Of a stretch of DNA of 64,000 nucleotides, positions 1-64,000 are shown piece by piece (within the stretch, counting starts at the first letter, position 1; each line of letters starts with the position of its first letter). The position numbers and the translations under genes are program-made. Under the pieces are notes generated by a model, which had not been told where the DNA came from, searched no databases, and was given only the letters and a program-made list of their open reading frames with translations. The stretch comes from Synechococcus sp. UW105 (GTDB taxonomy: Bacteria; Cyanobacteriota; Cyanobacteriia; PCC-6307; Cyanobiaceae). Location of the stretch: NCBI RefSeq assembly GCF_900473935.1, contig NZ_UCNN01000027.1, forward strand, positions 62,001-126,000, written 5' to 3'.

Positions 1-187
1 GCTCCGATTGCACCGTCAGCAGTTGGGCCAGCTTGATGCGGCTTTCCTTGAAGCGGTGCGTGTTGGCGAGTTGCCGTGTGGCCTGCTGGAAGCGCAGGTC
101 GAACAGCTCGCGGCGGAGACCGTCGATCTGTTCATTGATCTCTGCGTCAGAGAGCTGACGCATTTCGGAAGCATTGGGGCGTGCCAT
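1..187 (-). CDS. rpmC: 50S ribosomal protein L29 (partial, 3' end off the window)
   Basis: The first 62 codons of L29, a small two-helix protein near the peptide exit tunnel of the large ribosomal subunit. The N-terminus reads [20 protein letters not shown], followed by the family's helical segment with [17 protein letters not shown]. The ATG at 187-185 lies 2 bases after the rplP stop, so the two are translationally adjacent. L29 is usually about 65-70 residues, so only a few codons are missing past the left edge. It is the last visible gene of the minus-strand ribosomal protein operon. Confidence 0.93.
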
Positions 188-189
188 GG

Positions 190-666
190 TCAGGCCTCCA
201 CAGTTGCGGTGGACGCAGCCTTGGCATCGCTGCCTTGTGCGGCTGTCTCCTGGTCTTCCAGGGTGATGAACTTGGTCTTCACAGGAAGCTTGTACTGCGC
301 AAGGCGCATGGCCTCCCGTGCGATTTCGGGAGTGATTTCCTCACCGCCCATCTCGAACAGAACCCGTCCCGGCTTGATCACCGCCACCCAGAATTCTGGG
401 TTGCCCTTACCGGAACCCATACGGGTTTCAGCAGGACGCATGGTGACCGGTTTGTCTGGGAAGATCCGGATCCAGATTTTGCCGCCCCGCTTGACATAGC
501 GGGTCATGGCACGACGGCTGGCCTCGATCTGACGCGAGGTGATCCAGCCGCACTCCTGGGCTTGCAGTGCGAATTGACCGAAGGCAATGGTGTTGCCACG
601 GGTAGCGACGCCGCGCATGCGGCCGCGCTGCTGCTTGCGGAATTTGACGCGTTTTGGACTCAGCAT
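190..666 (-). CDS. rplP: 50S ribosomal protein L16
   Basis: L16 (158 aa) binds 23S rRNA near the peptidyl transferase centre and the A-site tRNA. The N-terminus [19 protein letters not shown] and the later segment [20 protein letters not shown] are hallmark L16 sequences. The C-terminus carries a roughly 15-residue Ala/Thr-rich tail that is variable between species. It lies between rpsC, 16 bases upstream, and rpmC, 2 bases downstream, in the standard S10-type operon order. Length and start are as expected for the family. Confidence 0.97.
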
Positions 667-682
667 GGTTCAGGCCTCCTGT

Positions 683-1414
683 TCAACCCTCGTTGGAGCG
701 GTCTTCGAACTGTTGGGGCCTGCGACCGGCCCGGCGCCGTGGGGTGGCCCCCACTGGCAGTTGTTGCGGGGCTTCATCACCCAGCACTTCGCCTTTGAAC
801 ACCCAGACCTTGATGCCCAACACCCCGTAGGTGGTGCTGGCCACCTTGGTGGCGTAATCGATGTCTGCGCGAAGGGTATGCAAGGGAACACGACCTTCAC
901 GGGTCCACTCGGTGCGGGCGATTTCAGCACCGTTGAGACGGCCGCTTACCTGGATCTTCAGGCCGAGCACGCCAGCGCGCTGGGCCCGTTGGACGGCCAT
1001 GCGGATCGTGCGGCGGAAGGCCACTCGCTTTTCCAATTGCTGAGCGATGTACTCAGCAAGCAGAAATGCATCGGCATCGACCCGCTCGACTTCAACGACA
1101 TTGATCCTGACCTGACGGCTCGAATCTCCGACGGTTTTCTGGATGCCGCTGCGCAGCTCCTCAATGCCGCTGCCCTGGCGACCAACCAGCACGCCGGGAC
1201 GTGCTGTTTTGAGTTCAACCTCAAGTTGATCAGCTTTGCGGGCGATCAGCACATCGCTGATGCCGGCGGAGCCGTATTTCTTGTGGATGAATTTGCGGAT
1301 CCGGTCATCTTCTTGAAGAAGAGACGGATAGTTCTTGCTGGAGGCATACCAGCGGGACCGGTGCTCCTGGGTGATCCCCAGGCGTAAGCCGGTTGGATGG
1401 ATTTTGTGTCCCAT
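683..1414 (-). CDS. rpsC: 30S ribosomal protein S3
   Basis: S3 (243 aa) sits at the mRNA entry channel of the 30S subunit. The start at 1414 is chosen because the protein then begins [14 protein letters not shown], the invariant S3 N-terminus; the frame is open 16 codons further upstream, but that extension is not S3. A KH-type RNA-binding region lies around residues 40-110, with [11 protein letters not shown] as its GXXG loop, followed by the S3 C-terminal domain ([13 protein letters not shown]). The last 15 or so residues are rich in Arg, as is common in cyanobacteria. Confidence 0.96.
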
Positions 1415-1433
1415 CAGTCGGTGTACTCGGGGG

Positions 1434-1799
1434 TCAGGAGTCGGTCTGGGCTGCCACAGCAATGCTGATGTGGCAGGTCTGTTTTTTGATCGCGAAGGCG
1501 CGACCTTGGGCGCGGGGCCGATACCGCTTCATGGAAGGACCCATGTCCGCTGTGGCGTTCGTGATCACCAGGGAGGATGGATCCATCCCCAGGTTGTGCT
1601 CAGCATTGGCGACAGCAGACCGGAGCACTTTGGTGATCGGGCCGGTGGAGCGGTAGGGCATGAACTCGAGCATGATCAAGGCATCGCGATAGGTGCGACC
1701 TCTGATCTGATCGAGGACCCGCCGCACCTTGGACACTGAGCCGCGGATGAAGCGACCGTGGGCCTGGGCGATGGGGGCTGTCGGGGATGACGTGGTCAT
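1434..1799 (-). CDS. rplV: 50S ribosomal protein L22
   Basis: L22 (121 aa) is a large-subunit protein whose long hairpin lines the nascent-chain tunnel. The conserved N-terminal segment [20 protein letters not shown] and the C-terminal beta-hairpin segment with [19 protein letters not shown] are both present. It starts 4 bases after the rpsS stop and ends 19 bases before the rpsC start. The [15 protein letters not shown] ending matches cyanobacterial L22. Nothing unusual is seen. Confidence 0.96.
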
Positions 1800-1803
1800 G
1801 GTC

Positions 1804-2079
1804 TCAGCGGCCTCCTTTCTTGTCTTTGATGTGGCCCTTGAAGGTGCGGGTGGGGGCGAATTCGCCCAGTTTGTGACCCACCATTTGCTCGGTCACAAAG
1901 ACCGGCACGTGGCTTTTGCCGTTGTGAACGGCAATGGTGTGGCCGATCATCATCGGCAGGATGGTGGAGGCCCTTGACCAGGTCTTGATGACGGATTTGT
2001 CATCAGCGGCGTTTTGCTTTTCAACCTTGCGAAGCAGGCTGTCTGCAATAAACGGGCCTTTTTTGAGTGAACGTCCCAT
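1804..2079 (-). CDS. rpsS: 30S ribosomal protein S19
   Basis: S19 (91 aa) binds 16S rRNA in the 30S head together with S13. It begins [20 protein letters not shown] and contains the signature [27 protein letters not shown], here split for description at [10 protein letters not shown] and MVGHKLGEF. It ends in a basic Lys/Gly tail. The position between rplB and rplV is the canonical operon order. Length is normal for the family. Confidence 0.97.
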
Positions 2080-2114
2080 GGCGGATTAAGCGAACGGCAG
2101 AACGGTGAGTTGCA

Positions 2115-2978
2115 TCAGGAATCGCGTCCGCCACGGCTCCGCTTGGAGGTCTTGCGACGCTTGCGGAGGACGAACTTGTTGCTGGGCTTGTTCCGCTTAC
2201 GGGTCTTCAGACCGAGGGCGGGTTTGCCCCATGGGGTGACAGGACCTGATCGGCCGATCGGTGCGCGACCCTCACCACCACCGTGGGGGTGATCACAAGG
2301 GTTCATCACACTGCCTCGAACCTGAGGACGACGTCCAAGCCAGCGGCGACGGCCGGCTTTACCCAGGCTGGTGTTGCGGATCTCGGAGTTGCCGACTTCA
2401 CCGAGGGTGGCGTAGCACTCGCGGCGGATGAGACGCACCTCAGTGGAGGGAAGCTTGAGAGCGACATAGTCACCCTCCTTCGCCATCACCTGGGCACTCG
2501 CACCAGCGGTACGCACCATCTGGCCACCCCGGCCGGCATACAGCTCAACGCAATGAACGCTCGAGCCCAATGGGATCGAAGACAGAGGCAGAGCATTGCC
2601 GGTCTCAATCGGAGACTCTGGGCCGGAGACCACGGTCTGGCCAACGGTGATACCAGCAGGCGCAAGGATGTAGCGCTTTTCGCCGTCTGCATAGAACAGC
2701 AGAGCGAGACGGGCGTTGCGGTGGGGGTCGTAGTGGATTGCTGCAACCTTGGCGGTGACGCCGTGTTTGTTGCGGCGGAAATCCACCAGTCGATAGAGGC
2801 GCTTGTGGCCACCGCCGCGATGACGGCAGGTGATCACACCGCGGTTGTTGCGACCCTTGCGGCGGTGTTTGGCCACCACCAGGGAGCGTTCCGGCTTGCG
2901 GCCGGTGACTTCACTGAAGTCGGTAACCACCCGGGTGCGGGTTCCGGGGGTGTAGGGGCGGAATGTACGGATTGCCAT
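2115..2978 (-). CDS. rplB: 50S ribosomal protein L2
   Basis: L2 (287 aa) is a primary 23S rRNA binder needed for subunit association and peptidyl transferase activity. The N-terminal OB-fold region contains [19 protein letters not shown], and the C-terminal SH3-like domain contains [20 protein letters not shown], which includes the catalytic-centre histidine loop. The very C-terminus is the usual Arg/Lys-rich tail. It is 15 bases downstream of rplW and 35 bases upstream of rpsS. Length and start agree with other cyanobacterial L2 proteins. Confidence 0.97.
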
Positions 2979-2993
2979 GACGTTTCAGACCCC

Positions 2994-3296
2994 TCAGGAC
3001 TCAGGGAAGAGTTGGATGGAGCTGCCTTCGGCAAGACGCACCACTGCCTTCTTCACCTGGGCACGCTTGCCGGCGAAGCGACCAACGCGACGGGAGCGTC
3101 GGGGCGGGTTCATGGTGCTGATGCCGGTGACCTTGACATCGAACAGCTGCTCAATGGCGGCCTTGATGTCGGGTTTGGCAGCTCGGTGATCGACCTCAAA
3201 GGTGTACTGGTTCAGTTCCAGTGCACGGGTGGCTTTCTCAGTGATCAACGGTCTACGGATCACATCGGCCAGTCGTCCAGTGAAGCGCTCAGTCAT
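2994..3296 (-). CDS. rplW: 50S ribosomal protein L23
   Basis: L23 (100 aa) forms the docking site for trigger factor and SRP at the ribosomal exit tunnel. The L23 signature [19 protein letters not shown] is at residues 15-33, and [19 protein letters not shown] follows. Its start overlaps the rplD stop by 8 bases, which suggests translational coupling. The C-terminus [20 protein letters not shown] is typical of bacterial L23. Confidence 0.95.
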
Positions 3297-3924
3297 CGCT
3301 ATAGACCTCCTGAATCGTTGCGAGTGCGGTCTCCCCGACCACGAGGCTGTTGGCGTTCAGCAGATCGAAGACGTTGAGTTGATCAGCAGAGATCAGCTTC
3401 ACCTTCTCGAGATTGCGTACCGAACGGCGCACGACCTCGGAGGGGTTGGTGAGGATGATCAGGATCTTGGTGTCGGCAGCGATGCCGAGGCGCCCCAGAG
3501 CATCGGTGATTTCTCTGGTCTTGGGAGCTTCGAGGTTGGTGCCGAAGTCCTTCACCACAACCAGATCTTCCACACGGGCCATGAGGGCTGTGCGAAGGGC
3601 GAGACGACGCTCCTTGCGGTTCATCGCCAGGTTGTAGGAGCGGGGCTTCGGTCCGAAGACGATGCCGCCACCAGGACGCAGTGGTGTGCGAATCGAACCC
3701 TGACGGGCCCGACCCGTTCCTTTTTGTTTGTAGGGCTTGCGGCCACCACCGCGAACCTCAGCTCGGGTCAGGGTGCTGGCGGTGCCTTGACGGCTGTGGG
3801 CCTGCTGGCGCAGGACAGCGCGATGCATCAGGTCGTTTGCCGTGGCTTCCTTTGCCACCTTCAGGTCAAGGCTGGCACTGCCAGCTTCTTTGCCCTGCCA
3901 GTCGCGGACTACACAGTTAGCCAT
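3289..3924 (-). CDS. rplD: 50S ribosomal protein L4
   Basis: L4 (211 aa) is an early assembly protein of the large subunit with a loop reaching into the exit tunnel. The loop is visible as [19 protein letters not shown], and the globular part includes [21 protein letters not shown] chose the ATG at 3924, which shares its A with the TGA of rplC (TGATG), preceded by AAAGGAGG inside the last rplC codons. A GTG one codon upstream is a less likely alternative. The one-base overlap points to coupled translation with rplC. Confidence 0.95.
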
Positions 3925-4580
3925 CACTTACCTCCTTTGGAAGGCTTGGCACCCACCCGGTTCGCGGGGCGGATGTTGAGTAGGGAGCCCGGCTTTCCGG
4001 GAACAGATCCCTTCACCACCAGAAGGTTGCGGTCGCTGTCCACCTTGAGGATGGTGAGACCGCGAGTGGTGATTTTCTTGCCGCCGTAGCGACCAGCCAT
4101 GCGCTTGCCGGGATAAATGCGGCCGGGCGTGGTGCCTGCGCCGGTTGAGCCGGGTTCGCGGTGGTTCTTAGAACCGTGGGTCATCGGACCGCGGCTGAAG
4201 CCGTGTCGCTTCTGGTAGCCAGAGAAGCCGCGACCCATGGTGTCGCCGCTCACGTCCACCTTCTGACCGGCTTCAAAATCACCAACGGTGACTTTGTTGC
4301 CCAGTTCGAAACCGCTTAAGTCGTCGACGCGGTATTCGCTGAGGTGGCGTAGAAGCCCCTCGCCAGATTTGGCGAGATGGCCTTTTTCTGGCCTGTTGAT
4401 CAACTTCTCGCGAGTGTCGCCGAAGCCGATCTGTACGGCGGAATAGCCGTCGGTTTCAGATGATTTGAGTTGGGTGATGCGGCAAGGACCAGCCTCGATC
4501 AGGGTGACCGGGACGGATTTACCTTGCTCGTCGAAGAACTGGGACATACCCAGTTTCTTCCCAAGGATGCCGATGGACAT
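3924..4580 (-). CDS. rplC: 50S ribosomal protein L3
   Basis: L3 (218 aa) is a first-assembling 23S rRNA protein with a long loop near the peptidyl transferase centre. The start at 4580 gives [20 protein letters not shown], the standard L3 N-terminus; 13 further open codons upstream do not look like L3. The loop signature [20 protein letters not shown] and [20 protein letters not shown] are present. It is the first gene of this minus-strand operon in the window. No rpsJ precedes it; the next gene upstream, ndhN, is divergent. Confidence 0.96.
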
Positions 4581-4961
4581 GGGGAGGTAAGAACGCCAGC
4601 GTGGACGCCCTCCATTCATGAAATGAACGGGGGTTTGGGTGCTGATCGTGATAACGCAGTCATGGCCGGATGCCTTGACACCTCAAGTTGAGGCGAAGAA
4701 TCCGGAATGGAGCTAGCGAGCGAATCAGCGGGCTGGGACTTGTCCGACGTGGTCGGTCAGTTTCCCGGCAGCTTTGGGTGAAACCCTCCACTGCTCTGGC
4801 CTAGAGATCCAGCGCAATCGCTGAATCTGCTTCGCGATCTGGAGGCCCGGCTAGCGGACGGGCACAGAGTCACGGAGCAAACAAAAACACTACACCACAG
4901 CCCACCCCCCTCTCCAATGGGCCCTTCGACTGCCAGACTCCGTTTCAGCCGTGTTCGTTCC
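4581..4961. promoter_or_regulatory. Divergent intergenic region between rplC and ndhN
   Basis: A 381-base gap that must hold the promoter of the ribosomal protein operon (minus) and that of ndhN-ldpA (plus). I see no convincing gene. A 13-base palindrome with arms CCTCAA/TTGAGG lies at 4681-4693, about 100 bases upstream of rplC, and could belong to the operon promoter, but nothing ties it to a known regulator. The sequence near ndhN is A/C-rich (about 4880-4912). No L4- or other r-protein-binding leader could be assigned by eye. Confidence 0.4.
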
Positions 4962-5423
4962 ATGCCGCTGCTCCTCTCAGGACGGGGTTTCCGCCGTGAG
5001 CTGGAGGCTGCAGGATGCATGGCCATTCACGTTCCTTTGGAAGGCGGTGCGGAAACACGGTTGCTTCGCCGTCTACGAGGGGCTGGATACAACACCTATA
5101 TGACCTCCGCACGCGGTCTCGGTGATGTTGAAGTCTTCCTGTTTGAGAAGCACGGTATCCGTCCTCCCCACCTCGGCCATCAGAGCGTCGGACGAGGTGC
5201 TGCCGTTGGCGAGGTGCAGGAGGTGATGCCGATTCTTGGCGAACGGCTTCTCGGGGCAAAACCTTTGGCTTTGTGGCTTCTCGAGGGGCAGGTGCTCTGC
5301 CGATCAGAGTTGCTATCGCTCTGTGAGCTCTGCCGTCGTGAGCCCAGGTTGAAGGTCGTTGTCGAAATGGGTGGGGCCCGCAGCCTGCGTTGGCAGTCCA
5401 TGGCCAGCTATCTGGAGGCCTGA
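4962..5423 (+). CDS. ndhN: NAD(P)H-quinone oxidoreductase subunit N
   Basis: NdhN (153 aa) is a peripheral, cyanobacteria- and plastid-specific subunit of the photosynthetic NDH-1 complex, which drives cyclic electron flow and respiration at the thylakoid. The start at 4962 gives [20 protein letters not shown], matching the family start; the frame is open 15 codons upstream. The ending [18 protein letters not shown] is also characteristic. ldpA follows on the same strand after about 50 bases, so the two may share a transcript. Confidence 0.9.
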
Positions 5424-5471
5424 GCCTTTCCAGTGCACCCCCAGCCGCGCTCTCGCGCTGAAACGGCCTTG

Positions 5472-6506
5472 ATGTCAGGGCATTGGGTGAAGCTCATTTG
5501 CGGTGCCAGTAATCAGGATTTGCCTGGTATCGCCGACCTCTGCGCTCTTTATGCCTGTGCAGGGGTGCATTGTGTGGATGTGGCGGCCGATACAGCTGTT
5601 GTACGCGCCGCCCGTTCCGGTCTGGCCTGGGCTCGCGACCATGGCGCTCCACCGGTCTGGTTGATGGTGAGCATCAGTGACGGCAGTGACGCCCATTTCC
5701 GCAAGGCTCACTTCGACCCCAAGCTCTGTCCGAGCGACTGCCCTAGACCCTGTGCTCGCGTCTGCCCCGCTGATGCCATCCCTGCTGCGCCACAATTTTT
5801 GGAGGCTGGTTGTGGAGGGGTCGAAGCGACTCGCTGCTATGGCTGTGGTCGCTGCCTTCCGGCCTGTCCACTTGGCTTGATCCAAGCCTCTGAGCATCGT
5901 CAGAGTCTTGAGGATCTTGTGCCGCTCTTAAGGGCGCTTCATCCCGATGCCGTCGAGGTGCATACAGCACCTGGTCGAGGCAAGACCTTTTCCGATGCCG
6001 TCCAGGCGCTGGTCAATGCCCAGGTTCCTCTACAGCGTCTGGCAGTGAGTTGCGGACTGGAGGGACACGGGCTGACGGCGCCTGATCTTGCGAGGGAGCT
6101 CTGGCAGCGTTTTGGCGTGTTGCGTCGCCATGGTCTGCGTCCGCTTTGGCAGCTTGATGGCAGGCCGATGAGTGGTGATGTGGGGAGGGGCACTGCCCGT
6201 GCCGCTATTCAGCTTTGGCAGCACATACGTCCGCTTGCGCCTCCCGGCCCTCTTCAGCTGGCTGGTGGAACCAATGCCAGCACGTTGGACCTGTTGCTGG
6301 AGACTTCGTCAGCTCAGGCCTTTCGTCCCGCTGGCGTTGCGTTCGGAGGCCAAGCCAGGGCTTTGGTTCAGCCTTGGCTTCAGGCGGCGTTGGAGCGGGG
6401 CCAGCATCTGGTCGATTGGCCAGAGGGCTGGGCTCAGGCCCTCAGTAAGGCCAAAACACTGGTCAATCCCTGGTTGCAGACTCGTTATGGCCGTTCTCCC
6501 TGCTAG
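5472..6506 (+). CDS. ldpA: Light-dependent period protein LdpA (iron-sulfur protein)
   Basis: LdpA is a cyanobacterial iron-sulfur protein that senses redox state and tunes the Kai circadian clock to light. After a conserved N-terminus (SGHWVKLICGASNQDLPGIA) come two ferredoxin-type Cys clusters: CPSDCPRPCARVCP at about residues 85-98 and CYGCGRCLPACPLG at about 125-138, enough for two [4Fe-4S] clusters. The remainder is family-specific. I prefer the ATG at 5472 (344 aa); an upstream start at 5433 is possible. The ATPase/R3H gene follows 36 bases downstream on the same strand. Confidence 0.87.
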   Translation: MSGHWVKLICGASNQDLPGIADLCALYACAGVHCVDVAADTAVVRAARSGLAWARDHGAPPVWLMVSISDGSDAHFRKAHFDPKLCPSDCPRPCARVCPADAIPAAPQFLEAGCGGVEATRCYGCGRCLPACPLGLIQASEHRQSLEDLVPLLRALHPDAVEVHTAPGRGKTFSDAVQALVNAQVPLQRLAVSCGLEGHGLTAPDLARELWQRFGVLRRHGLRPLWQLDGRPMSGDVGRGTARAAIQLWQHIRPLAPPGPLQLAGGTNASTLDLLLETSSAQAFRPAGVAFGGQARALVQPWLQAALERGQHLVDWPEGWAQALSKAKTLVNPWLQTRYGRSPC

Positions 6507-6542
6507 AAGGCGGTCAACGCCTCTGGGTCGAAGGGTTGGCAG

Positions 6543-8195
6543 ATGACCACCGAGCACATCACTGACGACCTCGATCGTTTGCTGATGCTGTTGCCAGCAG
6601 ATGTGCAGCAAGCATTGGCGTCCTCCGAGTCCAGGGATGAGCTGCTGGAAGTGGTCTTGGATCTTGGTCGTGTGCCGGAAGCCCGCTACCCAGGCCGTTC
6701 GATGCCCCTGGGCGATGGTTGTCTCAGTCGAGATGCGCTTCAGGCCACCGTTGAAAGACTGGGACAGTTCGGTGCCGATAATCGTGCTGGTATTGAACGA
6801 ACCCTCCATCGCATCAGTGCGATCCGAAGCCGTTGCGGTGATGTGGTGGGCCTTACTTGCCGCGTCGGCCGTGCTGTGTTCGGCACTGTCGCGATGGTGC
6901 GCGATCTGCTCGATAGCGGTGAGTCGCTCCTGCTGATGGGTCGCCCGGGGGTGGGCAAGACCACAGCGCTGCGTGAGATCGCCAGGGTTCTTGCTGATGA
7001 ATTCGGTAAGCGGGTGGTGGTGATCGACACCAGCAATGAGATTGCCGGCGACGGTGACATCCCCCATCCGGCGATCGGCCGGGCTCGGCGCATGCAGGTG
7101 GCCCGCCCCGAGCTTCAGCATCAGGTGATGATCGAGGCGGTGGAGAACCACATGCCCGAGGTGATTGTGATCGATGAGATCGGCACAGAACTCGAGGCCC
7201 AGGCGGCACGCACGATTGCTGAGCGTGGCGTGATGCTGGTGGCTACGGCGCATGGCAACGCATTGGCCAACCTGATCAAGAACCCCACCCTTTGTGATCT
7301 GGTTGGTGGTATTGAGTCGGTCACGCTTGGTGATGATGAGGCACGGCGGCGGCGCAGCCAAAAAACGGTGTTGGAACGTGCCGCTGAGCCAACGTTTCCG
7401 TTGGCGGTGGAAATGCATCAGCGTCATCGCTGGGCGGTACATCCTGATGTGGGCGCCACGGTGGATCTTCTGCTGAGGGGGCATCAACCCAGGGCTCAGC
7501 TGCGGGAGCTGGAGTCTGATGGCACGGTTCGGCTTGTTGAGGGAGCGCCTGTCGGCGACGGGCCGCGTCGCCCCCGCGATCCGCAGCGACCGCCCTCGCG
7601 GTGGTCAGGGGTGAAGCCACCGCTGGCTGTGGTGCCGATGCCCGATCCCATCAGTTCGGTTGGCGAGGGTCAGGCCGAGGGGCCTCAGAATGGGCCGAGT
7701 GATGGCTGGGACGGACTGCAGGTGCTCTGTTGCGGGTTGAATCCTCGTCTGATCGAGGAGGCCACGCGACGTCACGACTGGCCTGTTCGGCTGGTGGAGG
7801 ACCTCGTCGAGGCCGATGTGGTGCTCAGTATTCGACAGGGGTTAGGGCGGCAACCCGGCTTGCGGCGTCAGGCCCGCGAGGCTCGGGTGCCCATTCTTGT
7901 GATTAAGGCCGATACCCTGCCGCAGGTGGAGCGTGCACTGGAGCGTCTGCTGGCACGCCGAACGGAAGAGGCTCTGCCTACTTCCAGTGATGATCGTGCG
8001 GATGCCTTTGCTGCTCTTGAGGAATGCCGTCTCGCTGTCGAGCAGGTGGTGGTGCCCTTGGGTCGACCCGTGGAGCTTCTCCCCCGTACGGAGGAGGTCC
8101 GCCGGATGCAGGCCGATTTAGTGGAGCGTTATCGCTTGCGTAGCGACGTCTTCGGTCAGGCGGAACAGAGGCGGCTCCGAGTGTTCCCACCCTGA
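6543..8195 (+). CDS. AAA ATPase with C-terminal R3H domain (Ycf45-like)
   Basis: A 550-aa nucleic-acid-linked ATPase of the Ycf45/SpoIIIAA-like family found in cyanobacteria and plastids. Residues from about 130 hold the ATPase core: Walker [19 protein letters not shown], Walker [17 protein letters not shown] and a sensor segment [14 protein letters not shown] poorly conserved, Pro/Arg-rich linker follows around residues 330-385. The C-terminus includes [22 protein letters not shown], consistent with a single-strand-binding R3H domain. Its exact role is not established. It is in line with ldpA and is followed by tRNA-Gln. Confidence 0.82.
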
Positions 8196-8299
8196 GCCAC
8201 TGTTGACCTCCGGAACAATGGATTGACGAAGGCCACTCCAATGTGGGTAACTATTCAGGCACCAGTCAGCAGACCTTCGGGAATGCAGATTGCGCGCGT

Positions 8300-8370
8300 T
8301 GGGCCGTCGCCAAGTGGTAAGGCAGCGGGTTTTGGTCTCGCCATTCCTAGGTTCGAATCCTAGCGGCCCA
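8300..8370 (+). tRNA. tRNA-Gln (anticodon UUG)
   Basis: A 71-base cloverleaf. The acceptor stem TGGGCCG/CGGCCCA pairs perfectly, the D-arm has AAGTGGTAAGGC, and the anticodon loop TTTTGGT presents TTG. The T-arm CCTAGGTTCGAATCCTAGG is intact. CCA is not encoded. It lies 17 bases before the HAD gene on the same strand. Confidence 0.97.
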
Positions 8371-8387
8371 GTTTTCAGTTCTTTTCG

Positions 8388-9164
8388 GTGTCCAACCGTC
8401 CTTTGTTGGTCTTCGACTTCGACGGTGTGATCGTCGACGGTATGGAGGAGTACTGGTGGAGTGCTTGTCTGGCCTGCCTGAGATTGAGTGCTGCTGACGG
8501 CATGCGGCACCAGGTCCCGAATCGGGTGCCTGATGGCTTCCGACAGCTTCGCCCCTGGATTCACCATGGCTGGGAGATGGTGCTGATGGCGTCGCTGCTG
8601 CAGGAGCGCGACGGTCTGCTGCAGCGCATCGGTGTGGATGCTTTTGTTGCTGCCTATTCGGAGCACTGTCGTCAGGCTCTCGAGGCCAGGGACTGGTCGC
8701 CTCAGCAATTGCAGGAGGCTCTCGAGCATGTCAGGCACTCGGCTATGGCGGAGGATCGTTCCACCTGGCTCAATCGTCATCGGCCCTTTGCGGGAGTACC
8801 CCAACGGTTGCGATCCCTCGCTTCTGAGGGTGTCGACTGGGCTGTTCTCACTACCAAGGGGCGGGCCTTTACCGCCGAATTGTTGGACGCATTTGATCTC
8901 CAACCTGCGCTGCTGTTCGGCCATGAAGCCGGTTCAAAACCTGATGTATTGCAGCGATTGATCGCTGAGCAATCGCTGTGTGGTTTTGTCGAGGATCGCC
9001 TGGCCACGCTCGAGACGGTGCTGGCGACTCCGGGGCTGAGGTCTCTTCCCTGTTTCCTTGCCGAGTGGGGCTATTTGCGTCCGTCTGATCGTCAGGCCCT
9101 GCCCCAAGGCGTGCAGCTGTTGGCACTGACGCAGTTCGCTGCCCCCTTGGCGGACTGGACTTGA
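8388..9164 (+). CDS. HAD-superfamily hydrolase (phosphatase-like)
   Basis: A 258-aa HAD-family protein, probably a soluble phosphatase of unknown substrate. Motif I is VFDFDGVIVDGMEEYW near the N-terminus (nucleophile Asp in DFDG), motif II is VLTTKGR (Thr), and the motif III/IV region is HEAGSKPDVLQ then GFVEDRLATLE, with Lys and acidic residues in place. The cap region between motifs I and II is helical. I use the GTG at 8388, just after tRNA-Gln, because the first FDFDG motif starts only a few residues later. The specific reaction cannot be told from sequence. Confidence 0.8.
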   Translation: MSNRPLLVFDFDGVIVDGMEEYWWSACLACLRLSAADGMRHQVPNRVPDGFRQLRPWIHHGWEMVLMASLLQERDGLLQRIGVDAFVAAYSEHCRQALEARDWSPQQLQEALEHVRHSAMAEDRSTWLNRHRPFAGVPQRLRSLASEGVDWAVLTTKGRAFTAELLDAFDLQPALLFGHEAGSKPDVLQRLIAEQSLCGFVEDRLATLETVLATPGLRSLPCFLAEWGYLRPSDRQALPQGVQLLALTQFAAPLADWT

Positions 9165-9172
9165 TTCGTTAA

Positions 9173-9186
9173 CGTACATCTGTACT
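9173..9186 (+). promoter_or_regulatory. Putative LexA (SOS) box upstream of recA
   Basis: The core GTACATCTGTAC (9174-9185) fits the cyanobacterial LexA consensus GTAC-N3-D-GTWC, with B = T at the 3' side; the 5' flanking base is C rather than the preferred purine. It lies about 130 bases before the recA start and just after the HAD gene stop. The expected regulation is LexA repression of recA relieved by DNA damage, although LexA control of recA varies among cyanobacteria. Confidence 0.65.
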
Positions 9187-9316
9187 ACATGGGACGATCG
9201 ACTGCGTCTTGGGCACTGGATGGTCTGTTCAGTGCCTAGTGGTTCAGTTGCAGCGCTTTTTGCGCCGTCCTGGTCTGCGGTCTGTAACGCCCTTCCAATC
9301 CTTAGTTTTTTCTGCC

Positions 9317-10477
9317 ATGCCAGTTGACGTGAAAGCCGCCCAGTCCTCCGGATCCGATGCTCGCCCCGGTGAGCGCGATAAAGCCCTGAACCTTGTGCTT
9401 GGTCAGATCGAGCGCAATTTTGGCAAGGGATCGATCATGCGCCTTGGGGATGCCTCCCGAATGCGGGTTGAAACCATCTCGACTGGTGCCCTCACTCTCG
9501 ATCTCGCTCTGGGTGGCGGTTATCCCAAAGGGCGTGTGGTTGAGGTTTACGGCCCGGAGAGTTCTGGTAAGACCACGCTGACGTTGCATGCGATCGCTGA
9601 AGTGCAGCGTCGGGGTGGTGTGGCTGCCTTTGTGGATGCTGAGCACGCCCTCGATCCGGTGTATGCCGCGTCGCTAGGTGTCGACATCGAGAATCTTCTC
9701 GTCTCCCAGCCCGACACCGGTGAGATGGCGTTGGAGATCGTGGATCAGCTGGTGCGTTCGGCCGCGGTGGATATCGTCGTGGTCGACTCTGTGGCAGCTC
9801 TGACTCCCCGCGCTGAGATCGAAGGGGAAATGGGTGATTTGGCTGTGGGGAGTCAGGCTCGTTTAATGAGCCAGGCGATGCGCAAGATCACTGGCAACAT
9901 TGGCAAGTCTGGTTGCACGGTGATTTTCCTCAATCAGTTGCGCCTGAAGATTGGGGTCACCTATGGCAATCCGGAGACCACGACTGGTGGTAACGCTCTC
10001 AAGTTCTATGCGTCAGTGCGGCTTGATATTCGTCGCATTCAGACCCTGAAGCGCGGTACCGAGGAATACGGCATCCGGGCCAAGGTCAAGGTGGCCAAAA
10101 ACAAGGTGGCGCCCCCGTTCCGGATCGCAGAATTTGATATCCTGTTCGGCCGTGGCATCAGCACCCTTGGTTGCTTGTTGGATCTCGCTGAAGAAACCGG
10201 TGTGGTGATCCGCAAAGGGGCCTGGTACAGCTACGAAGGCGACAACATCGGTCAGGGTCGCGACAACACCATCGGCTGGCTCGAGCAGAACCCCGAAGCC
10301 AAGGAGACGATCGAGGTGTTGGTGCGTCAGAAGCTCACCGATGGCTCAGAAGTGACCTCCAACTCGATGCGACCTCTTGCAGCGGCTGCGCGCACGGCGG
10401 CTGCCAAGGGCAATGCAGCTGCAGCTAGCGCCGATAAAAAGGCCGACGATCCCAAGGCTGCATCAGCTGCGGCCTAA
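9317..10477 (+). CDS. recA: Recombinase RecA
   Basis: RecA (386 aa) catalyses homologous strand exchange and triggers LexA self-cleavage. The start at 9317 gives [11 protein letters not shown] followed by the RecA core; the open frame extends 36 codons upstream through the promoter region and is rejected. Walker [15 protein letters not shown], Walker [15 protein letters not shown], the L1/L2 DNA-binding loops ([20 protein letters not shown] in L2) and the C-terminal domain are all present. The Ala/Lys-rich C-terminal tail ([16 protein letters not shown]) is longer than in E. coli but common in picocyanobacteria. Confidence 0.97.
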
Positions 10478-10519
10478 GGGGTGCTGCGCTGAGGTCGTAC
10501 AAGCTGATCGATATGGGGA

Positions 10520-10894
10520 TCAGTCAGGGGGCAGAGCTGCTTGTTTGTTGGTCTCAGCAAGGGCAGCAAGTTCATTGCTGCCCTTGCTGAGTCCTTGTAG
10601 GAACTGCGACAGGCGCTCCAGCTCTTGAATGGCCTCAGCGCCTTCGAGTTTCACGAGTTCGCGCCCATTGCGGGATTCAACCCAGCTGATGCTGTAATCG
10701 GAGACCAGGAATCTGACCATGTGTTGATCACCCAGGTCGGCCACGAATGAGGCGCCATGCTCTTCGCCTCCGTCGTCGCAGACGTAGCAGGAGGCGGTCA
10801 TCCCGGATGTCTTCAGACTGCTGGCCAGAGCCTGAAGACTCATCACCAGGTCATGCACGACAGAGCGGTACTGCTGGGCCAGACGATGAAACAT
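10520..10894 (-). CDS. DUF1815 family protein
   Basis: A 124-aa cyanobacteria-specific protein of unknown function. The start at 10894 gives MFHRLAQQYRSVVHDLVM, matching the family; eight extra upstream codons are unlikely to be used. Family features are ALASSLKTSGMTASCYVC, DQHMVRFLVSDYSISWVE and ELVKLEGAEAIQELERL. It converges on recA, with 42 bases between the stops. Its 3' coding part contains a perfect 17-bp inverted repeat (separate entry). Confidence 0.83.
   Translation of the reverse strand: MFHRLAQQYRSVVHDLVMSLQALASSLKTSGMTASCYVCDDGGEEHGASFVADLGDQHMVRFLVSDYSISWVESRNGRELVKLEGAEAIQELERLSQFLQGLSKGSNELAALAETNKQAALPPD
10553..10591. repeat. Perfect 17-bp inverted repeat inside the DUF1815 gene
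   Basis: Arms CTCAGCAAGGGCAGCAA (10553-10569) and TTGCTGCCCTTGCTGAG (10575-10591) are separated by GTTCA. The palindrome lies within coding sequence, 76 bases past the recA stop. Neither side is followed by a T-run, so it is not a classical intrinsic terminator, but it could stop or stabilise transcripts from both convergent genes. Confidence 0.85.
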
Positions 10895-11015
10895 GCGTTT
10901 GAGGCCACGGGACCTCAAGCATTTTAAATGTTTCCTTTAGATTCGTGGCGGATGTGTGGGCCTGCGGACAGGCCTGTTGTCTCTGCAGGAGTCGCCGTCG
11001 TCGTTGCGACTTCAA

Positions 11016-11255
11016 TCAACGTGTATCAGCCAGGCTCCACCAACCTGCGGCTGGACCGATGAAACGCACGACGACCCAGAACACCACCAAAGAGCCGATG
11101 CCGATCCAGGCCCCACGGGTTGTGATGGCCATGAACTGACTGGTTTGTTGCTTGGTGAGGGGGAGCCAGGAGACGACCCGTTCCGATGACCCGTTGGCGG
11201 GTTTCGGCGTTCGGGGCGGCATCCCCTGGCTGGCGCGGCGACGGGCTTCTCCCAT
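11016..11255 (-). CDS. DUF2839 family small membrane protein
   Basis: A 79-aa protein of a cyanobacterial family of unknown function. It has a basic N-terminus (MGEARRRASQG), a conserved middle TRGAWIGIGSLVVFWVVVRF forming one transmembrane helix at about residues 46-66, and a short tail IGPAAGWWSLADT. It stands alone between two minus-strand genes. Family assignment rests on the MGEA-R start and the TRGAW..VRFIGPA motif. Confidence 0.78.
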   Translation of the reverse strand: MGEARRRASQGMPPRTPKPANGSSERVVSWLPLTKQQTSQFMAITTRGAWIGIGSLVVFWVVVRFIGPAAGWWSLADTR

Positions 11256-11319
11256 GCGGAGCAGTGCTCTGGATAGGCAGCAGCCTAGGGGTGTGATTGT
11301 GGTTTGTTCTCGGATGGGC

Positions 11320-12768
11320 TCATTGGGGGAGCAGGCGCTGCAGAGGGGTCCAGGGTTGAAGGGCCGTGAGCACCTGTTCCCCCCAGCTCCGTCCCCTCAC
11401 CCGTCCATCAAGGATGGCCAGGCGGCCACCGTTGCGGCGAAGAGGAGCCACGGCTGGTGCCAGTTGCAGGAGGGCTTCTGGCAGTAGAAGTTCGCGGAAC
11501 CAGTCGCGTCCCTGGCGTTTCAGTGCTTCCACGCGCGCAGCGGTGAGTGGTGACTCCAAACTGGCCAGCGGGAGGAGGGCCAGAATCAGCTGCTCAGGAA
11601 GCGGCAGTTGATCCTGGTGTTGTAACCACCAGTCCCAGCGGCAGCAGATCACGCCGTTGCTTTCAGGGCTCGTGGCCTCGTGGATCACCCGACTGCCAAA
11701 TTCACCCGCCAGTTCGCTGGTCAGCCGCTGGCGCATGCCGTCATCGTTGAGCAGCACCACGGTCAGTCCGGATCGACCGAGGATTAATCGACGCGCCTGA
11801 TCCAGCAAGTGCTCTGAGAACACTTCGGTATTGGGCAGCGGCTGGCGACGTGGGGCAAACAGAGGCAATGGTTCCAACAGGGAGGGTTCGCGCAGATGCA
11901 CGACCACATCCAGATTGAGTCCGGCGGCCGTTAATTCTTGCTGGAGTGGGTCTGCCTGGCCGCTTCCACTGAGCAGCAGCGCTGGTTGGTGCTCAATTAG
12001 CTCACGGAGCTCTTGCAAAGGTTCGAGCACCTCCAGATGCCAGCGCCACTGCAGCAGACGATGGTCCAAAGAGGCCCAACTCACCCACTGGTCTTCTCGG
12101 GCGCGGATGAGTTCCGTCCAGGGGTCGGGTAAGGGGCCCAGCAGGCCTACCAGATCCCGCAGGGCCAACAGTGCGCTGCCATCGAGGCGCACCTGAGCAT
12201 CGTTGCGGGTGGCCTGCGCGAACACGCGGCGACTGATGCGTTCGTGCAGCTCAAGCAGCGCGGCATCCGCGCAAGGGTGGGCCTGGCGTAGCCGTTCCCA
12301 GTCACTGGGGCCGATCTCCGTTGAGAGTGCGTTGCGAAGACGCTGGCTGAAGTGTTGTCCTTCTGGCACGACCAGTTGGTGGTCAGGCATCAGCAGTCCT
12401 TGCTGGTGGGCTCGCACCAAACCAGCTGTGGAAAGAACCCAGACTTGATCTCCTGTCGGTGGGGTCTCGGCTGTCCAACAGGCGAGTTTGAGGCCAGCCT
12501 CCAGCAGGCGTGGCCGTTCCACCTCCAGCAGTCGTCGTTTCTGGGGCTCTTCGAGGACCAGCACCGCCCGCCGGCTCTGCAGGCATAGAGGTACGAGAAC
12601 ACCAAGCCACCAGTGCTCCTGGCTGCTTGGGGCAAGTTGAAATAAGGCTGAATCTCTCCGTCGCAGTCCCCGTGCCATCAGGCGGCTGAGGGTGAGGTGA
12701 TGGGGCCAGGAGGAGCGGTCCTGCTGGAGCAGGTGCTTGAGCTGCTGATGGGCACGCGCTTCCAGCAT
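11320..12768 (-). CDS. Degenerate DinG-like helicase-related protein
   Basis: A 482-aa protein that I place tentatively with picocyanobacterial proteins annotated as helicase-related. The N-terminal half has strands such as RRAVLVLEEPQKRRLLEVE and DQVWVLSTAGLVRAHQQGLL, laid out as in superfamily 2 helicases, and the end GGRLAILDGRVRGRSWGEQV resembles the last DinG helicase motif. I find no Walker A GxGKT and no DEAH box, so it is probably not an active helicase. It is divergent from tyrA with 58 bases between starts. Low certainty on function. Confidence 0.5.
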   Translation of the reverse strand: MLEARAHQQLKHLLQQDRSSWPHHLTLSRLMARGLRRRDSALFQLAPSSQEHWWLGVLVPLCLQSRRAVLVLEEPQKRRLLEVERPRLLEAGLKLACWTAETPPTGDQVWVLSTAGLVRAHQQGLLMPDHQLVVPEGQHFSQRLRNALSTEIGPSDWERLRQAHPCADAALLELHERISRRVFAQATRNDAQVRLDGSALLALRDLVGLLGPLPDPWTELIRAREDQWVSWASLDHRLLQWRWHLEVLEPLQELRELIEHQPALLLSGSGQADPLQQELTAAGLNLDVVVHLREPSLLEPLPLFAPRRQPLPNTEVFSEHLLDQARRLILGRSGLTVVLLNDDGMRQRLTSELAGEFGSRVIHEATSPESNGVICCRWDWWLQHQDQLPLPEQLILALLPLASLESPLTAARVEALKRQGRDWFRELLLPEALLQLAPAVAPLRRNGGRLAILDGRVRGRSWGEQVLTALQPWTPLQRLLPQ

Positions 12769-12826
12769 CTGCAGAGCCTAATTGGCCCCCTTATGGGCGT
12801 TGGTGTGCGCTTGACCGTCGATCAAC

Positions 12827-13723
12827 ATGGGGCGAGTCGATCGGGTGGGAATGCAGCGCGAGAAGGTCGCCCTGGCTGGATTGCCCACGACTGTGGGAGT
12901 GGTGGGGCTTGGGTTGATCGGTGGCTCGCTTGGCCTAGATCTTCAGGCTCTTGGTTGTCATGTGAGGGGCATTACCCATCGTCAATGCACCGCTGATCGG
13001 GCTCTCGAACGTGGCCTTGTGCAGGAGGTGAGTACCGACCCTCAAGCGCTTGCGGGCTCTGAATTGGTGATTCTGGCGCTGCCGTTGAATCGGCTTCTTG
13101 ACCCTGATGCTGCTTTGATCTCGGCTTTGCCCCGGGAGGCGGTGGTGACGGATGTGGGCTCGGTGAAGGGAGCGGTGCTGGCGACTTGGCGCTCGCTGCA
13201 CCCGCGTTTCGTCGCTAGTCATCCCATGGCTGGTACCGCGGAGGCTGGCGTCGAAGCAGGGCTGAGGGATTTGTTTCGAGGGCGTCCATGGGTGGTCACC
13301 CCTGAGGCTGCGACCGATCCCCAAGCACTGGCAATGGTGGAGTCGTTGGCCACAGCGGTGGGTAGTCATTGTTTGGTCACGGAGGCAGACCGCCACGACC
13401 AGGCTGTGGCGCTGATCTCCCATTTGCCTGTGCTGGTGAGTGCCGCTCTCTTGCAGGCCGTCGGTTCTGAGCGGGATCCAGCTGTGTTGGCGTTGGCTCG
13501 CCAGCTGGCCTCCAGCGGTTTTGCCGATACCACCCGGGTTGGTGGTGGTAATCCGCAGTTAGGTACGGCGATGGCGGCCAGCAACACGGCGGCAGTCCTC
13601 AGGGGATTGGCCGCTTATCGCTGGAGCTTGGAGCAGCTGGAAGAGACGATTCTGGAAGGGAACTGGGATCAGCTTGAGAGTGTGCTCAGGCAGACGCAGA
13701 GCCAACGACCCGAGTTCCTCTAG
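12827..13723 (+). CDS. tyrA: Prephenate/arogenate dehydrogenase
   Basis: TyrA (about 290-298 aa) oxidatively decarboxylates arogenate or prephenate in tyrosine synthesis; cyanobacterial enzymes are usually NADP-dependent arogenate dehydrogenases. The Rossmann motif GVVGLGLIGGSLGLDL starts near residue 24. Then come the conserved DVGSVKG, SHPMAGTAEAGVEAG with the catalytic His, and DRHDQAVALISHLPVL. An ATG at 12851 is an alternative start that trims eight residues. It converges on the crtD-like gene, with 43 bases between stops. Confidence 0.9.
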   Translation: MGRVDRVGMQREKVALAGLPTTVGVVGLGLIGGSLGLDLQALGCHVRGITHRQCTADRALERGLVQEVSTDPQALAGSELVILALPLNRLLDPDAALISALPREAVVTDVGSVKGAVLATWRSLHPRFVASHPMAGTAEAGVEAGLRDLFRGRPWVVTPEAATDPQALAMVESLATAVGSHCLVTEADRHDQAVALISHLPVLVSAALLQAVGSERDPAVLALARQLASSGFADTTRVGGGNPQLGTAMAASNTAAVLRGLAAYRWSLEQLEETILEGNWDQLESVLRQTQSQRPEFL

Positions 13724-13766
13724 CTGTTGGAGAGGTTGTTTGTCGCTGTTGGCTTGTCGATTCTGC

Positions 13767-15287
13767 TTATCCAAGCGTGAGTGAGCTGCCACGGCGGGCC
13801 ATCAGTTGTTGGCATGCCATCAGGGCTGAGAGGCTCACTCCGGCGGTCCCTTCCCCGGGATAGATGGAGTCTCCGCAAAGCCATAGACCTGGAACCGGTG
13901 TGCGGCTGGCTAGCCCGAACGGGCCGAAATGGTGGGGGTGCTGGCCCAGGCCTCCCACGATGCCCTGAGGCCGTCCGGTCCAGTGGGCAAAGGCTCTTGG
14001 CGTCGACAGCTCAAGGTGATTCCACCCCTGGGTGGGAATGCCGAGCCAGCTCTCCAGGGTGCTGCGCATGGTGTCTAAGGTCTTGCGCTTGCGTTTCTGG
14101 TGTTCTGGCTCCGAAAGCTCCGCCCACTGGCGTGGATCGGTGAACACGCTGGCGATCAGGGTGGCTTGTCCGCTCGGGGCTCGCCCATCTCCGTCGCGGC
14201 TGACAGAGACGAACAGGGAACCAGGATCCTCTCCATCGCGCTGGAGATGGAGAGGGCAATCGTGCGGCAGCAGGCTGCGATCCAGGGCTCCGTAAAGCAC
14301 CAGTGCTCCGCTTGGGGCTTGCAGGCTCTGCAGTCGGTTCCCGTAGTGCGCGGGCAGTGCCGATCTTTGGCTGTCGCCTTGGGTGACCAGCGCGGGGAGG
14401 CACTGGGGAGGCAAGCTGCAGATCAGCTCTTGGCAGCGCCAGTGGTGACGGGTGCCATTGCGCTCTTGTCCGTGAACAATCCAGTGATTGGTCTTGGTTC
14501 GTTCCAGTCGGGTCACACGCCGCTTCAGGCTGACCTCTCCTCCATCGCGGCGAATGGCGCTCGCGAGCAGTTCACTCAGCACCTGCATCGAGCCGTGGAG
14601 ATGCCAGAGCCCCAGCGGTGCCTGCACCATTTGCAGCACGGTGGCGCCATAGAGAGCGGCCGTTCGCTCGCTGGGCTCCTGGGAGTACAGCCGCAGCTGT
14701 AAATCTAGAAAACGTCGCAGCCGCGGCTGGTCTGCGCAGCCGCAGAGACGAAGCAGGTCTGCGACGCTCATCAGACTGAATGGGCTGCTAGCCAAGGTGC
14801 CGAGTCCGATCGCCTTGAGGGTGCGTTGAAGATCCCAGCCGTTGCGCACTGGCAGCACGGGGTCATGCCCGGCAAAGGCCCAGTTCTGTTGATGCAGCCA
14901 GGAGCAGAGAGCCCAGAACCGCTCGGAGCCTGGGAATTGATGGGCACGTTCTTGATGCCAACGGTCTGGGTCATGCCAGAGGTGGATCGGCTCACTGCCA
15001 TCGGCCAGATCCACAACACAGCCGGGATCGAGCTGCTCGGCAGCCGGTGGGACAAGCCCGAGGTGTCTAAAGATGCGGGCATGGCTTCCGCCCGGTTCCA
15101 AGCCTGCGACCTGGGTGGCGCCAACATCAAACGTATACGGTCCTCGCCGGAATGTGCCGGCGCATCCCCCGAGCTGGTGATGGGCCTCCAGCAGGGTCAC
15201 GTTGATGTTTTCGTGGGCGAGTAATGCGGCGGCAGTCAGTCCGGCGATGCCACCGCCAATCACGATGACGTCCTGTTCAGGCTCCAT
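13767..15287 (-). CDS. crtD: FAD-dependent carotenoid desaturase/isomerase family (CrtD-like)
   Basis: A 506-aa FAD oxidoreductase of the phytoene desaturase/CRTISO family. The dinucleotide motif VIVIGGGIAGLTAAALLAHE is at residues 7-26, followed by LEAHHQLGGCAGTF and FDVGATQVAGLEPGG, which best fit CrtD, the C-3',4' desaturase used for myxol-type carotenoids in other cyanobacteria. The C-terminal FAD-binding motif is GLWLCGDSIYPGEGTAGVS. The start at 15287 is used because GGG-FAD begins there; the long upstream open frame is antisense to the kinase gene. CrtH-type isomerase activity cannot be excluded. Confidence 0.75.
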   Translation of the reverse strand: MEPEQDVIVIGGGIAGLTAAALLAHENINVTLLEAHHQLGGCAGTFRRGPYTFDVGATQVAGLEPGGSHARIFRHLGLVPPAAEQLDPGCVVDLADGSEPIHLWHDPDRWHQERAHQFPGSERFWALCSWLHQQNWAFAGHDPVLPVRNGWDLQRTLKAIGLGTLASSPFSLMSVADLLRLCGCADQPRLRRFLDLQLRLYSQEPSERTAALYGATVLQMVQAPLGLWHLHGSMQVLSELLASAIRRDGGEVSLKRRVTRLERTKTNHWIVHGQERNGTRHHWRCQELICSLPPQCLPALVTQGDSQRSALPAHYGNRLQSLQAPSGALVLYGALDRSLLPHDCPLHLQRDGEDPGSLFVSVSRDGDGRAPSGQATLIASVFTDPRQWAELSEPEHQKRKRKTLDTMRSTLESWLGIPTQGWNHLELSTPRAFAHWTGRPQGIVGGLGQHPHHFGPFGLASRTPVPGLWLCGDSIYPGEGTAGVSLSALMACQQLMARRGSSLTLG

Positions 15288-15293
15288 CGGGCC

Positions 15294-16205
15294 ATGCTGG
15301 CAGTGCAGGGCCTGGTGCCGTGGATGCGGGCAGAACTGGAACAGATTTTCCGTCAGAAGTCCTCTCTCATGGGCGGAGCACGCCTCGAGGATTGCCGTTC
15401 CCTCGGTGGTGGTTGCAGCCAGTCCGCCTGGCAGCTTCAGTTCTCGGACGGCAGGGTGCTCTTTGCCAAGCAGGGCACAGAGGCAATGTTGGAGGCCGAA
15501 AGACTGGGCCTTCAGGCCTTGAATGCCGCTGCAGATTCTCGCGATTTGATGGTGCCGAAGCCCTTGGCCCTGCTTCGTGCCGAAGCCAGTCAGGCACTGT
15601 TGGTGTTGCCTTGGCTGGACCAGACGGGTGGCGATCAGGAGGCCCTTGGTCGGGGGCTGGCCAAGCTGCATCGGCATTCGATGCAGCGGGGTCCTGGCCG
15701 TTATGGCTGGTCCAGTGATGGCTATATCGGCTTGGGTCCGCAACCAGGAGGCTGGCGTGACAGCTGGGGGGAGGCATACGTGCAGCTGCGATTGTGCCCG
15801 CAGCTCCGGCTCGCCAAAGCCTGGGGCCTGGAGTTTCCTTCCAAGGCATGGCTGGAGGTGCTCACGCAGGTGCTGGAAGAGCACAGCCCAGCCCCATCGC
15901 TTGTCCATGGCGACCTCTGGGGTGGAAATGCCGCCGTCTTGGCTGATGGCCGCGGTGCCTTGATTGATCCAGCCAGCTGGTGGGCTGATCGTGAGGTGGA
16001 TCTGGCGATGACCCATCTCTTCGGTGGATTCAGCCAGGGCTTTTATTCGGCTTATGAGCAGGAATGGCCCCTGGCATTCGGGGCCTCAGACCGGATCGAG
16101 GTCTACAACCTGTATCACCTGCTCAATCACGCCAATCTTTTTGGCGGTGGTTATCGGCAGCAGTGCCGCCAATCCATCCGCCTGTTGAAGCAGCGATTCG
16201 ATTGA
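15294..16205 (+). CDS. Fructosamine kinase family protein
   Basis: A kinase of the fructosamine-3-kinase/ketosamine-kinase family (303 aa from the first ATG), which phosphorylates glycated amines and thereby repairs glycated proteins. Visible are RSLGGGCSQSAWQL near the N-terminus, LVHGDLWGGNAAVL as the catalytic loop, and LIDPASWWADREVDLAMTHL as the metal-binding segment. The first ATG is only 6 bases from the divergent crtD-like start; the ATG at 15324 (MRAELEQIF) is a plausible alternative closer to the family's usual start. Confidence 0.85.
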   Translation: MLAVQGLVPWMRAELEQIFRQKSSLMGGARLEDCRSLGGGCSQSAWQLQFSDGRVLFAKQGTEAMLEAERLGLQALNAAADSRDLMVPKPLALLRAEASQALLVLPWLDQTGGDQEALGRGLAKLHRHSMQRGPGRYGWSSDGYIGLGPQPGGWRDSWGEAYVQLRLCPQLRLAKAWGLEFPSKAWLEVLTQVLEEHSPAPSLVHGDLWGGNAAVLADGRGALIDPASWWADREVDLAMTHLFGGFSQGFYSAYEQEWPLAFGASDRIEVYNLYHLLNHANLFGGGYRQQCRQSIRLLKQRFD

Positions 16206-16206
16206 A

Positions 16207-16596
16207 TCAGCCGAGGTATTCCTGGCGAAGCGTTTGAACACGATTCACCAAAGCGGAACGCTTGTCGCTGGTTGTGAGGTTATTCCAGCTCCATTGGCCG
16301 ACGACAACGACACCCAGGAGCTCGAGAAGACCTGGCACCACTGGCAGCAAGTTGATCGTGTCTAGGATTCCTTTGATCAGAATTTGCGCAACAATCACAG
16401 CTGCCAAGATGCCGACCACCTTGCCAATTCGGCCGACTTGACTCCAATCCACTTGGTCGAGGGTTTCATTCACCTTGCCCAGCACTTCGCTGTAGCGCTC
16501 GGTGAAGTTGATCGTTTCAGTGGTGGGGTTGGAGTCGCTGTCAGGCATGGTTTCGGTTGACGTGGGGTCCTTGACCGCAGTGGTGTCCTCACTCAT
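16207..16596 (-). CDS. CAAD-domain thylakoid membrane protein
   Basis: A 129-aa protein with an acidic, disordered N-terminus (residues 1-35, Asp/Ser/Thr-rich), an amphipathic stretch, and two transmembrane helices at about 60-78 (GILAAVIVAQILIKGI) and 85-103 (VPGLLELLGVVVVGQW). A short charged tail follows. This is the CAAD domain, also appended to some cyanobacterial aminoacyl-tRNA synthetases and present in thylakoid curvature proteins (CURT1-like). The start at 16596 (MSEDTTAV) gives the family-like N-terminus. The stop lies 1 base from the stop of the convergent fructosamine kinase gene. Confidence 0.82.
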   Translation of the reverse strand: MSEDTTAVKDPTSTETMPDSDSNPTTETINFTERYSEVLGKVNETLDQVDWSQVGRIGKVVGILAAVIVAQILIKGILDTINLLPVVPGLLELLGVVVVGQWSWNNLTTSDKRSALVNRVQTLRQEYLG

Positions 16597-16616
16597 GAGC
16601 CCGGTGCAGCTGCAAA

Positions 16617-17129
16617 ATGTTCGTTGAGCGTATCGGTCATTCTCTCGAAACGCCATGGCTGCTGGCATTCGATTCCGATGTCCTGATCATTCTTCGCCGC
16701 ACGCTCGTCTCCGCTTTCCCTCGCGAGGGATGTGCCCTGCTGCTAGGAGACCGCAGCGATCAGGGTTGGAACGTCAGAGCGGTGTGGCCCTGCTGCAACG
16801 TCTGGCGTTCAGGTCTGGAGGGATTGCCCGAGCTGGCGGATCAGTGGCATGGCGCCCCTGAAGACCCGTCAACGCAGGCTGCACCCAGTCTCCACAACCG
16901 TTTCGCGATCGATCCGCGGGAGCAGCTTCATGCCCAGCGCTGGGGGCGCCATTGCGGATGTCAGGTGCTTGGCAGCGCACACTCCCACCCTGGCGGTGAG
17001 GCCATCCCGTCGCTCACTGATCGCCGCTGGCTTTATGAGCCTTCGTTGATGGTGATCATGGCCAAAGATCACTCCTTTCGCGCTTGGTGGCTCGAGCCCG
17101 TGGCTGGCGCTGTGACACACACTGACTAA
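16617..17129 (+). CDS. JAMM/MPN-family metalloprotease (Mov34-like)
   Basis: A 170-aa prokaryotic JAMM-domain protein. The zinc site is visible: Glu37 in PREGCALLLG, and His122, His124 and Asp135 in AHSHPGGEAIPSLTD, matching HxHP-x7-SxxD. Prokaryotic relatives cleave isopeptide or C-terminal bonds of ubiquitin-like sulfur carriers. The next gene, 24 bases downstream, is moeB, an E1-like activator of such carriers, so a role in sulfur-carrier processing is a reasonable inference. The true start could be a little downstream of 16617; it is divergent from the CAAD gene with only 20 bases between starts. Confidence 0.85.
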   Translation: MFVERIGHSLETPWLLAFDSDVLIILRRTLVSAFPREGCALLLGDRSDQGWNVRAVWPCCNVWRSGLEGLPELADQWHGAPEDPSTQAAPSLHNRFAIDPREQLHAQRWGRHCGCQVLGSAHSHPGGEAIPSLTDRRWLYEPSLMVIMAKDHSFRAWWLEPVAGAVTHTD

Positions 17130-17153
17130 GGCTGTCGTTCTCGTTGTTCATCT

Positions 17154-18326
17154 GTGTCAGGCGATTCTGCGGATCACACCGCTGACATCAGTCCGGAAGA
17201 GAGGGCCCGTTATGCCCGTCATCTCAGCCTGCCTGAGCTTGGGATTGAAGGCCAGAGGCACCTGAAGGCTGCATCGGTGCTGTGTGTCGGCAGCGGTGGC
17301 CTCGGATCACCGTTGCTGCTCTACCTGGCGGCTGCAGGGGTTGGGCGTATCGGCATCGTTGATTTCGATGTGGTGGATCACTCCAACCTTCAGCGTCAGG
17401 TGATCCACGGCACGTCCACCGTGGGCGAGGACAAGGTTGTCTCCGCGCGTGCCCGGATCAACGATCTCAACCCTTTTTGCAGGGTGGAGACCTACAACAC
17501 GAGGCTCACGTCGACCAATGCCCTTGAGCTGTTTCGCCCCTACGACCTGATTTGTGATGGCACCGATAACTTCCCGAGTCGATATCTGATCAATGACGCC
17601 TGTGTGTTGTTAGGCAAGCCATGCATCTATGGCTCTGTGCAGGGATTTGAAGGTCAGGTGAGTGTGTTCAACCTCACCGCTTCCAGTCCGGATTACCGCG
17701 ATTTGGTGCCCGAACCCCCGCCGCCGGGTCTTGTGCCCTCATGTGCGCAAGGGGGTGTCCTCGGGGTGATGCCGGGATTGATCGGTTTACTGCAGGCCAC
17801 CGAGGCGATCAAGGTGATCACCGGCATCGGTCAACCTCTGGACGGGAGGCTTCTCGTGGTGGATGGGTTGGCCATGCGGTTCCGTGAATTCCGTTTGAAG
17901 CCCATTCCTGAGAGGCCGGTGATCGATCGGCTGATTGACTACGAAGCGTTCTGCGGCGCCAGTGGCGTCGGATCGGTTCTGGAGGACATGGAAGGCATGG
18001 ATAGCGTGAGCGTTCAGGAGCTCAAGCAACGACTTGATGCAGGCGAGGCTTTGGTGTTGGTGGATGTGCGTAATCCGCCGGAGGCGGAGGTGGCCGTGAT
18101 CCCCGGTGCGGAACTGATCCCTCTGGCAACGATCGAAAGCGGCGAAGCCGTGGAACGAATCCGTGCTCTTTCCGCCGATAAGCCGCTCTTCGTGCACTGC
18201 AAAATGGGTGGACGCTCTGCCAAGGCGGTCCAGGCTTTGGCTGGCCATGGCATCGGAGCCATCAACGTTGAAGGCGGGATCGATGCCTGGTCGCAGCAGA
18301 TTGATCCTGGCGTTCCTCGTTATTGA
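17154..18326 (+). CDS. moeB: Molybdopterin-synthase adenylyltransferase / sulfurtransferase (MoeB-rhodanese)
   Basis: A 390-aa E1-like enzyme that adenylates the C-terminus of a MoaD/ThiS-type carrier and, through a fused rhodanese domain, can supply sulfur. The ThiF/MoeB domain (residues 10-265) has VLCVGSGGLGSPLLLYLAAA for ATP binding and LVPSCAQGGVLGVMPGL with its catalytic Cys. The CxxC zinc pair typical of E. coli MoeB is not obvious. The rhodanese domain (about 280-388) has the active-site loop FVHCKMGGRSAKAV. Translation starts at a GTG. It is co-directional with the JAMM gene. Confidence 0.9.
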   Translation: MSGDSADHTADISPEERARYARHLSLPELGIEGQRHLKAASVLCVGSGGLGSPLLLYLAAAGVGRIGIVDFDVVDHSNLQRQVIHGTSTVGEDKVVSARARINDLNPFCRVETYNTRLTSTNALELFRPYDLICDGTDNFPSRYLINDACVLLGKPCIYGSVQGFEGQVSVFNLTASSPDYRDLVPEPPPPGLVPSCAQGGVLGVMPGLIGLLQATEAIKVITGIGQPLDGRLLVVDGLAMRFREFRLKPIPERPVIDRLIDYEAFCGASGVGSVLEDMEGMDSVSVQELKQRLDAGEALVLVDVRNPPEAEVAVIPGAELIPLATIESGEAVERIRALSADKPLFVHCKMGGRSAKAVQALAGHGIGAINVEGGIDAWSQQIDPGVPRY

Positions 18327-18366
18327 AGCTTGCTGTCAGATCTGGGATGGATCGTGATGCTCATGC

Positions 18367-19524
18367 TCAGTAGTCGACTCCTCGCTTGAGGTCGACTCCC
18401 TGTTCGGCGTAGTGCTTATGGCACACCATCTCGGAGTGCACGCTGGCCAGATCGAAGTAGGCCGGGGAATTCTTGCATCGTCCCGTGATGATCACCTCGG
18501 TTTCTGCTGGTTTGCGTAGCAGGGTCTGCATGATTGGCTCGACTGGGAGGAGTTCGAGATCAACACTGGGGTTGAGTTCATCGAGGATCACGGTTTTGTA
18601 GAGCCCACTAGAGATGGCGGCTCGGGCAATTTCCCAGGCTCGTTCTGCTTCCACGTAGTCGATCGGTTCTTGTTGACCGCGCCAGACAATCGCGTCGCGT
18701 CCGGAGCGGAGATGGTCTACCAGGTGGGGGTAGCTCTCCCGAAGCGCGGCGATGGCTGCGTCTTCGGTGTAACCACTGCCTCCCTTGAGCCATTGCAGGA
18801 TCAGAACCCGGTGGCTCTTGTCTTGACTGATGCCACGACCGATGGCCTGGAGTGCTTTGCCGAGGGCGCTGGTGGATTTGCCCTTGCCTTCTCCGGTGTA
18901 AATCTCGATCGCACCCTGGGCATCGAATTGCTCGTTGCTTGCATCAGGGTCAGGGCGGCGATGGGCGCGCATCTCTGAATGCAGATCCGCTATTTGGACC
19001 AAGGGGCGTGGTGCAGCTCGTCCGGTGACGATGATCTCCATCCCCTCAGGCCTCGCTTTGAGGCTGCGCAGTACGTCCTCGATGTCGAGCAGGCCGAGAT
19101 CCAGAACAGGATTGAGCTCATCGAGCACCACCACTGAGTAGAGAGCACTGGCGATTGCTCCCTTGGCGATATCCCATCCCCTTTGCGCTTCCTGGCGGTC
19201 GAAGCGGGTGACGTCTTCTGGGCCGAAATGTTCGCCCCGGCCCGTGCGCACCTGGTCGATCAGGTGAGGGAAACCTTGCTGCAGGGCTTCAATCGCTGCG
19301 TCTTCGTCGTAAGCACGGCCTGGTCCTTTGAGGAAGCGCAGCAGCAGCACTCTGGTGCGGCGTTGTTCGCAGATTCCCAGACCAATCGTGCGCAGCACGA
19401 CGCCAAGTGCTGCCTGGCTTTTGCCTTTGCCTTCACCGTCGTAAATGTGCAGCTGACCGTGACTGCGCTCGCGACTGTCGGCTGCAGTGACGATTCCGAC
19501 GGCTGGTCTTCGATTCCCTGCCAT
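18367..19524 (-). CDS. Tandem-duplicated CobO/CobA-like P-loop protein
   Basis: A 385-aa protein made of two copies of the cob(I)alamin/cob(I)yrinic acid a,c-diamide adenosyltransferase fold. Copy 1 (about 22-190) has P-loop GEGKGKS at 30-36; copy 2 (about 204-375) has GEGKGKS at 211-217. Both keep VVLDELNP or VILDELNP and EIIVTGR or EVIITGR. CobO normally has about 200 residues and one domain. The reaction would be adenosylation of the corrinoid cobalt, but with two diverged halves the protein might have another role. It converges on moeB. Confidence 0.75.
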   Translation of the reverse strand: MAGNRRPAVGIVTAADSRERSHGQLHIYDGEGKGKSQAALGVVLRTIGLGICEQRRTRVLLLRFLKGPGRAYDEDAAIEALQQGFPHLIDQVRTGRGEHFGPEDVTRFDRQEAQRGWDIAKGAIASALYSVVVLDELNPVLDLGLLDIEDVLRSLKARPEGMEIIVTGRAAPRPLVQIADLHSEMRAHRRPDPDASNEQFDAQGAIEIYTGEGKGKSTSALGKALQAIGRGISQDKSHRVLILQWLKGGSGYTEDAAIAALRESYPHLVDHLRSGRDAIVWRGQQEPIDYVEAERAWEIARAAISSGLYKTVILDELNPSVDLELLPVEPIMQTLLRKPAETEVIITGRCKNSPAYFDLASVHSEMVCHKHYAEQGVDLKRGVDY

Positions 19525-19632
19525 GAACCGACCGGACGCCCTCGGAGCTTAGTGAGTGTGCATGCGATGCGGCCTTTTCAGTTGTGTCTTGGTTCGCATT
19601 AGCGTGGTACAAGCAGGGAATTTGAGGAGGCT

Positions 19633-20508
19633 GTGACCGAAGTGCGCCCGGCGAAGCAGGCGTTGCGATTGCCCTCTCGGCTCTTCCCTCAGCTCGAGCC
19701 CCTTGGGGAGGCTGACCAGCGTCAGCTGGAATCCCTTCGGGACCAGATTCGTCGATGGGGTCGGGTCTGTGTCGCCTATTCCGGTGGCGTTGATAGCGCT
19801 CTGGTGGCGGCGATTGCTCAGGAACAGTTGGGCGCTGATGCCCTTGCCATCACTGGTGTGTCGCCCGCTCTAGCTCCCCATCTCCTCCGGGAGGCTCGTC
19901 TGCAGGCCGCCTGGCTGGGTATCCAGCACAAGGAAGTGCGCACTCAGGAATTGGCGGACCCCGATTACAGCAACAACCCCACTGATCGCTGCTACGCCTG
20001 CAAGCGGGAGCTTCATCATCATCTTGGGCCTCTTGCCGCCAATGCCGATGGAGCCCAGGTCATCGATGGAGTGAATGCCGATGACCTCAGTGATCATCGG
20101 CCAGGGATCCGGGCTGCTCAGGAGGCAGGGGTGTGTTCACCCTTGGCTGATTTGGGGATCAGCAAGGCTCAGGTGCGCGCTTTCTCCAAGGCGCTGGGCT
20201 TTCCCTGGTGGGACAAACCGGCCCAGCCCTGTTTGGCATCTCGTTTCCCTTATGGCGAAGTGATCAGTGCTGAGCGGTTGAACAGGGTCGCTCAGGCTGA
20301 AGCCTGGTTGATCGAACGTGGCTTCTCCGACGTCAGGGTCCGCAGTCAGGGCCTCTCGGCCCGTATCGAGGTGTCGGCCAATCGCATCGCAGATCTGGCG
20401 CTGCACAACGAGCGCGAGACGCTGGTGGAGACCTTTCTTGCCCTCGGATTTACTGCAGTCAGCCTCGACCTGGAGGGCTTGATCAGTGGCAAGCTCAACC
20501 GTGGCTGA
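19633..20508 (+). CDS. larE: ATP-dependent sacrificial sulfur transferase LarE
   Basis: A 291-aa PP-loop ATPase that donates sulfur to the nickel-pincer nucleotide precursor of lactate racemase-type enzymes. The PP-loop VCVAYSGGVDSALVAAIA is near residues 45-62. Also present are NPTDRCYACKRELHHHL with the sulfur-donor region, QVIDGVNADDLSDHRPGI, and KPAQPCLASRFPYGE with a conserved Cys. The start is a GTG preceded by GAGGAGG. No larB or larC is seen in the window, so the downstream partner is unknown. Confidence 0.85.
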   Translation: MTEVRPAKQALRLPSRLFPQLEPLGEADQRQLESLRDQIRRWGRVCVAYSGGVDSALVAAIAQEQLGADALAITGVSPALAPHLLREARLQAAWLGIQHKEVRTQELADPDYSNNPTDRCYACKRELHHHLGPLAANADGAQVIDGVNADDLSDHRPGIRAAQEAGVCSPLADLGISKAQVRAFSKALGFPWWDKPAQPCLASRFPYGEVISAERLNRVAQAEAWLIERGFSDVRVRSQGLSARIEVSANRIADLALHNERETLVETFLALGFTAVSLDLEGLISGKLNRG

Positions 20509-20557
20509 TTGGTGAGTGCTCCGATGCGGTGACGGCTGACGGCCGGTTTGCGCAGGT

Positions 20558-21985
20558 GTGAATACCTTCCCCGATAGAGGCATCGGATTCATGGGCATTC
20601 ATCGCTCCAGGCATCATCTGCTCGACAGTGAAGAGCAGGCGCTCGTGGATGCCATGGTGGCGCCGCTGCCTAAGGATCGCTTCCCCGTTGGCGGACGCTC
20701 TGACGACACCACCGCGCAGCTCCTCAAGCAGGAGTTGCTTCTTGATGGAAATAGCAAACAGAATCTGGCCACCTTCTGCCAGACCTATCAGTCAGCCAGT
20801 GCGATGGAACTGATGGCACTGGGTGTCGATAAGAACCTGATCGATAAAGATGAATATCCCCAGACCGCAGAGGTGGAAAGGCGCTGTGTGTCGATGATGG
20901 CTGACCTCTGGAATGCACCCGGGGAGGCAATCGGCTGTTCGACAATTGGCAGTAGTGAAGCCTCCATGCTTGGTGGCATGGCGGCGAAGTGGCGCTGGCG
21001 CCAACGGCGCCGGGATCAGGGTTTGTCGACGGACAAGCCCAACATGGTCTGCGGCAGTGTGCAGATCTGCTGGAAGAAGTTTGCCCGCTATTGGGACATC
21101 GAGATGCGTGAGCTGGAGATGCGTCCCGGCGAGATGTGCATCACGCCAGAGCGGGTTCTTGAGGCGGTGGACGACAACACGATCTTTGTGGTCCCCACCC
21201 TTGGGGTGACTTACCACGGTCTTTACGAAAACGTTGCTGCGATCAGCGACGCCCTCGATGCTTATCAAGCCCGCACCGGCACCGATATCCCGATCCATGT
21301 GGATGCAGCTAGCGGGGGATTCCTCGCCCCCTTCTGCGCCCCTGATCTAGCGCCCTGGGATTTCCGGCTGGAACGGGTGAAGTCGATTAATGCCTCGGGG
21401 CACAAATTCGGGCTGGCCCCCCTTGGCGTGGGCTGGGTGATCTGGCGCTCGCCCGAGGATCTTCCCGATGAATTGGTGTTTCATGTGAGCTATCTGGGAG
21501 GGGACATGCCGACCTTCCAGATCAATTTCTCCAGGCCTGCGGGTCAGGTGATTGCCCAATATCACGAGTTCGTGCGCCTTGGCCACGAGGGCTATCGGAT
21601 GCTGCATCAGGCAAGCCACACCAATGCGATGTATGTGGCCGAGCAGTTACGCCAATTCGGTCTCTTCAAGATCATTCACGATGGTTCTCCTGATCAAGGA
21701 ATCCCAACCGTGGTCTGGACTCTCGAAGATCACTCCAATCCAGGTTTCAACCTTTACGACTTGGCGGATCGACTGCGCCTACGCGGTTGGCAGGTCCCTG
21801 CCTATCCATTCACCGGCACGTTCCAGAATCAGGCCTTCCAGCGCATCCTGGTCAAGCGTGATTTCACCAGGGAGATGGCTGATTTGCTGCTTGGTGATAT
21901 CCGCGTGGCACTGGAGCATTTCCAGAAGCATCCGATCACAAGCAATCTTGATGCCTCAGAAGCCGCCTCCTACAACCATCTGTGA
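20558..21985 (+). CDS. gad: Glutamate decarboxylase
   Basis: A PLP enzyme (464-475 aa) converting glutamate to GABA and CO2, giving cells a GABA-shunt entry to the TCA cycle. Signatures are CSTIGSSEASMLGGMAAKWRW, given here as GSSEASMLGG, then HVDAASGGFLAPFCAPDL and the PLP-lysine motif SINASGHKFGLAPLGVGWV. A GTG at 20558 and an ATG at 20591 (MGIHRSRHHLLDSEEQ) are both possible starts; the later one is closer to the family N-terminus. It converges on speD. Confidence 0.92.
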   Translation: MNTFPDRGIGFMGIHRSRHHLLDSEEQALVDAMVAPLPKDRFPVGGRSDDTTAQLLKQELLLDGNSKQNLATFCQTYQSASAMELMALGVDKNLIDKDEYPQTAEVERRCVSMMADLWNAPGEAIGCSTIGSSEASMLGGMAAKWRWRQRRRDQGLSTDKPNMVCGSVQICWKKFARYWDIEMRELEMRPGEMCITPERVLEAVDDNTIFVVPTLGVTYHGLYENVAAISDALDAYQARTGTDIPIHVDAASGGFLAPFCAPDLAPWDFRLERVKSINASGHKFGLAPLGVGWVIWRSPEDLPDELVFHVSYLGGDMPTFQINFSRPAGQVIAQYHEFVRLGHEGYRMLHQASHTNAMYVAEQLRQFGLFKIIHDGSPDQGIPTVVWTLEDHSNPGFNLYDLADRLRLRGWQVPAYPFTGTFQNQAFQRILVKRDFTREMADLLLGDIRVALEHFQKHPITSNLDASEAASYNHL

Positions 21986-22047
21986 TTCGCACCATCCCTT
22001 TGGCAAGAAGGCTCTGGCCATGGGGATGGTGGCCATCGTTTCAGGGC

Positions 22048-22536
22048 TTAGGCAGCAGCGGCGATCATCTGGGGATCACGAGGGGTGTGGGCCACGGCCG
22101 CAGGGGTTTCCCGCAGGAAGCTCTTGAGTTGGTAACGCTGGGCTTCAAGACCACAGCACAGAACATCGCAGGCACGCTCCGGCATGGTGTGGTCGCCGCA
22201 GGTGAAGACATCAACAGCCGCATAGCCGTTTTCAGGCCATGTGTGAATGGAGATGTGGGATTCAGCCAGAAGGGCTAGCCCCGTCACGCCCTGCGGTTCG
22301 AACCGATGGGTGATCAGGTTGAGCAGGGTGGCACCAGCACTTTTTGCTGCAGTGGTGATGGTGTCCCTGAGGAAGGCTTCGTCGTCGAGCTTGGCGTGGT
22401 CGCAGTCGTAAAGCTCGAGAATGCAGTGTTTGCCCACCATCTCGGTGGCACTGGGCGTTGGGGAACTGAGGGCTGAAGGGGATTCGCCACTGCCCCATCC
22501 CGGGTTGGGATGCAGGCAAGACAGGGTCTGCTTCAT
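22048..22536 (-). CDS. speD: S-adenosylmethionine decarboxylase proenzyme
   Basis: SpeD (162 aa from the ATG at 22536) makes decarboxylated AdoMet for spermidine synthesis. It self-cleaves at a Glu-Ser bond to form a pyruvoyl cofactor: the motif [20 protein letters not shown] places the new pyruvoyl Ser at residue 93. The catalytic Cys is in [10 protein letters not shown]. The N-terminal 33 residues (Pro/Ser-rich) before [13 protein letters not shown] are an extension relative to the compact bacterial form. It follows recF on the same strand after about 30 bases. Confidence 0.92.
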
Positions 22537-22565
22537 CAGGCTCAACACCAAAAGAGTTTGCGAAC

Positions 22566-23684
22566 CTACCTCACATTTGCTTCAGGATTCAAGTCGCTGG
22601 CATCGAGCACCTGTGACTGCTTGCACCAACGCCCCTCAAAGGCCTCGAGGTGCGTGGCGCTCACAAGGCACTGATGGCGATCACCCACCGCATCGAGCAG
22701 AGTGAGCTGGCGTTCTCGATCGAGTTCTGCAAGCACGTCATCAAGTAGCAGAAGCGGCGGCTGTCCCCACAGTTCTCCCACCAGTTCCAGTTCCGCCAGT
22801 TTGAGGGCGAGTACAAGGGTGCGCTGTTGGCCGGCGGATCCAAACCGGCGAGCTGGGCTGCCGTTCAGGTTGAGGCCGATTTCATCGCGCTGTGGACCGA
22901 CCCGGCAGCTGCCCAGGCGTTCTTCCTCGTTGCGTTGCTGTCTGAGCTGCTGGCTGATCGCCAGGCTCCAGGTGCTCTCCTCCTCTTCGCCCTCAAGGAC
23001 GCTCCCCGGTTGATAGCGCAGCGTGAGCTGTTCACGACCCTGGCTGAGATGGTCTTGCCAGCGGCTGGCGAGTGGTTCCAGTCGGGCCAGGGCCCGGCGG
23101 CGACGGCGGTGGATGCGGGTGCTCACCAGGGCCATCTGCACGTCGAAAGTGTCTAAGAGAGTGTCTCGTTCGGTCGATGCCTTGCCACGGCTCTGTCTCC
23201 AGAGCTGAGCTCGTTGGCGTAGCAGCCTGTTGTAACGGCTGATCAGGTCGGAATAGACCGGTTCGAGCTGGAGCACCACTCGATCGAGCCATTGGCGTCT
23301 CAGGGCCGGTTCGCCGCGCACGAGATGGAGGTCAAGGGCGCTGAAACCCACGCAGCGGAGGGGACCGATCAGATCGAGTTGGCGTTCCAGCGTCTTGCCA
23401 TTGCGCTTGGCCTCGCGACCGCCCCGTCGCCTCAGCTGCAGCTCCAGCTCATCCTGGTCGGCTGTGCGGGCCCGCAGCCGCGCCTCCGAGGCGTCCCAGT
23501 GGATGAGATCCTGATCCTGACTGGAACGATGGGAGCGCAGGCTGGCGAGCAGCTCCACCGATTCGAGCAGGTTGGATTTGCCCACCCCATTGCGGCCGAT
23601 GACCAGCAGGCGTGGTGCATCGATCTCCAGCTGTAGATGGCTGTAATTGCGGAAACCATGCAGTTCCAGCTGGAGAAGCCGAAT
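22566..23684 (-). CDS. recF: DNA replication and repair protein RecF (start codon unusual)
   Basis: RecF (about 372 aa) is an SMC-like ATPase that helps load RecA at gaps. The N-terminus [19 protein letters not shown] leads to Walker [13 protein letters not shown] near residue 30. The ABC signature is in [17 protein letters not shown], and Walker B is [17 protein letters not shown]. No ATG, GTG or TTG occurs in frame between the upstream stop (TAG at about 23708) and the Walker A motif, so the likely start is the ATT at 23684 (ATT CGG CTT CTC); another near-cognate codon is possible. speD follows downstream. Confidence 0.88.
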
Positions 23685-23766
23685 CGGTCCTGTTGCGACG
23701 TGTCGCTAAGGTACCTGGATCGGAGCGATTCGCGGATCGACTCGATGCAGCGGCTTCAGCCGGTGT

Positions 23767-23840
23767 GGGCATGTAGCTCAGTTGGATAGAGCATCAGATT
23801 CCGGTTCTGAGGGTCGCAGGTTCGAGTCCTGCCATGCTCG
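23767..23840 (+). tRNA. tRNA-Arg (anticodon CCG)
   Basis: A 74-base cloverleaf. The acceptor stem is GGGCATG/CATGCTC (one G-T pair) with discriminator G, the D-arm has GCTCAGTTGGATAGAGC, the anticodon loop TTCCGGT presents CCG, and the T-arm is GCAGGTTCGAGTCCTGC. CCA is not encoded. It lies between the divergent recF start and the convergent GNAT gene. Confidence 0.96.
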
Positions 23841-23857
23841 TGATCAGGCTCCACCGG

Positions 23858-24319
23858 TTAACGGAGCCTCAATCCCATGGCTCTGATGCCACCAGGATCC
23901 AGCACAAAGCCTTGCTTCTTCAAGGCGTCAAGCGCTGATGGCGGTGCTGCGATCGAGATGCTGCAACCGGGCAATTGCTTGCGCAAGCCGCTCAGAGCAC
24001 GGTGAACCAGTACCGCCAGCATCTCGGCCTGCCTCGGACCAGGTTTGGCTGCGAGGTTCCAGAGGTTGGCATTGAGGGCCCGATCACTGGTGACACGCAC
24101 GAACCCCACGAGTTCGCCGCTGCTGACCTCCAGAATGCACAGATGCCACAGGCTTTGTTCCAGGGCCGCCTGCCAGCGCTCTGAGGGAGGAGTGGGCTCT
24201 TCGCAAGCTGCCAACAGGCAGTTAATCGCCTCGGCTGAAGGCTTCAGGTCGCTAAAAAGCTCAAAACCCTCGGGTAGCTTCGGCTCGGCCGGCTGCTGAC
24301 GAAAGGGAAGAAAGGCCAC
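23858..24319 (-). CDS. GNAT-family N-acetyltransferase-like protein
   Basis: A 153-aa protein with the layout of a GCN5-related acetyltransferase: a strand pair LWHLCILEVSSGELVGFVRV, NANLWNLAAKPGPRQAEMLAVLV where the acetyl-CoA loop would lie, and a C-terminal LDALKKQGFVLDPGGI segment. The Q/RxxGxG/A loop is not well preserved, so activity is uncertain. It begins with a GTG immediately after the ppc stop (TAA then GTG), making it the last gene of the trpE-gshA-ppc run. Confidence 0.6.
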   Translation of the reverse strand: MAFLPFRQQPAEPKLPEGFELFSDLKPSAEAINCLLAACEEPTPPSERWQAALEQSLWHLCILEVSSGELVGFVRVTSDRALNANLWNLAAKPGPRQAEMLAVLVHRALSGLRKQLPGCSISIAAPPSALDALKKQGFVLDPGGIRAMGLRLR

Positions 24320-27300
24320 TTAGCCGGTGTTTCGCATGCCAGCGGCAATGCCGTTGATCGTGAGCAGTGCGCCCCGAAGCAGTTCACTGCGGCTGTAGGT
24401 GCGCCCGTCGGACTCTCCTCCTGAAGACTCGCGCATGGGGGGCTGGCGGTTTTGGTCGCGTAGGCGACGCAGCAGTGCCACTTGGAGGAAGCCAAGGGGC
24501 ACGATCGTGCGGTTGCGCAGATCCACTGATAGCTGCAGGCCCGGATCGGCATCCAGGAGCCTTTCATGCCCCGTGATGTCCAGCACGAGTTGATGGGTGA
24601 GGGCATGCTCCTTCGCAATCGTGCTGTAGATCTTTTCGAAGGCGTCGCGATGGTCGCTGCTACCAAGGCTGGTCACGTAGTGACGGGCGAGCTCAAGGTC
24701 GACCTTTGAGAGTGTCATCTCCACCTTCGAGATCAGCATCCGGAAGAAGGGCCAACGCTGATGCAGACGTCGCAGCACGATCAGCTGCTCAGGGTCGGAG
24801 CTCACCTCTTCCGCTAGAGCGGTGCCAACTCCGAACCAGCTGGGAAGGAGGAAGCGGCTCTGCGTCCAGCCGAACACCCATGGAATGGCCCGAAGGCTGG
24901 AGAGATCCTTGGCCCCGCTTTTGCGGCGAGCCGGTCGGCTCGAGATCTGTAGCTTGCTGATCTCCTCGATCGGTGTGACCTGCTGGAAGAAGGCCACCAG
25001 GTCGGGGTTGTCGTGCACCAGAGCTCGATAATGGCTTCGAGAACGTGCTGCGAGCCTTGACATCAGCTCGTTCCAGTTGGCAGTTGCGTCCAGTTGGTTG
25101 GTGACGAGGCTGTTCTGCACCACCGCGGTGGTCACTGTCTCGAGGTTGTAGAGCGCCAGTTCCGGGAGGCTGTATTTAGAAGCCAGAACTTCACCCTGTT
25201 CGGTGATCTTGATGCGGCCGAGAAGGGTTCCGCTCGGTTGGGCAAGGATCGCTTGATAGGCCGGGCCACCGCCACGACCCACCGATCCACCCCGTCCGTG
25301 GAACAGGCGTAGGGCCACAGAATGACGGCTCGCGAGATCTTGAAGAGCGATCTGGGCCTGGTGAATCTCCCAGTTGCTGGATAGAAATCCGGAATCCTTG
25401 TTGCTGTCGGAGTAGCCGAGCATCAGCTCCTGAAGGGGCTGCATGTTCTCGCCCACCCTGGGTAGAAGCTGGCGATAAAGACTGTTGTTGAACAGCTGTT
25501 CCATCACCTCCGGAGCGCGCTGGAGATCCTCAACGGTTTCAAACAGGGGCACCACCAGCAGCTCTGCATGTTGAGCTGCTGGATCAACGAGTCCGGCTTC
25601 TTTGGCGAGCAGTAGTACCTCCAGCAGGTCTGACACCGTGTGACTCATCGAGATCACGTAGGTGCGACAGATGCGGCTGCCAAATTCCTCTTGGAGACGG
25701 TGCAGCATGCGGAATACTGCAATGGTCTCCGCTGTGCTTGCTGACCACTCCACGGCTTGAGGAATCAGAGGCCGCCGGGTCTGCATCTCTTCCAGCAGCC
25801 AGGCCACCCTTTCGCTCTCTTCCATGTCCTCATAGGACTTGGGCAGGCGTAGGTACCGGGTGAGTTCATCCAGGGCATCGCTGTGGCGAGTGCTTTCCTG
25901 GCGAATGTCGAGGCTGGCCAGAGAGAACCCGAAGATGTGCACCTGGGTCAGGAGGGTGTCGAGTGGTTCGCAGGTGAGTTCCGTGCTGACCAGGCTGTTT
26001 CTGATCAGTTCCAGATCGCTGCGGAATTCGGCGACTGACCCGTAGTGGAGTGCTTCTCCGCTGCTCACAGCCTTGGTGTTGGTGACCAGTCCCTCGGGTG
26101 GGGTCTGCCAGCCCGCTTCAGCCAGCTGCTGGTTGCGCAGCTGGGTGAGGCGAAGTCGCTCCAGCATGTAACTGAGCTTGAGGCGGTACGGTTCGAGCCG
26201 GTACCGGGCTGCCCGTTCTTCGTAGACCTCCGGGAAGCGGAGGCGGTCCATCTCCAGAGATTCCAGTAAAGGTGCACTGACCTGGCTCCACTGCATCGAG
26301 ATGCTCAGTTGGTCGCGCAGGGCCTGTACGGCGCCGATATAGCGCTCGAGCATCAGTTGGCGCTGATAACAGGCTGTTCGCCAGGTGATCTCCGGTGTGA
26401 CCGAGGGGTTGCCGTCACGGTCGGATCCAACCCAGGATCCGAAGGTGCAGAAGCCCGAAGGGGGGAGGCGAACGTCTGGATAGCTGCTGGCAAGGGCAGT
26501 GCTGATGCGCCGCCTCAGTTGCGGCATTGCATTGAAGAGCACCTGCTGAAAGTAGTGAAGGGCGTAGTCGACTTCATCCAGCACGGTGGGTTTGAACTGG
26601 TGCAGCTCGTCGGTGCGCCACCAGAGGCGGATTTCTTCTTCTAGTTGCTGACGGAGGTTGTCCCGTTCTCCATAGGCGATGGCGGGTGTGCCTTGCAGTT
26701 GCTGCAGCAATGTGGCCACTCGCCGTTGTTTGTGCCGCACCGTGTGTCGGACGATTTCGGTGGGGTGCGCTGTGAACACCAGGCGGATGTCCAGGTCTTG
26801 CAGCAGTGCCTCCAGCTGACCTGGTGGAACATTGAGATGGCGCAGCCGTTCGAACAGTTCCCGGAAGGTGGCTGGTTCCGTCTGGCTGGCGAGGGGGGGA
26901 GCGAAGGGATCGACCTGTTCCGGGTGATCCTGAGAGCGGCTCATGCTCTCCAGATAACTGTCTTCCTCGATGCGCTGCTCGAGGATGTTCACCAGCTGGA
27001 AATAGAGCGAAAAGGCACGGGCGGCGGCAATCGCTTCGACAAGATCCATCTCACGGATGATCTGGGCCACGGCATCGCTGCTCACCGCTTCGCCATCGCT
27101 GGCGACTGGATCGCTGAGTTGCTTCATGCGAAGCAGACGCTCGGCCTGATCGGGCGGACATTCGCTGCGCAGAACCGTCTCCCACAGGTCTTCGACCAGG
27201 GCCAGACGCTGCTGCAGTAAGTGACCTCCGCTCTTGATTGTCTCAGCGATCGTCGACCGGTCGCTCTCAGGAGTCTGGGCGGAGGTCGAGAGCATCGAGG

Positions 27301-27331
27301 CGTGCTGAGAATCGGCTGACGACATGATCAT
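24320..27331 (-). CDS. ppc: Phosphoenolpyruvate carboxylase
   Basis: PEPC (about 1001-1003 aa) fixes bicarbonate onto PEP to make oxaloacetate, the main anaplerotic reaction in cyanobacteria. The catalytic-His motif [17 protein letters not shown] is near residue 190, and [20 protein letters not shown] is near residue 655. The family C-terminus [16 protein letters not shown] is intact. The ATG at 27331 overlaps the gshA stop (ATGA), and an ATG two codons later is an alternative. Length is typical of cyanobacterial PEPC. Confidence 0.97.
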
Positions 27332-28470
27332 CCCAAAGCGCCTGTTTTCTGAGCGTGGGTTTGCTCCTGCAGGGCCATTTCCGTGATCCCCATCTGGATC
27401 ACTTCCGGAATGGAGGCCCCGTTCTGCACGGCATCTAGCCAGCGCATGGCCTGATTCCCGTTCTGGAGCACGCTGTCAATCGGCTCAAGCTGTTGGGCGA
27501 GACCGAGGGTTTCGGCAAGGGGGGTGACGTCTGCGCGCAGTTCTGCGATCCAGGTGCGGCAGGGCAGAGATCGTCCATCCCGCCAGTGGCGCAGATCGGC
27601 ATCAAGGCTGGTGCGGGCTACTGCTGCGTCGTTCTGGTCGCAGAGCGCTTGCAGCGCTTCTGGGCTGAGGCTGCTGGCACGGAAGGGATCGAGGCGATTG
27701 GGGTCCTGTTGGACCATCAGCACTCGTAGTTCGAGCAAGGTGGTGACGGCTAGCAGCAGGGCTGGGTCGGTGATCAGATCGCAGATGCGCAGCTCCAGTC
27801 GATTGAGCTCATGCGGCCGCTGTGGGCCATTCGGGCGCACTGAGGTCCAGAGGTGGCGCACATTGTGCATCGCGCCCGCTTTGAGTTGGTCTTCGATCCA
27901 GCTCACGTAATGGGCGTGATCCTCAAACAGGGGTACTGAGGCCGGCGTGAGGGGGAACTGCAACCAGCGTTGCGAGTGTGCACCTGTGATTTGTCCCCCC
28001 AGGAAGGGCGAGCTGGCGCTCAGGGCCAGCAATAGCGCTGCTTCGCAGCGGATCAGCCGCAGGCTCGTGAACAGGGGGGTGATGTCCGCGATTCCAAGAT
28101 TGATGTGGATGCTGGCGGTCACGACACGGGTGCCGTAGCTGGCCTCGATCAGGGCGTGATAGGGGTTGCTGGGGTCTGACCGTTCGAAGCGATCGGGATC
28201 CCCCAGGCTCAAGGTGCTGCCTGGTAGCAGGGTGAGAGTTCGGCCTGCTAGCCACTGGCGCAGTTGCCGTCTCGGAGCCAGCAGTGCCTCCATCAGGGGG
28301 CCATAGCTCGCTTCAGGGGCTGTGATGTATTCCAGGTTGCGGTGGTCTGGTTCGGTGACGAAACCATTGAGCTCACGCGCTGCTTCCACGGCCACACCGA
28401 CGTTGTCGCCATTGGCCCGTCCGGTGAAAAGTTCGATTTCAAAGCCCTTGAGGAGCAATGGGACCGTCAT
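27328..28470 (-). CDS. gshA: Glutamate-cysteine ligase, cyanobacterial type
   Basis: A 380-aa enzyme forming gamma-glutamylcysteine, the first step of glutathione synthesis. It matches the cyanobacterial GshA family: [17 protein letters not shown] at the N-terminus, [37 protein letters not shown] and [15 protein letters not shown] choose the ATG at 28470, which overlaps the trpE stop in an ATGA, over a start 7 codons upstream. The 4-base overlaps with both neighbours suggest translational coupling in a trpE-gshA-ppc operon. Confidence 0.9.
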
Positions 28471-29999
28471 GCCGAGGGGTCCTGCAGGCATGCAAGCGCA
28501 GTGAGCATGCCCTTTGCTTTGTTCAGGGTCTCCTGGTATTCCGCTTCGGGTTTGGAGTCGGCGACAACGCCGGCGCCTGCCTGCACCTGAATCCGCCAGC
28601 CTCCATCCGGGTGGGGGCGAACCACCATGGTGCGAATCGTGATCGCCGTGTTGAGCGCCCCTGAGAGATCGACTGATCCGTAGACACCTGAATAGGGGCC
28701 GCGGGCATCGGGTTCGAGTTCGTTGATGAGTTGCATGGCTCGGATCTTTGGGGCGCCGCTGACGGTGCCTGCCGGGAACGAGGCCATCAGTAGATCCCAG
28801 ACGTCGTGATCATTGGCGAGAAGCCCCTCCACCTGGCTGACGATGTGCATCACGTGGGAATAACGCTCGATCACCATGAGGTCTTTGACTTCGACGGAGC
28901 CGGGCTGACAGACGCGTCCAAGGTCGTTGCGACCGAGATCGACCAGCATCACGTGCTCTGCCCGTTCCTTGGGATCGGCCAAGAGGTCGGTTTCGAGATT
29001 GCGGTCTTCAAGTTCGGACTGCCCGCGAGGTCGTGTCCCCGCGATCGGCCTCAAGCTGGCGCGGATGCCATTGGCAACTGGGTCAGCTTTCACCATGACC
29101 TCGGGGCTCGAGCCGATCAGCTGCCAGTCTCCGAAGTCGAAAAACGCCATGTAGGGCGATGGGTTCACCATGCGCAGACTGCGAAAAAGCTCCAAGGGTT
29201 TTTGCGGAACTCTGCTTTCCAGTCGCTGGCTCAGCACCAACTGGAACACATCGCCGGCGGCGATGTGTTCTCGGCCGCGCTCCACGGCGTGTTCAAAGTC
29301 TTTGCGACTGCGATTGCTGGTCGTGTTCGGTGTGGATTGCTCGGATGGGTTCCAGCGCAGCGGGCGGATCGCCGGGAGGGGTGCAGCCATCCGTTCTTCC
29401 AGGGTGGTGATCCGTGCCATCGCCGCATCCCAGGCCGCCTCAGGTCCTGCAGCACTGTTGTGGCTGCGGCTGAGATCTCCATAGGCCACAGCGGTAATCA
29501 GCCGTTTGACCTGGTCAAAGATCAGGATGCTGTCCATCAGCATCCAGACCCCGTCAGGAGGGGCATCGTCCGGCACGGGATGGGTGGGTACCGAAGGTTC
29601 GATCCAGCGGATCAATTCGTAGCTCCAGATCCCAAACAGCTGGCCGATGGAGGGAAGTCCAGGCAGCTCCCCAGGGCTGTAGGGGGTGAGGCAAGAGCGC
29701 AGCACATCGAAAGGATTCCCTTTCAGATCCACCTTGTGGCCGTCGCGCCAAACCTGCTCAATGTGATCGTTTCGGACCGTTAGCGTCCAAAGCGGATCAC
29801 AGGCGACAACGCTGTAACGCCCAAGAGTTTCTCCGCCTTCGACGGATTCAAGTAACACCCCTGGTGGGCGCCCTTCTCCCACCTTGAGCCATGTGGTGAG
29901 CGGGGTTTCAAGATCTGCCGGCCAGCTGTGTGCCACGGGGATAAACGTGGCACCAGCGGCAGCGGCCTCTAGGAACGCGGCGCGGTCGGGGCTGAGCAT
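28467..29999 (-). CDS. trpE: Anthranilate synthase component I
   Basis: TrpE (510 aa) converts chorismate to anthranilate, the first committed step to tryptophan. The N-terminal regulatory part holds LLESVEGGETLGRYSVV, an LLES element typical of tryptophan feedback sites. The catalytic part holds GSSPEVMVKADP, RPIAGTRPRGQS, LVDLGRNDLGRV, SFPAGTVSGAPKIRAM and GPYSGVYGSVDL. It lies 39 bases downstream of psaD and leads directly into gshA. No leader-peptide attenuator is visible in that short gap. Confidence 0.95.
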   Translation of the reverse strand: MLSPDRAAFLEAAAAGATFIPVAHSWPADLETPLTTWLKVGEGRPPGVLLESVEGGETLGRYSVVACDPLWTLTVRNDHIEQVWRDGHKVDLKGNPFDVLRSCLTPYSPGELPGLPSIGQLFGIWSYELIRWIEPSVPTHPVPDDAPPDGVWMLMDSILIFDQVKRLITAVAYGDLSRSHNSAAGPEAAWDAAMARITTLEERMAAPLPAIRPLRWNPSEQSTPNTTSNRSRKDFEHAVERGREHIAAGDVFQLVLSQRLESRVPQKPLELFRSLRMVNPSPYMAFFDFGDWQLIGSSPEVMVKADPVANGIRASLRPIAGTRPRGQSELEDRNLETDLLADPKERAEHVMLVDLGRNDLGRVCQPGSVEVKDLMVIERYSHVMHIVSQVEGLLANDHDVWDLLMASFPAGTVSGAPKIRAMQLINELEPDARGPYSGVYGSVDLSGALNTAITIRTMVVRPHPDGGWRIQVQAGAGVVADSKPEAEYQETLNKAKGMLTALACLQDPSA

Positions 30000-30038
30000 G
30001 GGGGGATTGTGGCAGCCGACCGCCTGTTTTCGACGAGA

Positions 30039-30470
30039 TCAGGCGTCGAAAGTGTTGCGTCCACTGAACTTGAGCTTGGCAGGATCCGTGTTGCTGCCAA
30101 TGGTGCGGGGGTTGTGACCCACAATCTCGCGACCCTCGTTCACCTTCTCAGGGAAGACGCCATCGCTGGGATGGAGGAACTCGGTGTCACCACCGGGGAA
30201 GATCCGATAGATCTTGTAGTCCTCAATCCGGGGCTTGAACTTGGTGCGCAGCTGGGTGCCCAGGGCCAGGCACTGTTCCTTGCGGGCGAAATACATGATG
30301 TTGTCGCCTGCGTTCATCATTGCCGCGCCACCTGTGGGCAGCTCAAACGCCTGAGCGTTTGAGCTGCTCCAAGTGATCGCGTACTTTTCTTCGGTCTCTG
30401 CGGCGTTCAGAAGTCCACCGGTGCTGCCGATGAACTGGGGGAGCTGACCGTTCAACGCCGTTGCTGTCAT
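30039..30470 (-). CDS. psaD: Photosystem I reaction centre subunit II (PsaD)
   Basis: PsaD (143 aa) is a stromal-side peripheral subunit of photosystem I that docks ferredoxin and stabilises PsaC. The start at 30470 gives [20 protein letters not shown]; 34 open codons upstream are not PsaD. Conserved elements are [33 protein letters not shown] and [21 protein letters not shown] perfect 13-bp inverted repeat lies inside the coding sequence (separate entry). The gene sits between a sensor kinase gene and trpE on the minus strand. Confidence 0.96.
30338..30367. repeat. Perfect 13-bp inverted repeat within psaD
   Basis: Arms GCAGCTCAAACGC (30338-30350) and GCGTTTGAGCTGC (30355-30367) are separated by four bases. 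On the psaD mRNA this forms a stable tetraloop hairpin over the codons for SNAQAFEL, just before the conserved PTGGAAMM. No T-run follows, so it is not an intrinsic terminator. Confidence 0.85.
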
Positions 30471-30574
30471 GGCTGTCCTCGGAAAAATCGGCATGCCGTT
30501 ACGGCTGGAAAGTAGCACCGTGATTCGGCCTTGATCCCCCGTCCCGTCAGCAAGCTTCACACCCGTCAACATTG

Positions 30575-31954
30575 TTAGGCCACGGGAAAGAACACCGTGA
30601 GTCCCTGGTCACGCTGTTGGATCAGTCGTCCTCCCAGGCTTGCCAGCAGCCGTCGAGTCGCTCCCTGGCTCAGTTGCAGGCTGCCGGTGCTTGGATTCCA
30701 GCTCAGCACCGGGCCGAGTTCAGAGGTGCTTTCCACCTCTTGGCTGGTCGATCCGCGATCGTTGAGTTGGCTGCGTAGGTGCAGCTTCAGCCGTGCTCCG
30801 GCCGGCCGCAGTTGGAGTAGCAGTTGGGCCCCTGCGGGCAGGCTGCGGCTGCTGCGGTCGATCAGGCCACCGAGCATCGGTTCTAGGCGACCGGGATCAC
30901 TCAACACCGATGGCAGGTTGGGGCTGATGTCAAGCACCAGGCTGATGTCACGTCGTTGAAGCTGTTGCTGCCAACCCGGCGAAAGCTCCTGGATCATCCT
31001 GCCCAGGTCGGTGCGGGCCAGCCCGCCTGGAGTTGGTGGCTGTCGCTGCATCTCTGCGGCATGGAAGATCAGGCCAAACCTGTCGATCTGCTCGGTGCAT
31101 TCGCTGTCGATCTGTTGCAGACGGTCGAGTGCGACAGCCGGTAGGTCTTTGCGTCGCAGCAGCGATCGAATCAGGGTTCGAATCGTTGCCAGCGGGGTGC
31201 GCACTTCATGGGTGATCGCTTCGAGCAGTGAGAGCTCTGCATCTGCAGCGTCCTCTTTGCTGTTGTCCTCCTCGTTGGCGTCATCCACAGTCCGAAGGGT
31301 CTGGAGTGTGAGACTCGGGGCCATGCAAGCCAGTCGTTCGGCCAGCCCCGGCCAGAATCGTTGGGCGAAGAGTTCACTGCTCTGCAGGCGGCCGAGAGCG
31401 CTCATTGCTCTGCGCAGACCCATGGCCTCCTCCGCTGCTTGATCCTGCAGTCGTTGGTCGAGCATCGCCAGCAAGGTGCTGAGAGTTTCTGGGTCGCAAC
31501 GCATCAGCAATTGGCGTTGATCGCTCTTGCCGTGAAGGGCTAAGGCCACCTGGAGCTCAGCCGTAATCACAATGAGCAGCGGATCGAGTCCATCGCTCTC
31601 GAGCAGCGAGAGGCGTTGATAAGGGGGCTTGGTCTGCGTCTTGCCCTCTGTGCTGCCGCTGAAACGTTCTGGGGGCAGTAGGGCTCCTTTCTGGCCCGTG
31701 GTCCAGTGGAGCTCGTCAGGGGTCCAGACCCAGCCCTGCATCGTCTCCAGGAGTCCCGGGTCGTAGAGCGCCGGGAGGGGGGCGGCGATCCACACGCCTG
31801 CAGGCGCCTCTCCATCAGCAAGCAAGACTTCTGCCTGGATGGTTTCCAGCGCGGCCCACCACAATCGACGGGCCGTCGGGTCGTCGACCCGTCCTGCGTC
31901 AAGCCCCTCAGCCATGCACTCCTGCAGGCTCTGCAGCGTGATTGGTTTGGTCAC
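30575..31954 (-). CDS. Two-component sensor histidine kinase (divergent ATPase domain)
   Basis: A 459-aa soluble sensor kinase. Residues 1-200 form a GAF-like or unassigned sensor region, with no transmembrane segments seen. The HisKA box [19 protein letters not shown] has the phospho-acceptor His at about 249. The HATPase region (about 330-455) lacks a standard N box ([10 protein letters not shown] in its place) and has only weak G boxes, so ATP binding is doubtful. It overlaps rodA by 4 bases and lies about 100 bases upstream of psaD. Its signal and partner are unknown. Confidence 0.75.
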
Positions 31955-33285
31955 CGAAGCTGTTGCTGTCGACCACGTCTGGCGACAGAGAGACAGAGGC
32001 CGAGGGCGATGAAGTTCACGACCATGGCGAAGCGTCCATAGCTCATGAAGGGAAGAGGAATCCCGGTGATGGGGCCTAGGCCGATGGTCATGAAGATGTT
32101 CACGACTACCTGGAACATCACCATCGTGGCGACTCCAATCACCATGAGCGACTCAAAGTCTGTGCGGGCTCGATTGGCCACCTGCACCAGGCGTGTCATC
32201 AGCAGCGCGAAGCCAATCACCAGCAAGACCGTGCCGAGGTAACCCACCTCCTCGCCCAGAGCGCTGAAAATGAAATCGGTGTGCTGTTCGGGAATGAAGC
32301 GCAGTTTGGTGAGCTGCCCCTGCAGCAGACCCGTGCCGAACCAGCCGCCGGAGCCGATGCCGACGGTGCTTTGCAAGAGGTGGTAACCACCGCCAAGGGG
32401 ATCTTTGCCCGGGTCGAGAAACAACACCAGACGATCCCGTTGGTAATCCTTGAGCCCATGCATCCATAGCCATGGTGTGATCCCCGCAACCGTGGCCTGC
32501 ACGATCAGGACGAATGCGCTGGCAATTCGCTTCCAGGGCAGCGACCGGTAAGCGATCAGAACGATCAGAGGGACCCAGAGGGCTAGTGCCCAGGGGATCA
32601 GCCCTGAAACCAGAGCCGTGACAAGCGGCGAGAGCAGCAGCACCAGCCACTCAAAGGGCATGCCCGACCAATAGAGCATCGTCAGCAGCATGGCCCCAAA
32701 CACCAGTGATGTTCCGAGGTCGGGCTGGATAAACACCAGAGCCCATGGGATCGAAATCACCCCAAGAGGGCGGAGTAAATCGACGGGGCGCTCTACAGGG
32801 AAACGGTCGAGGACTGCAGCGAGCAGAAGGATGGCGGATAACTTTGCAAACTCTGAAGGCTGAATGTGGAACGGCCCGATGCTGATCCAGCGCTGTGCGC
32901 CGAGTGCAGAGGTGCCAATGACCTTCACCGCGATCAGGCTGATCACAGTGGTGATGTAGATAGGGAGTAATAAAGGCTTGAATCTCTCGAGCCTAAATGT
33001 CGCGAGAAGTAGTGCAACAACGATGCCAAATAGCGCTGTCACAAGCTGCGATAACCACAGCTGGCTATTAATGAATTGAAGCAGTCCTAAGAGGCTGAAT
33101 GAGAATGAAGACCATCCTTCCAATGCCTCTTGACGCTCGATGCTGAGAATTAAAAGGCTGGAAATTGCCACCATTGCAAGAGGCACACCCCACAGCACCA
33201 CCTCAAACTCTTGGCGGCGGCGGAGTTGAGAGCCCGCGTGGGCGTGAAGACTGGATCGCCGCCTCCGCCAAGCTCCCCAAACCAT
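31951..33285 (-). CDS. rodA: Rod shape-determining protein RodA (SEDS glycosyltransferase)
   Basis: A SEDS-family peptidoglycan polymerase of the inner membrane (444 aa), with about ten hydrophobic segments. Signatures are RWISIGPFHIQPSEFAKL, FIQPDLGTSLVF with the catalytic Asp, and FIPEQHTDFIFSALGEEVGY plus GIPLPFMSYGRFAM near the C-terminus. In the usual GGSS position this protein reads SYGRFAM. The first 25 or so residues are a basic cytoplasmic extension. It overlaps mrp by 1 base and the kinase gene by 4. Confidence 0.9.
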   Translation of the reverse strand: MVWGAWRRRRSSLHAHAGSQLRRRQEFEVVLWGVPLAMVAISSLLILSIERQEALEGWSSFSFSLLGLLQFINSQLWLSQLVTALFGIVVALLLATFRLERFKPLLLPIYITTVISLIAVKVIGTSALGAQRWISIGPFHIQPSEFAKLSAILLLAAVLDRFPVERPVDLLRPLGVISIPWALVFIQPDLGTSLVFGAMLLTMLYWSGMPFEWLVLLLSPLVTALVSGLIPWALALWVPLIVLIAYRSLPWKRIASAFVLIVQATVAGITPWLWMHGLKDYQRDRLVLFLDPGKDPLGGGYHLLQSTVGIGSGGWFGTGLLQGQLTKLRFIPEQHTDFIFSALGEEVGYLGTVLLVIGFALLMTRLVQVANRARTDFESLMVIGVATMVMFQVVVNIFMTIGLGPITGIPLPFMSYGRFAMVVNFIALGLCLSVARRGRQQQLR

Positions 33286-34373
33286 CAGGCTGGAGCTCCC
33301 ATGAGCTCTGTGACCCGTCCGGCCAGGGAACGGATGCTGCCGGCGCTGGCTGAGTCGGGTTGACTGATCACGATCGGTCGTCCTTGGTCGCCTCCGGAGA
33401 GAACAGGCATTTCCAGAGGGATCTGGGCCAGCAGAGGTGTGTCGAATTCATCGGCAAGGCTTTGGCCACCCCCTTCTCCAAAGAGGGCGTAGCGCTTGTC
33501 GGGCTGGTCAGGTGGAATGAAGGCACTCATGTTCTCAACCACGCCGAGCACTGGGATCGACATCTGGCGGAACATGGCCAGACCACGGCGGGCATCCTGC
33601 AGGGCCACCTGTTGGGGGGTGGTCACGATCACGACACCGGCCATGGGGACCGCTTGGGCGAGGGAGAGCTGGGCATCCCCGGTGCCGGGGGGAAGATCCA
33701 CCACAAGCACATCTCGCTCACCCCAGCTCACCTGATAGAGGAACTGACGGATGATGCCGTTGAGCATGGGTCCGCGCCAGATCACTGGCTGGTCGGCATC
33801 GATCAGCAGGCCCATCGACACCATCGCGATGCCGCCGCTGTTGATCGGGGTCATGCGTTGCTCGCCACCGCTCCCTTGCACCTCCGGTGTGCGGTCTGCG
33901 ACCCCGAGCATCGTTGGTGCATTGGGGCCGTAGATGTCGGCATCGAGGAGGCCAACGCGAAGGCCTTGCTGCGCCAGTGCGCAGGCCAGATTCACGGCCA
34001 CCGTGCTTTTGCCTACACCGCCTTTGCCACTGCTCACGGCGATGACTTGCTTCACGCCTGGAATCGACTGGCGTTCGGCCACTTGGCCGTGGCCGGCCTG
34101 GCCGATGCCCCCAGGGGTCGGCTGTTGGCTCGTCGCATTGCCGAGCTCGATCTGGACTTCATTGATGCCATCGAGTTGGAGCAGTCGTTCGCGACTCTCC
34201 TGGGCAATCCGCTCACGTTGGCCCTGGGCGAAGCCAGGCAGGCTGAGCCGGATTACGGCCCTAGGAGGGTCTAAACGCACCCTGTCAATCCAGCCGAGAT
34301 CGAGGGCCGGGCGTCCGCTGCCGGCATCAAGGATGGTTGCCAGTGCTTCGCTGGCTTGCTCTGCGGTCGCCAT
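33285..34373 (-). CDS. mrp: Mrp/ApbC/NBP35-family Fe-S cluster carrier ATPase
   Basis: A 362-aa P-loop ATPase that binds and transfers Fe-S clusters. An N-terminal MIP18/DUF59-like domain (residues 1-80, RAVIRLSLPGFAQGQRERI) precedes the deviant Walker A VSSGKGGVGKSTVAVNLA at about 112-129, with LLDADIYGPNAPTMLG, VVDLPPGTGDAQLSL and VVENMSAF following. The CxxC cluster motif seen in many relatives is not obvious near VVENMSAFIPPDQPDK. It heads the minus-strand mrp-rodA-kinase-psaD run. Confidence 0.9.
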   Translation of the reverse strand: MATAEQASEALATILDAGSGRPALDLGWIDRVRLDPPRAVIRLSLPGFAQGQRERIAQESRERLLQLDGINEVQIELGNATSQQPTPGGIGQAGHGQVAERQSIPGVKQVIAVSSGKGGVGKSTVAVNLACALAQQGLRVGLLDADIYGPNAPTMLGVADRTPEVQGSGGEQRMTPINSGGIAMVSMGLLIDADQPVIWRGPMLNGIIRQFLYQVSWGERDVLVVDLPPGTGDAQLSLAQAVPMAGVVIVTTPQQVALQDARRGLAMFRQMSIPVLGVVENMSAFIPPDQPDKRYALFGEGGGQSLADEFDTPLLAQIPLEMPVLSGGDQGRPIVISQPDSASAGSIRSLAGRVTELMGAPA

Positions 34374-34492
34374 GGATCCGGTTCGTTGAGGCGGATCCTA
34401 GGTGTGGGCTCCCATAACAGTCCTTCACGTGCTCTTGTCGGAGGGGGGCACGGGCTGAAAAGGTTCCTGTCAGTACCTGCGGGATTCCATCC

Positions 34493-35599
34493 ATGGTTCG
34501 TTCACTGCTGAGGCGCCTCAAGGGCTCGTTCTCCAGCGCCTCCGGTGCAGCCTCCGCTGGTGCTGTTGCAGAGATTTCGCCCCCTCCCTCTGACTCCAGA
34601 GAACGGGCCAGGGCCTTGGTGATGGGTTTGCAGGATGACATCTGCGCCGGCCTGGAGCGTTTGGATGGCGTTGGCCGTTTTCAGGAGGAGAGCTGGGATC
34701 GCCCCGAGGGAGGAGGTGGCCGCTCCCGGGTGATGCGTGAGGGGCGCGTGTTTGAGCAGGGTGGCGTCAACTTCTCGGAGGTGCATGGCAAGGAGCTGCC
34801 TCCCTCCATCCTCAAACAGCGTCCTGAAGCGAAGGGGCACCCTTGGTTTGCCACCGGCACCTCAATGGTGCTTCACCCCCGAAATCCCTATGTGCCAACG
34901 GTGCACCTCAATTACCGGTATTTCGAAGCAGGTCCGGTGTGGTGGTTTGGTGGTGGGGCGGATCTCACTCCCTTTTATCCCTTCCTGGAGGATGCCCGTC
35001 ACTTCCATCGCACCCTCAAGCAGGCCTGCGATTCAGTCAGTGACGATCTTTACCCAGTCTTCAAACCCTGGTGCGACGAGTATTTCTGCCTGAAGCACCG
35101 CAATGAGACCCGTGGAATTGGAGGCATTTTCTACGACTACCAGGATGGAAACGGTCGGATTTACAAGGGCCAGAATCCCGATGGCCCAGCCGCAGCGATG
35201 GCCCTGCAGATTGGGTCAAGACCCATGAACTGGGAGCAGCTTCATGATTTGGCTCGGGCCTGTGGCCAAGCCTTTTTGCCTTCTTACACACCGATTGTGG
35301 AGAAACGCCATCCGCTTTCCTATGGGGAGCGTGAGCGGCAGTTCCAGCTTTATCGCCGTGGGCGTTATGTGGAATTCAATCTCGTTTGGGACCGCGGCAC
35401 CATCTTTGGTTTGCAGACCAATGGCCGCACGGAATCCATCTTGATGTCCCTGCCTCCGCTGGTGCGATGGGAATACGGCTATCAGGCTGAAGAGGGGTCT
35501 AGAGAAGCCCTGCTCACTGATCTCTTCACTCGTCCTCAGAACTGGTTCGAAGATCCGTCTCTGGAGGCACGGTGTCAGCCGCATCAGGCTGTGAATTGA
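34493..35599 (+). CDS. hemF: Oxygen-dependent coproporphyrinogen III oxidase
   Basis: HemF (368 aa) converts coproporphyrinogen III to protoporphyrinogen IX for haem and chlorophyll. Signatures are [68 protein letters not shown] and [19 protein letters not shown]. The N-terminal 40 residues are a variable extension. Its 3' end overlaps the convergent amidase-like gene by 74 bases. Confidence 0.95.
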
Positions 35600-36386
35600 C
35601 GATGGGGCTGGAGGCCGGCGGCATTCCGTTGAGGATGGCGTCGGTGATTCTCCGGGCGATCGCGTCCAGGGTGGCCTGACGGGTTTTGACAGACCTCAGC
35701 CGTTGTTCGAGGTTGCCTTCGAGCTTGCCGATCTCAAGGATGCTGATGCCACGGCGAGGCGCGCCAAGCCCTCCTCGGAAGTTGATTGGATAGCGCCCAA
35801 AGCTGGCGGCCAGGCTTTCGTCGATCCTATTGGGATGCTTGTGAATCGCTGGAATCAAGCCAGATCCATAGCCGTAACTGCCATAGGCATCGAAATGGAT
35901 CTCAAAGGCGTAACCACCTTTCGCGGCGTGTTGACGCCCGGTTGACCAGTTGGTGCTTGGGTGATCACCGTTGCGGATGGTGAGCGCAGGCGGCGTATAA
36001 GCGCTGATGTTGAGGCCTCGTGTCTGGCCATGCTTCACGACGGCATCCCGAACCTGGAAATTCCAGAAGAGTTCATCGCGCATGCGTGGATCCATCGGCC
36101 GGGCTCCGTGTAAATCCACTGCGGCGCCGGAGGTCCCGGAACCATTGATCTTCTGCGAATCGGCGTGCCCTGCCAGCACCAGGATGGGGATCTTGGTGGT
36201 CACAGCACCTTCTCCGACCCAACGGGCTTTGAGTTGGACCCTTTGCCCCAACAGAGGATCGATGCTTGGGGGACTTGGTGCTTCTGCTGCAGTCGCAAGG
36301 CTCAGGCTGATGAAGACCACTCCCCCTGCGGCAAGCGCCAGGGAGAGGCGGCGACGTGAGACTGGGATTTGCCTGGAGATCGGCAT
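35526..36386 (-). CDS. Periplasmic N-acetylmuramoyl-L-alanine amidase-like protein
   Basis: A 286-aa exported protein. The signal peptide is [20 protein letters not shown] plus a hydrophobic core ending near ATAAEAP. The mature part resembles amidase_3 zinc hydrolases: [10 protein letters not shown] (first His), [12 protein letters not shown] (second His) and [12 protein letters not shown] (catalytic Glu). The start at 36386 lies 4 bases after the upstream stop. The C-terminal 24 residues are encoded antisense to the end of hemF. Substrate not established. Confidence 0.65.
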
Positions 36387-36390
36387 GGCA

Positions 36391-36948
36391 TTAGATCGGA
36401 GACGACAGCAGTGAGCCATCACTGGCGAGGTCGAGCGGCCCGGCTAATTCCAGTTCAAGTGCGATCAGTTCATCGCGATGGGCGCGGAGACGAATGGTGC
36501 TGCCCTGGGTCTGATCGACCTCATTCATCAGCCGGATCTCAACTGCTTCGATGCGGTCGGCCCGTTGGCGGTAGATCACGCCGGCGAGGGGGCCTAGCAG
36601 GGCGAGCAGCAGCGGCCACCATCCCAGGGAGGGCTGAAGTTCACGGATCACCAAGCCCAGGCTGCCGGCTCCGATGCTGCCCAGGAAAGAGAGCAGCACA
36701 GACAGTGGCGGGCTCGCCGCCACCCGTCCCTGAAAGCGCAGCACCTGGCGATCGGCATCGCCGCCTTGAGGTGCCCAGCCCCGTTGCACTAGCCAGGCGC
36801 TGAGGCCTTCCAGCACTTCCAGAGGAGGGCGCGGCGAGGCCACATCCACCACGGTGGTGCGGTCTTTGCTAGCTGCCCGCAGGAAGAACACCAGCCCGAT
36901 GGCCAGTAAAGCGGTCAGCAGCAGAGTGGAGGTCTGAAAGGAGGGCAT
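36391..36948 (-). CDS. Cofactor assembly of complex C subunit B-like protein
   Basis: A 185-aa membrane protein resembling the cyanobacterial CCB (complex C assembly, haem attachment to cytochrome b6) family. It has one N-terminal transmembrane helix (LLLTALLAIGLVFFLRAA), a soluble segment with LEGLSAWLVQRGWAPQGG, and a second hydrophobic hairpin (LGWWPLLLALLGPLAGVIY). The C-terminal part, DRIEAVEIRLMNE.. RAHRDELIALELEL, is typical. Assignment is by overall layout, so confidence is moderate. Confidence 0.62.
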   Translation of the reverse strand: MPSFQTSTLLLTALLAIGLVFFLRAASKDRTTVVDVASPRPPLEVLEGLSAWLVQRGWAPQGGDADRQVLRFQGRVAASPPLSVLLSFLGSIGAGSLGLVIRELQPSLGWWPLLLALLGPLAGVIYRQRADRIEAVEIRLMNEVDQTQGSTIRLRAHRDELIALELELAGPLDLASDGSLLSSPI

Positions 36949-36981
36949 CCGCAGGCCACGGCGCTTGGGTGCCCATCCTTT

Positions 36982-37380
36982 CTAGGTCGCCATGGTCAGT
37001 GCGTGGCTGTGGGTCAGTTGTCGCAGCCAGTTCTGCCAGGGCCCCATCAGTCGCTCGGCTTGGCCGCGAACGTCCTGGTGCAGGTGCAGCATGCGCCTGG
37101 GGCGGCCTCGGCTGGGACAGCGCTTGCTGTAGTGGTCAACCATGCCTTGGCTTTCGAGGAAGTCGAGGGCTTGATGGAGCACGGTTTCAGACAGGCGCAG
37201 CTGGGGATGCTCGTGTTCCAGACGTTGGAGCAGCCCGGACGGATAGCTGTCGTTTTCCAGGAGACAATCGAGTACCCAGCAGACGGCGAGCTCCAGATCG
37301 AGAAAGCGCGGTGGGGGCTGGCGGAAATAGCTTTCGATGTCGGCCAGGCAGGCGCGAGTTGGATTGCGGCGGCTGTGCAC
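36982..37380 (-). CDS. Winged-helix (PadR-like) transcriptional regulator
   Basis: A 132-aa DNA-binding protein. The helices DLELAVCWVLDCLLENDSYP, SGLLQRLEHEHPQLRLSETV and VLHQALDFLESQGMVDHYSK, followed by the wing PSRGRPRRMLHL, match a winged-helix fold close to PadR. It starts with a GTG at 37380 after an in-frame stop a few codons upstream. The target is unknown. It is divergent from the RNase D-like gene. Confidence 0.65.
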   Translation of the reverse strand: MHSRRNPTRACLADIESYFRQPPPRFLDLELAVCWVLDCLLENDSYPSGLLQRLEHEHPQLRLSETVLHQALDFLESQGMVDHYSKRCPSRGRPRRMLHLHQDVRGQAERLMGPWQNWLRQLTHSHALTMAT

Positions 37381-37516
37381 AGAAACAAAGCGGTCTCAAT
37401 GTTGTCTAATCCGGTCTCATTCTGATTTTCAAGCAACAGGCAGAAATTCTCTAGATCGGGAGGGGTGGGGTGGTTGGTCAGACTGGGGTTGTTCTTGTGC
37501 TCCTCCCGCGATCCCG

Positions 37517-38161
37517 ATGGCTGATGCCCCTGCCGCACCCCGTGAGTTCGCTGTGTTTGATGGAGACCTTGATGCTGCTTGGGCTGAGCGTTTCGGTCGT
37601 GCCCGGGCCGTTGCTGTTGACACCGAGGCGATGGGGCTGATTCATGGTCGTGATCGCCTTTGTCTGGTGCAGCTTTGCGATCCCGACGATCATGTGGCCT
37701 GTGTGCGCATCGGTCTGGGTCAGACCGATGCACCGCGTCTTCAGGCGCTGATGGAATCCACCTCGGTCGAGAAGGTGTTTCATTTCGCGCGCTTCGATGT
37801 GGCGGCCTTGGCCAGTGGACTCGGGATTGCGGTCAATCCGATTTTCTGTACCAAGGTGGCTAGTCGCTTGGCACGCACCTATACCCCTCGCCATGGCCTC
37901 AAGGATCTGGTGATGGAGTTGGTGGGTGTGGAGCTTGATAAGCAGGCGCAGAGCAGCGACTGGGGCCGGGTTGATGAGCTCAGTGATGCTCAGCTGGCCT
38001 ATGCGGCTAACGATGCACGTTTCCTGCTTCCTGCTCGGGAGCAGCTAGAAGTCATGCTGCGCAGGGAAGGGCGGTGGGATCTTGCTCAACGCTGCTTCCC
38101 TTGTATTCCGGTGATCTCTGACCTGGACCGTCTGCGTTTCAATCAGGTTTTTGAGCATTGA
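37517..38161 (+). CDS. rnd: RNase D-like 3'-5' exonuclease
   Basis: A 214-aa DEDD-family exonuclease. Exo I is AVAVDTEAMGLIHGRDRL (Asp, Glu), exo II is VFHFARFDVAALASGLG (Asp), and exo III is QLAYAANDARFLLPARE (Tyr, Asp). It is only the catalytic domain, without the HRDC domains of E. coli RNase D, as is common in cyanobacteria. The start at 37517 gives MADAPAAPREFAVFDGD; about 60 open codons upstream are antisense to the regulator gene and rejected. Confidence 0.87.
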   Translation: MADAPAAPREFAVFDGDLDAAWAERFGRARAVAVDTEAMGLIHGRDRLCLVQLCDPDDHVACVRIGLGQTDAPRLQALMESTSVEKVFHFARFDVAALASGLGIAVNPIFCTKVASRLARTYTPRHGLKDLVMELVGVELDKQAQSSDWGRVDELSDAQLAYAANDARFLLPAREQLEVMLRREGRWDLAQRCFPCIPVISDLDRLRFNQVFEH

Positions 38162-38189
38162 GGCTGAAGCTGAGCGGCTTCAATCCGCT

Positions 38190-38459
38190 TCAGTCCTCGA
38201 GCATGAAGTTCTCGTCTTCTGGTTGTGCCGCCAGTAGTGCATCGAGTCTTGGAGACGATGACGCTTCGCCTGATTCCTGCTCGCTGCGGCTGACTTCCAG
38301 GAGCTGACGGGCAATCCGTTTGCGGGCCTCAACGTCGCGAAGGCCCTCCTGGGCAGCAGCCATCTCAACCCGGCGACGCGCTGCGGATTGGCTGATGCCC
38401 AGGCAGCTGGCCAGTTCAGCGCAGAGCCTTAGATAGTCATGGTCCTGGAGGCCGGCCAT
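38190..38459 (-). CDS. Conserved small protein of unknown function
   Basis: An 89-aa, mostly helical protein I cannot assign to a named family. It has a helix-turn-helix-like stretch, LRLCAELASCLGISQSAARR, then charged helices VEARKRIARQLLEVSRSEQ, and an acidic tail QPEDENFMLED. It overlaps the end of the LpxB-like gene by 23 bases, so co-translation is likely. It converges on the RNase D-like gene. Confidence 0.6.
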   Translation of the reverse strand: MAGLQDHDYLRLCAELASCLGISQSAARRRVEMAAAQEGLRDVEARKRIARQLLEVSRSEQESGEASSSPRLDALLAAQPEDENFMLED

Positions 38460-39792
38460 CGCGAAGGCGGGAGGTTTGCCCAGTATCCGTGATCAGCCTT
38501 TCGTTCACCAAGCGAGCGATCTCCTCACTGCCTCCGGATCGCCCCATGCGCTGCCGTCCGATGCCTCCCAGCTCTGCGCGCAGCATCGGCTCCTCGAGCA
38601 ATGCTTTCAGGCATCGCCGAAGTTCTTCGGCAGAGGCACAAGTGCGTACCGCGCCCCCCAGCAGCCGGCTCTGACGTTGGGCGAATCCCTTGGTGAATTG
38701 TGGGCCTCGCCCTGGTAGCGATAGGGCTGGGATGCCTAGCCCCACAAGTTGTTCTGTGGCGGTACCGGCGGTTGCCAGTCCCACTTCAGCCCAGCCGGCC
38801 CAGCGGTTGAAGCGGCCGCGTCCAAGCAGGAGCATCTGCACGCCGTTCACCCAGCAGGCCTCGGCTCCCAAGGCATCAGCGGGTGGAGGGCAAGAGATGA
38901 ATCCAAGTCGCCCCAGGAGCGGCTCAAGCGTGCTTTTGGACGGCTGAGAGCCCGTGGCCATGAGCAGGGAGACTGGCACCTGGCTCTGCAATCCCTGAAG
39001 GCTGCGCAAGAGACGTTCAGCGTTCGTGAGCGCTTCCGGCATGCGACTGCCGCAGAGCAGCAGGATCCGGCGGCAGCGTGCGAGGGCCATGGGCGGGCTA
39101 CCCAGGGCCAGCTCATCCATCATCGGATTGCCTGGTGCGAGGGCTGCGATGCCATGACGTCTCAGTCCTCTAGCTGTCAGGCGATCGCGCACAGCGATGA
39201 GTTGGCAGCGACGGCTGCCCATCACGGCCCACTCCCAGGGGTCCCACTCGCTGCCCTTGAGGCGGTGATAGCAGTCGCTCAGGCTTCGTCCTGGGCCACT
39301 ACTCCAGGTGTAATCACTCTTGGGTGTGCCGATGAAGCCAAAGCGTCTGCCAGAGCCCCAGGCCATCAGCAGTGGAAGGAGGTCGCCCACCGCCAGCATG
39401 GCGTCCACATTTCTGCGCAGGCGACGGATGCAGCACCATTGCTGCCAAGTGAGCAGAGGCAGGCCGGCCATCAGATCGGCGATCAGGCCCCTAATGCTCT
39501 GATTGCTGAAGCCGCCACTGGGTAGTGGAGCACTAGGCCCGACCAGCTCCAGCCATCCCTGTTGCAGCGCATTGGTAAACGCTTTCCCTTCTCCAACAAG
39601 GGGAAGCACGGAGAGCACGAGCCGAGGTGAGCGGCGATGCAGTGCTTCCAGGATGCGCAGGGCGATGAGATCTTCACCATGGCCGTTGGAGAGAACGAGC
39701 AGGGACCCAGTGCTCTCGCTGATACGATCCGCTGGTGGGAGCAGTGTTTCCCCAGCGGCGGCATGGCCAAGTGGTAAGGCAGAGGATTGCAA
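38437..39792 (-). CDS. LpxB-like glycosyltransferase (lipid-A-disaccharide synthase related)
   Basis: A GT-B-type glycosyltransferase related to lipid-A-disaccharide synthase, conserved in cyanobacteria. The N-terminal LLVLSNGHGEDLIALRILEA and the C-terminal GLATAGTATEQLVGLGIPAL, with PGRGPQFTKGFAQRQSRLLG, are characteristic. The start is unclear. Downstream of tRNA-Cys no ATG, GTG or TTG lies in frame before the LSNGHGED motif; the nearest canonical one is a TTG at 39792 inside the antisense of tRNA-Cys, used here. An ATG at 39831 or a near-cognate codon around 39700-39750 are alternatives. Confidence 0.78.
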   Translation of the reverse strand: MQSSALPLGHAAAGETLLPPADRISESTGSLLVLSNGHGEDLIALRILEALHRRSPRLVLSVLPLVGEGKAFTNALQQGWLELVGPSAPLPSGGFSNQSIRGLIADLMAGLPLLTWQQWCCIRRLRRNVDAMLAVGDLLPLLMAWGSGRRFGFIGTPKSDYTWSSGPGRSLSDCYHRLKGSEWDPWEWAVMGSRRCQLIAVRDRLTARGLRRHGIAALAPGNPMMDELALGSPPMALARCRRILLLCGSRMPEALTNAERLLRSLQGLQSQVPVSLLMATGSQPSKSTLEPLLGRLGFISCPPPADALGAEACWVNGVQMLLLGRGRFNRWAGWAEVGLATAGTATEQLVGLGIPALSLPGRGPQFTKGFAQRQSRLLGGAVRTCASAEELRRCLKALLEEPMLRAELGGIGRQRMGRSGGSEEIARLVNERLITDTGQTSRLRDGRPPGP

Positions 39793-39827
39793 ATCCTTTA
39801 TCCCCAGTTCGAATCTGGGTGCCGCCT
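39757..39827 (+). tRNA. tRNA-Cys (anticodon GCA), integration target
   Basis: A 71-base cloverleaf. The acceptor stem is GGCGGCA/TGCCGCC with discriminator T, the D-arm has GCCAAGTGGTAAGGC, the anticodon loop TTGCAAA presents GCA, and the T-arm is CCCAGTTCGAATCTGGG. Its last 26 bases form the left attachment site of the island and recur at 48140. The tRNA stays intact because the element supplies an identical 3' end. Confidence 0.97.
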
Positions 39828-39828
39828 T
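39802..39828 (+). repeat. Left attachment site (direct repeat with 48140-48166)
   Basis: 27 bases, from CCCCAGTTCGAATCTGGGTG through CCGCCTT, identical to 48140-48166. It covers the T-arm and 3' acceptor strand of tRNA-Cys plus one base. Identity ends on both sides (T versus G before it, C versus T after it), which defines the recombination core. Confidence 0.95.
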
Positions 39829-39840
39829 CATTTCCTTGAG

Positions 39841-39857
39841 ACCCCGAAAGGGGTTTT
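39841..39857 (+). terminator. Intrinsic terminator after tRNA-Cys
   Basis: ACCCC-GAAA-GGGGT followed by TTTTT: a GNRA-like tetraloop hairpin and T-run 14 bases past the tRNA. It lies inside the island, so the element brings a terminator for the tRNA it rebuilds. Confidence 0.85.
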
Positions 39858-39947
39858 TTGGTGTGTTCTGTATCTCCATGCTACGGAAACACCCCAGATT
39901 TAGCGTTTAACTTGCGTCTCATCTGGGACTGCTCTTTTGCCTCTTGG

Positions 39948-40015
39948 TGTAGGGGACCTGTAGGGGATATGTGACCCCCTTTCCGTTGCGTGGATTCTCC
40001 CACTTGTCCCCTACA
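39948..40015. repeat. Left-end repeat cluster, candidate recombinase arm sites
   Basis: TGTAGGGGA occurs at 39948-39956 and 39959-39967 (11-base period), and its reverse complement TCCCCTACA at 40007-40015. A similar arrangement, two direct copies at an 11-base period plus one inverted copy of a GTAGG-containing motif, occurs at the right end (48009-48085). Confidence 0.6.
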
Positions 40016-40031
40016 GACCGCGCATAAAAAG

Positions 40032-40064
40032 AACCCCTGGCGGTGGTGAATACCTCCAGGGGTT
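40032..40064 (-). terminator. Intrinsic terminator downstream of the DUF1651 gene
   Basis: Arms AACCCCTGG (40032-40040) and CCAGGGGTT (40056-40064). Read on the minus strand the hairpin is followed by CTTTTTATG. It lies 10 bases past the end of the minus-strand gene. Confidence 0.7.
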
Positions 40065-40073
40065 TCGTTGTAT

Positions 40074-40322
40074 TCAGACCTCGGCAGAAGCGCCCCAGGC
40101 GGGTTGTTTAAGAGGTTTCCACCCCTGGGTCTGAAGCGACTTCCACAACTGCTCTGCTGCGTCCTTCCGTAAATAACGACGCTCCTTCAGTAGTGGTGGT
40201 CCTTCAGGGAGTAGTCGTCCTCGGTCCAGGAACACCTTTGGGTCTCTCACCCATGCGGTCTCATCACGCCAGAACCGCCATATCCAGCGGTCGTCGCGGT
40301 CGATCAACCAACCCTCTCGCAT
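40074..40322 (-). CDS. DUF1651 family protein
   Basis: An 82-aa protein of a family abundant in marine picocyanobacteria and of unknown function. Family features are GWLIDRDDRWIWRFWRDE, RDPKVFLDRGRLLPEGPPLL and AAEQLWKSLQTQGWKPL. It is the first island gene after the left repeat cluster and has its own terminator. Base composition is closer to the host than to the AT-rich cargo, so it may have been captured from a picocyanobacterial genome. Confidence 0.72.
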   Translation of the reverse strand: MREGWLIDRDDRWIWRFWRDETAWVRDPKVFLDRGRLLPEGPPLLKERRYLRKDAAEQLWKSLQTQGWKPLKQPAWGASAEV

Positions 40323-40407
40323 AGTTCATCAGTTCTAATCACGGTCGCCGCGGTCACGCAACTGTTTTTTGGGTTGAGTCGGTCGCCGCGTCCTTGTGCT
40401 TGCGCTT

Positions 40408-40525
40408 GGTGTATCAGAACTCAAAAGTGCCGATACATCCCCAGTCGAATCGTGCTTGCTGTGATCTGGGTGTATTGATTATCCGTATCGATATGTCTCT
40501 GCTCGATACAGACATTCGATACACC
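40408..40525. promoter_or_regulatory. Cluster of GATACA half-sites upstream of the serine recombinase (res-like)
   Basis: The half-site CGATACA recurs in both orientations: TGTATC at 40410-40415, GATACA at 40432-40437, TGTATT at 40471-40476, CGATATG at 40489-40495, GATACA at 40505-40510 and 40518-40523. The first pair, and the TGTATT/CGATATG pair, form dyads of about 25-28 bases, the size of a resolvase subsite. The last half-site ends 8 bases before the recombinase ATG. Confidence 0.6.
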
Positions 40526-40530
40526 CCGCC

Positions 40531-41083
40531 ATGGCGTTGGTCGGTTACTGGAGAACCAGCACCACCGAACAGGACGCAGAGCGACAGATCCAGTCGCTCT
40601 TGGAGGCGGGTTGCGAGAAAGACCTTATCTATGGAGACCAGATCACGGGCACCTCTGCTTATGGAGATCGTCCTGGTTTGTCCGAGTGCCTCAAGTCCCT
40701 CCGCCCTGGAGATACATGAACTCGATAGGGCAGGAAGGTCGATGGTCGAAATGCTCGTTCAGGTCAGCGGTCTGATTGAGCGCGGGATCCACATAAAGAC
40801 CCTCGACAAGCGACTCGACACCGCCTCCATGCCTGAAGAACTCGTGAAGTTGGTGGTGGGCGTCATGGGATATGCCGCCGAAATGGAACTCAAGTCCCTG
40901 AAGAAGAGGACTGCTGAAGGCAGGGCAGTCGCCAAGTCCCGTGGGGTGAAGTTCGGAAGGAAGAAGACCTACACAGAGCACCAGGAGGCAGAGGTGCTGA
41001 AGAAGAGCAAAGAAGGGATCGCGTTGTCCTATGCAGGGGTGTCGCTCTCAACCATCACCCGCATCATCAAAGGGAAAAGTTAA
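40531..41083 (+). pseudogene. Serine recombinase (resolvase/invertase family), frameshifted
   Basis: The N-terminal part (40531-40719) reads MALVGYWRTSTTEQDAERQI, with the active Ser in the RTST motif, through GDQITGTSAYGDRPGLSECL to LRPGDT and a stop. The reading then continues in another frame with IHELDRAGRSMVEMLVQVSG, LDTASMPEELVKLVV, the E-helix region and a C-terminal helix-turn-helix (SYAGVSLSTITRIIKG). Intact relatives read RPGDT plus a few residues plus LDRAGRS, so a deletion of a few to about ten bases near 40706-40720 probably broke the gene. Res-like half-sites lie just upstream. Confidence 0.8.
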
Positions 41084-41113
41084 TCGCTTAAAGATTTTAT
41101 TCCAATACTCATT

Positions 41114-41818
41114 TTATTTACTTGCATTATCACTTAGGCGAGGGTATGACTTAATAAGTATATCCATCATGAAAACAATGTACATAAATAATTCAATCAG
41201 TTCGCCATCTACAACGTTAAAACCATTCAAGTGGAATAAATTCCTGATTAAATACGAAATTGCTGAATTCAAAGGGCCTTGGTTGGAGAAGAGGTACAAT
41301 AAAATTCCTATACGGACATAAGGGTGCAATGAAATAATGCTGAATCTTTTTAAGATAGGAATACGGTCCCCTGCATAGAGAAACACAATGACGAATGCAA
41401 CAATAAAGAGTCGAGGGTATAAATGAATGGTGTCTTCGCCCAAAAAATCGAAAGAAGCGAAGCTATTGTTTAGAAAATGAGAGTTATGGAGGTTTAATTC
41501 TGATTGATGATTGTAGTCCGTAAATTTAAATTTGTCCGCCGTCAGATAACTGATCTCCTCAAAAAAGAGCAAACCAAAAAGAGATTGCCTTAGCCAATAA
41601 GTTGAGCGCGAATAAGCGTTTACGAGATAGCTCTTTCTCGCAAATCCCACAATCAGGATAGAAACTATAAGGATTGCCTGGAACATTTCGATATAACCGG
41701 TTTCTCCGTATGCCCTTTCAGGCAAAGAAGTATTAGTTAAGACTACAAAAACTAAGAACAATAATGAAAGGAAGCCAGAACAGCTATAGCTATTAATGGT
41801 CCACGAATTAGAATTCAT
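41114..41818 (-). CDS. Multi-pass membrane protein of unknown function (island cargo)
   Basis: A 234-aa protein with about five or six hydrophobic segments, including FLSLLFLVFVVLTNTSL, FQAILIVSILIVGFA, LFIVAFVIVFLYAG and ELIELFMYIVFMMDIL. I recognise no family. Conserved-looking polar bits are LFFEEISYLTADKF and SFASFDFLGEDTIHLYPR. The gene is AT-rich and in the same orientation as the sulfotransferase operon, 1.5 kb away, so it may belong to the same surface-modification cargo. That link is inference only. Confidence 0.65.
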   Translation of the reverse strand: MNSNSWTINSYSCSGFLSLLFLVFVVLTNTSLPERAYGETGYIEMFQAILIVSILIVGFARKSYLVNAYSRSTYWLRQSLFGLLFFEEISYLTADKFKFTDYNHQSELNLHNSHFLNNSFASFDFLGEDTIHLYPRLFIVAFVIVFLYAGDRIPILKRFSIISLHPYVRIGILLYLFSNQGPLNSAISYLIRNLFHLNGFNVVDGELIELFMYIVFMMDILIKSYPRLSDNASK

Positions 41819-41983
41819 GCTTTAGGCGCAATAGTTGCAATGAATCAATTGTAGCGCATATTATCCTCTAAGTTCTGATAATTACAAAGGGTTTTTATTC
41901 CGATCCTGAACTCCAAAATCTCAACATTATTTCAATCCAAATCTACATGGTTCCCCTGAGCGACCCAGACCTTTGAGATCGGG

Positions 41984-42283
41984 GTGCGTGGTGAAGGCGA
42001 AGAGGGTCGTCAGGTTCTCGCATTCCACACCCATCTCCATCTGGGTGCTCTACCTGATCCTCTGGACCACCTCTGGTACTTAGATCACCTAATTCACCAG
42101 AAGGTCTCTCCGAGGGTCCAGAAACTCCTCAAGACCACTTCAGAGGGGAACAGGGGAGTGGTGATCAAACCCTGGGTCTGGGATCACCATGCGTTCTACA
42201 ACCTGAAGGACTACTACTCCTACAGACACCACCAGGACCCTGACTTGGTTTTGGATTACGAGAATTCAGACCTTCTCTTTTAA
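41984..42283 (+). CDS. Hypothetical protein, possibly a gene fragment
   Basis: A 99-aa reading frame from a GTG, rich in His and aromatic residues (AFHTHLHLGALPDPLDHLWY, KPWVWDHHAFYNLKDYYSYR). I recognise no family. The frame is open for 8 codons before the GTG, up to a stop. An ATG in another frame at 41947 gives MVPLSDPDL then a stop, so this could be the 3' part of a frameshifted gene. It precedes a run of very small genes on the same strand. Confidence 0.45.
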   Translation: MRGEGEEGRQVLAFHTHLHLGALPDPLDHLWYLDHLIHQKVSPRVQKLLKTTSEGNRGVVIKPWVWDHHAFYNLKDYYSYRHHQDPDLVLDYENSDLLF

Positions 42284-42294
42284 ACAATTATCGT

Positions 42295-42504
42295 TTGAAA
42301 ACTATGCAACTACAAATTACTATTTCCTTCACTCCTCTTGAGGTCGCACTCCTCTCCAGAATTCTGGAACGTGGTCAAGAGGTGGATTTTATTTGGTCTC
42401 AGATCCTTCCTTCTTTTGATCAAGAGGAACATCTTGACAAGATCCTCTCTACCCACGATCAGATCATTGAAAAGATAATGTCTATAAATCTGTCTCAATA
42501 CTAA
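42295..42504 (+). CDS. Small acidic protein, paralogous pair member 1
   Basis: A 69-aa protein, MKTMQLQITISFTPLEVALL.. with LPSFDQEEHLDKIL further on. It resembles the next gene in layout: an ITISFTPLEVALLSRIL-like start, a LP-x-F-x-x-EE motif in the middle and an amphipathic helix at the end. I recognise no family. It begins 12 bases after the preceding frame and is AT-rich. Confidence 0.55.
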   Translation: MKTMQLQITISFTPLEVALLSRILERGQEVDFIWSQILPSFDQEEHLDKILSTHDQIIEKIMSINLSQY

Positions 42505-42526
42505 TACCTACTTTATTCTTTTAATC

Positions 42527-42772
42527 ATGAAACTCAAATTCTATGACCAGATCCCTTCTGCGCAAATCACCTTGTCAATAAGAGAACTGGTGATTCTTCA
42601 GTTACTTGCATCAAAACTTTTAACAGAAGACAAAATTTATGAATATGCACTCCCTACTTTCTGCAATGAAGAGGATTCAGAATCGATTGTGGAGTTCGCT
42701 AAAGAGTTAAGAGAAGAACTCGACACCTTGGTTACTGAGTCAGTTCTCACTCTTCCGTCAAAGAACCTCTAA
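42527..42772 (+). CDS. Small acidic protein, paralogous pair member 2
   Basis: An 81-aa protein with ITLSIRELVILQLLASKLL, ALPTFCNEEDSESIVEF and a C-terminal charged helix. It aligns by eye with the preceding gene over about 50 residues, suggesting a tandem duplication. Function is unknown. It starts 23 bases after its neighbour's stop and may be co-transcribed with it. Confidence 0.58.
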   Translation: MKLKFYDQIPSAQITLSIRELVILQLLASKLLTEDKIYEYALPTFCNEEDSESIVEFAKELREELDTLVTESVLTLPSKNL

Positions 42773-42783
42773 ACAGAATAAAT

Positions 42784-42810
42784 AGAGATGTCCCCACCAG
42801 AGACATCTCT
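42784..42810 (+). promoter_or_regulatory. Perfect 9-bp inverted repeat abutting a start codon
   Basis: AGAGATGTC (42784-42792) and GACATCTCT (42802-42810) flank a nine-base loop. The right arm ends directly at the ATG at 42811. No T-run follows. In RNA the hairpin would cover the ribosome-binding region of the next gene, so it may be a translational operator or a DNA operator. Confidence 0.6.
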
Positions 42811-42996
42811 ATGAAGACCCTTGCTAAATCAGATCAAAGAAATATCAATTTGTTCTTTGGGAAAAGGAATCAGACCACTCTGCAGAAGTTTGATTCCTTA
42901 TCCCATCAACTCAGACGATCGAGAACAGGAACACTGGATTATCTGATCACTCACTATGAATGGTTTCAGAATAACCGCAGTGAGGTGATCAGATGA
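42811..42996 (+). CDS. Small basic protein, possible DNA-binding regulator
   Basis: A 61-aa protein: KTLAKSDQRNINLFFGKRN, QTTLQKFDSLSHQLRRSRTG and TLDYLITHYEWFQNN. The QTTLQKFDSL..SRTGTLDYLI segment has the strand-helix-helix pattern of a ribbon-helix-helix repressor, but similarity is weak. Its stop overlaps the next gene's start (ATGA). An inverted repeat immediately upstream could be its own operator. Confidence 0.55.
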   Translation: MKTLAKSDQRNINLFFGKRNQTTLQKFDSLSHQLRRSRTGTLDYLITHYEWFQNNRSEVIR

Positions 42997-43130
42997 CTAT
43001 CACCATTCGACTCACAAAGGTTGAGTACGAGATGCTCAAGGAACTTCAGAAGAAAGACAAGAGGTATAAGAAGGGATTAGAGGAGAAGGTGATATCAGAC
43101 TTGAAGATCGATTACGCAATGATCATCTGA
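42993..43130 (+). CDS. Very small (45 aa) protein, possible ribbon-helix-helix type
   Basis: Translation of 42993-43130 gives a 45-aa protein starting MTITIRLTKVEYEMLKELQK, very Lys/Glu-rich and ending YAMII. The N-terminal strand TITIRLTK followed by a helix is the pattern of a ribbon-helix-helix protein, though a second helix is short. The ATG overlaps the upstream stop in an ATGA, which supports coupled translation and a two-gene unit. Confidence 0.5.
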   Translation: MTITIRLTKVEYEMLKELQKKDKRYKKGLEEKVISDLKIDYAMII

Positions 43131-43293
43131 TCCAATAAAACTTAATCAGGGGTGAATGAATAGTATGCAATGGACTCAGATCATTCATATCTTATCGAAT
43201 TAGATTCAAAGAACTCTTTTAATTAAGTCTTTCCTTCAACCGATCAACTCGACGAGCATGATAAAAAAATACCATTAGAAGATGAATTGCTTT

Positions 43294-43323
43294 AAAAGGA
43301 AGGATTAGTCTTTCCCTCCTTTT
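43294..43323 (-). terminator. Possible terminator of the sulfotransferase operon
   Basis: AAAAGGA (43294-43300) pairs with TCCTTTT (43117+200, i.e. 43317-43323), with a short extra G-C pairing inside. The stem begins in the sulfotransferase stop codon. The minus-strand T-run is part of the stem, so the call is weak. Confidence 0.4.
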
Positions 43324-44296
43324 ATTCGATGCTTAAATAGGATAAGTCATGATACGTGGACAATGCGTTATCAAGCAGACTTTTATCGATATCTAGTGTG
43401 ATGTCTTTTTCTGACTCAGCAAACTCAAAATCATAGGTTTCCTCAATTTGTGCTATTTTCTGAATCTGCAACCAATATTCTTTTGATGAGCAAAGTTTTT
43501 CATAAGATGTAAAATGAATATTGCGATTAGCATTCGGCAGTTCAAGGGTGGTTTTGTAGGTAAGGTGCCATTGCTCAATCCAATGATTTATATCTAAATC
43601 ATTATCGTACTTTAAATTGTTTCTGTGAATAGGATTGTAATTTGGACCAAATTCAGTGTGCCCAATCCATTTCATATATTTAGACATGAATTGGTCGTCT
43701 TTAGAATCTTCAATAAACTTTTTGTGTTGCATAAGCAATGAGTATGATTGTTGAACTGGGTCTCTAAAAGGAACAAGTATCCTTGAGTGAGAAAAAAAGG
43801 AAGATATCAATTCAAGTCTTTTTATGTTTTGATTGTTTTTGCTTAGATATCTATTTTTTTTGTACTTATGCATAATAGTCTTTACATAATTTCTAAACTT
43901 TTCCTCTAACTCTTCTTCGCTTTCGTCAGCAAAAGTTTTCCAAAATACTTCTTCAAATGCTTCTGGCGATTCTATCGAAACTTTAATGCCGTCACCATGC
44001 GCCCTTTCCTTTAGTTCTAAATTATTTTTATTGATGGATATTTTAGACCAAAGATTGGGAGCAAGAATGAATGGCATATCAGTATAAGAAAGAGATGCAA
44101 AAATATTTGACTTGTGGAGTGCATTTAATAATATAGTGGACCCAGAACGCGCAAGACCTGCAATAAAGATATGATTATCAGTTTTAGTTGAAGAGGGCAT
44201 ATATGTACTTTCAAAATCAAAAATGACTTCACGCATAAATTGCGATGAAAGTGCTAATTGATGCAACTTTTGTTCCAACCAAGTATAATTGTTCAT
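43322..44296 (-). CDS. Sulfotransferase family protein
   Basis: A 324-aa PAPS-dependent sulfotransferase. The 5'-phosphosulfate loop HIFIAGLARSGSTILLNAL is at about residues 42-60 (Arg-Ser-Gly-Ser-Thr), and the 3'-phosphate motif RILVPFRDPVQQSYSLL is at about 172-188. The substrate cannot be read from sequence; glycans, lipids or small molecules are all possible. Codon use is strongly AT-biased (many Lys/Asn). Its ATG overlaps the upstream gene's stop by 4 bases, making it the last gene of a four-gene unit. Confidence 0.8.
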   Translation of the reverse strand: MNNYTWLEQKLHQLALSSQFMREVIFDFESTYMPSSTKTDNHIFIAGLARSGSTILLNALHKSNIFASLSYTDMPFILAPNLWSKISINKNNLELKERAHGDGIKVSIESPEAFEEVFWKTFADESEEELEEKFRNYVKTIMHKYKKNRYLSKNNQNIKRLELISSFFSHSRILVPFRDPVQQSYSLLMQHKKFIEDSKDDQFMSKYMKWIGHTEFGPNYNPIHRNNLKYDNDLDINHWIEQWHLTYKTTLELPNANRNIHFTSYEKLCSSKEYWLQIQKIAQIEETYDFEFAESEKDITLDIDKSLLDNALSTYHDLSYLSIE

Positions 44297-44649
44297 TGTA
44301 TAATTTTCCCCCTCAGATAGACATATCCAAACGCAAAGAGCAAGGATTCAAGAATTCCTATAGATGAGAAAGCAAATGAAACTAAACCATTTGAAAGGTA
44401 ATCTCCAATAATAAAAAGAAGCAGAATTGACAAGAGAATTATTACTATTCTAAGTGAAGATCTCATGACTTGCAATGAATATGCTGGAATGATATTTTCT
44501 TTCCAGTGATTACTTATTTTTTTATTTAATATGATACAAATCGCTTTTTTGCTTGCATTGATTATTAAATTTATCGAAGCAATGTAATTTGATCTGATCA
44601 ATGCCTCAACAGACAATAAACAAATTACGAAAAGAATACAGTGTTTCAC
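44293..44649 (-). CDS. Small membrane protein of the sulfation cassette
   Basis: A 118-aa protein with a hydrophobic N-terminus (HCILFVICLLSVEALI) and two further membrane segments (IVIILLSILLLFIIGDYL and LVSFAFSSIGILESLLFAFG). I recognise no family. It overlaps both neighbours by 4 bases (ATGA), so all three genes are probably co-translated. A scaffold or transport role for the sulfotransferases is only a guess. Confidence 0.6.
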   Translation of the reverse strand: MKHCILFVICLLSVEALIRSNYIASINLIINASKKAICIILNKKISNHWKENIIPAYSLQVMRSSLRIVIILLSILLLFIIGDYLSNGLVSFAFSSIGILESLLFAFGYVYLRGKIIQ

Positions 44650-44834
44650 TGTTTTCCATCATTTTTTTGAGATGAATTATTTTTCTTCAATTTCTTATTT
44701 TTAAGAGCGCGTTTGATTGGATAATACAGTACACCCCATAACCCTAAGAGGAAGGCAGCAATAATTCCAAAAATAGCAGCAATTACTCCACCTGCCATTC
44801 CAGGTCCTATGTAAGCAAATAATGGCGCTACCAT
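44646..44834 (-). CDS. Small membrane protein (YIGPG motif)
   Basis: A 62-aa protein with one long hydrophobic stretch, MAGGVIAAIFGIIAAFLLGL, after APLFAYIGPG, then a strongly basic tail (KRALKNKKLKKNNSSQKN). Small proteins with a Y-I-G/D-P-G motif and a basic tail often accompany surface-polymer and sulfatase/phosphodiesterase loci, but the function is unknown. It starts 18 bases after the arylsulfotransferase gene. Confidence 0.6.
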   Translation of the reverse strand: MVAPLFAYIGPGMAGGVIAAIFGIIAAFLLGLWGVLYYPIKRALKNKKLKKNNSSQKNDGKQ

Positions 44835-44852
44835 AGAAAAGATACAATTAAT

Positions 44853-46220
44853 TCAATTATTGCATTTCCCTCTTGATTCCATGAAATTTTTTACTATTTT
44901 GACATCATCGTCTGTGTACATAATGCGTGACCATGACAATTGATAAACTTTCTGATTACCTGCACGATTGACATATGTCCATATTAGTGAGTTATCGGCA
45001 CCAAAGTACAGTATTCTGCCATAATCTGTCTCTTCTATAAAAAGATCATTGTTTGGAAGAATCTGACTCCTGCCCTGTGTTGTTGTCCTGACATCATTTT
45101 TAATTAAACCCTTATTTTGGTAAGGAGAGTATTTATTTGCCCTGAAGTCATAAATGATTACTTCATTATTTCCGTCTACAATGTCACCATCCACGAAATC
45201 CTTTGAGTTATTATTAAAAATTGATATAGTGTGGTTATTTAAAACATCTACATCATGTTGGTGAAAGAATGGACCTGTCCCTTTCCAGATAATTTTATTT
45301 GTCGCAGGTCGATACAACAAGACCATTGACTGATGCCTTATCGATAAAAATAGATCTCCCTTTTTCCAAAACTTTCCATCAAAATTAACTGGTTGTATAT
45401 CATTTAAGTGTATTGGATCATTGCTAAATTTACTATTTCCCGCAGAAAATAATAGATACTCGAGACTATTGTCTATAAAGATTTGAGAAACAGACTTTTC
45501 AAATAGAATTTCACCATTAGGAGATAATTTAACAATTGAATCATCCAAATATCCTTCTTCTGAGGGGATATCTCTGCCAACTTTGAAGATCGGTAGAGTT
45601 TGTGGATACGAATGAGATGGAACCCATATATTCCCATCGTGATCTGTTTCTATCGAATGGTGGAATAAGTCATGCGTATTTTGAAAAATTAGATTAGAGC
45701 AAGCATCTATTTTTATTAATGGTGAGTGATCTTTAAAAATCAAACCACCATGCTTGTCTAACTTGGGATGTCTCAACAGGTATCTTGATTGATTTTTGTC
45801 TCTAGACAAATGTTTAAATTCACTAATTTTTTCAACCGATTTGTTAAATTCATCAATATCTGGATTCCAGGTATGCAATACCTTAAAGTTTGTTAAATCG
45901 ACCAATTCAACTATTCCTGCTCCTAGGTCTCCATCATGTCTTGAAAGTAGAAGATAGGTCTCATGTGAGTTAGGGTTTCCACTAAAACCACCTAGCGATG
46001 GAAATCTGTCTTGCGCTAGAAAGTGTTTATTTATTAAAATCTTCTTTATATTTGCAGGGATTTCTGCCAGGAATAATGCGGGTTTAGAAATAACGCTCAA
46101 CTTTTTGCCGCCAAGCGCTTCATGTCTTACGAGAGCGCCAAAACCAATTGTTAGGGGGATACCTAAAAGAACGACTAAATAAAGAATCCAAACCTCAATT
46201 TTTTTGAACACGCTAGACAA
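44853..46220 (-). CDS. Arylsulfotransferase (ASST) family protein, membrane-anchored
   Basis: A 455-aa protein with one N-terminal transmembrane anchor (WILYLVVLLGIPLTIGFGAL, about residues 11-30) and a large exported beta-propeller-like domain. Features of the arylsulfotransferase family are HHSIETDHDGNIWVPSHSY with catalytic-type His residues, FHQHDVDVLNNHTISIFNN, and repeated blade strands such as NNEVIIYDF. PAPS-independent enzymes of this family move sulfate from a phenolic sulfate donor to an acceptor. It is the first gene of the cassette and very AT-rich. Confidence 0.7.
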   Translation of the reverse strand: MSSVFKKIEVWILYLVVLLGIPLTIGFGALVRHEALGGKKLSVISKPALFLAEIPANIKKILINKHFLAQDRFPSLGGFSGNPNSHETYLLLSRHDGDLGAGIVELVDLTNFKVLHTWNPDIDEFNKSVEKISEFKHLSRDKNQSRYLLRHPKLDKHGGLIFKDHSPLIKIDACSNLIFQNTHDLFHHSIETDHDGNIWVPSHSYPQTLPIFKVGRDIPSEEGYLDDSIVKLSPNGEILFEKSVSQIFIDNSLEYLLFSAGNSKFSNDPIHLNDIQPVNFDGKFWKKGDLFLSIRHQSMVLLYRPATNKIIWKGTGPFFHQHDVDVLNNHTISIFNNNSKDFVDGDIVDGNNEVIIYDFRANKYSPYQNKGLIKNDVRTTTQGRSQILPNNDLFIEETDYGRILYFGADNSLIWTYVNRAGNQKVYQLSWSRIMYTDDDVKIVKNFMESRGKCNN

Positions 46221-46597
46221 TGTAATAATCTCTTATATTGTAGTCTATTTCAGATCTATCCGCCATTCTTCTGCCAACTCCTCTTTTGTGATGGTGTTGG
46301 AGAAGGAAATGACAATGTCCAACTCAAAATCAGTATGTCAATGATCACTGCTTTAGCGTTGGACGTCTGGCAAGGACCTCAAACTTGCTGCAGTGGAACT
46401 CATAGAGAAGTCTGGTGAGTGACCATGTCGCTCATGAGTCGTGGACGTATGGATCTCGCATCCAGTCGGTCCCAGTTGCTCCTTTGAGTTGTCCTCGACC
46501 AGTTGCGAGTGCCTCAGTCGCTCTCTTTGCGTCGTAGTGGAAGTAGTGCTAGTGGACGTACTGGATTGAGGTGTCGCAGTTGTTTCTTGAGTGCTGA
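46221..46597. other. Intergenic region between arylsulfotransferase and integrase genes
   Basis: 377 bases with no gene I can support. The left part must hold the promoter of the sulfation cassette (minus strand, upstream of 46220). The hexamer GGACGT recurs several times between 46360 and 46560. A 93-codon minus-strand frame (46353-46634) is Ser/Thr-rich, low in complexity and overlaps the integrase end, and is treated as spurious. Confidence 0.5.
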
Positions 46598-48004
46598 TTA
46601 ATAGTCCTCGTCTTTTCTCTTGACCATCGTCCACTTCCCTTCTCCAATCGTTTGACGCGATTCGCGTGCTGTACGCTCTGCATCGATGTATCTCAGGTAT
46701 GTGTTCCTGAGTTGGTCTGGACTGGTGTGACCGTTGTCCGCAAAAGAGTTGATCTTTGGAGGGATTGCTAATCCAGGGTCTTCTTCAAGGGTTAAACGAA
46801 ATGCCGTGTGTCGAATGGTTGTCCATTTTCTGCCTGATGCAGGGAAATCGTTTTCGAAAGTTTTCTCCATTACGTGCTTAAGAAGGAAGTTCAGGGTCTT
46901 CAGGACATGACTGTCTGCCGGATTGCCTTCTGGTCTATCGATCTGAGGAAGAACCAGATACCCAGATGGTTTCCTTCTGTGGAGTCGTTCCCAAAATCTG
47001 AATCCATCTTTTCTGTAGTGGGTCGTCTGATGAATCGGACGATCCTTTTTTGTTGTCTCCAAATTGCAGACAACAGTCTTGTTCCCCTGGTCCCTGAACC
47101 ACTCGCTCTTGATTCGGTACATGTCTTCTGCCCGCAGGTAGAAGAACCACTCCAAGAGAAGTGCGTCATAGAGATCGACCCAGTTGCGTTGGTTCAGTCG
47201 ACTGCTCTTGCTCCACTCCAACTCCCTGTACTCGTCTGGATCGAGGAGTTGTCTCGCTGAGTCGAGAGATAAGTCCACCACTGCTGCCAGGAGTTGGTCC
47301 CACTGCTTCTGAGTCAGATGCTGAACCTGTTTGGTCTGCTTGCTGATCGCAGGAAATCTTGGAAATGCATGCCCAGGGAAGTCGTCCTCTGCCAGTGCCA
47401 GGAGTTTGTTGATCAGGGTTTTCTGCTGACCCTTCATCCCACTGCCATTGGATCCGCTGCTTCCACGTGCACGTCTCTCCAGAAGGGAGAAGTAGTCCTT
47501 GAAGTCCTGACTCGTAATCAGGTCAACGCTTCTGGACGCCCAAGGTTGGTGACGGATGCCGTATTCACTTGCGTCCCACTTCAGGGACTCCTCTCGCTTC
47601 CACCGCTTGAAATTGCGTTGGGTCTCTCGGGTTCGGGATTCAGACGCGAAGTACCGCTCCCAGTACTCGCCAAGTGAGTTCTTGTTTTGTTCTTCCTGTA
47701 GGTCCAGGACTGCCTTGCTCTCGTCCTGCCACTGCTGGAACAGGGTGACCGACCTCTTTGCCGCCTCGTAAGGGTCTTCTGTCCCCGTGGTCCTCTGGAT
47801 GGTCAGACGCTTCCCCAGACCGCCCTTGGATCGCCCCTGATGGGGTCTTGGGTCATCGCCGGGGTCTGGTAACCACTCCGCGTACAGAACCCGTGTATGG
47901 GTCTGTCGCTTGATCCTGAGGTTCTGCGGGTACGAACCACGCACTCCAAAGACCTTCGACACGTTCAGGGTCGTCCAGTCCTCGGGGAGTGATGCTTTGC
48001 CCAC
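46598..48004 (-). CDS. int: Tyrosine recombinase (island integrase)
   Basis: A 468-aa site-specific recombinase at the right end of the island. The catalytic set can be read: Arg291 in FFYLRAEDMYRIKSEW, a Lys in LETTKKDR, Arg398 in WTTIRHTAFRL, His426 in ADNGHTSPDQL and the nucleophile Tyr436 in RNTYLRYIDAE. The His that usually precedes the second Arg by three residues is Thr. Residues 1-230 are the arm- and core-binding part. Translation starts at a GTG; an inverted copy of the end repeats lies 5 bases upstream, suggesting autoregulation. Confidence 0.88.
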   Translation of the reverse strand: MGKASLPEDWTTLNVSKVFGVRGSYPQNLRIKRQTHTRVLYAEWLPDPGDDPRPHQGRSKGGLGKRLTIQRTTGTEDPYEAAKRSVTLFQQWQDESKAVLDLQEEQNKNSLGEYWERYFASESRTRETQRNFKRWKREESLKWDASEYGIRHQPWASRSVDLITSQDFKDYFSLLERRARGSSGSNGSGMKGQQKTLINKLLALAEDDFPGHAFPRFPAISKQTKQVQHLTQKQWDQLLAAVVDLSLDSARQLLDPDEYRELEWSKSSRLNQRNWVDLYDALLLEWFFYLRAEDMYRIKSEWFRDQGNKTVVCNLETTKKDRPIHQTTHYRKDGFRFWERLHRRKPSGYLVLPQIDRPEGNPADSHVLKTLNFLLKHVMEKTFENDFPASGRKWTTIRHTAFRLTLEEDPGLAIPPKINSFADNGHTSPDQLRNTYLRYIDAERTARESRQTIGEGKWTMVKRKDEDY

Positions 48005-48008
48005 CTCG

Positions 48009-48085
48009 CTTACCTACCTGGGTCTGTCGCCCAGTTCTGAACACTGACCCACTTTGCCGTCTCTGGTAGGTAAGTGGTAGGTAAG
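48009..48085. repeat. Right-end repeat cluster, candidate recombinase arm sites
   Basis: TGGTAGGTAAG is repeated in tandem at 48064-48074 and 48075-48085 (11-base period), and its inverse CTTACCTACC occurs at 48009-48018, just before the integrase start. The geometry mirrors that at the left end (39948-40015), and both motifs contain GTAGG. Confidence 0.65.
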
Positions 48086-48104
48086 TTGTCGGTTTTCTTC
48101 GACT

Positions 48105-48130
48105 AAACCCCAGTGTTTATGGGGTTTTTA
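48105..48130 (+). terminator. Intrinsic terminator at the right end of the island
   Basis: AAACCCC (48105-48111) and GGGGTTT (48121-48127) with a nine-base loop and further Ts. It points out of the island and lies 10 bases before the right attachment site. Confidence 0.7.
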
Positions 48131-48139
48131 TATGTTAAG

Positions 48140-48166
48140 CCCCAGTTCGAATCTGGGTGCCGCCTT
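48140..48166 (+). repeat. Right attachment site (direct repeat with 39802-39828)
   Basis: A perfect 27-base copy of the tRNA-Cys 3' part, here without the 5' half of a tRNA. It marks the right boundary of the island. Its last ten bases are also the left arm of a long hairpin (48157-48229). Confidence 0.95.
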
Positions 48167-48229
48167 TGAAATAATCCCTGAGAGTGGCGATTGATACTGC
48201 ATCCTCAGGGATTGTTTCAAAGGCGGCAC
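48157..48229 (+). repeat. 26-bp hairpin overlapping the right attachment site
   Basis: The left arm 48157-48182 begins GTGCCGCCTTTGAAA, and the right arm 48204-48229 ends TTTCAAAGGCGGCAC. All 26 positions pair in plus-strand RNA: 25 Watson-Crick and one U-G (48172 with 48214). The loop has 21 bases. The stem includes the tRNA 3' acceptor sequence. Apart from this, 48167-48306 holds nothing I can name. Confidence 0.85.
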
Positions 48230-48306
48230 TGGAAGGTGAATCCGTAATGCAGATACGCCTCAAAGAAGTCTCCCAGATTCAGCTTCCGAGTGACTTAGAG
48301 GCAGAT

Positions 48307-48831
48307 CTACAGGTCGGGGGTGGCATCTCGCCTCAGCTTCTGAAGTTCTTGGCGGAACCGCTCCCAGAATCCGTCGATAAACTTGATCCCTTCGATTGCC
48401 TCAGCGGGGCATAATTTCGCCCACTGCATAAACGGGTTGCCAGCGACTGTTTGGAACTTCGGTTCTCCTGCTGCATCCCCCTCGCGCCAGTAAACATCCT
48501 GCATCCAGGCATCTGTCCGATCAGGGCGCGAACTGCTGGCGAACTGTTCTCCCTTGCAGTCAGCGAACAACCAGACATCAGCAACAGGAGGACCTGCTCT
48601 GCCTGACGCTGGTTCATCAACGCACTTCTTGGTCTCCCAATTGCAGTTCTGAATCCAAGTCCTGCGCCGAACCTTGAGACGGATCCAACCATCAGGCATC
48701 CGCTCTGGCCGTGACAACTGCTCGGTTTCGACACGGCACCCAGTTCCACAACCAAAGACAGGAAGGACATGCTCTTGAGGCACAGTCAGATCCTGAGGGG
48801 TAGTCAGCAGCAGGAATAGCAAGGGATTCAT
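48307..48831 (-). CDS. Secreted cysteine-containing protein of unknown function
   Basis: A 174-aa protein starting MNPLLFLLLTTPQDLTVPQE, with a short hydrophobic leader that may be a signal peptide. Cysteines occur in FGCGTGCRVE, NCNWETKKCVDE and FADCKGEQF, enough for disulfides in the periplasm. I recognise no family. The ATG at 48831 overlaps the upstream LprI-like gene (ATGA); a longer open frame upstream is antisense-like and rejected. It lies just outside the island's right boundary. Confidence 0.6.
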   Translation of the reverse strand: MNPLLFLLLTTPQDLTVPQEHVLPVFGCGTGCRVETEQLSRPERMPDGWIRLKVRRRTWIQNCNWETKKCVDEPASGRAGPPVADVWLFADCKGEQFASSSRPDRTDAWMQDVYWREGDAAGEPKFQTVAGNPFMQWAKLCPAEAIEGIKFIDGFWERFRQELQKLRRDATPDL

Positions 48832-49142
48832 CTGCCCAACCCCTTGAGTTCTTCCAAGAGAGCTCGGTTGAGTCTGTCGTCGCATCCAACAACCATCTGG
48901 GGGTAAATGGTTCCCTGTCTGTATGGGGCGTAGGCAGCAGCGCAGACCTCCTGTGTTGCTGCTTTCCACTTCTCCAGGGTCACTGGGGTGAGTTGCTTTT
49001 TGAGTGCCTGGTTGGACTCCTCCCACTTTTGAGCGGCACAGAACCTGATTTCATGTGTCGTATGACCAGGGCACTGGATCTCTGGTTCCTCTGCCTTCAC
49101 AGGCACCACAGGCAGAAGCAGCAGGAGCACCAGTGCTTTCAC
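48828..49142 (-). CDS. LprI/DUF1311-like secreted protein
   Basis: A 104-aa protein with signal peptide VKALVLLLLLPVVPVKAEE (GTG start at 49142). The mature part has the LprI layout: CPGHTTHEIRFCAAQKWEE, WKAATQEVCAAAYAPYRQGT and a final CDDRLNRALLEEL, with four Cys. LprI-type proteins have been linked to lysozyme inhibition, but many family members have no known role. It is coupled to the next gene by a 4-base overlap. Confidence 0.65.
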   Translation of the reverse strand: MKALVLLLLLPVVPVKAEEPEIQCPGHTTHEIRFCAAQKWEESNQALKKQLTPVTLEKWKAATQEVCAAAYAPYRQGTIYPQMVVGCDDRLNRALLEELKGLGR

Positions 49143-49330
49143 TTTTCCTCTTCTAATACAACTTTCTCCACCACAGCATCCTTCACTCGGTCTCAAACGG
49201 TCTTGCCGTCTTGATCGGGAGCAATCGCATTGGCAGTTGCCTTGGAGTCGGGCAGGGCTGCTGGTCGGCCTTGGTGCAGATCGGAGAGGCCCTTGAAGTG
49301 GTGTGGGGTGTGGGGTGTGGTGGATGCGAT

Positions 49331-49852
49331 TCAGGGTTTGAGACTCGCCTCCGCCATCAGTTCGCTGCCATTGCTTGCGCTGGCTTTACAGCTGATGCGT
49401 TGTTGATCAATGGTGCAGCTGCCACGGGCAGACCATGCTTTTGGCAGTCCTTCGGCAAGCCCCAGCTGATTCATTAGGGCCTCGGCGGCGCCCATGACTG
49501 GTCCCGTCCAGCTTCTCCCGTTCAATCTGCAGTGGCCTTGCTCGCAGTCCACTGGAAGGCGCTGATCAGCAGCCACCGTCACAAAGGTGAGGCTGTGCGT
49601 TGCTCCATTGCTGTTGGCCTCGCCGAGAAAACGCAGACGCATCACGGTGTCGGTTTTGCGATCCAGTTGCAGCTGGTTGCAGCGATGGTTTGTCCCTGAG
49701 GTGTCGACATAACTGCATTGCGAGGTGTTGCTTTGCAGGCGTCCAATCGCAGGGAGAGCCGCGCTTGAGGTGGGTGTACACAGGAGCACCACTGCCACAG
49801 CACCTCCTACAAACGAACCCAGAGTTTCATCATCGTGGAGAGTTTCGGTCAT
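49331..49852 (-). CDS. Conserved exported protein of unknown function
   Basis: A protein of about 173 aa from the ATG at 49852. The start MTETLHDDETLGSFVGGAVA and VVLLCTPTSSAAL form a signal-like region. The mature part has Cys in SQCSYVDTSGTNHRCNQLQ, DCEQGHCRLNG and GSCTIDQQRISC, so a disulfide-rich fold is likely. Segments such as RLRFLGEANSNGATHSLTFV look like beta strands. I cannot name a family. The start could be up to 15 codons upstream. Confidence 0.6.
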   Translation of the reverse strand: MTETLHDDETLGSFVGGAVAVVLLCTPTSSAALPAIGRLQSNTSQCSYVDTSGTNHRCNQLQLDRKTDTVMRLRFLGEANSNGATHSLTFVTVAADQRLPVDCEQGHCRLNGRSWTGPVMGAAEALMNQLGLAEGLPKAWSARGSCTIDQQRISCKASASNGSELMAEASLKP

Positions 49853-49872
49853 GCGACTGGCGCCTTCTTGAT

Positions 49873-50055
49873 TTAGTAGTCGCTGTCGGCCACACACATC
49901 CCCAGACAGCGCAGGCCGTTCTCGGCTGTTCTTTTGCAGTGGGAACAGAGCACCGGTGAGGCTGGCACTGCAGAGGGTGTGGACGCCTCAGTATCGGCGG
50001 ACGTGCCATCTGGTGCTGAGGAGGGTTTGAGTTCTACGTGTTCGCTCGCTGCCAT
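49873..50055 (-). CDS. Small conserved protein with Cys motif
   Basis: A 60-aa protein: a Ser/Thr/Pro/Ala-rich first half and a conserved-looking C-terminus PVLCSHCKRTAENGLRCLGM then CVADSDY. CxxC plus two further Cys could bind zinc. I believe similar short proteins occur in other marine Synechococcus, but the family has no name I can give. It is divergent from the aldo/keto reductase gene. Confidence 0.55.
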   Translation of the reverse strand: MAASEHVELKPSSAPDGTSADTEASTPSAVPASPVLCSHCKRTAENGLRCLGMCVADSDY

Positions 50056-50125
50056 GACTGCCTTGGTGCAGGGCTTCCGTTGAAGGATTTGGTCAGGCGA
50101 TCATGGCGTCCAGTGGGGCAATCGT

Positions 50126-51085
50126 GTGGCAGGGATCGGTTTTGGCACCTGGTCGTGGGGGAATCAATTGCTTTGGGGCTACGACCCGGATCGTGATGAC
50201 CCTGAACTGTCGGCCACGCTTCAGGAAGCCGTCGCCGGTGGGTTGGCCTTGGTGGATACGGCTGATTCCTATGGCACCGGGCGTTTTAACGGTCGCAGCG
50301 AAGCTCTCCTGGGTCGGATCCTTGAGGATTGCAGCGGTGAACTCCGTTCCAGGTTGACGGTGGCCACCAAGTTGGCTCCGTTCCCCTGGCGCCTGGGACG
50401 GCGCGGTTTTGACCGTGCCTTTGCTGCCAGTCAGGCACGCCTCCACGGTCATCTTCAGAGGGTGCAATTGCACTGGAGTACAGCTCGTTATGCCCCCTGG
50501 CAGGAAGGGGCTTTGCTTGATGGCCTCGCAGATCTTGTCGATCAGGGCCGGGTTTCAGAGCTAGGGGTGTCGAATTTGGGGCCTCGCCGTTTGAGGGCGT
50601 TGCAGGCCCGGCTGGCGGCCCGTGGCATCCCTTTGCGCAGTGTTCAGGTTCAGATGTCATTGCTGGCCCCTGATGCAATCGAGGCAGGAGGCCTGAAGCA
50701 GACCTGTTCTGATCTGGGGATTGAACTTTTGGCTTACAGCCCCTTGGCCCTTGGGGTGTTGACGGTCAGTCCTGGGGATCTGCCGCCAGAGTGCACCCGC
50801 TTGCGCGCTGGTTTGTTCCGCAGGCTGTTGCCAGGGAGTGAGGCCTTGCGGGCTGGTATGGCCGCGGTCGCCGCTGCCCATCGGGGATCGCTGGCTCAGG
50901 TGGCACTCAATTGGTGCCGAGCCCATGGCGCGATGCCATTACCCGGTCTCCGCCGTGTGCATCAGGCCCAAGATGCAGTGGCGGCATTGGCTTGGTCGCT
51001 CAGTGATGAGGAGCGGGATCAACTGGATGCTTTGGCGCTTGCTTGCTCAGCGCGGATGCCGGCCAATCCATTCATGAGTGCCTAG
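50126..51085 (+). CDS. Aldo/keto reductase
   Basis: A 319-aa NADPH-dependent oxidoreductase with a TIM-barrel. The active site is visible as VDTADSYGTGRFNGRSE (Asp, Tyr), VATKLAPFPW (Lys) and VQLHWSTARY (His). The cofactor region near the C-terminus is PLPGLRRVHQAQDAVAAL. The GTG at 50126 is the best start, giving GIGFGTWSWG near the N-terminus; the frame is open upstream but has no ATG. The substrate is unknown. Confidence 0.87.
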   Translation: MAGIGFGTWSWGNQLLWGYDPDRDDPELSATLQEAVAGGLALVDTADSYGTGRFNGRSEALLGRILEDCSGELRSRLTVATKLAPFPWRLGRRGFDRAFAASQARLHGHLQRVQLHWSTARYAPWQEGALLDGLADLVDQGRVSELGVSNLGPRRLRALQARLAARGIPLRSVQVQMSLLAPDAIEAGGLKQTCSDLGIELLAYSPLALGVLTVSPGDLPPECTRLRAGLFRRLLPGSEALRAGMAAVAAAHRGSLAQVALNWCRAHGAMPLPGLRRVHQAQDAVAALAWSLSDEERDQLDALALACSARMPANPFMSA

Positions 51086-51122
51086 CCAGATCTGACACGG
51101 CTCCAGTGGGTGGCCAACAGCT

Positions 51123-51764
51123 TCAACCGCTTGCGGCTTCGCCAGGCTCCGGGTCTGGACTGACCACCACAGGCAGGCTTGAAGCAGGGTTGGTGAGGGA
51201 CACCACCTTGACGGGTGTTGGTTTCTGGTTGGCAGGAGTGCTCTCGGGTTCCTCACGATGCTGTTCGCAGGCGGTGAGGGCTTCCTGCAGGAGAGAGTCA
51301 AAGGTGGCGCCTGGTAGGCGATGGCGCGCGATCTCAAGAAAGGTGCGCGGTAGAGACTCATTGGCTGCGCTTCTTACCGCCGGGTTGTTGCGGCGATGCT
51401 CTTGCTCATCGCGAATTGCACGTAGGAAGCGATGGGTGACATCTCTTTTGGTACAAGCCTTGATCAGGGTGTCGCGCTCTGCCTGGGCAATGCTGTGGTT
51501 GCTTTCTAGTTCGCTGATGCGTCGTTCCAGGCTGGCCAGAACCTCTTCGGCTTCTTTGCTGATGTGGGTGAGCTGACCATCGGAGAGGTAGGGCATATCG
51601 GCCACATACACCTTGCCGTGGTCCTTGAGGGCCAGGAAGGTGGGCCGTGGACCCTGGCGAGTGAGATGGCCGCGATCGTGATGGGATACGGCAGGACGAC
51701 GTGGAGGAACGGGGCCTGCAGACGAACGCCTTCTGGTGGTCCGTTGGGGTTTATCGAAAGGCAT
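51123..51764 (-). CDS. Conserved hypothetical protein with coiled coil
   Basis: A 213-aa protein with a basic, probably disordered N-terminus (PQRTTRRRSSAGPVPPRRP), a region TFLALKDHGKVYVADMPYLS, a likely coiled coil LTHISKEAEEVLASLERRIS and ELESNHSIAQAERDTLIK, a helical part up to FDSLLQEALTACEQH, and a Pro/Ser/Val-rich tail. I recognise no family. It converges on the aldo/keto reductase gene. An ATG one codon upstream is equally possible. Confidence 0.6.
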   Translation of the reverse strand: MPFDKPQRTTRRRSSAGPVPPRRPAVSHHDRGHLTRQGPRPTFLALKDHGKVYVADMPYLSDGQLTHISKEAEEVLASLERRISELESNHSIAQAERDTLIKACTKRDVTHRFLRAIRDEQEHRRNNPAVRSAANESLPRTFLEIARHRLPGATFDSLLQEALTACEQHREEPESTPANQKPTPVKVVSLTNPASSLPVVVSPDPEPGEAASG

Positions 51765-51896
51765 CAAACCTAAGGGGATGTAACGACGCGGATGTTGCGC
51801 GGATGACGCAACAAAGCTTCCGGGAAATGTTAAAGCGGTTATTGGTCGCGGGTGATGACCTGAAACGCCGATTTACGTGCGGTTGTCAGCTTTGAT

Positions 51897-52934
51897 TCAG
51901 CTCGGGAGACCGTTGATCCCATCGCGCTGGGCGCTAATGATCTGCTCAACCTCCCCGATCGGCCAGGCGGGAAGGTTGAGTGCCTGACAGAGGGAGAGGG
52001 CCTCAGCCACTGCCGTCTCGGGGAGGACCAGGCAGAAACCGATTCCCATGTTGAACGTGTGCCAGAGGTCGCGTTCCGGAATCTCACCGTTCTGCTGCAG
52101 CCAGTGGAAGAGCTCGGGACGTGACCAACTGTCTGGGTTGATGCTGGCACTAAGGCCTTCAGGCAGGCACCGCGGCAGATTCTCGGGAAGCCCTCCACCG
52201 GTGATATGGGCCATCCCATGCAGGGGAAGTTTCGCTGTCTGCAGGCTCTGCACCAGGTCGCCGTAAAGCGTGGTTGGAGCCAGTAACGCCTCGATCAAGG
52301 GCTGCTGTCCGGGGCCGAAGCGGGTGCCGCCATCGGCATTGGCCATGGCAAGAACCTTGCGCACAAGGCTGAATCCATTGCTGTGGACTCCGTTGCTAGC
52401 CACACCCACGATCGAGTCACCGGCTTCGATCGCACGTCCGTCAATCAGTTCGTCTTCTTCCACGACCGCCACACAGAACCCGGCAAGGTCGTAGCGGCCT
52501 GCTGGATAGAACCCTGGCATTTCCGCCGTTTCTCCCCCCAGGAGAGAGCAGCCACTGCGTCTGCAGCCATCGGCGATTCCTTCCACGACCTCGGCCATGG
52601 CCTCGGGGCTGAGCGCGCCCGTTGCCATGTAGTCAAGGAAGAACAAAGGGGACGCCCCTGAGGTGATCACATCGTTCACACACATCGCCACCAGGTCGAT
52701 GCCAACGTTGTGATGACGGCCATAATCCTGCGCCAGCTCAAGCTTGGTGCCCACTCCATCCGTCCCGGACACAAGGAGCGGCTTGCGTAACCCTGCCGGG
52801 AGGCGCATCAGTCCCCCAAATCCCCCCAGACCTCCCAGCACTTCTGGCCGGAAGGTGGATTCCACGCTCGAGCGGATTCTGCTAACGAAGGCTCGTCCCG
52901 CCTCGACGTCCACGCCCGCGGTCTTGTAATCCAT
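51897..52934 (-). CDS. purM: Phosphoribosylformylglycinamidine cyclo-ligase
   Basis: PurM (345 aa), AIR synthetase, is the fifth step of purine synthesis. The start at 52934 gives [20 protein letters not shown], the family N-terminus; the 100 open codons upstream are rejected. Signatures are [60 protein letters not shown] and [16 protein letters not shown]. Length is normal. It is divergent from rlpA. Confidence 0.96.
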
Positions 52935-53306
52935 CCTCGTGCGGGGGCGGCCCCCGAATCGCGCTTTCTTCGATCCTCTCTCCCCGTGGTCCCAGGCCCG
53001 GTTGCTTGGCCGTCCACACGGCTGATTAGGTGGCGTTGTCTCGCCGATAAGGCTGGCTAATCGGGCTTTGATGGGCCTTGCTCTTCTGTCGCATTGCAGT
53101 GCAACTGGTTGAGCGCTTTGGCCTGGTTGCGTCCCATCGGTTGGAAGCTCTTTGTGCTGCTGCGCGCATCCTGAAGGCCTCCTTACCGTTCGATCGATAT
53201 TTGTTTGATCAGGTTGCTTGGATTTGATTCCCATTGGGAATCTGCAGGCTCAACGCAGCTCCCGTCAGGCGATGAAGCGTTCCAGCCATCCAGGCATCCG
53301 CCACGC
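52935..53306. promoter_or_regulatory. Divergent intergenic region between purM and rlpA
   Basis: 372 bases carrying the promoters of purM (minus) and rlpA (plus). A 42-codon plus-strand frame from a GTG at 53099 to 53227 is open but has no recognisable product and no clear ribosome-binding site, so I do not call it a gene. The sequence near 53190-53225 is AT-richer (GATCGATATTTGTTTGATCA) and may hold the rlpA promoter. No PurR-type operator is seen. Confidence 0.4.
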
Positions 53307-53888
53307 ATGCGCTCACCTTTCGCTCTTCTGCTGTTCACCGGACTGGTTTCGAGCGGAGTCGCTCTCCTGCCAGTTCTGTCTCGTGAGCTTGCCCCAGGCT
53401 TGGTGCGTGAATCGCTTGAAGCAGTGCTGAGTCAACCCATTCAGCCTGTCCGTTCATCCTTTGTTGACAGCGAAGACAGCGGAAGCAGCATCAACCAAAC
53501 GGTCGTTCCTGCTTCTGCAGACGAGACGCTGTCGAAAGGAAGTGTTCCTCCAACTTCAGTGATTGCCCCTCCTCCCGTTCCTCAGCCTGCTGTGGTCTCG
53601 GTGAGTACAGGTGAGGCCAGCTGGTATGGCCCTGGCTTCTACGGAAATCGCACGGCCAATGGTGAGGTCTATCGGCCCGGCACGATGACCGCTGCCCATC
53701 GCACGCTTCCCTTCGGCACCAAGGTGCGGGTGACCAATCTCTGGAACGGGCGTATCGCCGTGATCAGAATCAACGATCGTGGACCATTTGTGGGCCATCG
53801 TGTGATCGATCTTGGCCACGGTGCCGCCAGTCGTCTTGGTCTGACGGCCTCTGGTATCGCACAGGTGAAGCTCGAGGTACTGCGCTGA
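53307..53888 (+). CDS. rlpA: RlpA-family septal ring lytic transglycosylase
   Basis: A 193-aa exported protein. The signal peptide is MRSPFALLLFTGLVSSGVAL, and a low-complexity Ser/Pro/Val linker runs to about residue 100. The double-psi beta-barrel domain then holds GEASWYGPGFYGNRTANGE, MTAAHRTLPFGTKVRVTN and RINDRGPFVGHRVIDLGHGA, where His and Asp are the family's catalytic residues. No SPOR domain is present. Start 53307 is chosen for the signal peptide; the frame is open 34 codons upstream. Confidence 0.87.
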   Translation: MRSPFALLLFTGLVSSGVALLPVLSRELAPGLVRESLEAVLSQPIQPVRSSFVDSEDSGSSINQTVVPASADETLSKGSVPPTSVIAPPPVPQPAVVSVSTGEASWYGPGFYGNRTANGEVYRPGTMTAAHRTLPFGTKVRVTNLWNGRIAVIRINDRGPFVGHRVIDLGHGAASRLGLTASGIAQVKLEVLR

Positions 53889-53908
53889 CCTTTCAGGTTC
53901 TTCGATCA

Positions 53909-55417
53909 GTGTCTGCATTGCGCCATTGGCGCGCTCAGCAGACCCATCCCGTCCATTTCGTACCCACCATGGGTGGGCTCCACCAAGGTCATGCGCGGCT
54001 CATGACCGCTGCTCGTGGATTCAGCCCTGCAGCTTGCTCTGTTTTGGCAAGCGTCTATGTGAATCCTCTTCAGTTCGGGCCAAGTGAGGATTTCGAGCGT
54101 TATCCCCGAGACCTAGAGGCTGATTGCCGTAGGGCAGCACTGGCCGGTGCGGATGCCCTTTGGTGCCCCAGCGATGTCGAGATGTATCCCGATGGTGCTG
54201 ATCAAGTGTTCCGCATCCAAGTACCCAGAGGATTGCAGCAGCATCTCTGTGGTGCAGGGCGTCCTGGGCATTTTGATGGTGTGGCAACGGTGGTCAGCCG
54301 TTTGTTGGCGCTCGTGCGTCCCGCCGTGCTGGTGCTCGGTGAGAAGGACTGGCAGCAGCTCACCATTCTCCGTCATCTGGTCATGGATCTGGACTGGCCT
54401 GTGCGGATCTGTGCAGTCCCAACGGTTCGCGAGCCAGATGGTGTAGCGAGCAGTTCCCGGAACCTCTATCTCACCGCCCCTGAACGCCAACAAGCGGCGG
54501 CGTTTTCGGCAGCGCTTCGTGCTGTGGATCTGCAGACACCTGTGGCCTCGGCTCGTGTCGCCATTGCAGCTGCTGGATTGGAGCTGGAGTATGTAGAGAG
54601 GGTCGATCCCTTCAGCCTCCAGCCTTGTGGCCCCGAGAAAGCGATCTCGCTGCTGGCCGCGGCGGTTCGCTGCCGGACGACCCGTTTAATTGATCATGTT
54701 TTTCTGATGAGTCGTCAGCCCCTCGTTGCGATCGATGGCCCGGCCGGCGCCGGCAAGAGCACCGTGACTCGAGCCTTTGCTGAACAGCTTGGACTCATCT
54801 ACCTGGATACCGGAGCGATGTACCGCTCGGTGACCTGGTTGGTGCAACAGAACGCTGTGGACCCCAAGGATGGGGCGTCCATTGCGCCGCTGCTGAACGA
54901 CCTCGACCTGCAGCTGCGGTCACTGCCCGCTGGCGGTCAGCAGGTGTTGGTCAATGGGCAGGACGTGAGTGAAGCGATCCGCTCGCCTGAAGTGACTGCG
55001 TCGGTTTCGGCTGTGGCGGCGCACCGCTGCGTCAGGCAAGCACTGACTGCTCAACAGAAAGCGATGGGTGCCAAGGGTGGCTTGGTGGCAGAAGGTCGCG
55101 ACATCGGCACCGCTGTTTTCCCGGATGCTGATCTGAAGGTGTTCCTCACGGCCACCGTGGGCGAACGTGCCCGGCGTCGCGCCCTTGACCTGGAGCAGCG
55201 GGGGTTCCCGGTGCCTGAGCGCTCTGAGCTCGAGGCACAGATTGCCGAACGGGATCATCTCGACAGCACGCGCGAGGAAGCTCCCTTGGTGCAGGCGGAC
55301 GATGCTGTGGAGCTCGTGACCGATGGCATGAGCATTGAGGCTGTGATCGACGCCCTGGTGGCGCAGTTCCGGTCTCGGGTGGCGGAGGAAGCCTGGCCTA
55401 CTCCAGCGGTGGACTGA
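53909..55417 (+). CDS. panC/cmk: Bifunctional pantoate-beta-alanine ligase / cytidylate kinase
   Basis: A 502-aa fusion typical of cyanobacteria. Residues 1-265 are PanC (pantothenate synthesis): VPTMGGLHQGHARLMTAA, SVYVNPLQFGPSEDFERYPR and LGEKDWQQLTILRHL. Residues from about 270 are cytidylate kinase: VAIDGPAGAGKSTVTRAFA, YLDTGAMYRSVTWLV and GLVAEGRDIGTAVFPDADLK. It starts with a GTG 20 bases after rlpA. Its 3' end overlaps the convergent phosphatase gene by 20 bases. Confidence 0.94.
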   Translation: MSALRHWRAQQTHPVHFVPTMGGLHQGHARLMTAARGFSPAACSVLASVYVNPLQFGPSEDFERYPRDLEADCRRAALAGADALWCPSDVEMYPDGADQVFRIQVPRGLQQHLCGAGRPGHFDGVATVVSRLLALVRPAVLVLGEKDWQQLTILRHLVMDLDWPVRICAVPTVREPDGVASSSRNLYLTAPERQQAAAFSAALRAVDLQTPVASARVAIAAAGLELEYVERVDPFSLQPCGPEKAISLLAAAVRCRTTRLIDHVFLMSRQPLVAIDGPAGAGKSTVTRAFAEQLGLIYLDTGAMYRSVTWLVQQNAVDPKDGASIAPLLNDLDLQLRSLPAGGQQVLVNGQDVSEAIRSPEVTASVSAVAAHRCVRQALTAQQKAMGAKGGLVAEGRDIGTAVFPDADLKVFLTATVGERARRRALDLEQRGFPVPERSELEAQIAERDHLDSTREEAPLVQADDAVELVTDGMSIEAVIDALVAQFRSRVAEEAWPTPAVD

Positions 55418-55874
55418 GTTCGTCCAACAGGTTGGAACAGGCGTCTTCGAGCAGGTCGAGCACGTGTTCAAACCCCTGCTCGCCTCCGTAATAGGGATCA
55501 GGGACCTCCGTTTCAGAGAACCGGCGGCTGTAGCTGAGCATCGGTTTGATGCTGGCCGTTGCCCTGGGCCCAGCTTCGCGAGACAGTCCTTGAACGGCGG
55601 TGAGATTGTCGTCGTCCATGGTCAGCACCAGATCGAAACTCGAGAAATCGTCGAGGCTGATCTGTCGTGCGCGGCTGGGCAGCTGAATGCCGCGGCGGTT
55701 GGCTGCAGCCTGCATGCGTCGGTCCGCTGGATTGCCCACATGCCATCCGCCCGTTCCGGCGGAATCGACAACGAACTGATCGCTGAGACCACGCTCCTCA
55801 AGCAGATGCAGGAAGACACCTTCGGCAGCGGGGGAGCGGCAGATATTGCCGAGGCAGACGAAGAGCAGTTTCAT
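55398..55874 (-). CDS. Low-molecular-weight protein-tyrosine phosphatase
   Basis: A 158-aa phosphatase. The P-loop is FVCLGNICRSPAAEGVF (nucleophile Cys7, Arg13), and the general acid Asp is in TEVPDPYYGGEQGF near residue 125. Length and motifs match the LMW-PTP family. In marine Synechococcus such a gene commonly borders the phycobilisome rod gene region, as here, where rpcG is next on the same strand. The physiological substrate is unknown. Confidence 0.9.
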   Translation of the reverse strand: MKLLFVCLGNICRSPAAEGVFLHLLEERGLSDQFVVDSAGTGGWHVGNPADRRMQAAANRRGIQLPSRARQISLDDFSSFDLVLTMDDDNLTAVQGLSREAGPRATASIKPMLSYSRRFSETEVPDPYYGGEQGFEHVLDLLEDACSNLLDELSPPLE

Positions 55875-55917
55875 CTCTGACTTGGGCGGGGCATGGGCTT
55901 GTTCATGGACTCACAGA

Positions 55918-57294
55918 TTAATTGCAGTGATCTACACCCTCTGCCAGGGCCATCGAAATTCTTGATGCGACGACAGGATCGGGTTCGCTGTCTTTTGCGC
56001 TAATTAGAAGGTTCTTTGCTTTTATGCTGCTCATTTTTTCAAGCGCAAGGCATGCGCTGTAGCGGAGGCCCCAGTCATCAGGCTGATTCAGGGTCCAGTT
56101 GAGTTTTTCAATGATTAATGAGAGGGATTCCTCAGCCTCTCTTTGTATAGATCCAATTTCCCCAAGCGCGTTGGCTGCGACGCGGCGTATGTTGCCCTGG
56201 CAGTGGTTTCCTATCTCTACTCCAATGGCATCAACGAAAGCTGGTAAGTAAGAAGGATTCTTGAGTTCTGACATCGCCTTAATGATTCCCATTTTTATAT
56301 CTTGATCTGATTCGGAGAAATATAGCTCTGAGAGCCCTTTGTGGTTATTTTCGAAAATTCTGACCAGTAATTTTATCCCCTCTATGCGACTTGAAAGGGA
56401 TGGCTCCCGAAGCATTGAAAAAGCTTCCGGAGTTGAATTCTGAGTCGTTTTTGGCCAGTCTTCTTGGCGACCTTGAGGCCTGGTTTCTTGGCTGCTCGTT
56501 GGCAGGTTTCCGGAAAAGTTTTCTTTAATAAGGGCATCTAACCTTGCAAATAAGTTGCTGCGAAGAGCGCTTTCCTTAGGCGATTCTTCGCTTGTGTGAT
56601 CTGATTGTTGATTGCTAAGTTCGCAGAGAATGGCCTTAATGGCGAACATTTTAATGTTGTTGGGGATGTTCGCCTCAAGGATTGCGTCTGCACTGCTGAT
56701 TGTTGCGATTCGTGCAAGGTCGAATGCTGCTGCTTGTCTTATGAATCGATTGTTGTGGTCAAGCAGTGTGATCACGTTCTCTAAGTATGATGCTTCTCCT
56801 GTGCAGATGAAAAAGAATGATGCGGCTGAGCTGGCAATTCTTTCTGAGTCTGAATCGAGGAAGGGCTCGATTTTATCGCGAACATGGCAGGCTTTGAAGG
56901 TTGTCAATGTTTCGATGAGAGCCTCGATGGGCTTGTTGATGTCTTGTCTGTCTAGGTAGGTGATCAGAGGACCGATGCAGTCATTGTTATTGATTGCGAT
57001 TAGTGCTCTAAGTGTTGCCTCGTGTAGCTGTACGTCCTTCGTCTCCAGAGTCTGTAGCAACGCTGGAATGCAGCTAGAGTCTCCGATCATTCCTAGTGAA
57101 CGCGCGGCCTGGCGTCTTAGGGGATATCCTCCCGCTGCTGTTCTATCGCGTTCGTCGTTTAAGCATTGAACCAGTTTTGGAACGGCGGATTTGATTCTGT
57201 GTTTACCCAGCCACCAAGCGCTGTGATACCTAATGCCTGAGTCTTCATGATTAAGGGCATCGATGGCCGTTTTTGCCGAATTGATCAGAGTCAA
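55918..57294 (-). CDS. rpcG: Phycoerythrobilin:Cys84 alpha-phycocyanin lyase-isomerase RpcG
   Basis: A 458-aa E/F-type bilin lyase made of HEAT-like repeats. Residues 1-230 correspond to an RpcE/PecE-like half (GIRYHSAWWLGKHRIKSAVP), 230-285 are a polar linker, and 285-455 are an RpcF/PecF-like half. The PecF-type isomerase motif NHCQGN is at 363-368, so the fusion should attach phycoerythrobilin to Cys84 of alpha-phycocyanin and isomerise it to phycourobilin. It is the downstream partner of the rpcBA operon, about 100 bases after rpcT. Separate rpcE/rpcF genes are absent here. Confidence 0.85.
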   Translation of the reverse strand: MTLINSAKTAIDALNHEDSGIRYHSAWWLGKHRIKSAVPKLVQCLNDERDRTAAGGYPLRRQAARSLGMIGDSSCIPALLQTLETKDVQLHEATLRALIAINNNDCIGPLITYLDRQDINKPIEALIETLTTFKACHVRDKIEPFLDSDSERIASSAASFFFICTGEASYLENVITLLDHNNRFIRQAAAFDLARIATISSADAILEANIPNNIKMFAIKAILCELSNQQSDHTSEESPKESALRSNLFARLDALIKENFSGNLPTSSQETRPQGRQEDWPKTTQNSTPEAFSMLREPSLSSRIEGIKLLVRIFENNHKGLSELYFSESDQDIKMGIIKAMSELKNPSYLPAFVDAIGVEIGNHCQGNIRRVAANALGEIGSIQREAEESLSLIIEKLNWTLNQPDDWGLRYSACLALEKMSSIKAKNLLISAKDSEPDPVVASRISMALAEGVDHCN

Positions 57295-57392
57295 GTCGCT
57301 TCCCTTCTCTCGGTGACAATGGGTGCTGCAGTCTAGGAAATTGACTTGGTTGTTATTTTGCTTGCTTGGTGTAATTCTTGATTGATATCCCT

Positions 57393-57980
57393 TCAGCTGG
57401 CATCTGCCCAGTCTGCATCCCAGGATTCTGATCGCTTAAAGCAAAATTCTCCTGCAATAGAGCCCCAGCATCGTTGATTAGTTGTAGGGTCATATCCTCG
57501 ATCCAGGGTTGAGAGTGTATTCCCCTTAAGGTGGAAATGGCTTTTGAGCACTGTGTCCTTGTCGTCTCGGCGCACGATGCAGAGACATCCGGGTTCAATT
57601 TCTCCGTGGTAGCCATCTTCCCTCTCAATAACTTGATAGTGGCATTGCTCTAAAACTGTCAGGTCGTCAGTGCTGATTTCTTGGCGTCTGCGACGATCAA
57701 GTGTCGCGTTGGTGAACCTTGCAGGCTCACGAAAGCTATGGTTCCAGAGTTTGATCGCTCCTGTTTCAAGCTCTTCAGCCCGGATCATTCGCAATCTATA
57801 TGGATTCTTGGGGTCAACTGCATACGTCTGCTCTAGAAGAAGTGACCCTGGTTGAAGATGTTCTATTGGCCTATAACGAAGAAGAATATGTGCAAAAAAT
57901 GGTGGATTCTCAAAGGCTTGCTGTTGGTTGCTGTACTCTCCGCAAAGCAGGCTGAGAAATCGTTGAAGAGAAGGTGTCAT
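57393..57980 (-). CDS. rpcT: CpcT/CpeT-type chromophore lyase (RpcT)
   Basis: A 195-aa T-type lyase, which attaches bilin to the Cys153-equivalent of beta-phycobiliprotein subunits. Family features are FFAHILLRYRPIEHLQPGSL, LLEQTYAVDPKNPYRLRM, GCLCIVRRDDKDTVLKSHF and TLDRGYDPTTNQRCWGSIAG. It lies downstream of rpcA beyond a strong hairpin, and upstream of rpcG. In this context beta-phycocyanin Cys153 is the likely target. Confidence 0.85.
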   Translation of the reverse strand: MTPSLQRFLSLLCGEYSNQQQAFENPPFFAHILLRYRPIEHLQPGSLLLEQTYAVDPKNPYRLRMIRAEELETGAIKLWNHSFREPARFTNATLDRRRRQEISTDDLTVLEQCHYQVIEREDGYHGEIEPGCLCIVRRDDKDTVLKSHFHLKGNTLSTLDRGYDPTTNQRCWGSIAGEFCFKRSESWDADWADAS

Positions 57981-58001
57981 CCAAAGCCATGCAGAATGAA
58001 A

Positions 58002-58027
58002 AAAGCCTCCCTAAGTAGGGAGGCTTT
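58002..58027 (-). terminator. Hairpin terminator/attenuator between rpcA and rpcT
   Basis: A perfect 12-bp inverted repeat, AAAGCCTCCCTA/TAGGGAGGCTTT, with a two-base spacer. On the minus strand it is followed by a T-run (TTTTTTCATT). It lies 28 bases past the rpcA stop, so it should end most rpcBA transcripts and let a minority read into the lyase genes. Confidence 0.85.
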
Positions 58028-58054
58028 GTAAGCTACTTGCTTAGATCTGCTTAA

Positions 58055-58543
58055 TCAGATCAGGGCATTGATTGCGTAGTCGATGTAGCTGTTGGCTTCG
58101 GTGGCAGCACTGCCGGAAAGGCCGTGGTTGGCTTTGATGTGCTTCAGAGCTTCAACATACCAAGTAGGAGAAAGCTCAAAGGTGCGGTTGATCTCAGCCA
58201 GTCCGGCGATCAGATAATCATCCATGGGGCCAGTACCACCAGCGACCAGGCAGTAGGTGATCATGCGCAGGTAGTAGCCGACGTCACGGGAGCACTTGGC
58301 TTTACCTTCAGAGGTCGAGGCGTAGTTGGCGCCTTCCATCTGGGTGGTGAAGGGAAACTTGGTGTAGACAGCCTGAGCTGCACTGTTCACCAGAGCATCA
58401 GCCTGGGTGGTGAGGGCTTTGGCTGCCTCAAGGCTTGCCGTGGCGCGGTTGAAACGACCGGATGCCGCCTGAACTTCAGTGTTGCTGAGGAACCGACCTT
58501 GGGAGTCTGCTGCTGCAACAGCTTCGGTGAGGGGAGTTTTCAT
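58055..58543 (-). CDS. rpcA: Phycocyanin alpha subunit
   Basis: A 162-aa alpha-phycocyanin. The single chromophore Cys84 is in [20 protein letters not shown]. The start [20 protein letters not shown] and the end [11 protein letters not shown] are typical. In phycoerythrin-rich marine Synechococcus this is R-phycocyanin, with Cys84 carrying phycourobilin or phycoerythrobilin depending on the lyase; the neighbouring rpcG predicts phycourobilin. It lies 42 bases after rpcB in the usual BA order. Confidence 0.95.
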
Positions 58544-58585
58544 TGCTATAGAGAGGAATTAATAACGTTGAGTGCGACGCCTTGA

Positions 58586-59104
58586 TCAGGCGACGGAGGC
58601 TGCAGCGCGATCGAAGTAGGTGCCGATTTCACTACTCAGGGAGGCGCAGTCACCTGAGGAGATCCCAGACTTGTCGTTAACGGTGGACAATGCTGCGTCC
58701 TTCATCAGGTTCACGCCGGCTGCCACGGAAGCACCGGGAGTTCCCAGGGCGAGATAGGTCTCACGCAGACCGTTCAGGCAGCGGTCTTCCATCACGGAAG
58801 CATCGCCGGTGAAGATCGAGTAGGTGACATAGCGCAGGATGATCTCCATGTCGCGCAGGCAAGCGGCCATGCGGCGGGAGGTGTAAGCGTTGCCACCGGG
58901 GGCGATCAGTGCAGGCTGCTGGGCGAACAGGCCGCGGGCAGCGTTTGCAACGATGCTGGAGGCGTTGCTGGAGATACGGTTGACGGCATCCAGACGCTTG
59001 TTGCTGTCGGAAACCATGGCTGCCAGCGCATCGATTTCGCTGGCGGTGATGAACTGGCCCCTGGCGTCGGCCTGGGCGACCACCTTGGTGAAGGCGTCGA
59101 ACAT
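58586..59104 (-). CDS. rpcB: Phycocyanin beta subunit
   Basis: A 172-aa beta-phycocyanin. Bilin sites are Cys82-equivalent in [17 protein letters not shown] and Cys153-equivalent in [20 protein letters not shown]. The conserved Asn methylation region is NAYTSRRM. The N-terminus [20 protein letters not shown] is standard. It heads the rpcBA operon; its promoter lies in the 179-base gap before pebB. Confidence 0.95.
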
Positions 59105-59283
59105 TTGGAACTCCTCTTGGCAGCGTCTAAGTGTGTGTCACAGACACAGGAGGGACATCGACAAAAGTCCCGTCTGAGTCGTTCAAGATTCTCGCGAAGT
59201 GGAGCGGAGGCTCCCGAAAGCTGTTCATAATGCTTAATCGCCTTTTGCTCACAGGGATCTCGCACATGCAGGAAAGAGACCCC

Positions 59284-61376
<2,093 letters not shown>

Positions 61377-61380
<4 letters not shown>

Positions 61381-61610
61381 GGGTTGTTCGCTTGGAAGTC
61401 CCGTTGTTGCTTGAGCTGGCTAAGGATCTCGTCTATCCGGGATAGTTCAGGGTGGTCTTTTATGGTCGCTTCAATTTTCTTCTGAGAGAGTCGGAGCTTT
61501 TTGCCAAGTCCGACGACATCGTTGTAGAGCCGCTCACGGTAAGCGGAGAGTTCCTCAATGGATTCTTGTAGCTCTTCAACTGTTGGGGCCTGATCAATTT
61601 GGTCCGTCAT
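61377..61610 (-). CDS. Small conserved protein of the phycoerythrin gene region
   Basis: A 77-aa charged, helical protein: MTDQIDQAPTVEELQESIEE, YRERLYNDVVGLGKKLRLSQ and IDEILSQLKQQRDFQ. It looks like a coiled coil. Small unknown proteins at this position are conserved in the rod gene region of marine Synechococcus. The start at 61610 is preferred; 19 open codons upstream are less likely. It is the first gene of the cpeS-pebA-pebB unit. Confidence 0.65.
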
Positions 61611-62528
<918 letters not shown>

Positions 62529-62569
62529 TCAGCGTTATCAATTTAATTTTCAGCAATTCTCCCCTTTAA

Positions 62570-63076
<507 letters not shown>

Positions 63077-63099
63077 GTTATCTCTCAGCGATCTAATAC

Positions 63100-63125
63100 A
63101 AGGGGGCAAATGCCCCCTTTTTTTG
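63100..63125 (+). terminator. Intrinsic terminator of cpeBA
   Basis: AAGGGGGCA-AA-TGCCCCCTT followed by TTTTT: a 9-bp GC-rich stem and T-run, 24 bases past the cpeA stop and just before the end of the convergent cpeZ-like gene. Confidence 0.92.
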
Positions 63126-63138
63126 ATGCTAAAAACTG

Positions 63139-64000
63139 CTAGTTTTCGCTGGCTCTTAGCAGCTGATTAATAGCAAGTTTTAAAACACTTAAAACGTTCT
63201 CATCGTTTTCCTCGGTCGCCCTGCTTTGAAGAGCATCGATTGAAGAAATCTCGCGTAGCTTCATTAGCGAAAGTGCACTATTCTTTCGTACCCAGGAATC
63301 GGAATCGGAAAGCTTGGGGATGAGCAGCGGGGTCGCGATTTTTGCATCGTCAAATTTACCCAAGAGTGTGACTGCTTCTGCACGGATCTCTGCAAAAGGA
63401 TCAGATAGTGCATTGAGCAAAAGTTCTTTATCCTCCTCTGTCTCGAGAGCTTGGATTTGGCTTCCTAATGCAGAAATGGATGCTTTCCTTACATTGGCAT
63501 TTTCTGATGTGGCGGCTTGACGCAGTACTTGTGGAGCCCTGTCTCCGATCAGAGTTAGAGCCCAATTTGCTAGCCCAATTTGCATTTCCGTACTGTCGGG
63601 AGCCGCAATAATGCTCAGGATTGCGTCGATAGATTCTTCTCCCATCGATGCCATGGCACCCATGGTTGATCCTTGAACAACTGAGTCAGTATCGGAAAGA
63701 AAGGTTGAGAGTAGATCGGGAAGACTTGCCGGGTCCCTAATCAGCGTCAGTGTTTTGGCAGCTGCTCGTCTGACTGTGACTTGAGAGCTATGCCGCATGG
63801 CTTGGCATAAAGCAGGTACGGCAGCTTGACCAACGGATCCAAGGCTATCCGAAAAACTGCGGCGTAATAGGCCTCGGGGATCGCCAAGCCCAGCTATCAT
63901 TATTGCGATCGAATCTGGATCAGACTCGATTGGTAATCCTGCTCTAAGTTTCTCTTTGAGATGCGTCGCCAGATCAAGAGCTTCTTCTTCGCTGAGTTGG
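63139..64000 (-). CDS. cpeZ: HEAT-repeat bilin lyase-like protein (CpeZ-like), 5' end off the window
   Basis: At least 286 codons of a PBS-lyase HEAT-like repeat protein; the frame remains open to the right edge ([20 protein letters not shown] precedes the first internal Met). Repeats are [54 protein letters not shown] and [15 protein letters not shown]. The position convergent with cpeBA matches cpeZ, which with CpeY assists phycoerythrin chromophorylation. NblB-type or CpeY identity cannot be fully excluded on this fragment. Confidence 0.7.

What the first reader, a model, noticed from the sequence alone, without database searches (positions are those of the whole stretch)
39757..48166. Tycheposon-like island integrated in tRNA-Cys
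A 27-base perfect repeat of the tRNA-Cys 3' end bounds 8.4 kb of mostly AT-rich sequence with a full tyrosine recombinase at one end. The sequence shows the repeats and the catalytic residues directly. The class (tRNA-targeted picocyanobacterial elements with a tyrosine recombinase and no own capsid or conjugation genes) is established; membership is inferred from layout.
Basis: partly seen in the sequence, partly recalled or inferred. Interest (0 to 1): 0.75.

Follow-up and report, generated by a model that had tools for sequence, protein, structure and literature searches.

The report
Stacked mobile elements beside tRNA-Cys
Beside one tRNA gene of a marine cyanobacterium lie pieces of three related mobile elements, stacked and partly fused, with an intact DNA-inserting enzyme and a set of sulphur-chemistry genes that look borrowed from low-GC cousins; the enzyme family is already described, the stacking and the matched pairs of end sites are new detail.

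Summary
In detail: an intact tRNA-Cys, a perfect 27-bp copy of its 3' end 8.3 kb away, and a full tyrosine recombinase just inside that copy. The nearest relative has the empty site. A distant congener carries a 96%-identical recombinase at the same tRNA with other cargo. But this is probably not a tycheposon. The recombinase has the traits of a picocyanobacterial integrase family that a 2023 preprint reports as distinct from tycheposon integrases: tRNA-Cys/tRNA-Phe targets, a small serine recombinase nearby, no clear Pfam or PHROG match.

Nor is it one intact element. Across the family each end carries two ~9-bp direct repeats 11 bp apart and usually an inverted copy; both ends match within an element and differ between elements. 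Here the left repeats (TGTAGGGGA) do not match the integrase side (GGTAGGTAA). The left end resembles another element (G034), the right G021's, and beyond the right core lies the left end of a third (Prochlorococcus MIT 0701). Foreign DNA runs 39829-49231. The serine recombinase is frameshifted and a putative replication protein truncated. Most likely a stacked, chimeric, partly decayed island carrying an AT-rich sulfotransferase cassette.

The parts
39757..39827 (+). tRNA-Cys(GCA), integration target, gene intact
39802..39828 (+). attL core (3' end of tRNA-Cys)
   Evidence: 27-bp exact repeat
39829..40068 (+). left end of element type A, like the left end of the G034 tRNA-Cys element (L117)
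   Evidence: 71% over 247 columns, E 1e-31 in a search of 18 short sequences
39948..39967 (+). arm-type pair TGTAGGGGA x2, 11 bp apart (inverted third copy at 40007-40015)
40074..40322 (-). DUF1651 protein, part of the type A left module
   Evidence: PF07864 E 6.3e-22; 89% to L117 copy
40394..41083 (+). small serine recombinase (resolvase/invertase type), frameshifted in its N-terminal part
   Evidence: PF00239 E 5e-11 on the C-terminal frame; the two tblastn pieces lie in different frames; intact relative L044:3778-4383
41114..41818 (-). 234-aa ORF, no family match, no relative among the fetched loci of other genomes
41984..42283 (+). C-terminal remnant of orfA; putative HUH-type replication initiator (motif reading only); N-terminal part lost
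   Evidence: 92% to residues 91-183 of the 184-aa G021 protein; motifs
42295..43130 (+). four small ORFs (69, 81, 61, 45 aa); the last two follow orfA in several other loci too
43322..44296 (-). sulfotransferase (cargo)
   Evidence: PF13469 E 3.3e-11
44293..44834 (-). two small ORFs (118 and 62 aa) of the cargo block
   Evidence: found with the other two cargo genes in 6 of 6 low-GC loci
44853..46220 (-). arylsulfotransferase-like protein (cargo)
   Evidence: PF14269 E 3.5e-56
46598..48004 (-). tyrosine recombinase (integrase), 468 aa, type B
   Evidence: 96% to G021
48010..48084 (.). type B arm sites: inverted GGTAGGTAA at 48010, direct pair at 48065 and 48076
48140..48166 (+). attR core
   Evidence: 27-bp exact repeat
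48167..48301 (+). left-end remnant of a third element (type C, like Prochlorococcus MIT 0701); one arm site GGAAGGTGA left at 48231-48239
   Evidence: 75.5% over 147 columns, E 1.7e-26; arm site
48307..49231 (-). two small ORFs (239-aa; 122-aa weak LprI match, below cut-off) absent from the empty site; probably old cargo of type C

Best explanation
A stack of site-specifically integrated, tRNA-Cys-targeting elements of one picocyanobacterial integrase family. The element enters as a circle; its lambda-type integrase binds a 20-27-bp core (T-arm and acceptor end of the tRNA) with its core-binding and catalytic domains, and arm sites at both element ends with its N-terminal domain, then recombines circle and tRNA so that the tRNA is rebuilt on the left. 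Because the tRNA keeps its core, further elements insert at the same place and stack. In this genome at least three left traces: type C (only its left end remains, right of 48166), type B (right end with intact integrase) and type A (left end beside the tRNA). Deletion or recombination between A and B fused A's left module to B's core and cargo, cutting orfA, and the serine recombinase suffered a frameshift. The current 8.3-kb unit can be cut at its two cores in principle, but its own integrase lacks matching arm sites at the left end, so I expect weak or no self-excision. Shown: cores, empty site, homologies, arm-site pattern, frameshift, truncation. Inferred: integrase binding roles, order of events, loss of mobility, cargo origin in low-GC Prochlorococcus-like donors.
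For: Empty site: G029 has tRNA-Cys, 188 bp without a match, then 98.1% identity over 9,889 bp from window 49232 on, and 96.8% over 3,932 bp on the left. Same integrase, same tRNA, other cargo in G021 (6.1 kb). A tRNA-Cys or tRNA-Phe 3'-end copy (4 or fewer mismatches) lies 29-194 bp upstream of the integrase reading frame in 30 of 32 distinct loci; apart from the tRNAs only 2 other such copies occur in 671 kb. A small serine recombinase is found in 15 of 20 loci where the tRNA is within reach (19 of these with a core copy), 15 of the 16 with a full-length integrase. Arm pairs (period 11, at least 9 of 10 matches): left 17 of 17, right 15 of 17, control segments 36 of 3,789; left/right pairing within elements reached by 0 of 20,000 shuffles (10 representatives, window left out). 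Window left arms match own right arms 6 of 9, L117's 8 of 9. Left end like L117, right flank like the MIT 0701 left end. Integrase fold. Tree: window with G021 and G120, 100/100.
Against: No reads or circular junction could be examined. Arm sites are called from sequence, in registers that I chose output; no binding data. The frameshift could be an assembly error. The window's left end also resembles the sequence after tRNA-Cys in six congeners that have no integrase there (blastn runs on to 39889-39901 in G001, G006, G007, G011, G024, G027) and the right flank of the G021 element (to 39885), so part of 'A's left end' might be captured chromosome; but the homology with L117 runs past the arm sites to 40068, and DUF1651 beyond it matches too. 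These six flanks show no period-11 pair in 400 bp. Two of 32 loci lack the core copy (L104 with a broken integrase frame, L110 with only an N-terminal match).
Confidence: 0.75

Rival explanations
1. One ordinary, complete and still mobile integrative element of this family; the mismatch of its arm sites is natural divergence and the flanking MIT 0701-like piece is unrelated old island DNA.
For: Integrase intact, both cores perfect; spacing and layout of both arm sets are normal (left 121/132/180, right -128/-73/-62).
Against: In 15 of 15 other elements with assigned arms the two ends match at 8 or 9 of 9, here 6 of 9. The left end is closer to another element type than to G021's. Serine recombinase and orfA are broken.
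Confidence: 0.17
2. A true tycheposon: member of the tycheposon family with a divergent recombinase.
For: tRNA target, tyrosine recombinase, cargo, no capsid or conjugation genes among scanned ORFs, picocyanobacterial hosts.
Against: A family with these same traits is reported to be distinct from tycheposon integrases (PMC10187409).
Confidence: 0.06
3. A prophage or phage satellite remnant.
For: Integrase at a tRNA gene and small size.
Against: No integrase relative in 50,697 phage records or by a pattern-led scan of the viral contigs; no structural gene among the ORFs scanned.
Confidence: 0.02

Closest known systems
Picocyanobacterial tyrosine integrase family of PMC10187409 (2023 preprint, cluster158946; one results section, passages and figure legends read)
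   Same: Host range, tRNA-Cys or tRNA-Phe beside the gene, small serine recombinase nearby, variable island content, no clear PHROG match, conserved Arg/Lys/Arg/Tyr, lambda Int among the nearest structures
   Different: The text read infers the tRNA as target from position and clade; here cores, an empty site, arm sites and stacking are shown. Sequence identity to its members could not be tested.
Tycheposons (Hackl et al. 2023; paper not held, recalled; passages in PMC10872708 and PMC11389934)
   Same: tRNA-targeted, tyrosine recombinase, cargo, no own capsid or conjugation genes seen
   Different: Integrase family reported as separate; tycheposon hallmark genes not tested here
Lambda / Tn1549 type integrase systems (integrases with core and arm sites; mechanism recalled)
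   Same: Fold over core-binding and catalytic domains; core plus short repeated sites at both ends
   Different: Here two direct repeats 11 bp apart plus usually an inverted one on each side; no excisionase identified

Membership tests
PMC10187409 picocyanobacterial integrase elements | Tyrosine recombinase with Arg, Lys, Arg, Tyr kept | tested here: met
   R291, R398, Y436 invariant, K319 nearly so in 13 rows; fold
PMC10187409 picocyanobacterial integrase elements | Beside tRNA-Cys or tRNA-Phe, groups follow the tRNA | tested here: met
   core copy in 30 of 32 loci; label needs 2 changes on a tree of 23, shuffled mean 7.3-7.4
PMC10187409 picocyanobacterial integrase elements | Small serine recombinase frequently nearby | tested here: met
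   15 of 20 loci with the tRNA in reach; frameshifted in the window
PMC10187409 picocyanobacterial integrase elements | Sequence in cluster158946 / similar to WP_052038630 | not testable with these tools
   sequence not held
Tycheposons | Tycheposon-type tyrosine recombinase | not testable with these tools
   sequences not held; PMC10187409 says a family with these traits is distinct
Tycheposons | tRNA-targeted cargo island, 4-200 kb | tested here: met
   8.3 kb at tRNA-Cys; size range as stated in PMC10872708
Tycheposons | Hallmark mobile-lifecycle genes | not tested
   primary paper not held
Lambda-type integrase systems | Core plus arm-type sites at both ends of the element | tested here: met
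   at sequence level only; binding not tested
HUH replication initiators (orfA) | E, HxH and YxxK motifs in order, HUH fold | tested here: inconclusive
   motif residues invariant in 13 homologues (motif names recalled); no Pfam or PHROG match (three unrelated weak hits), no HUH chain among PDB matches, model failed, pLDDT 38

The most novel reading that the evidence does not exclude
tRNA-Cys acts as a stacking site where different elements of one family sit head to tail and exchange end modules, cargo and helper genes. Each element's two sets of arm sites co-vary with its integrase, so the mismatch in this window marks a chimera frozen in place. The elements carry two chemically different recombinases and, in some, a so far unnamed HUH-type replication protein, i.e. 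they are integrating plasmid-like elements; and in congeners a catalytic-less half of the integrase has been kept by selection, perhaps to block further insertions.
Probability: 0.35. Interest if true: 0.65.

Novelty: new member of a known kind. Interest (0 to 1): 0.45.

Why it matters
Picocyanobacteria exchange many genes but have few known gene carriers. Exact ends, an empty site, a same-site element with swapped cargo and a readable arm-site pattern make this recently named integrase family testable: ends can be predicted for other members, chimeras spotted by mismatched arms, and the integrase tried in a two-plasmid assay. The AT-rich sulfotransferase cassette points to gene flow from low-GC Prochlorococcus-like cells into a 60%-GC Synechococcus-like host (inferred).

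Tried and rejected
Integrase against Pfam (none at E 0.1), PHROGs (two weak hits to families of unknown function, best E 0.019), PDB sequences, viral contigs (pattern-led), phages and plasmids: no clear relative. orfA against Pfam, PHROGs, phages, PDB sequences and viral contigs: nothing meaningful; its AlphaFold2 model was useless, so the HUH reading rests on motifs alone. The cargo's tRNA-Ser neighbours in 6 low-GC loci were checked for exact copies (14 bases or more) of the tRNA 3' end on the same strand: none, so how the cassette moves there is unknown. The PF00589 search (134 of 151 genomes) gave many other integrases; I built no tree with them, expecting too low identity. Loci cut by contig or fetch ends were left out of the serine-recombinase tally (12 of 32); L104 was kept in it although its core copy was not found. 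For one search's permutation I left out the window, L105 and five elements with the same or nearly the same arms (L111, L115, L097, L113, L114); L105's right end did not give the pair by the unbiased rule (7 of 10) and L095's gave 8 of 10. Single arm-like motifs in right flanks had no control of their own. Rejected: prophage; tandem duplication of a single element (the three ends belong to different types).
Full report
OBSERVATION. tRNA-Cys lies at 39757-39827. A perfect 27-bp copy of its 3' end is at 48140-48166, and the assembly has no third copy by that search. A 468-aa reading frame at 46598-48004 (-) starts about 135 bp inside the right copy. It has no Pfam family at E 0.1 and only two weak PHROG hits. 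In 13 rows R291, R398, H399 and Y436 are invariant and K319 nearly so; the usual first His of the HxxR box is Thr here and the later His (426) varies (motif names recalled). The model (pLDDT 83.6, pTM 0.52) matches Tn1549 integrase (E 3.9e-5), lambda integrase (E 1e-3) and Cre (E 3e-3); VIA-align Z is 14.2 at best. It is a tyrosine recombinase.

EMPTY SITE AND SAME-SITE RELATIVE. G029 is nearly identical on both sides (96.8% over 3,932 bp; 98.1% over 9,889 bp) and has tRNA-Cys followed by 188 unmatched bp and then the homologue of window 49232. So 39829-49231, 9.4 kb, is extra in the window, not only 39829-48166; the 188 bp of G029 are absent from the window, perhaps lost with the right end of element C (inference). 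In 17 of 25 relatives' loci the tRNA is likewise followed within 1.5 kb by the homologue of window 49232 or of about 50.1 kb; of the other 8, one is G021, one stops at the tRNA (G030) and six have other sequence there. G021, whose flank is only 72% identical, has a 6.1-kb element at the same tRNA with a 96%-identical integrase, shared core ORFs (two stretches within 42020-43099, 89-92%) and integrase end (94.7%), but a TPR protein instead of the sulfotransferase block.

FAMILY. The profile of four integrases finds matches, remnants included, in 43 of 400 family genomes (15 of 59 genera) and 21 named loci, among them Prochlorococcus single cells, MIT 0701, Vulcanococcus limneticus and Synechococcus MU1642. 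I examined 32 distinct loci with full-length, broken or half integrases. In 30 of them a copy of the tRNA-Cys or tRNA-Phe 3' end lies 29-194 bp upstream of the integrase frame, always in the same orientation; in 671 kb the only other copies with 4 or fewer mismatches are the tRNAs and two further-out copies (L096, L101) (two of its 34 rows, L119 and L120, repeat L097 and L092 and are not counted). In 20 loci the tRNA is within reach (19 with a core copy); 15 of them carry a small serine recombinase, 15 of the 16 with a full-length integrase. On a tree of 23 full-length integrases the tRNA label needs two changes against 7.3-7.4 when shuffled (1 and 0 of 500 shuffles as low). PMC10187409 (one section, passages and legends read) describes just such a family, found beside tRNA-Phe or tRNA-Cys, often near a small serine recombinase, and distinct from tycheposon integrases. 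I file the window's integrase there on shared traits; sequence identity could not be tested.

ARM SITES. Without giving a motif, I took the best 10-mer pair with period 11 in the first 250 bp of the left end and the last 200 bp before the right core of 17 elements. At least 9 of 10 matches: left 17 of 17, right 15 of 17; control segments of 250 bp 36 of 3,789. In the 16 elements with assigned arms a third, inverted copy (8 or 9 of 9) is found in 15 left ends, 58-71 bp after the first direct copy, and in 14 right ends, 55-79 bp before it. The repeat differs between elements (GGTAGGTAA, GGTAGGAAA, GGAAGGTGA, GGATGGTAA, TGTAGCGGA and so on) but is the same or nearly so at both ends of one element (8 or 9 of 9 in 15 of 15 others than the window; 0 of 20,000 shuffles reach the observed sum for 10 representatives). 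I read them as integrase arm sites (inference, by analogy with lambda). I found no report of them in the listings or in the text read; supplements were not read.

THE WINDOW IS A CHIMERA. Its left pair is TGTAGGGGA, its right pair GGTAGGTAA; these and one pair at 14394 are the only exact 9-mer pairs with period 11 in 64 kb. The left end (39827-40068) matches the left end of the G034 element L117 (71% over 247 columns, E 1e-31), and DUF1651 matches its copy at 89%; DUF1651 plus serine recombinase also match the tRNA-Phe element L112 (73-79%). The first 60-73 bp also resemble the sequence after tRNA-Cys in six congeners without an integrase there, so that part may be captured chromosome. From 42020 on, the shared stretches are G021-like. 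The 137 bp from 48165 on match the left end of the MIT 0701 element (75.5% over 147 columns, E 1.7e-26), with one of its two arm copies deleted. So three element types meet here. Right flanks with arm-like sequence of a further element occur in 6 of 25 loci examined, as pairs in two (L090, L095) and as single motifs in four (window, L091, L101, L102), the singles without a control. The junction of A and B lies between 41084 and 42019. The serine recombinase is frameshifted and orfA has lost its N-terminal half.

ORFA. 21 of 400 family genomes have a match, remnants included; open frames of the fuller ones are about 180-250 aa. It is in 5 of the 32 integrase loci (window truncated) and elsewhere, sometimes within 1.6-2.3 kb of ordinary PF00589 integrases (G142, G060). 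In 13 homologues Glu, three His in HxHxH, and Tyr-x-x-Lys are invariant in that order, the layout of HUH replication initiators (recalled). No search or model confirms it. It is a lead.

CARGO. Sulfotransferase, two small ORFs and an arylsulfotransferase-like gene form a 33%-GC block. For the last, 13 of 400 family genomes have a match, none of them another genome of this genus; the six best are at 62-69%. In those six low-GC (0.32-0.34) loci all four genes lie together (in L177 rearranged, with an extra arylsulfotransferase fragment), and a tRNA-Ser is within the fetched stretch (6 of 6). In one of them (L174) a serine recombinase of the window's type (62.5%) lies beside the block. Transfer from such donors is likely; direction is inferred from GC content and distribution.

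HALF INTEGRASES. Five congeners keep an N-terminal half (227-252 aa, no catalytic domain), four of them with tRNA-Phe in the fetched stretch, none found for G025. dN/dS among the five is 0.10-0.23 at dS 0.20-0.82. C-terminal tails or the sequence past the stop look alike by eye within two pairs (L050/L052, L051/L054), which suggests but does not prove a shared truncation; part of the constraint could predate it. Two more are broken (L055, L056). One arm site (GGTATGGGA) is left upstream of the gene in four loci by eye.

VERDICT. Confirmed observation; class corrected; island extended to 49231; most likely a stacked, chimeric, partly decayed member of a known integrase-element family.

Noticed in passing
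L050:5804-6502, L051:6612-7346, L052, L053, L054: Catalytic-less N-terminal half integrases with dN/dS 0.10-0.23, four of five with tRNA-Phe nearby: possibly domesticated, perhaps blocking insertion.
   Followed up: partly
window 41984-42283; L044:4991-5545; L123-L136, L142: Unnamed protein family (orfA) with HUH-like motifs, often followed by two small ORFs, present in more than one kind of element.
   Followed up: partly
L173-L178: The four-gene sulfotransferase/arylsulfotransferase block of the window recurs with a tRNA-Ser nearby in six low-GC loci.
   Followed up: partly
window 58054-59118 and 62074-62903: Matched repeatedly, in direct and in reverse orientation, by a tandem array of about 2.4-kb units in G018 (L045, L046).
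   Followed up: no
L046:7815-15182: A 7.37-kb element of the same family in tRNA-Phe of G018 with a 176-aa protein weakly like DNA primase zinc ribbons.
   Followed up: partly
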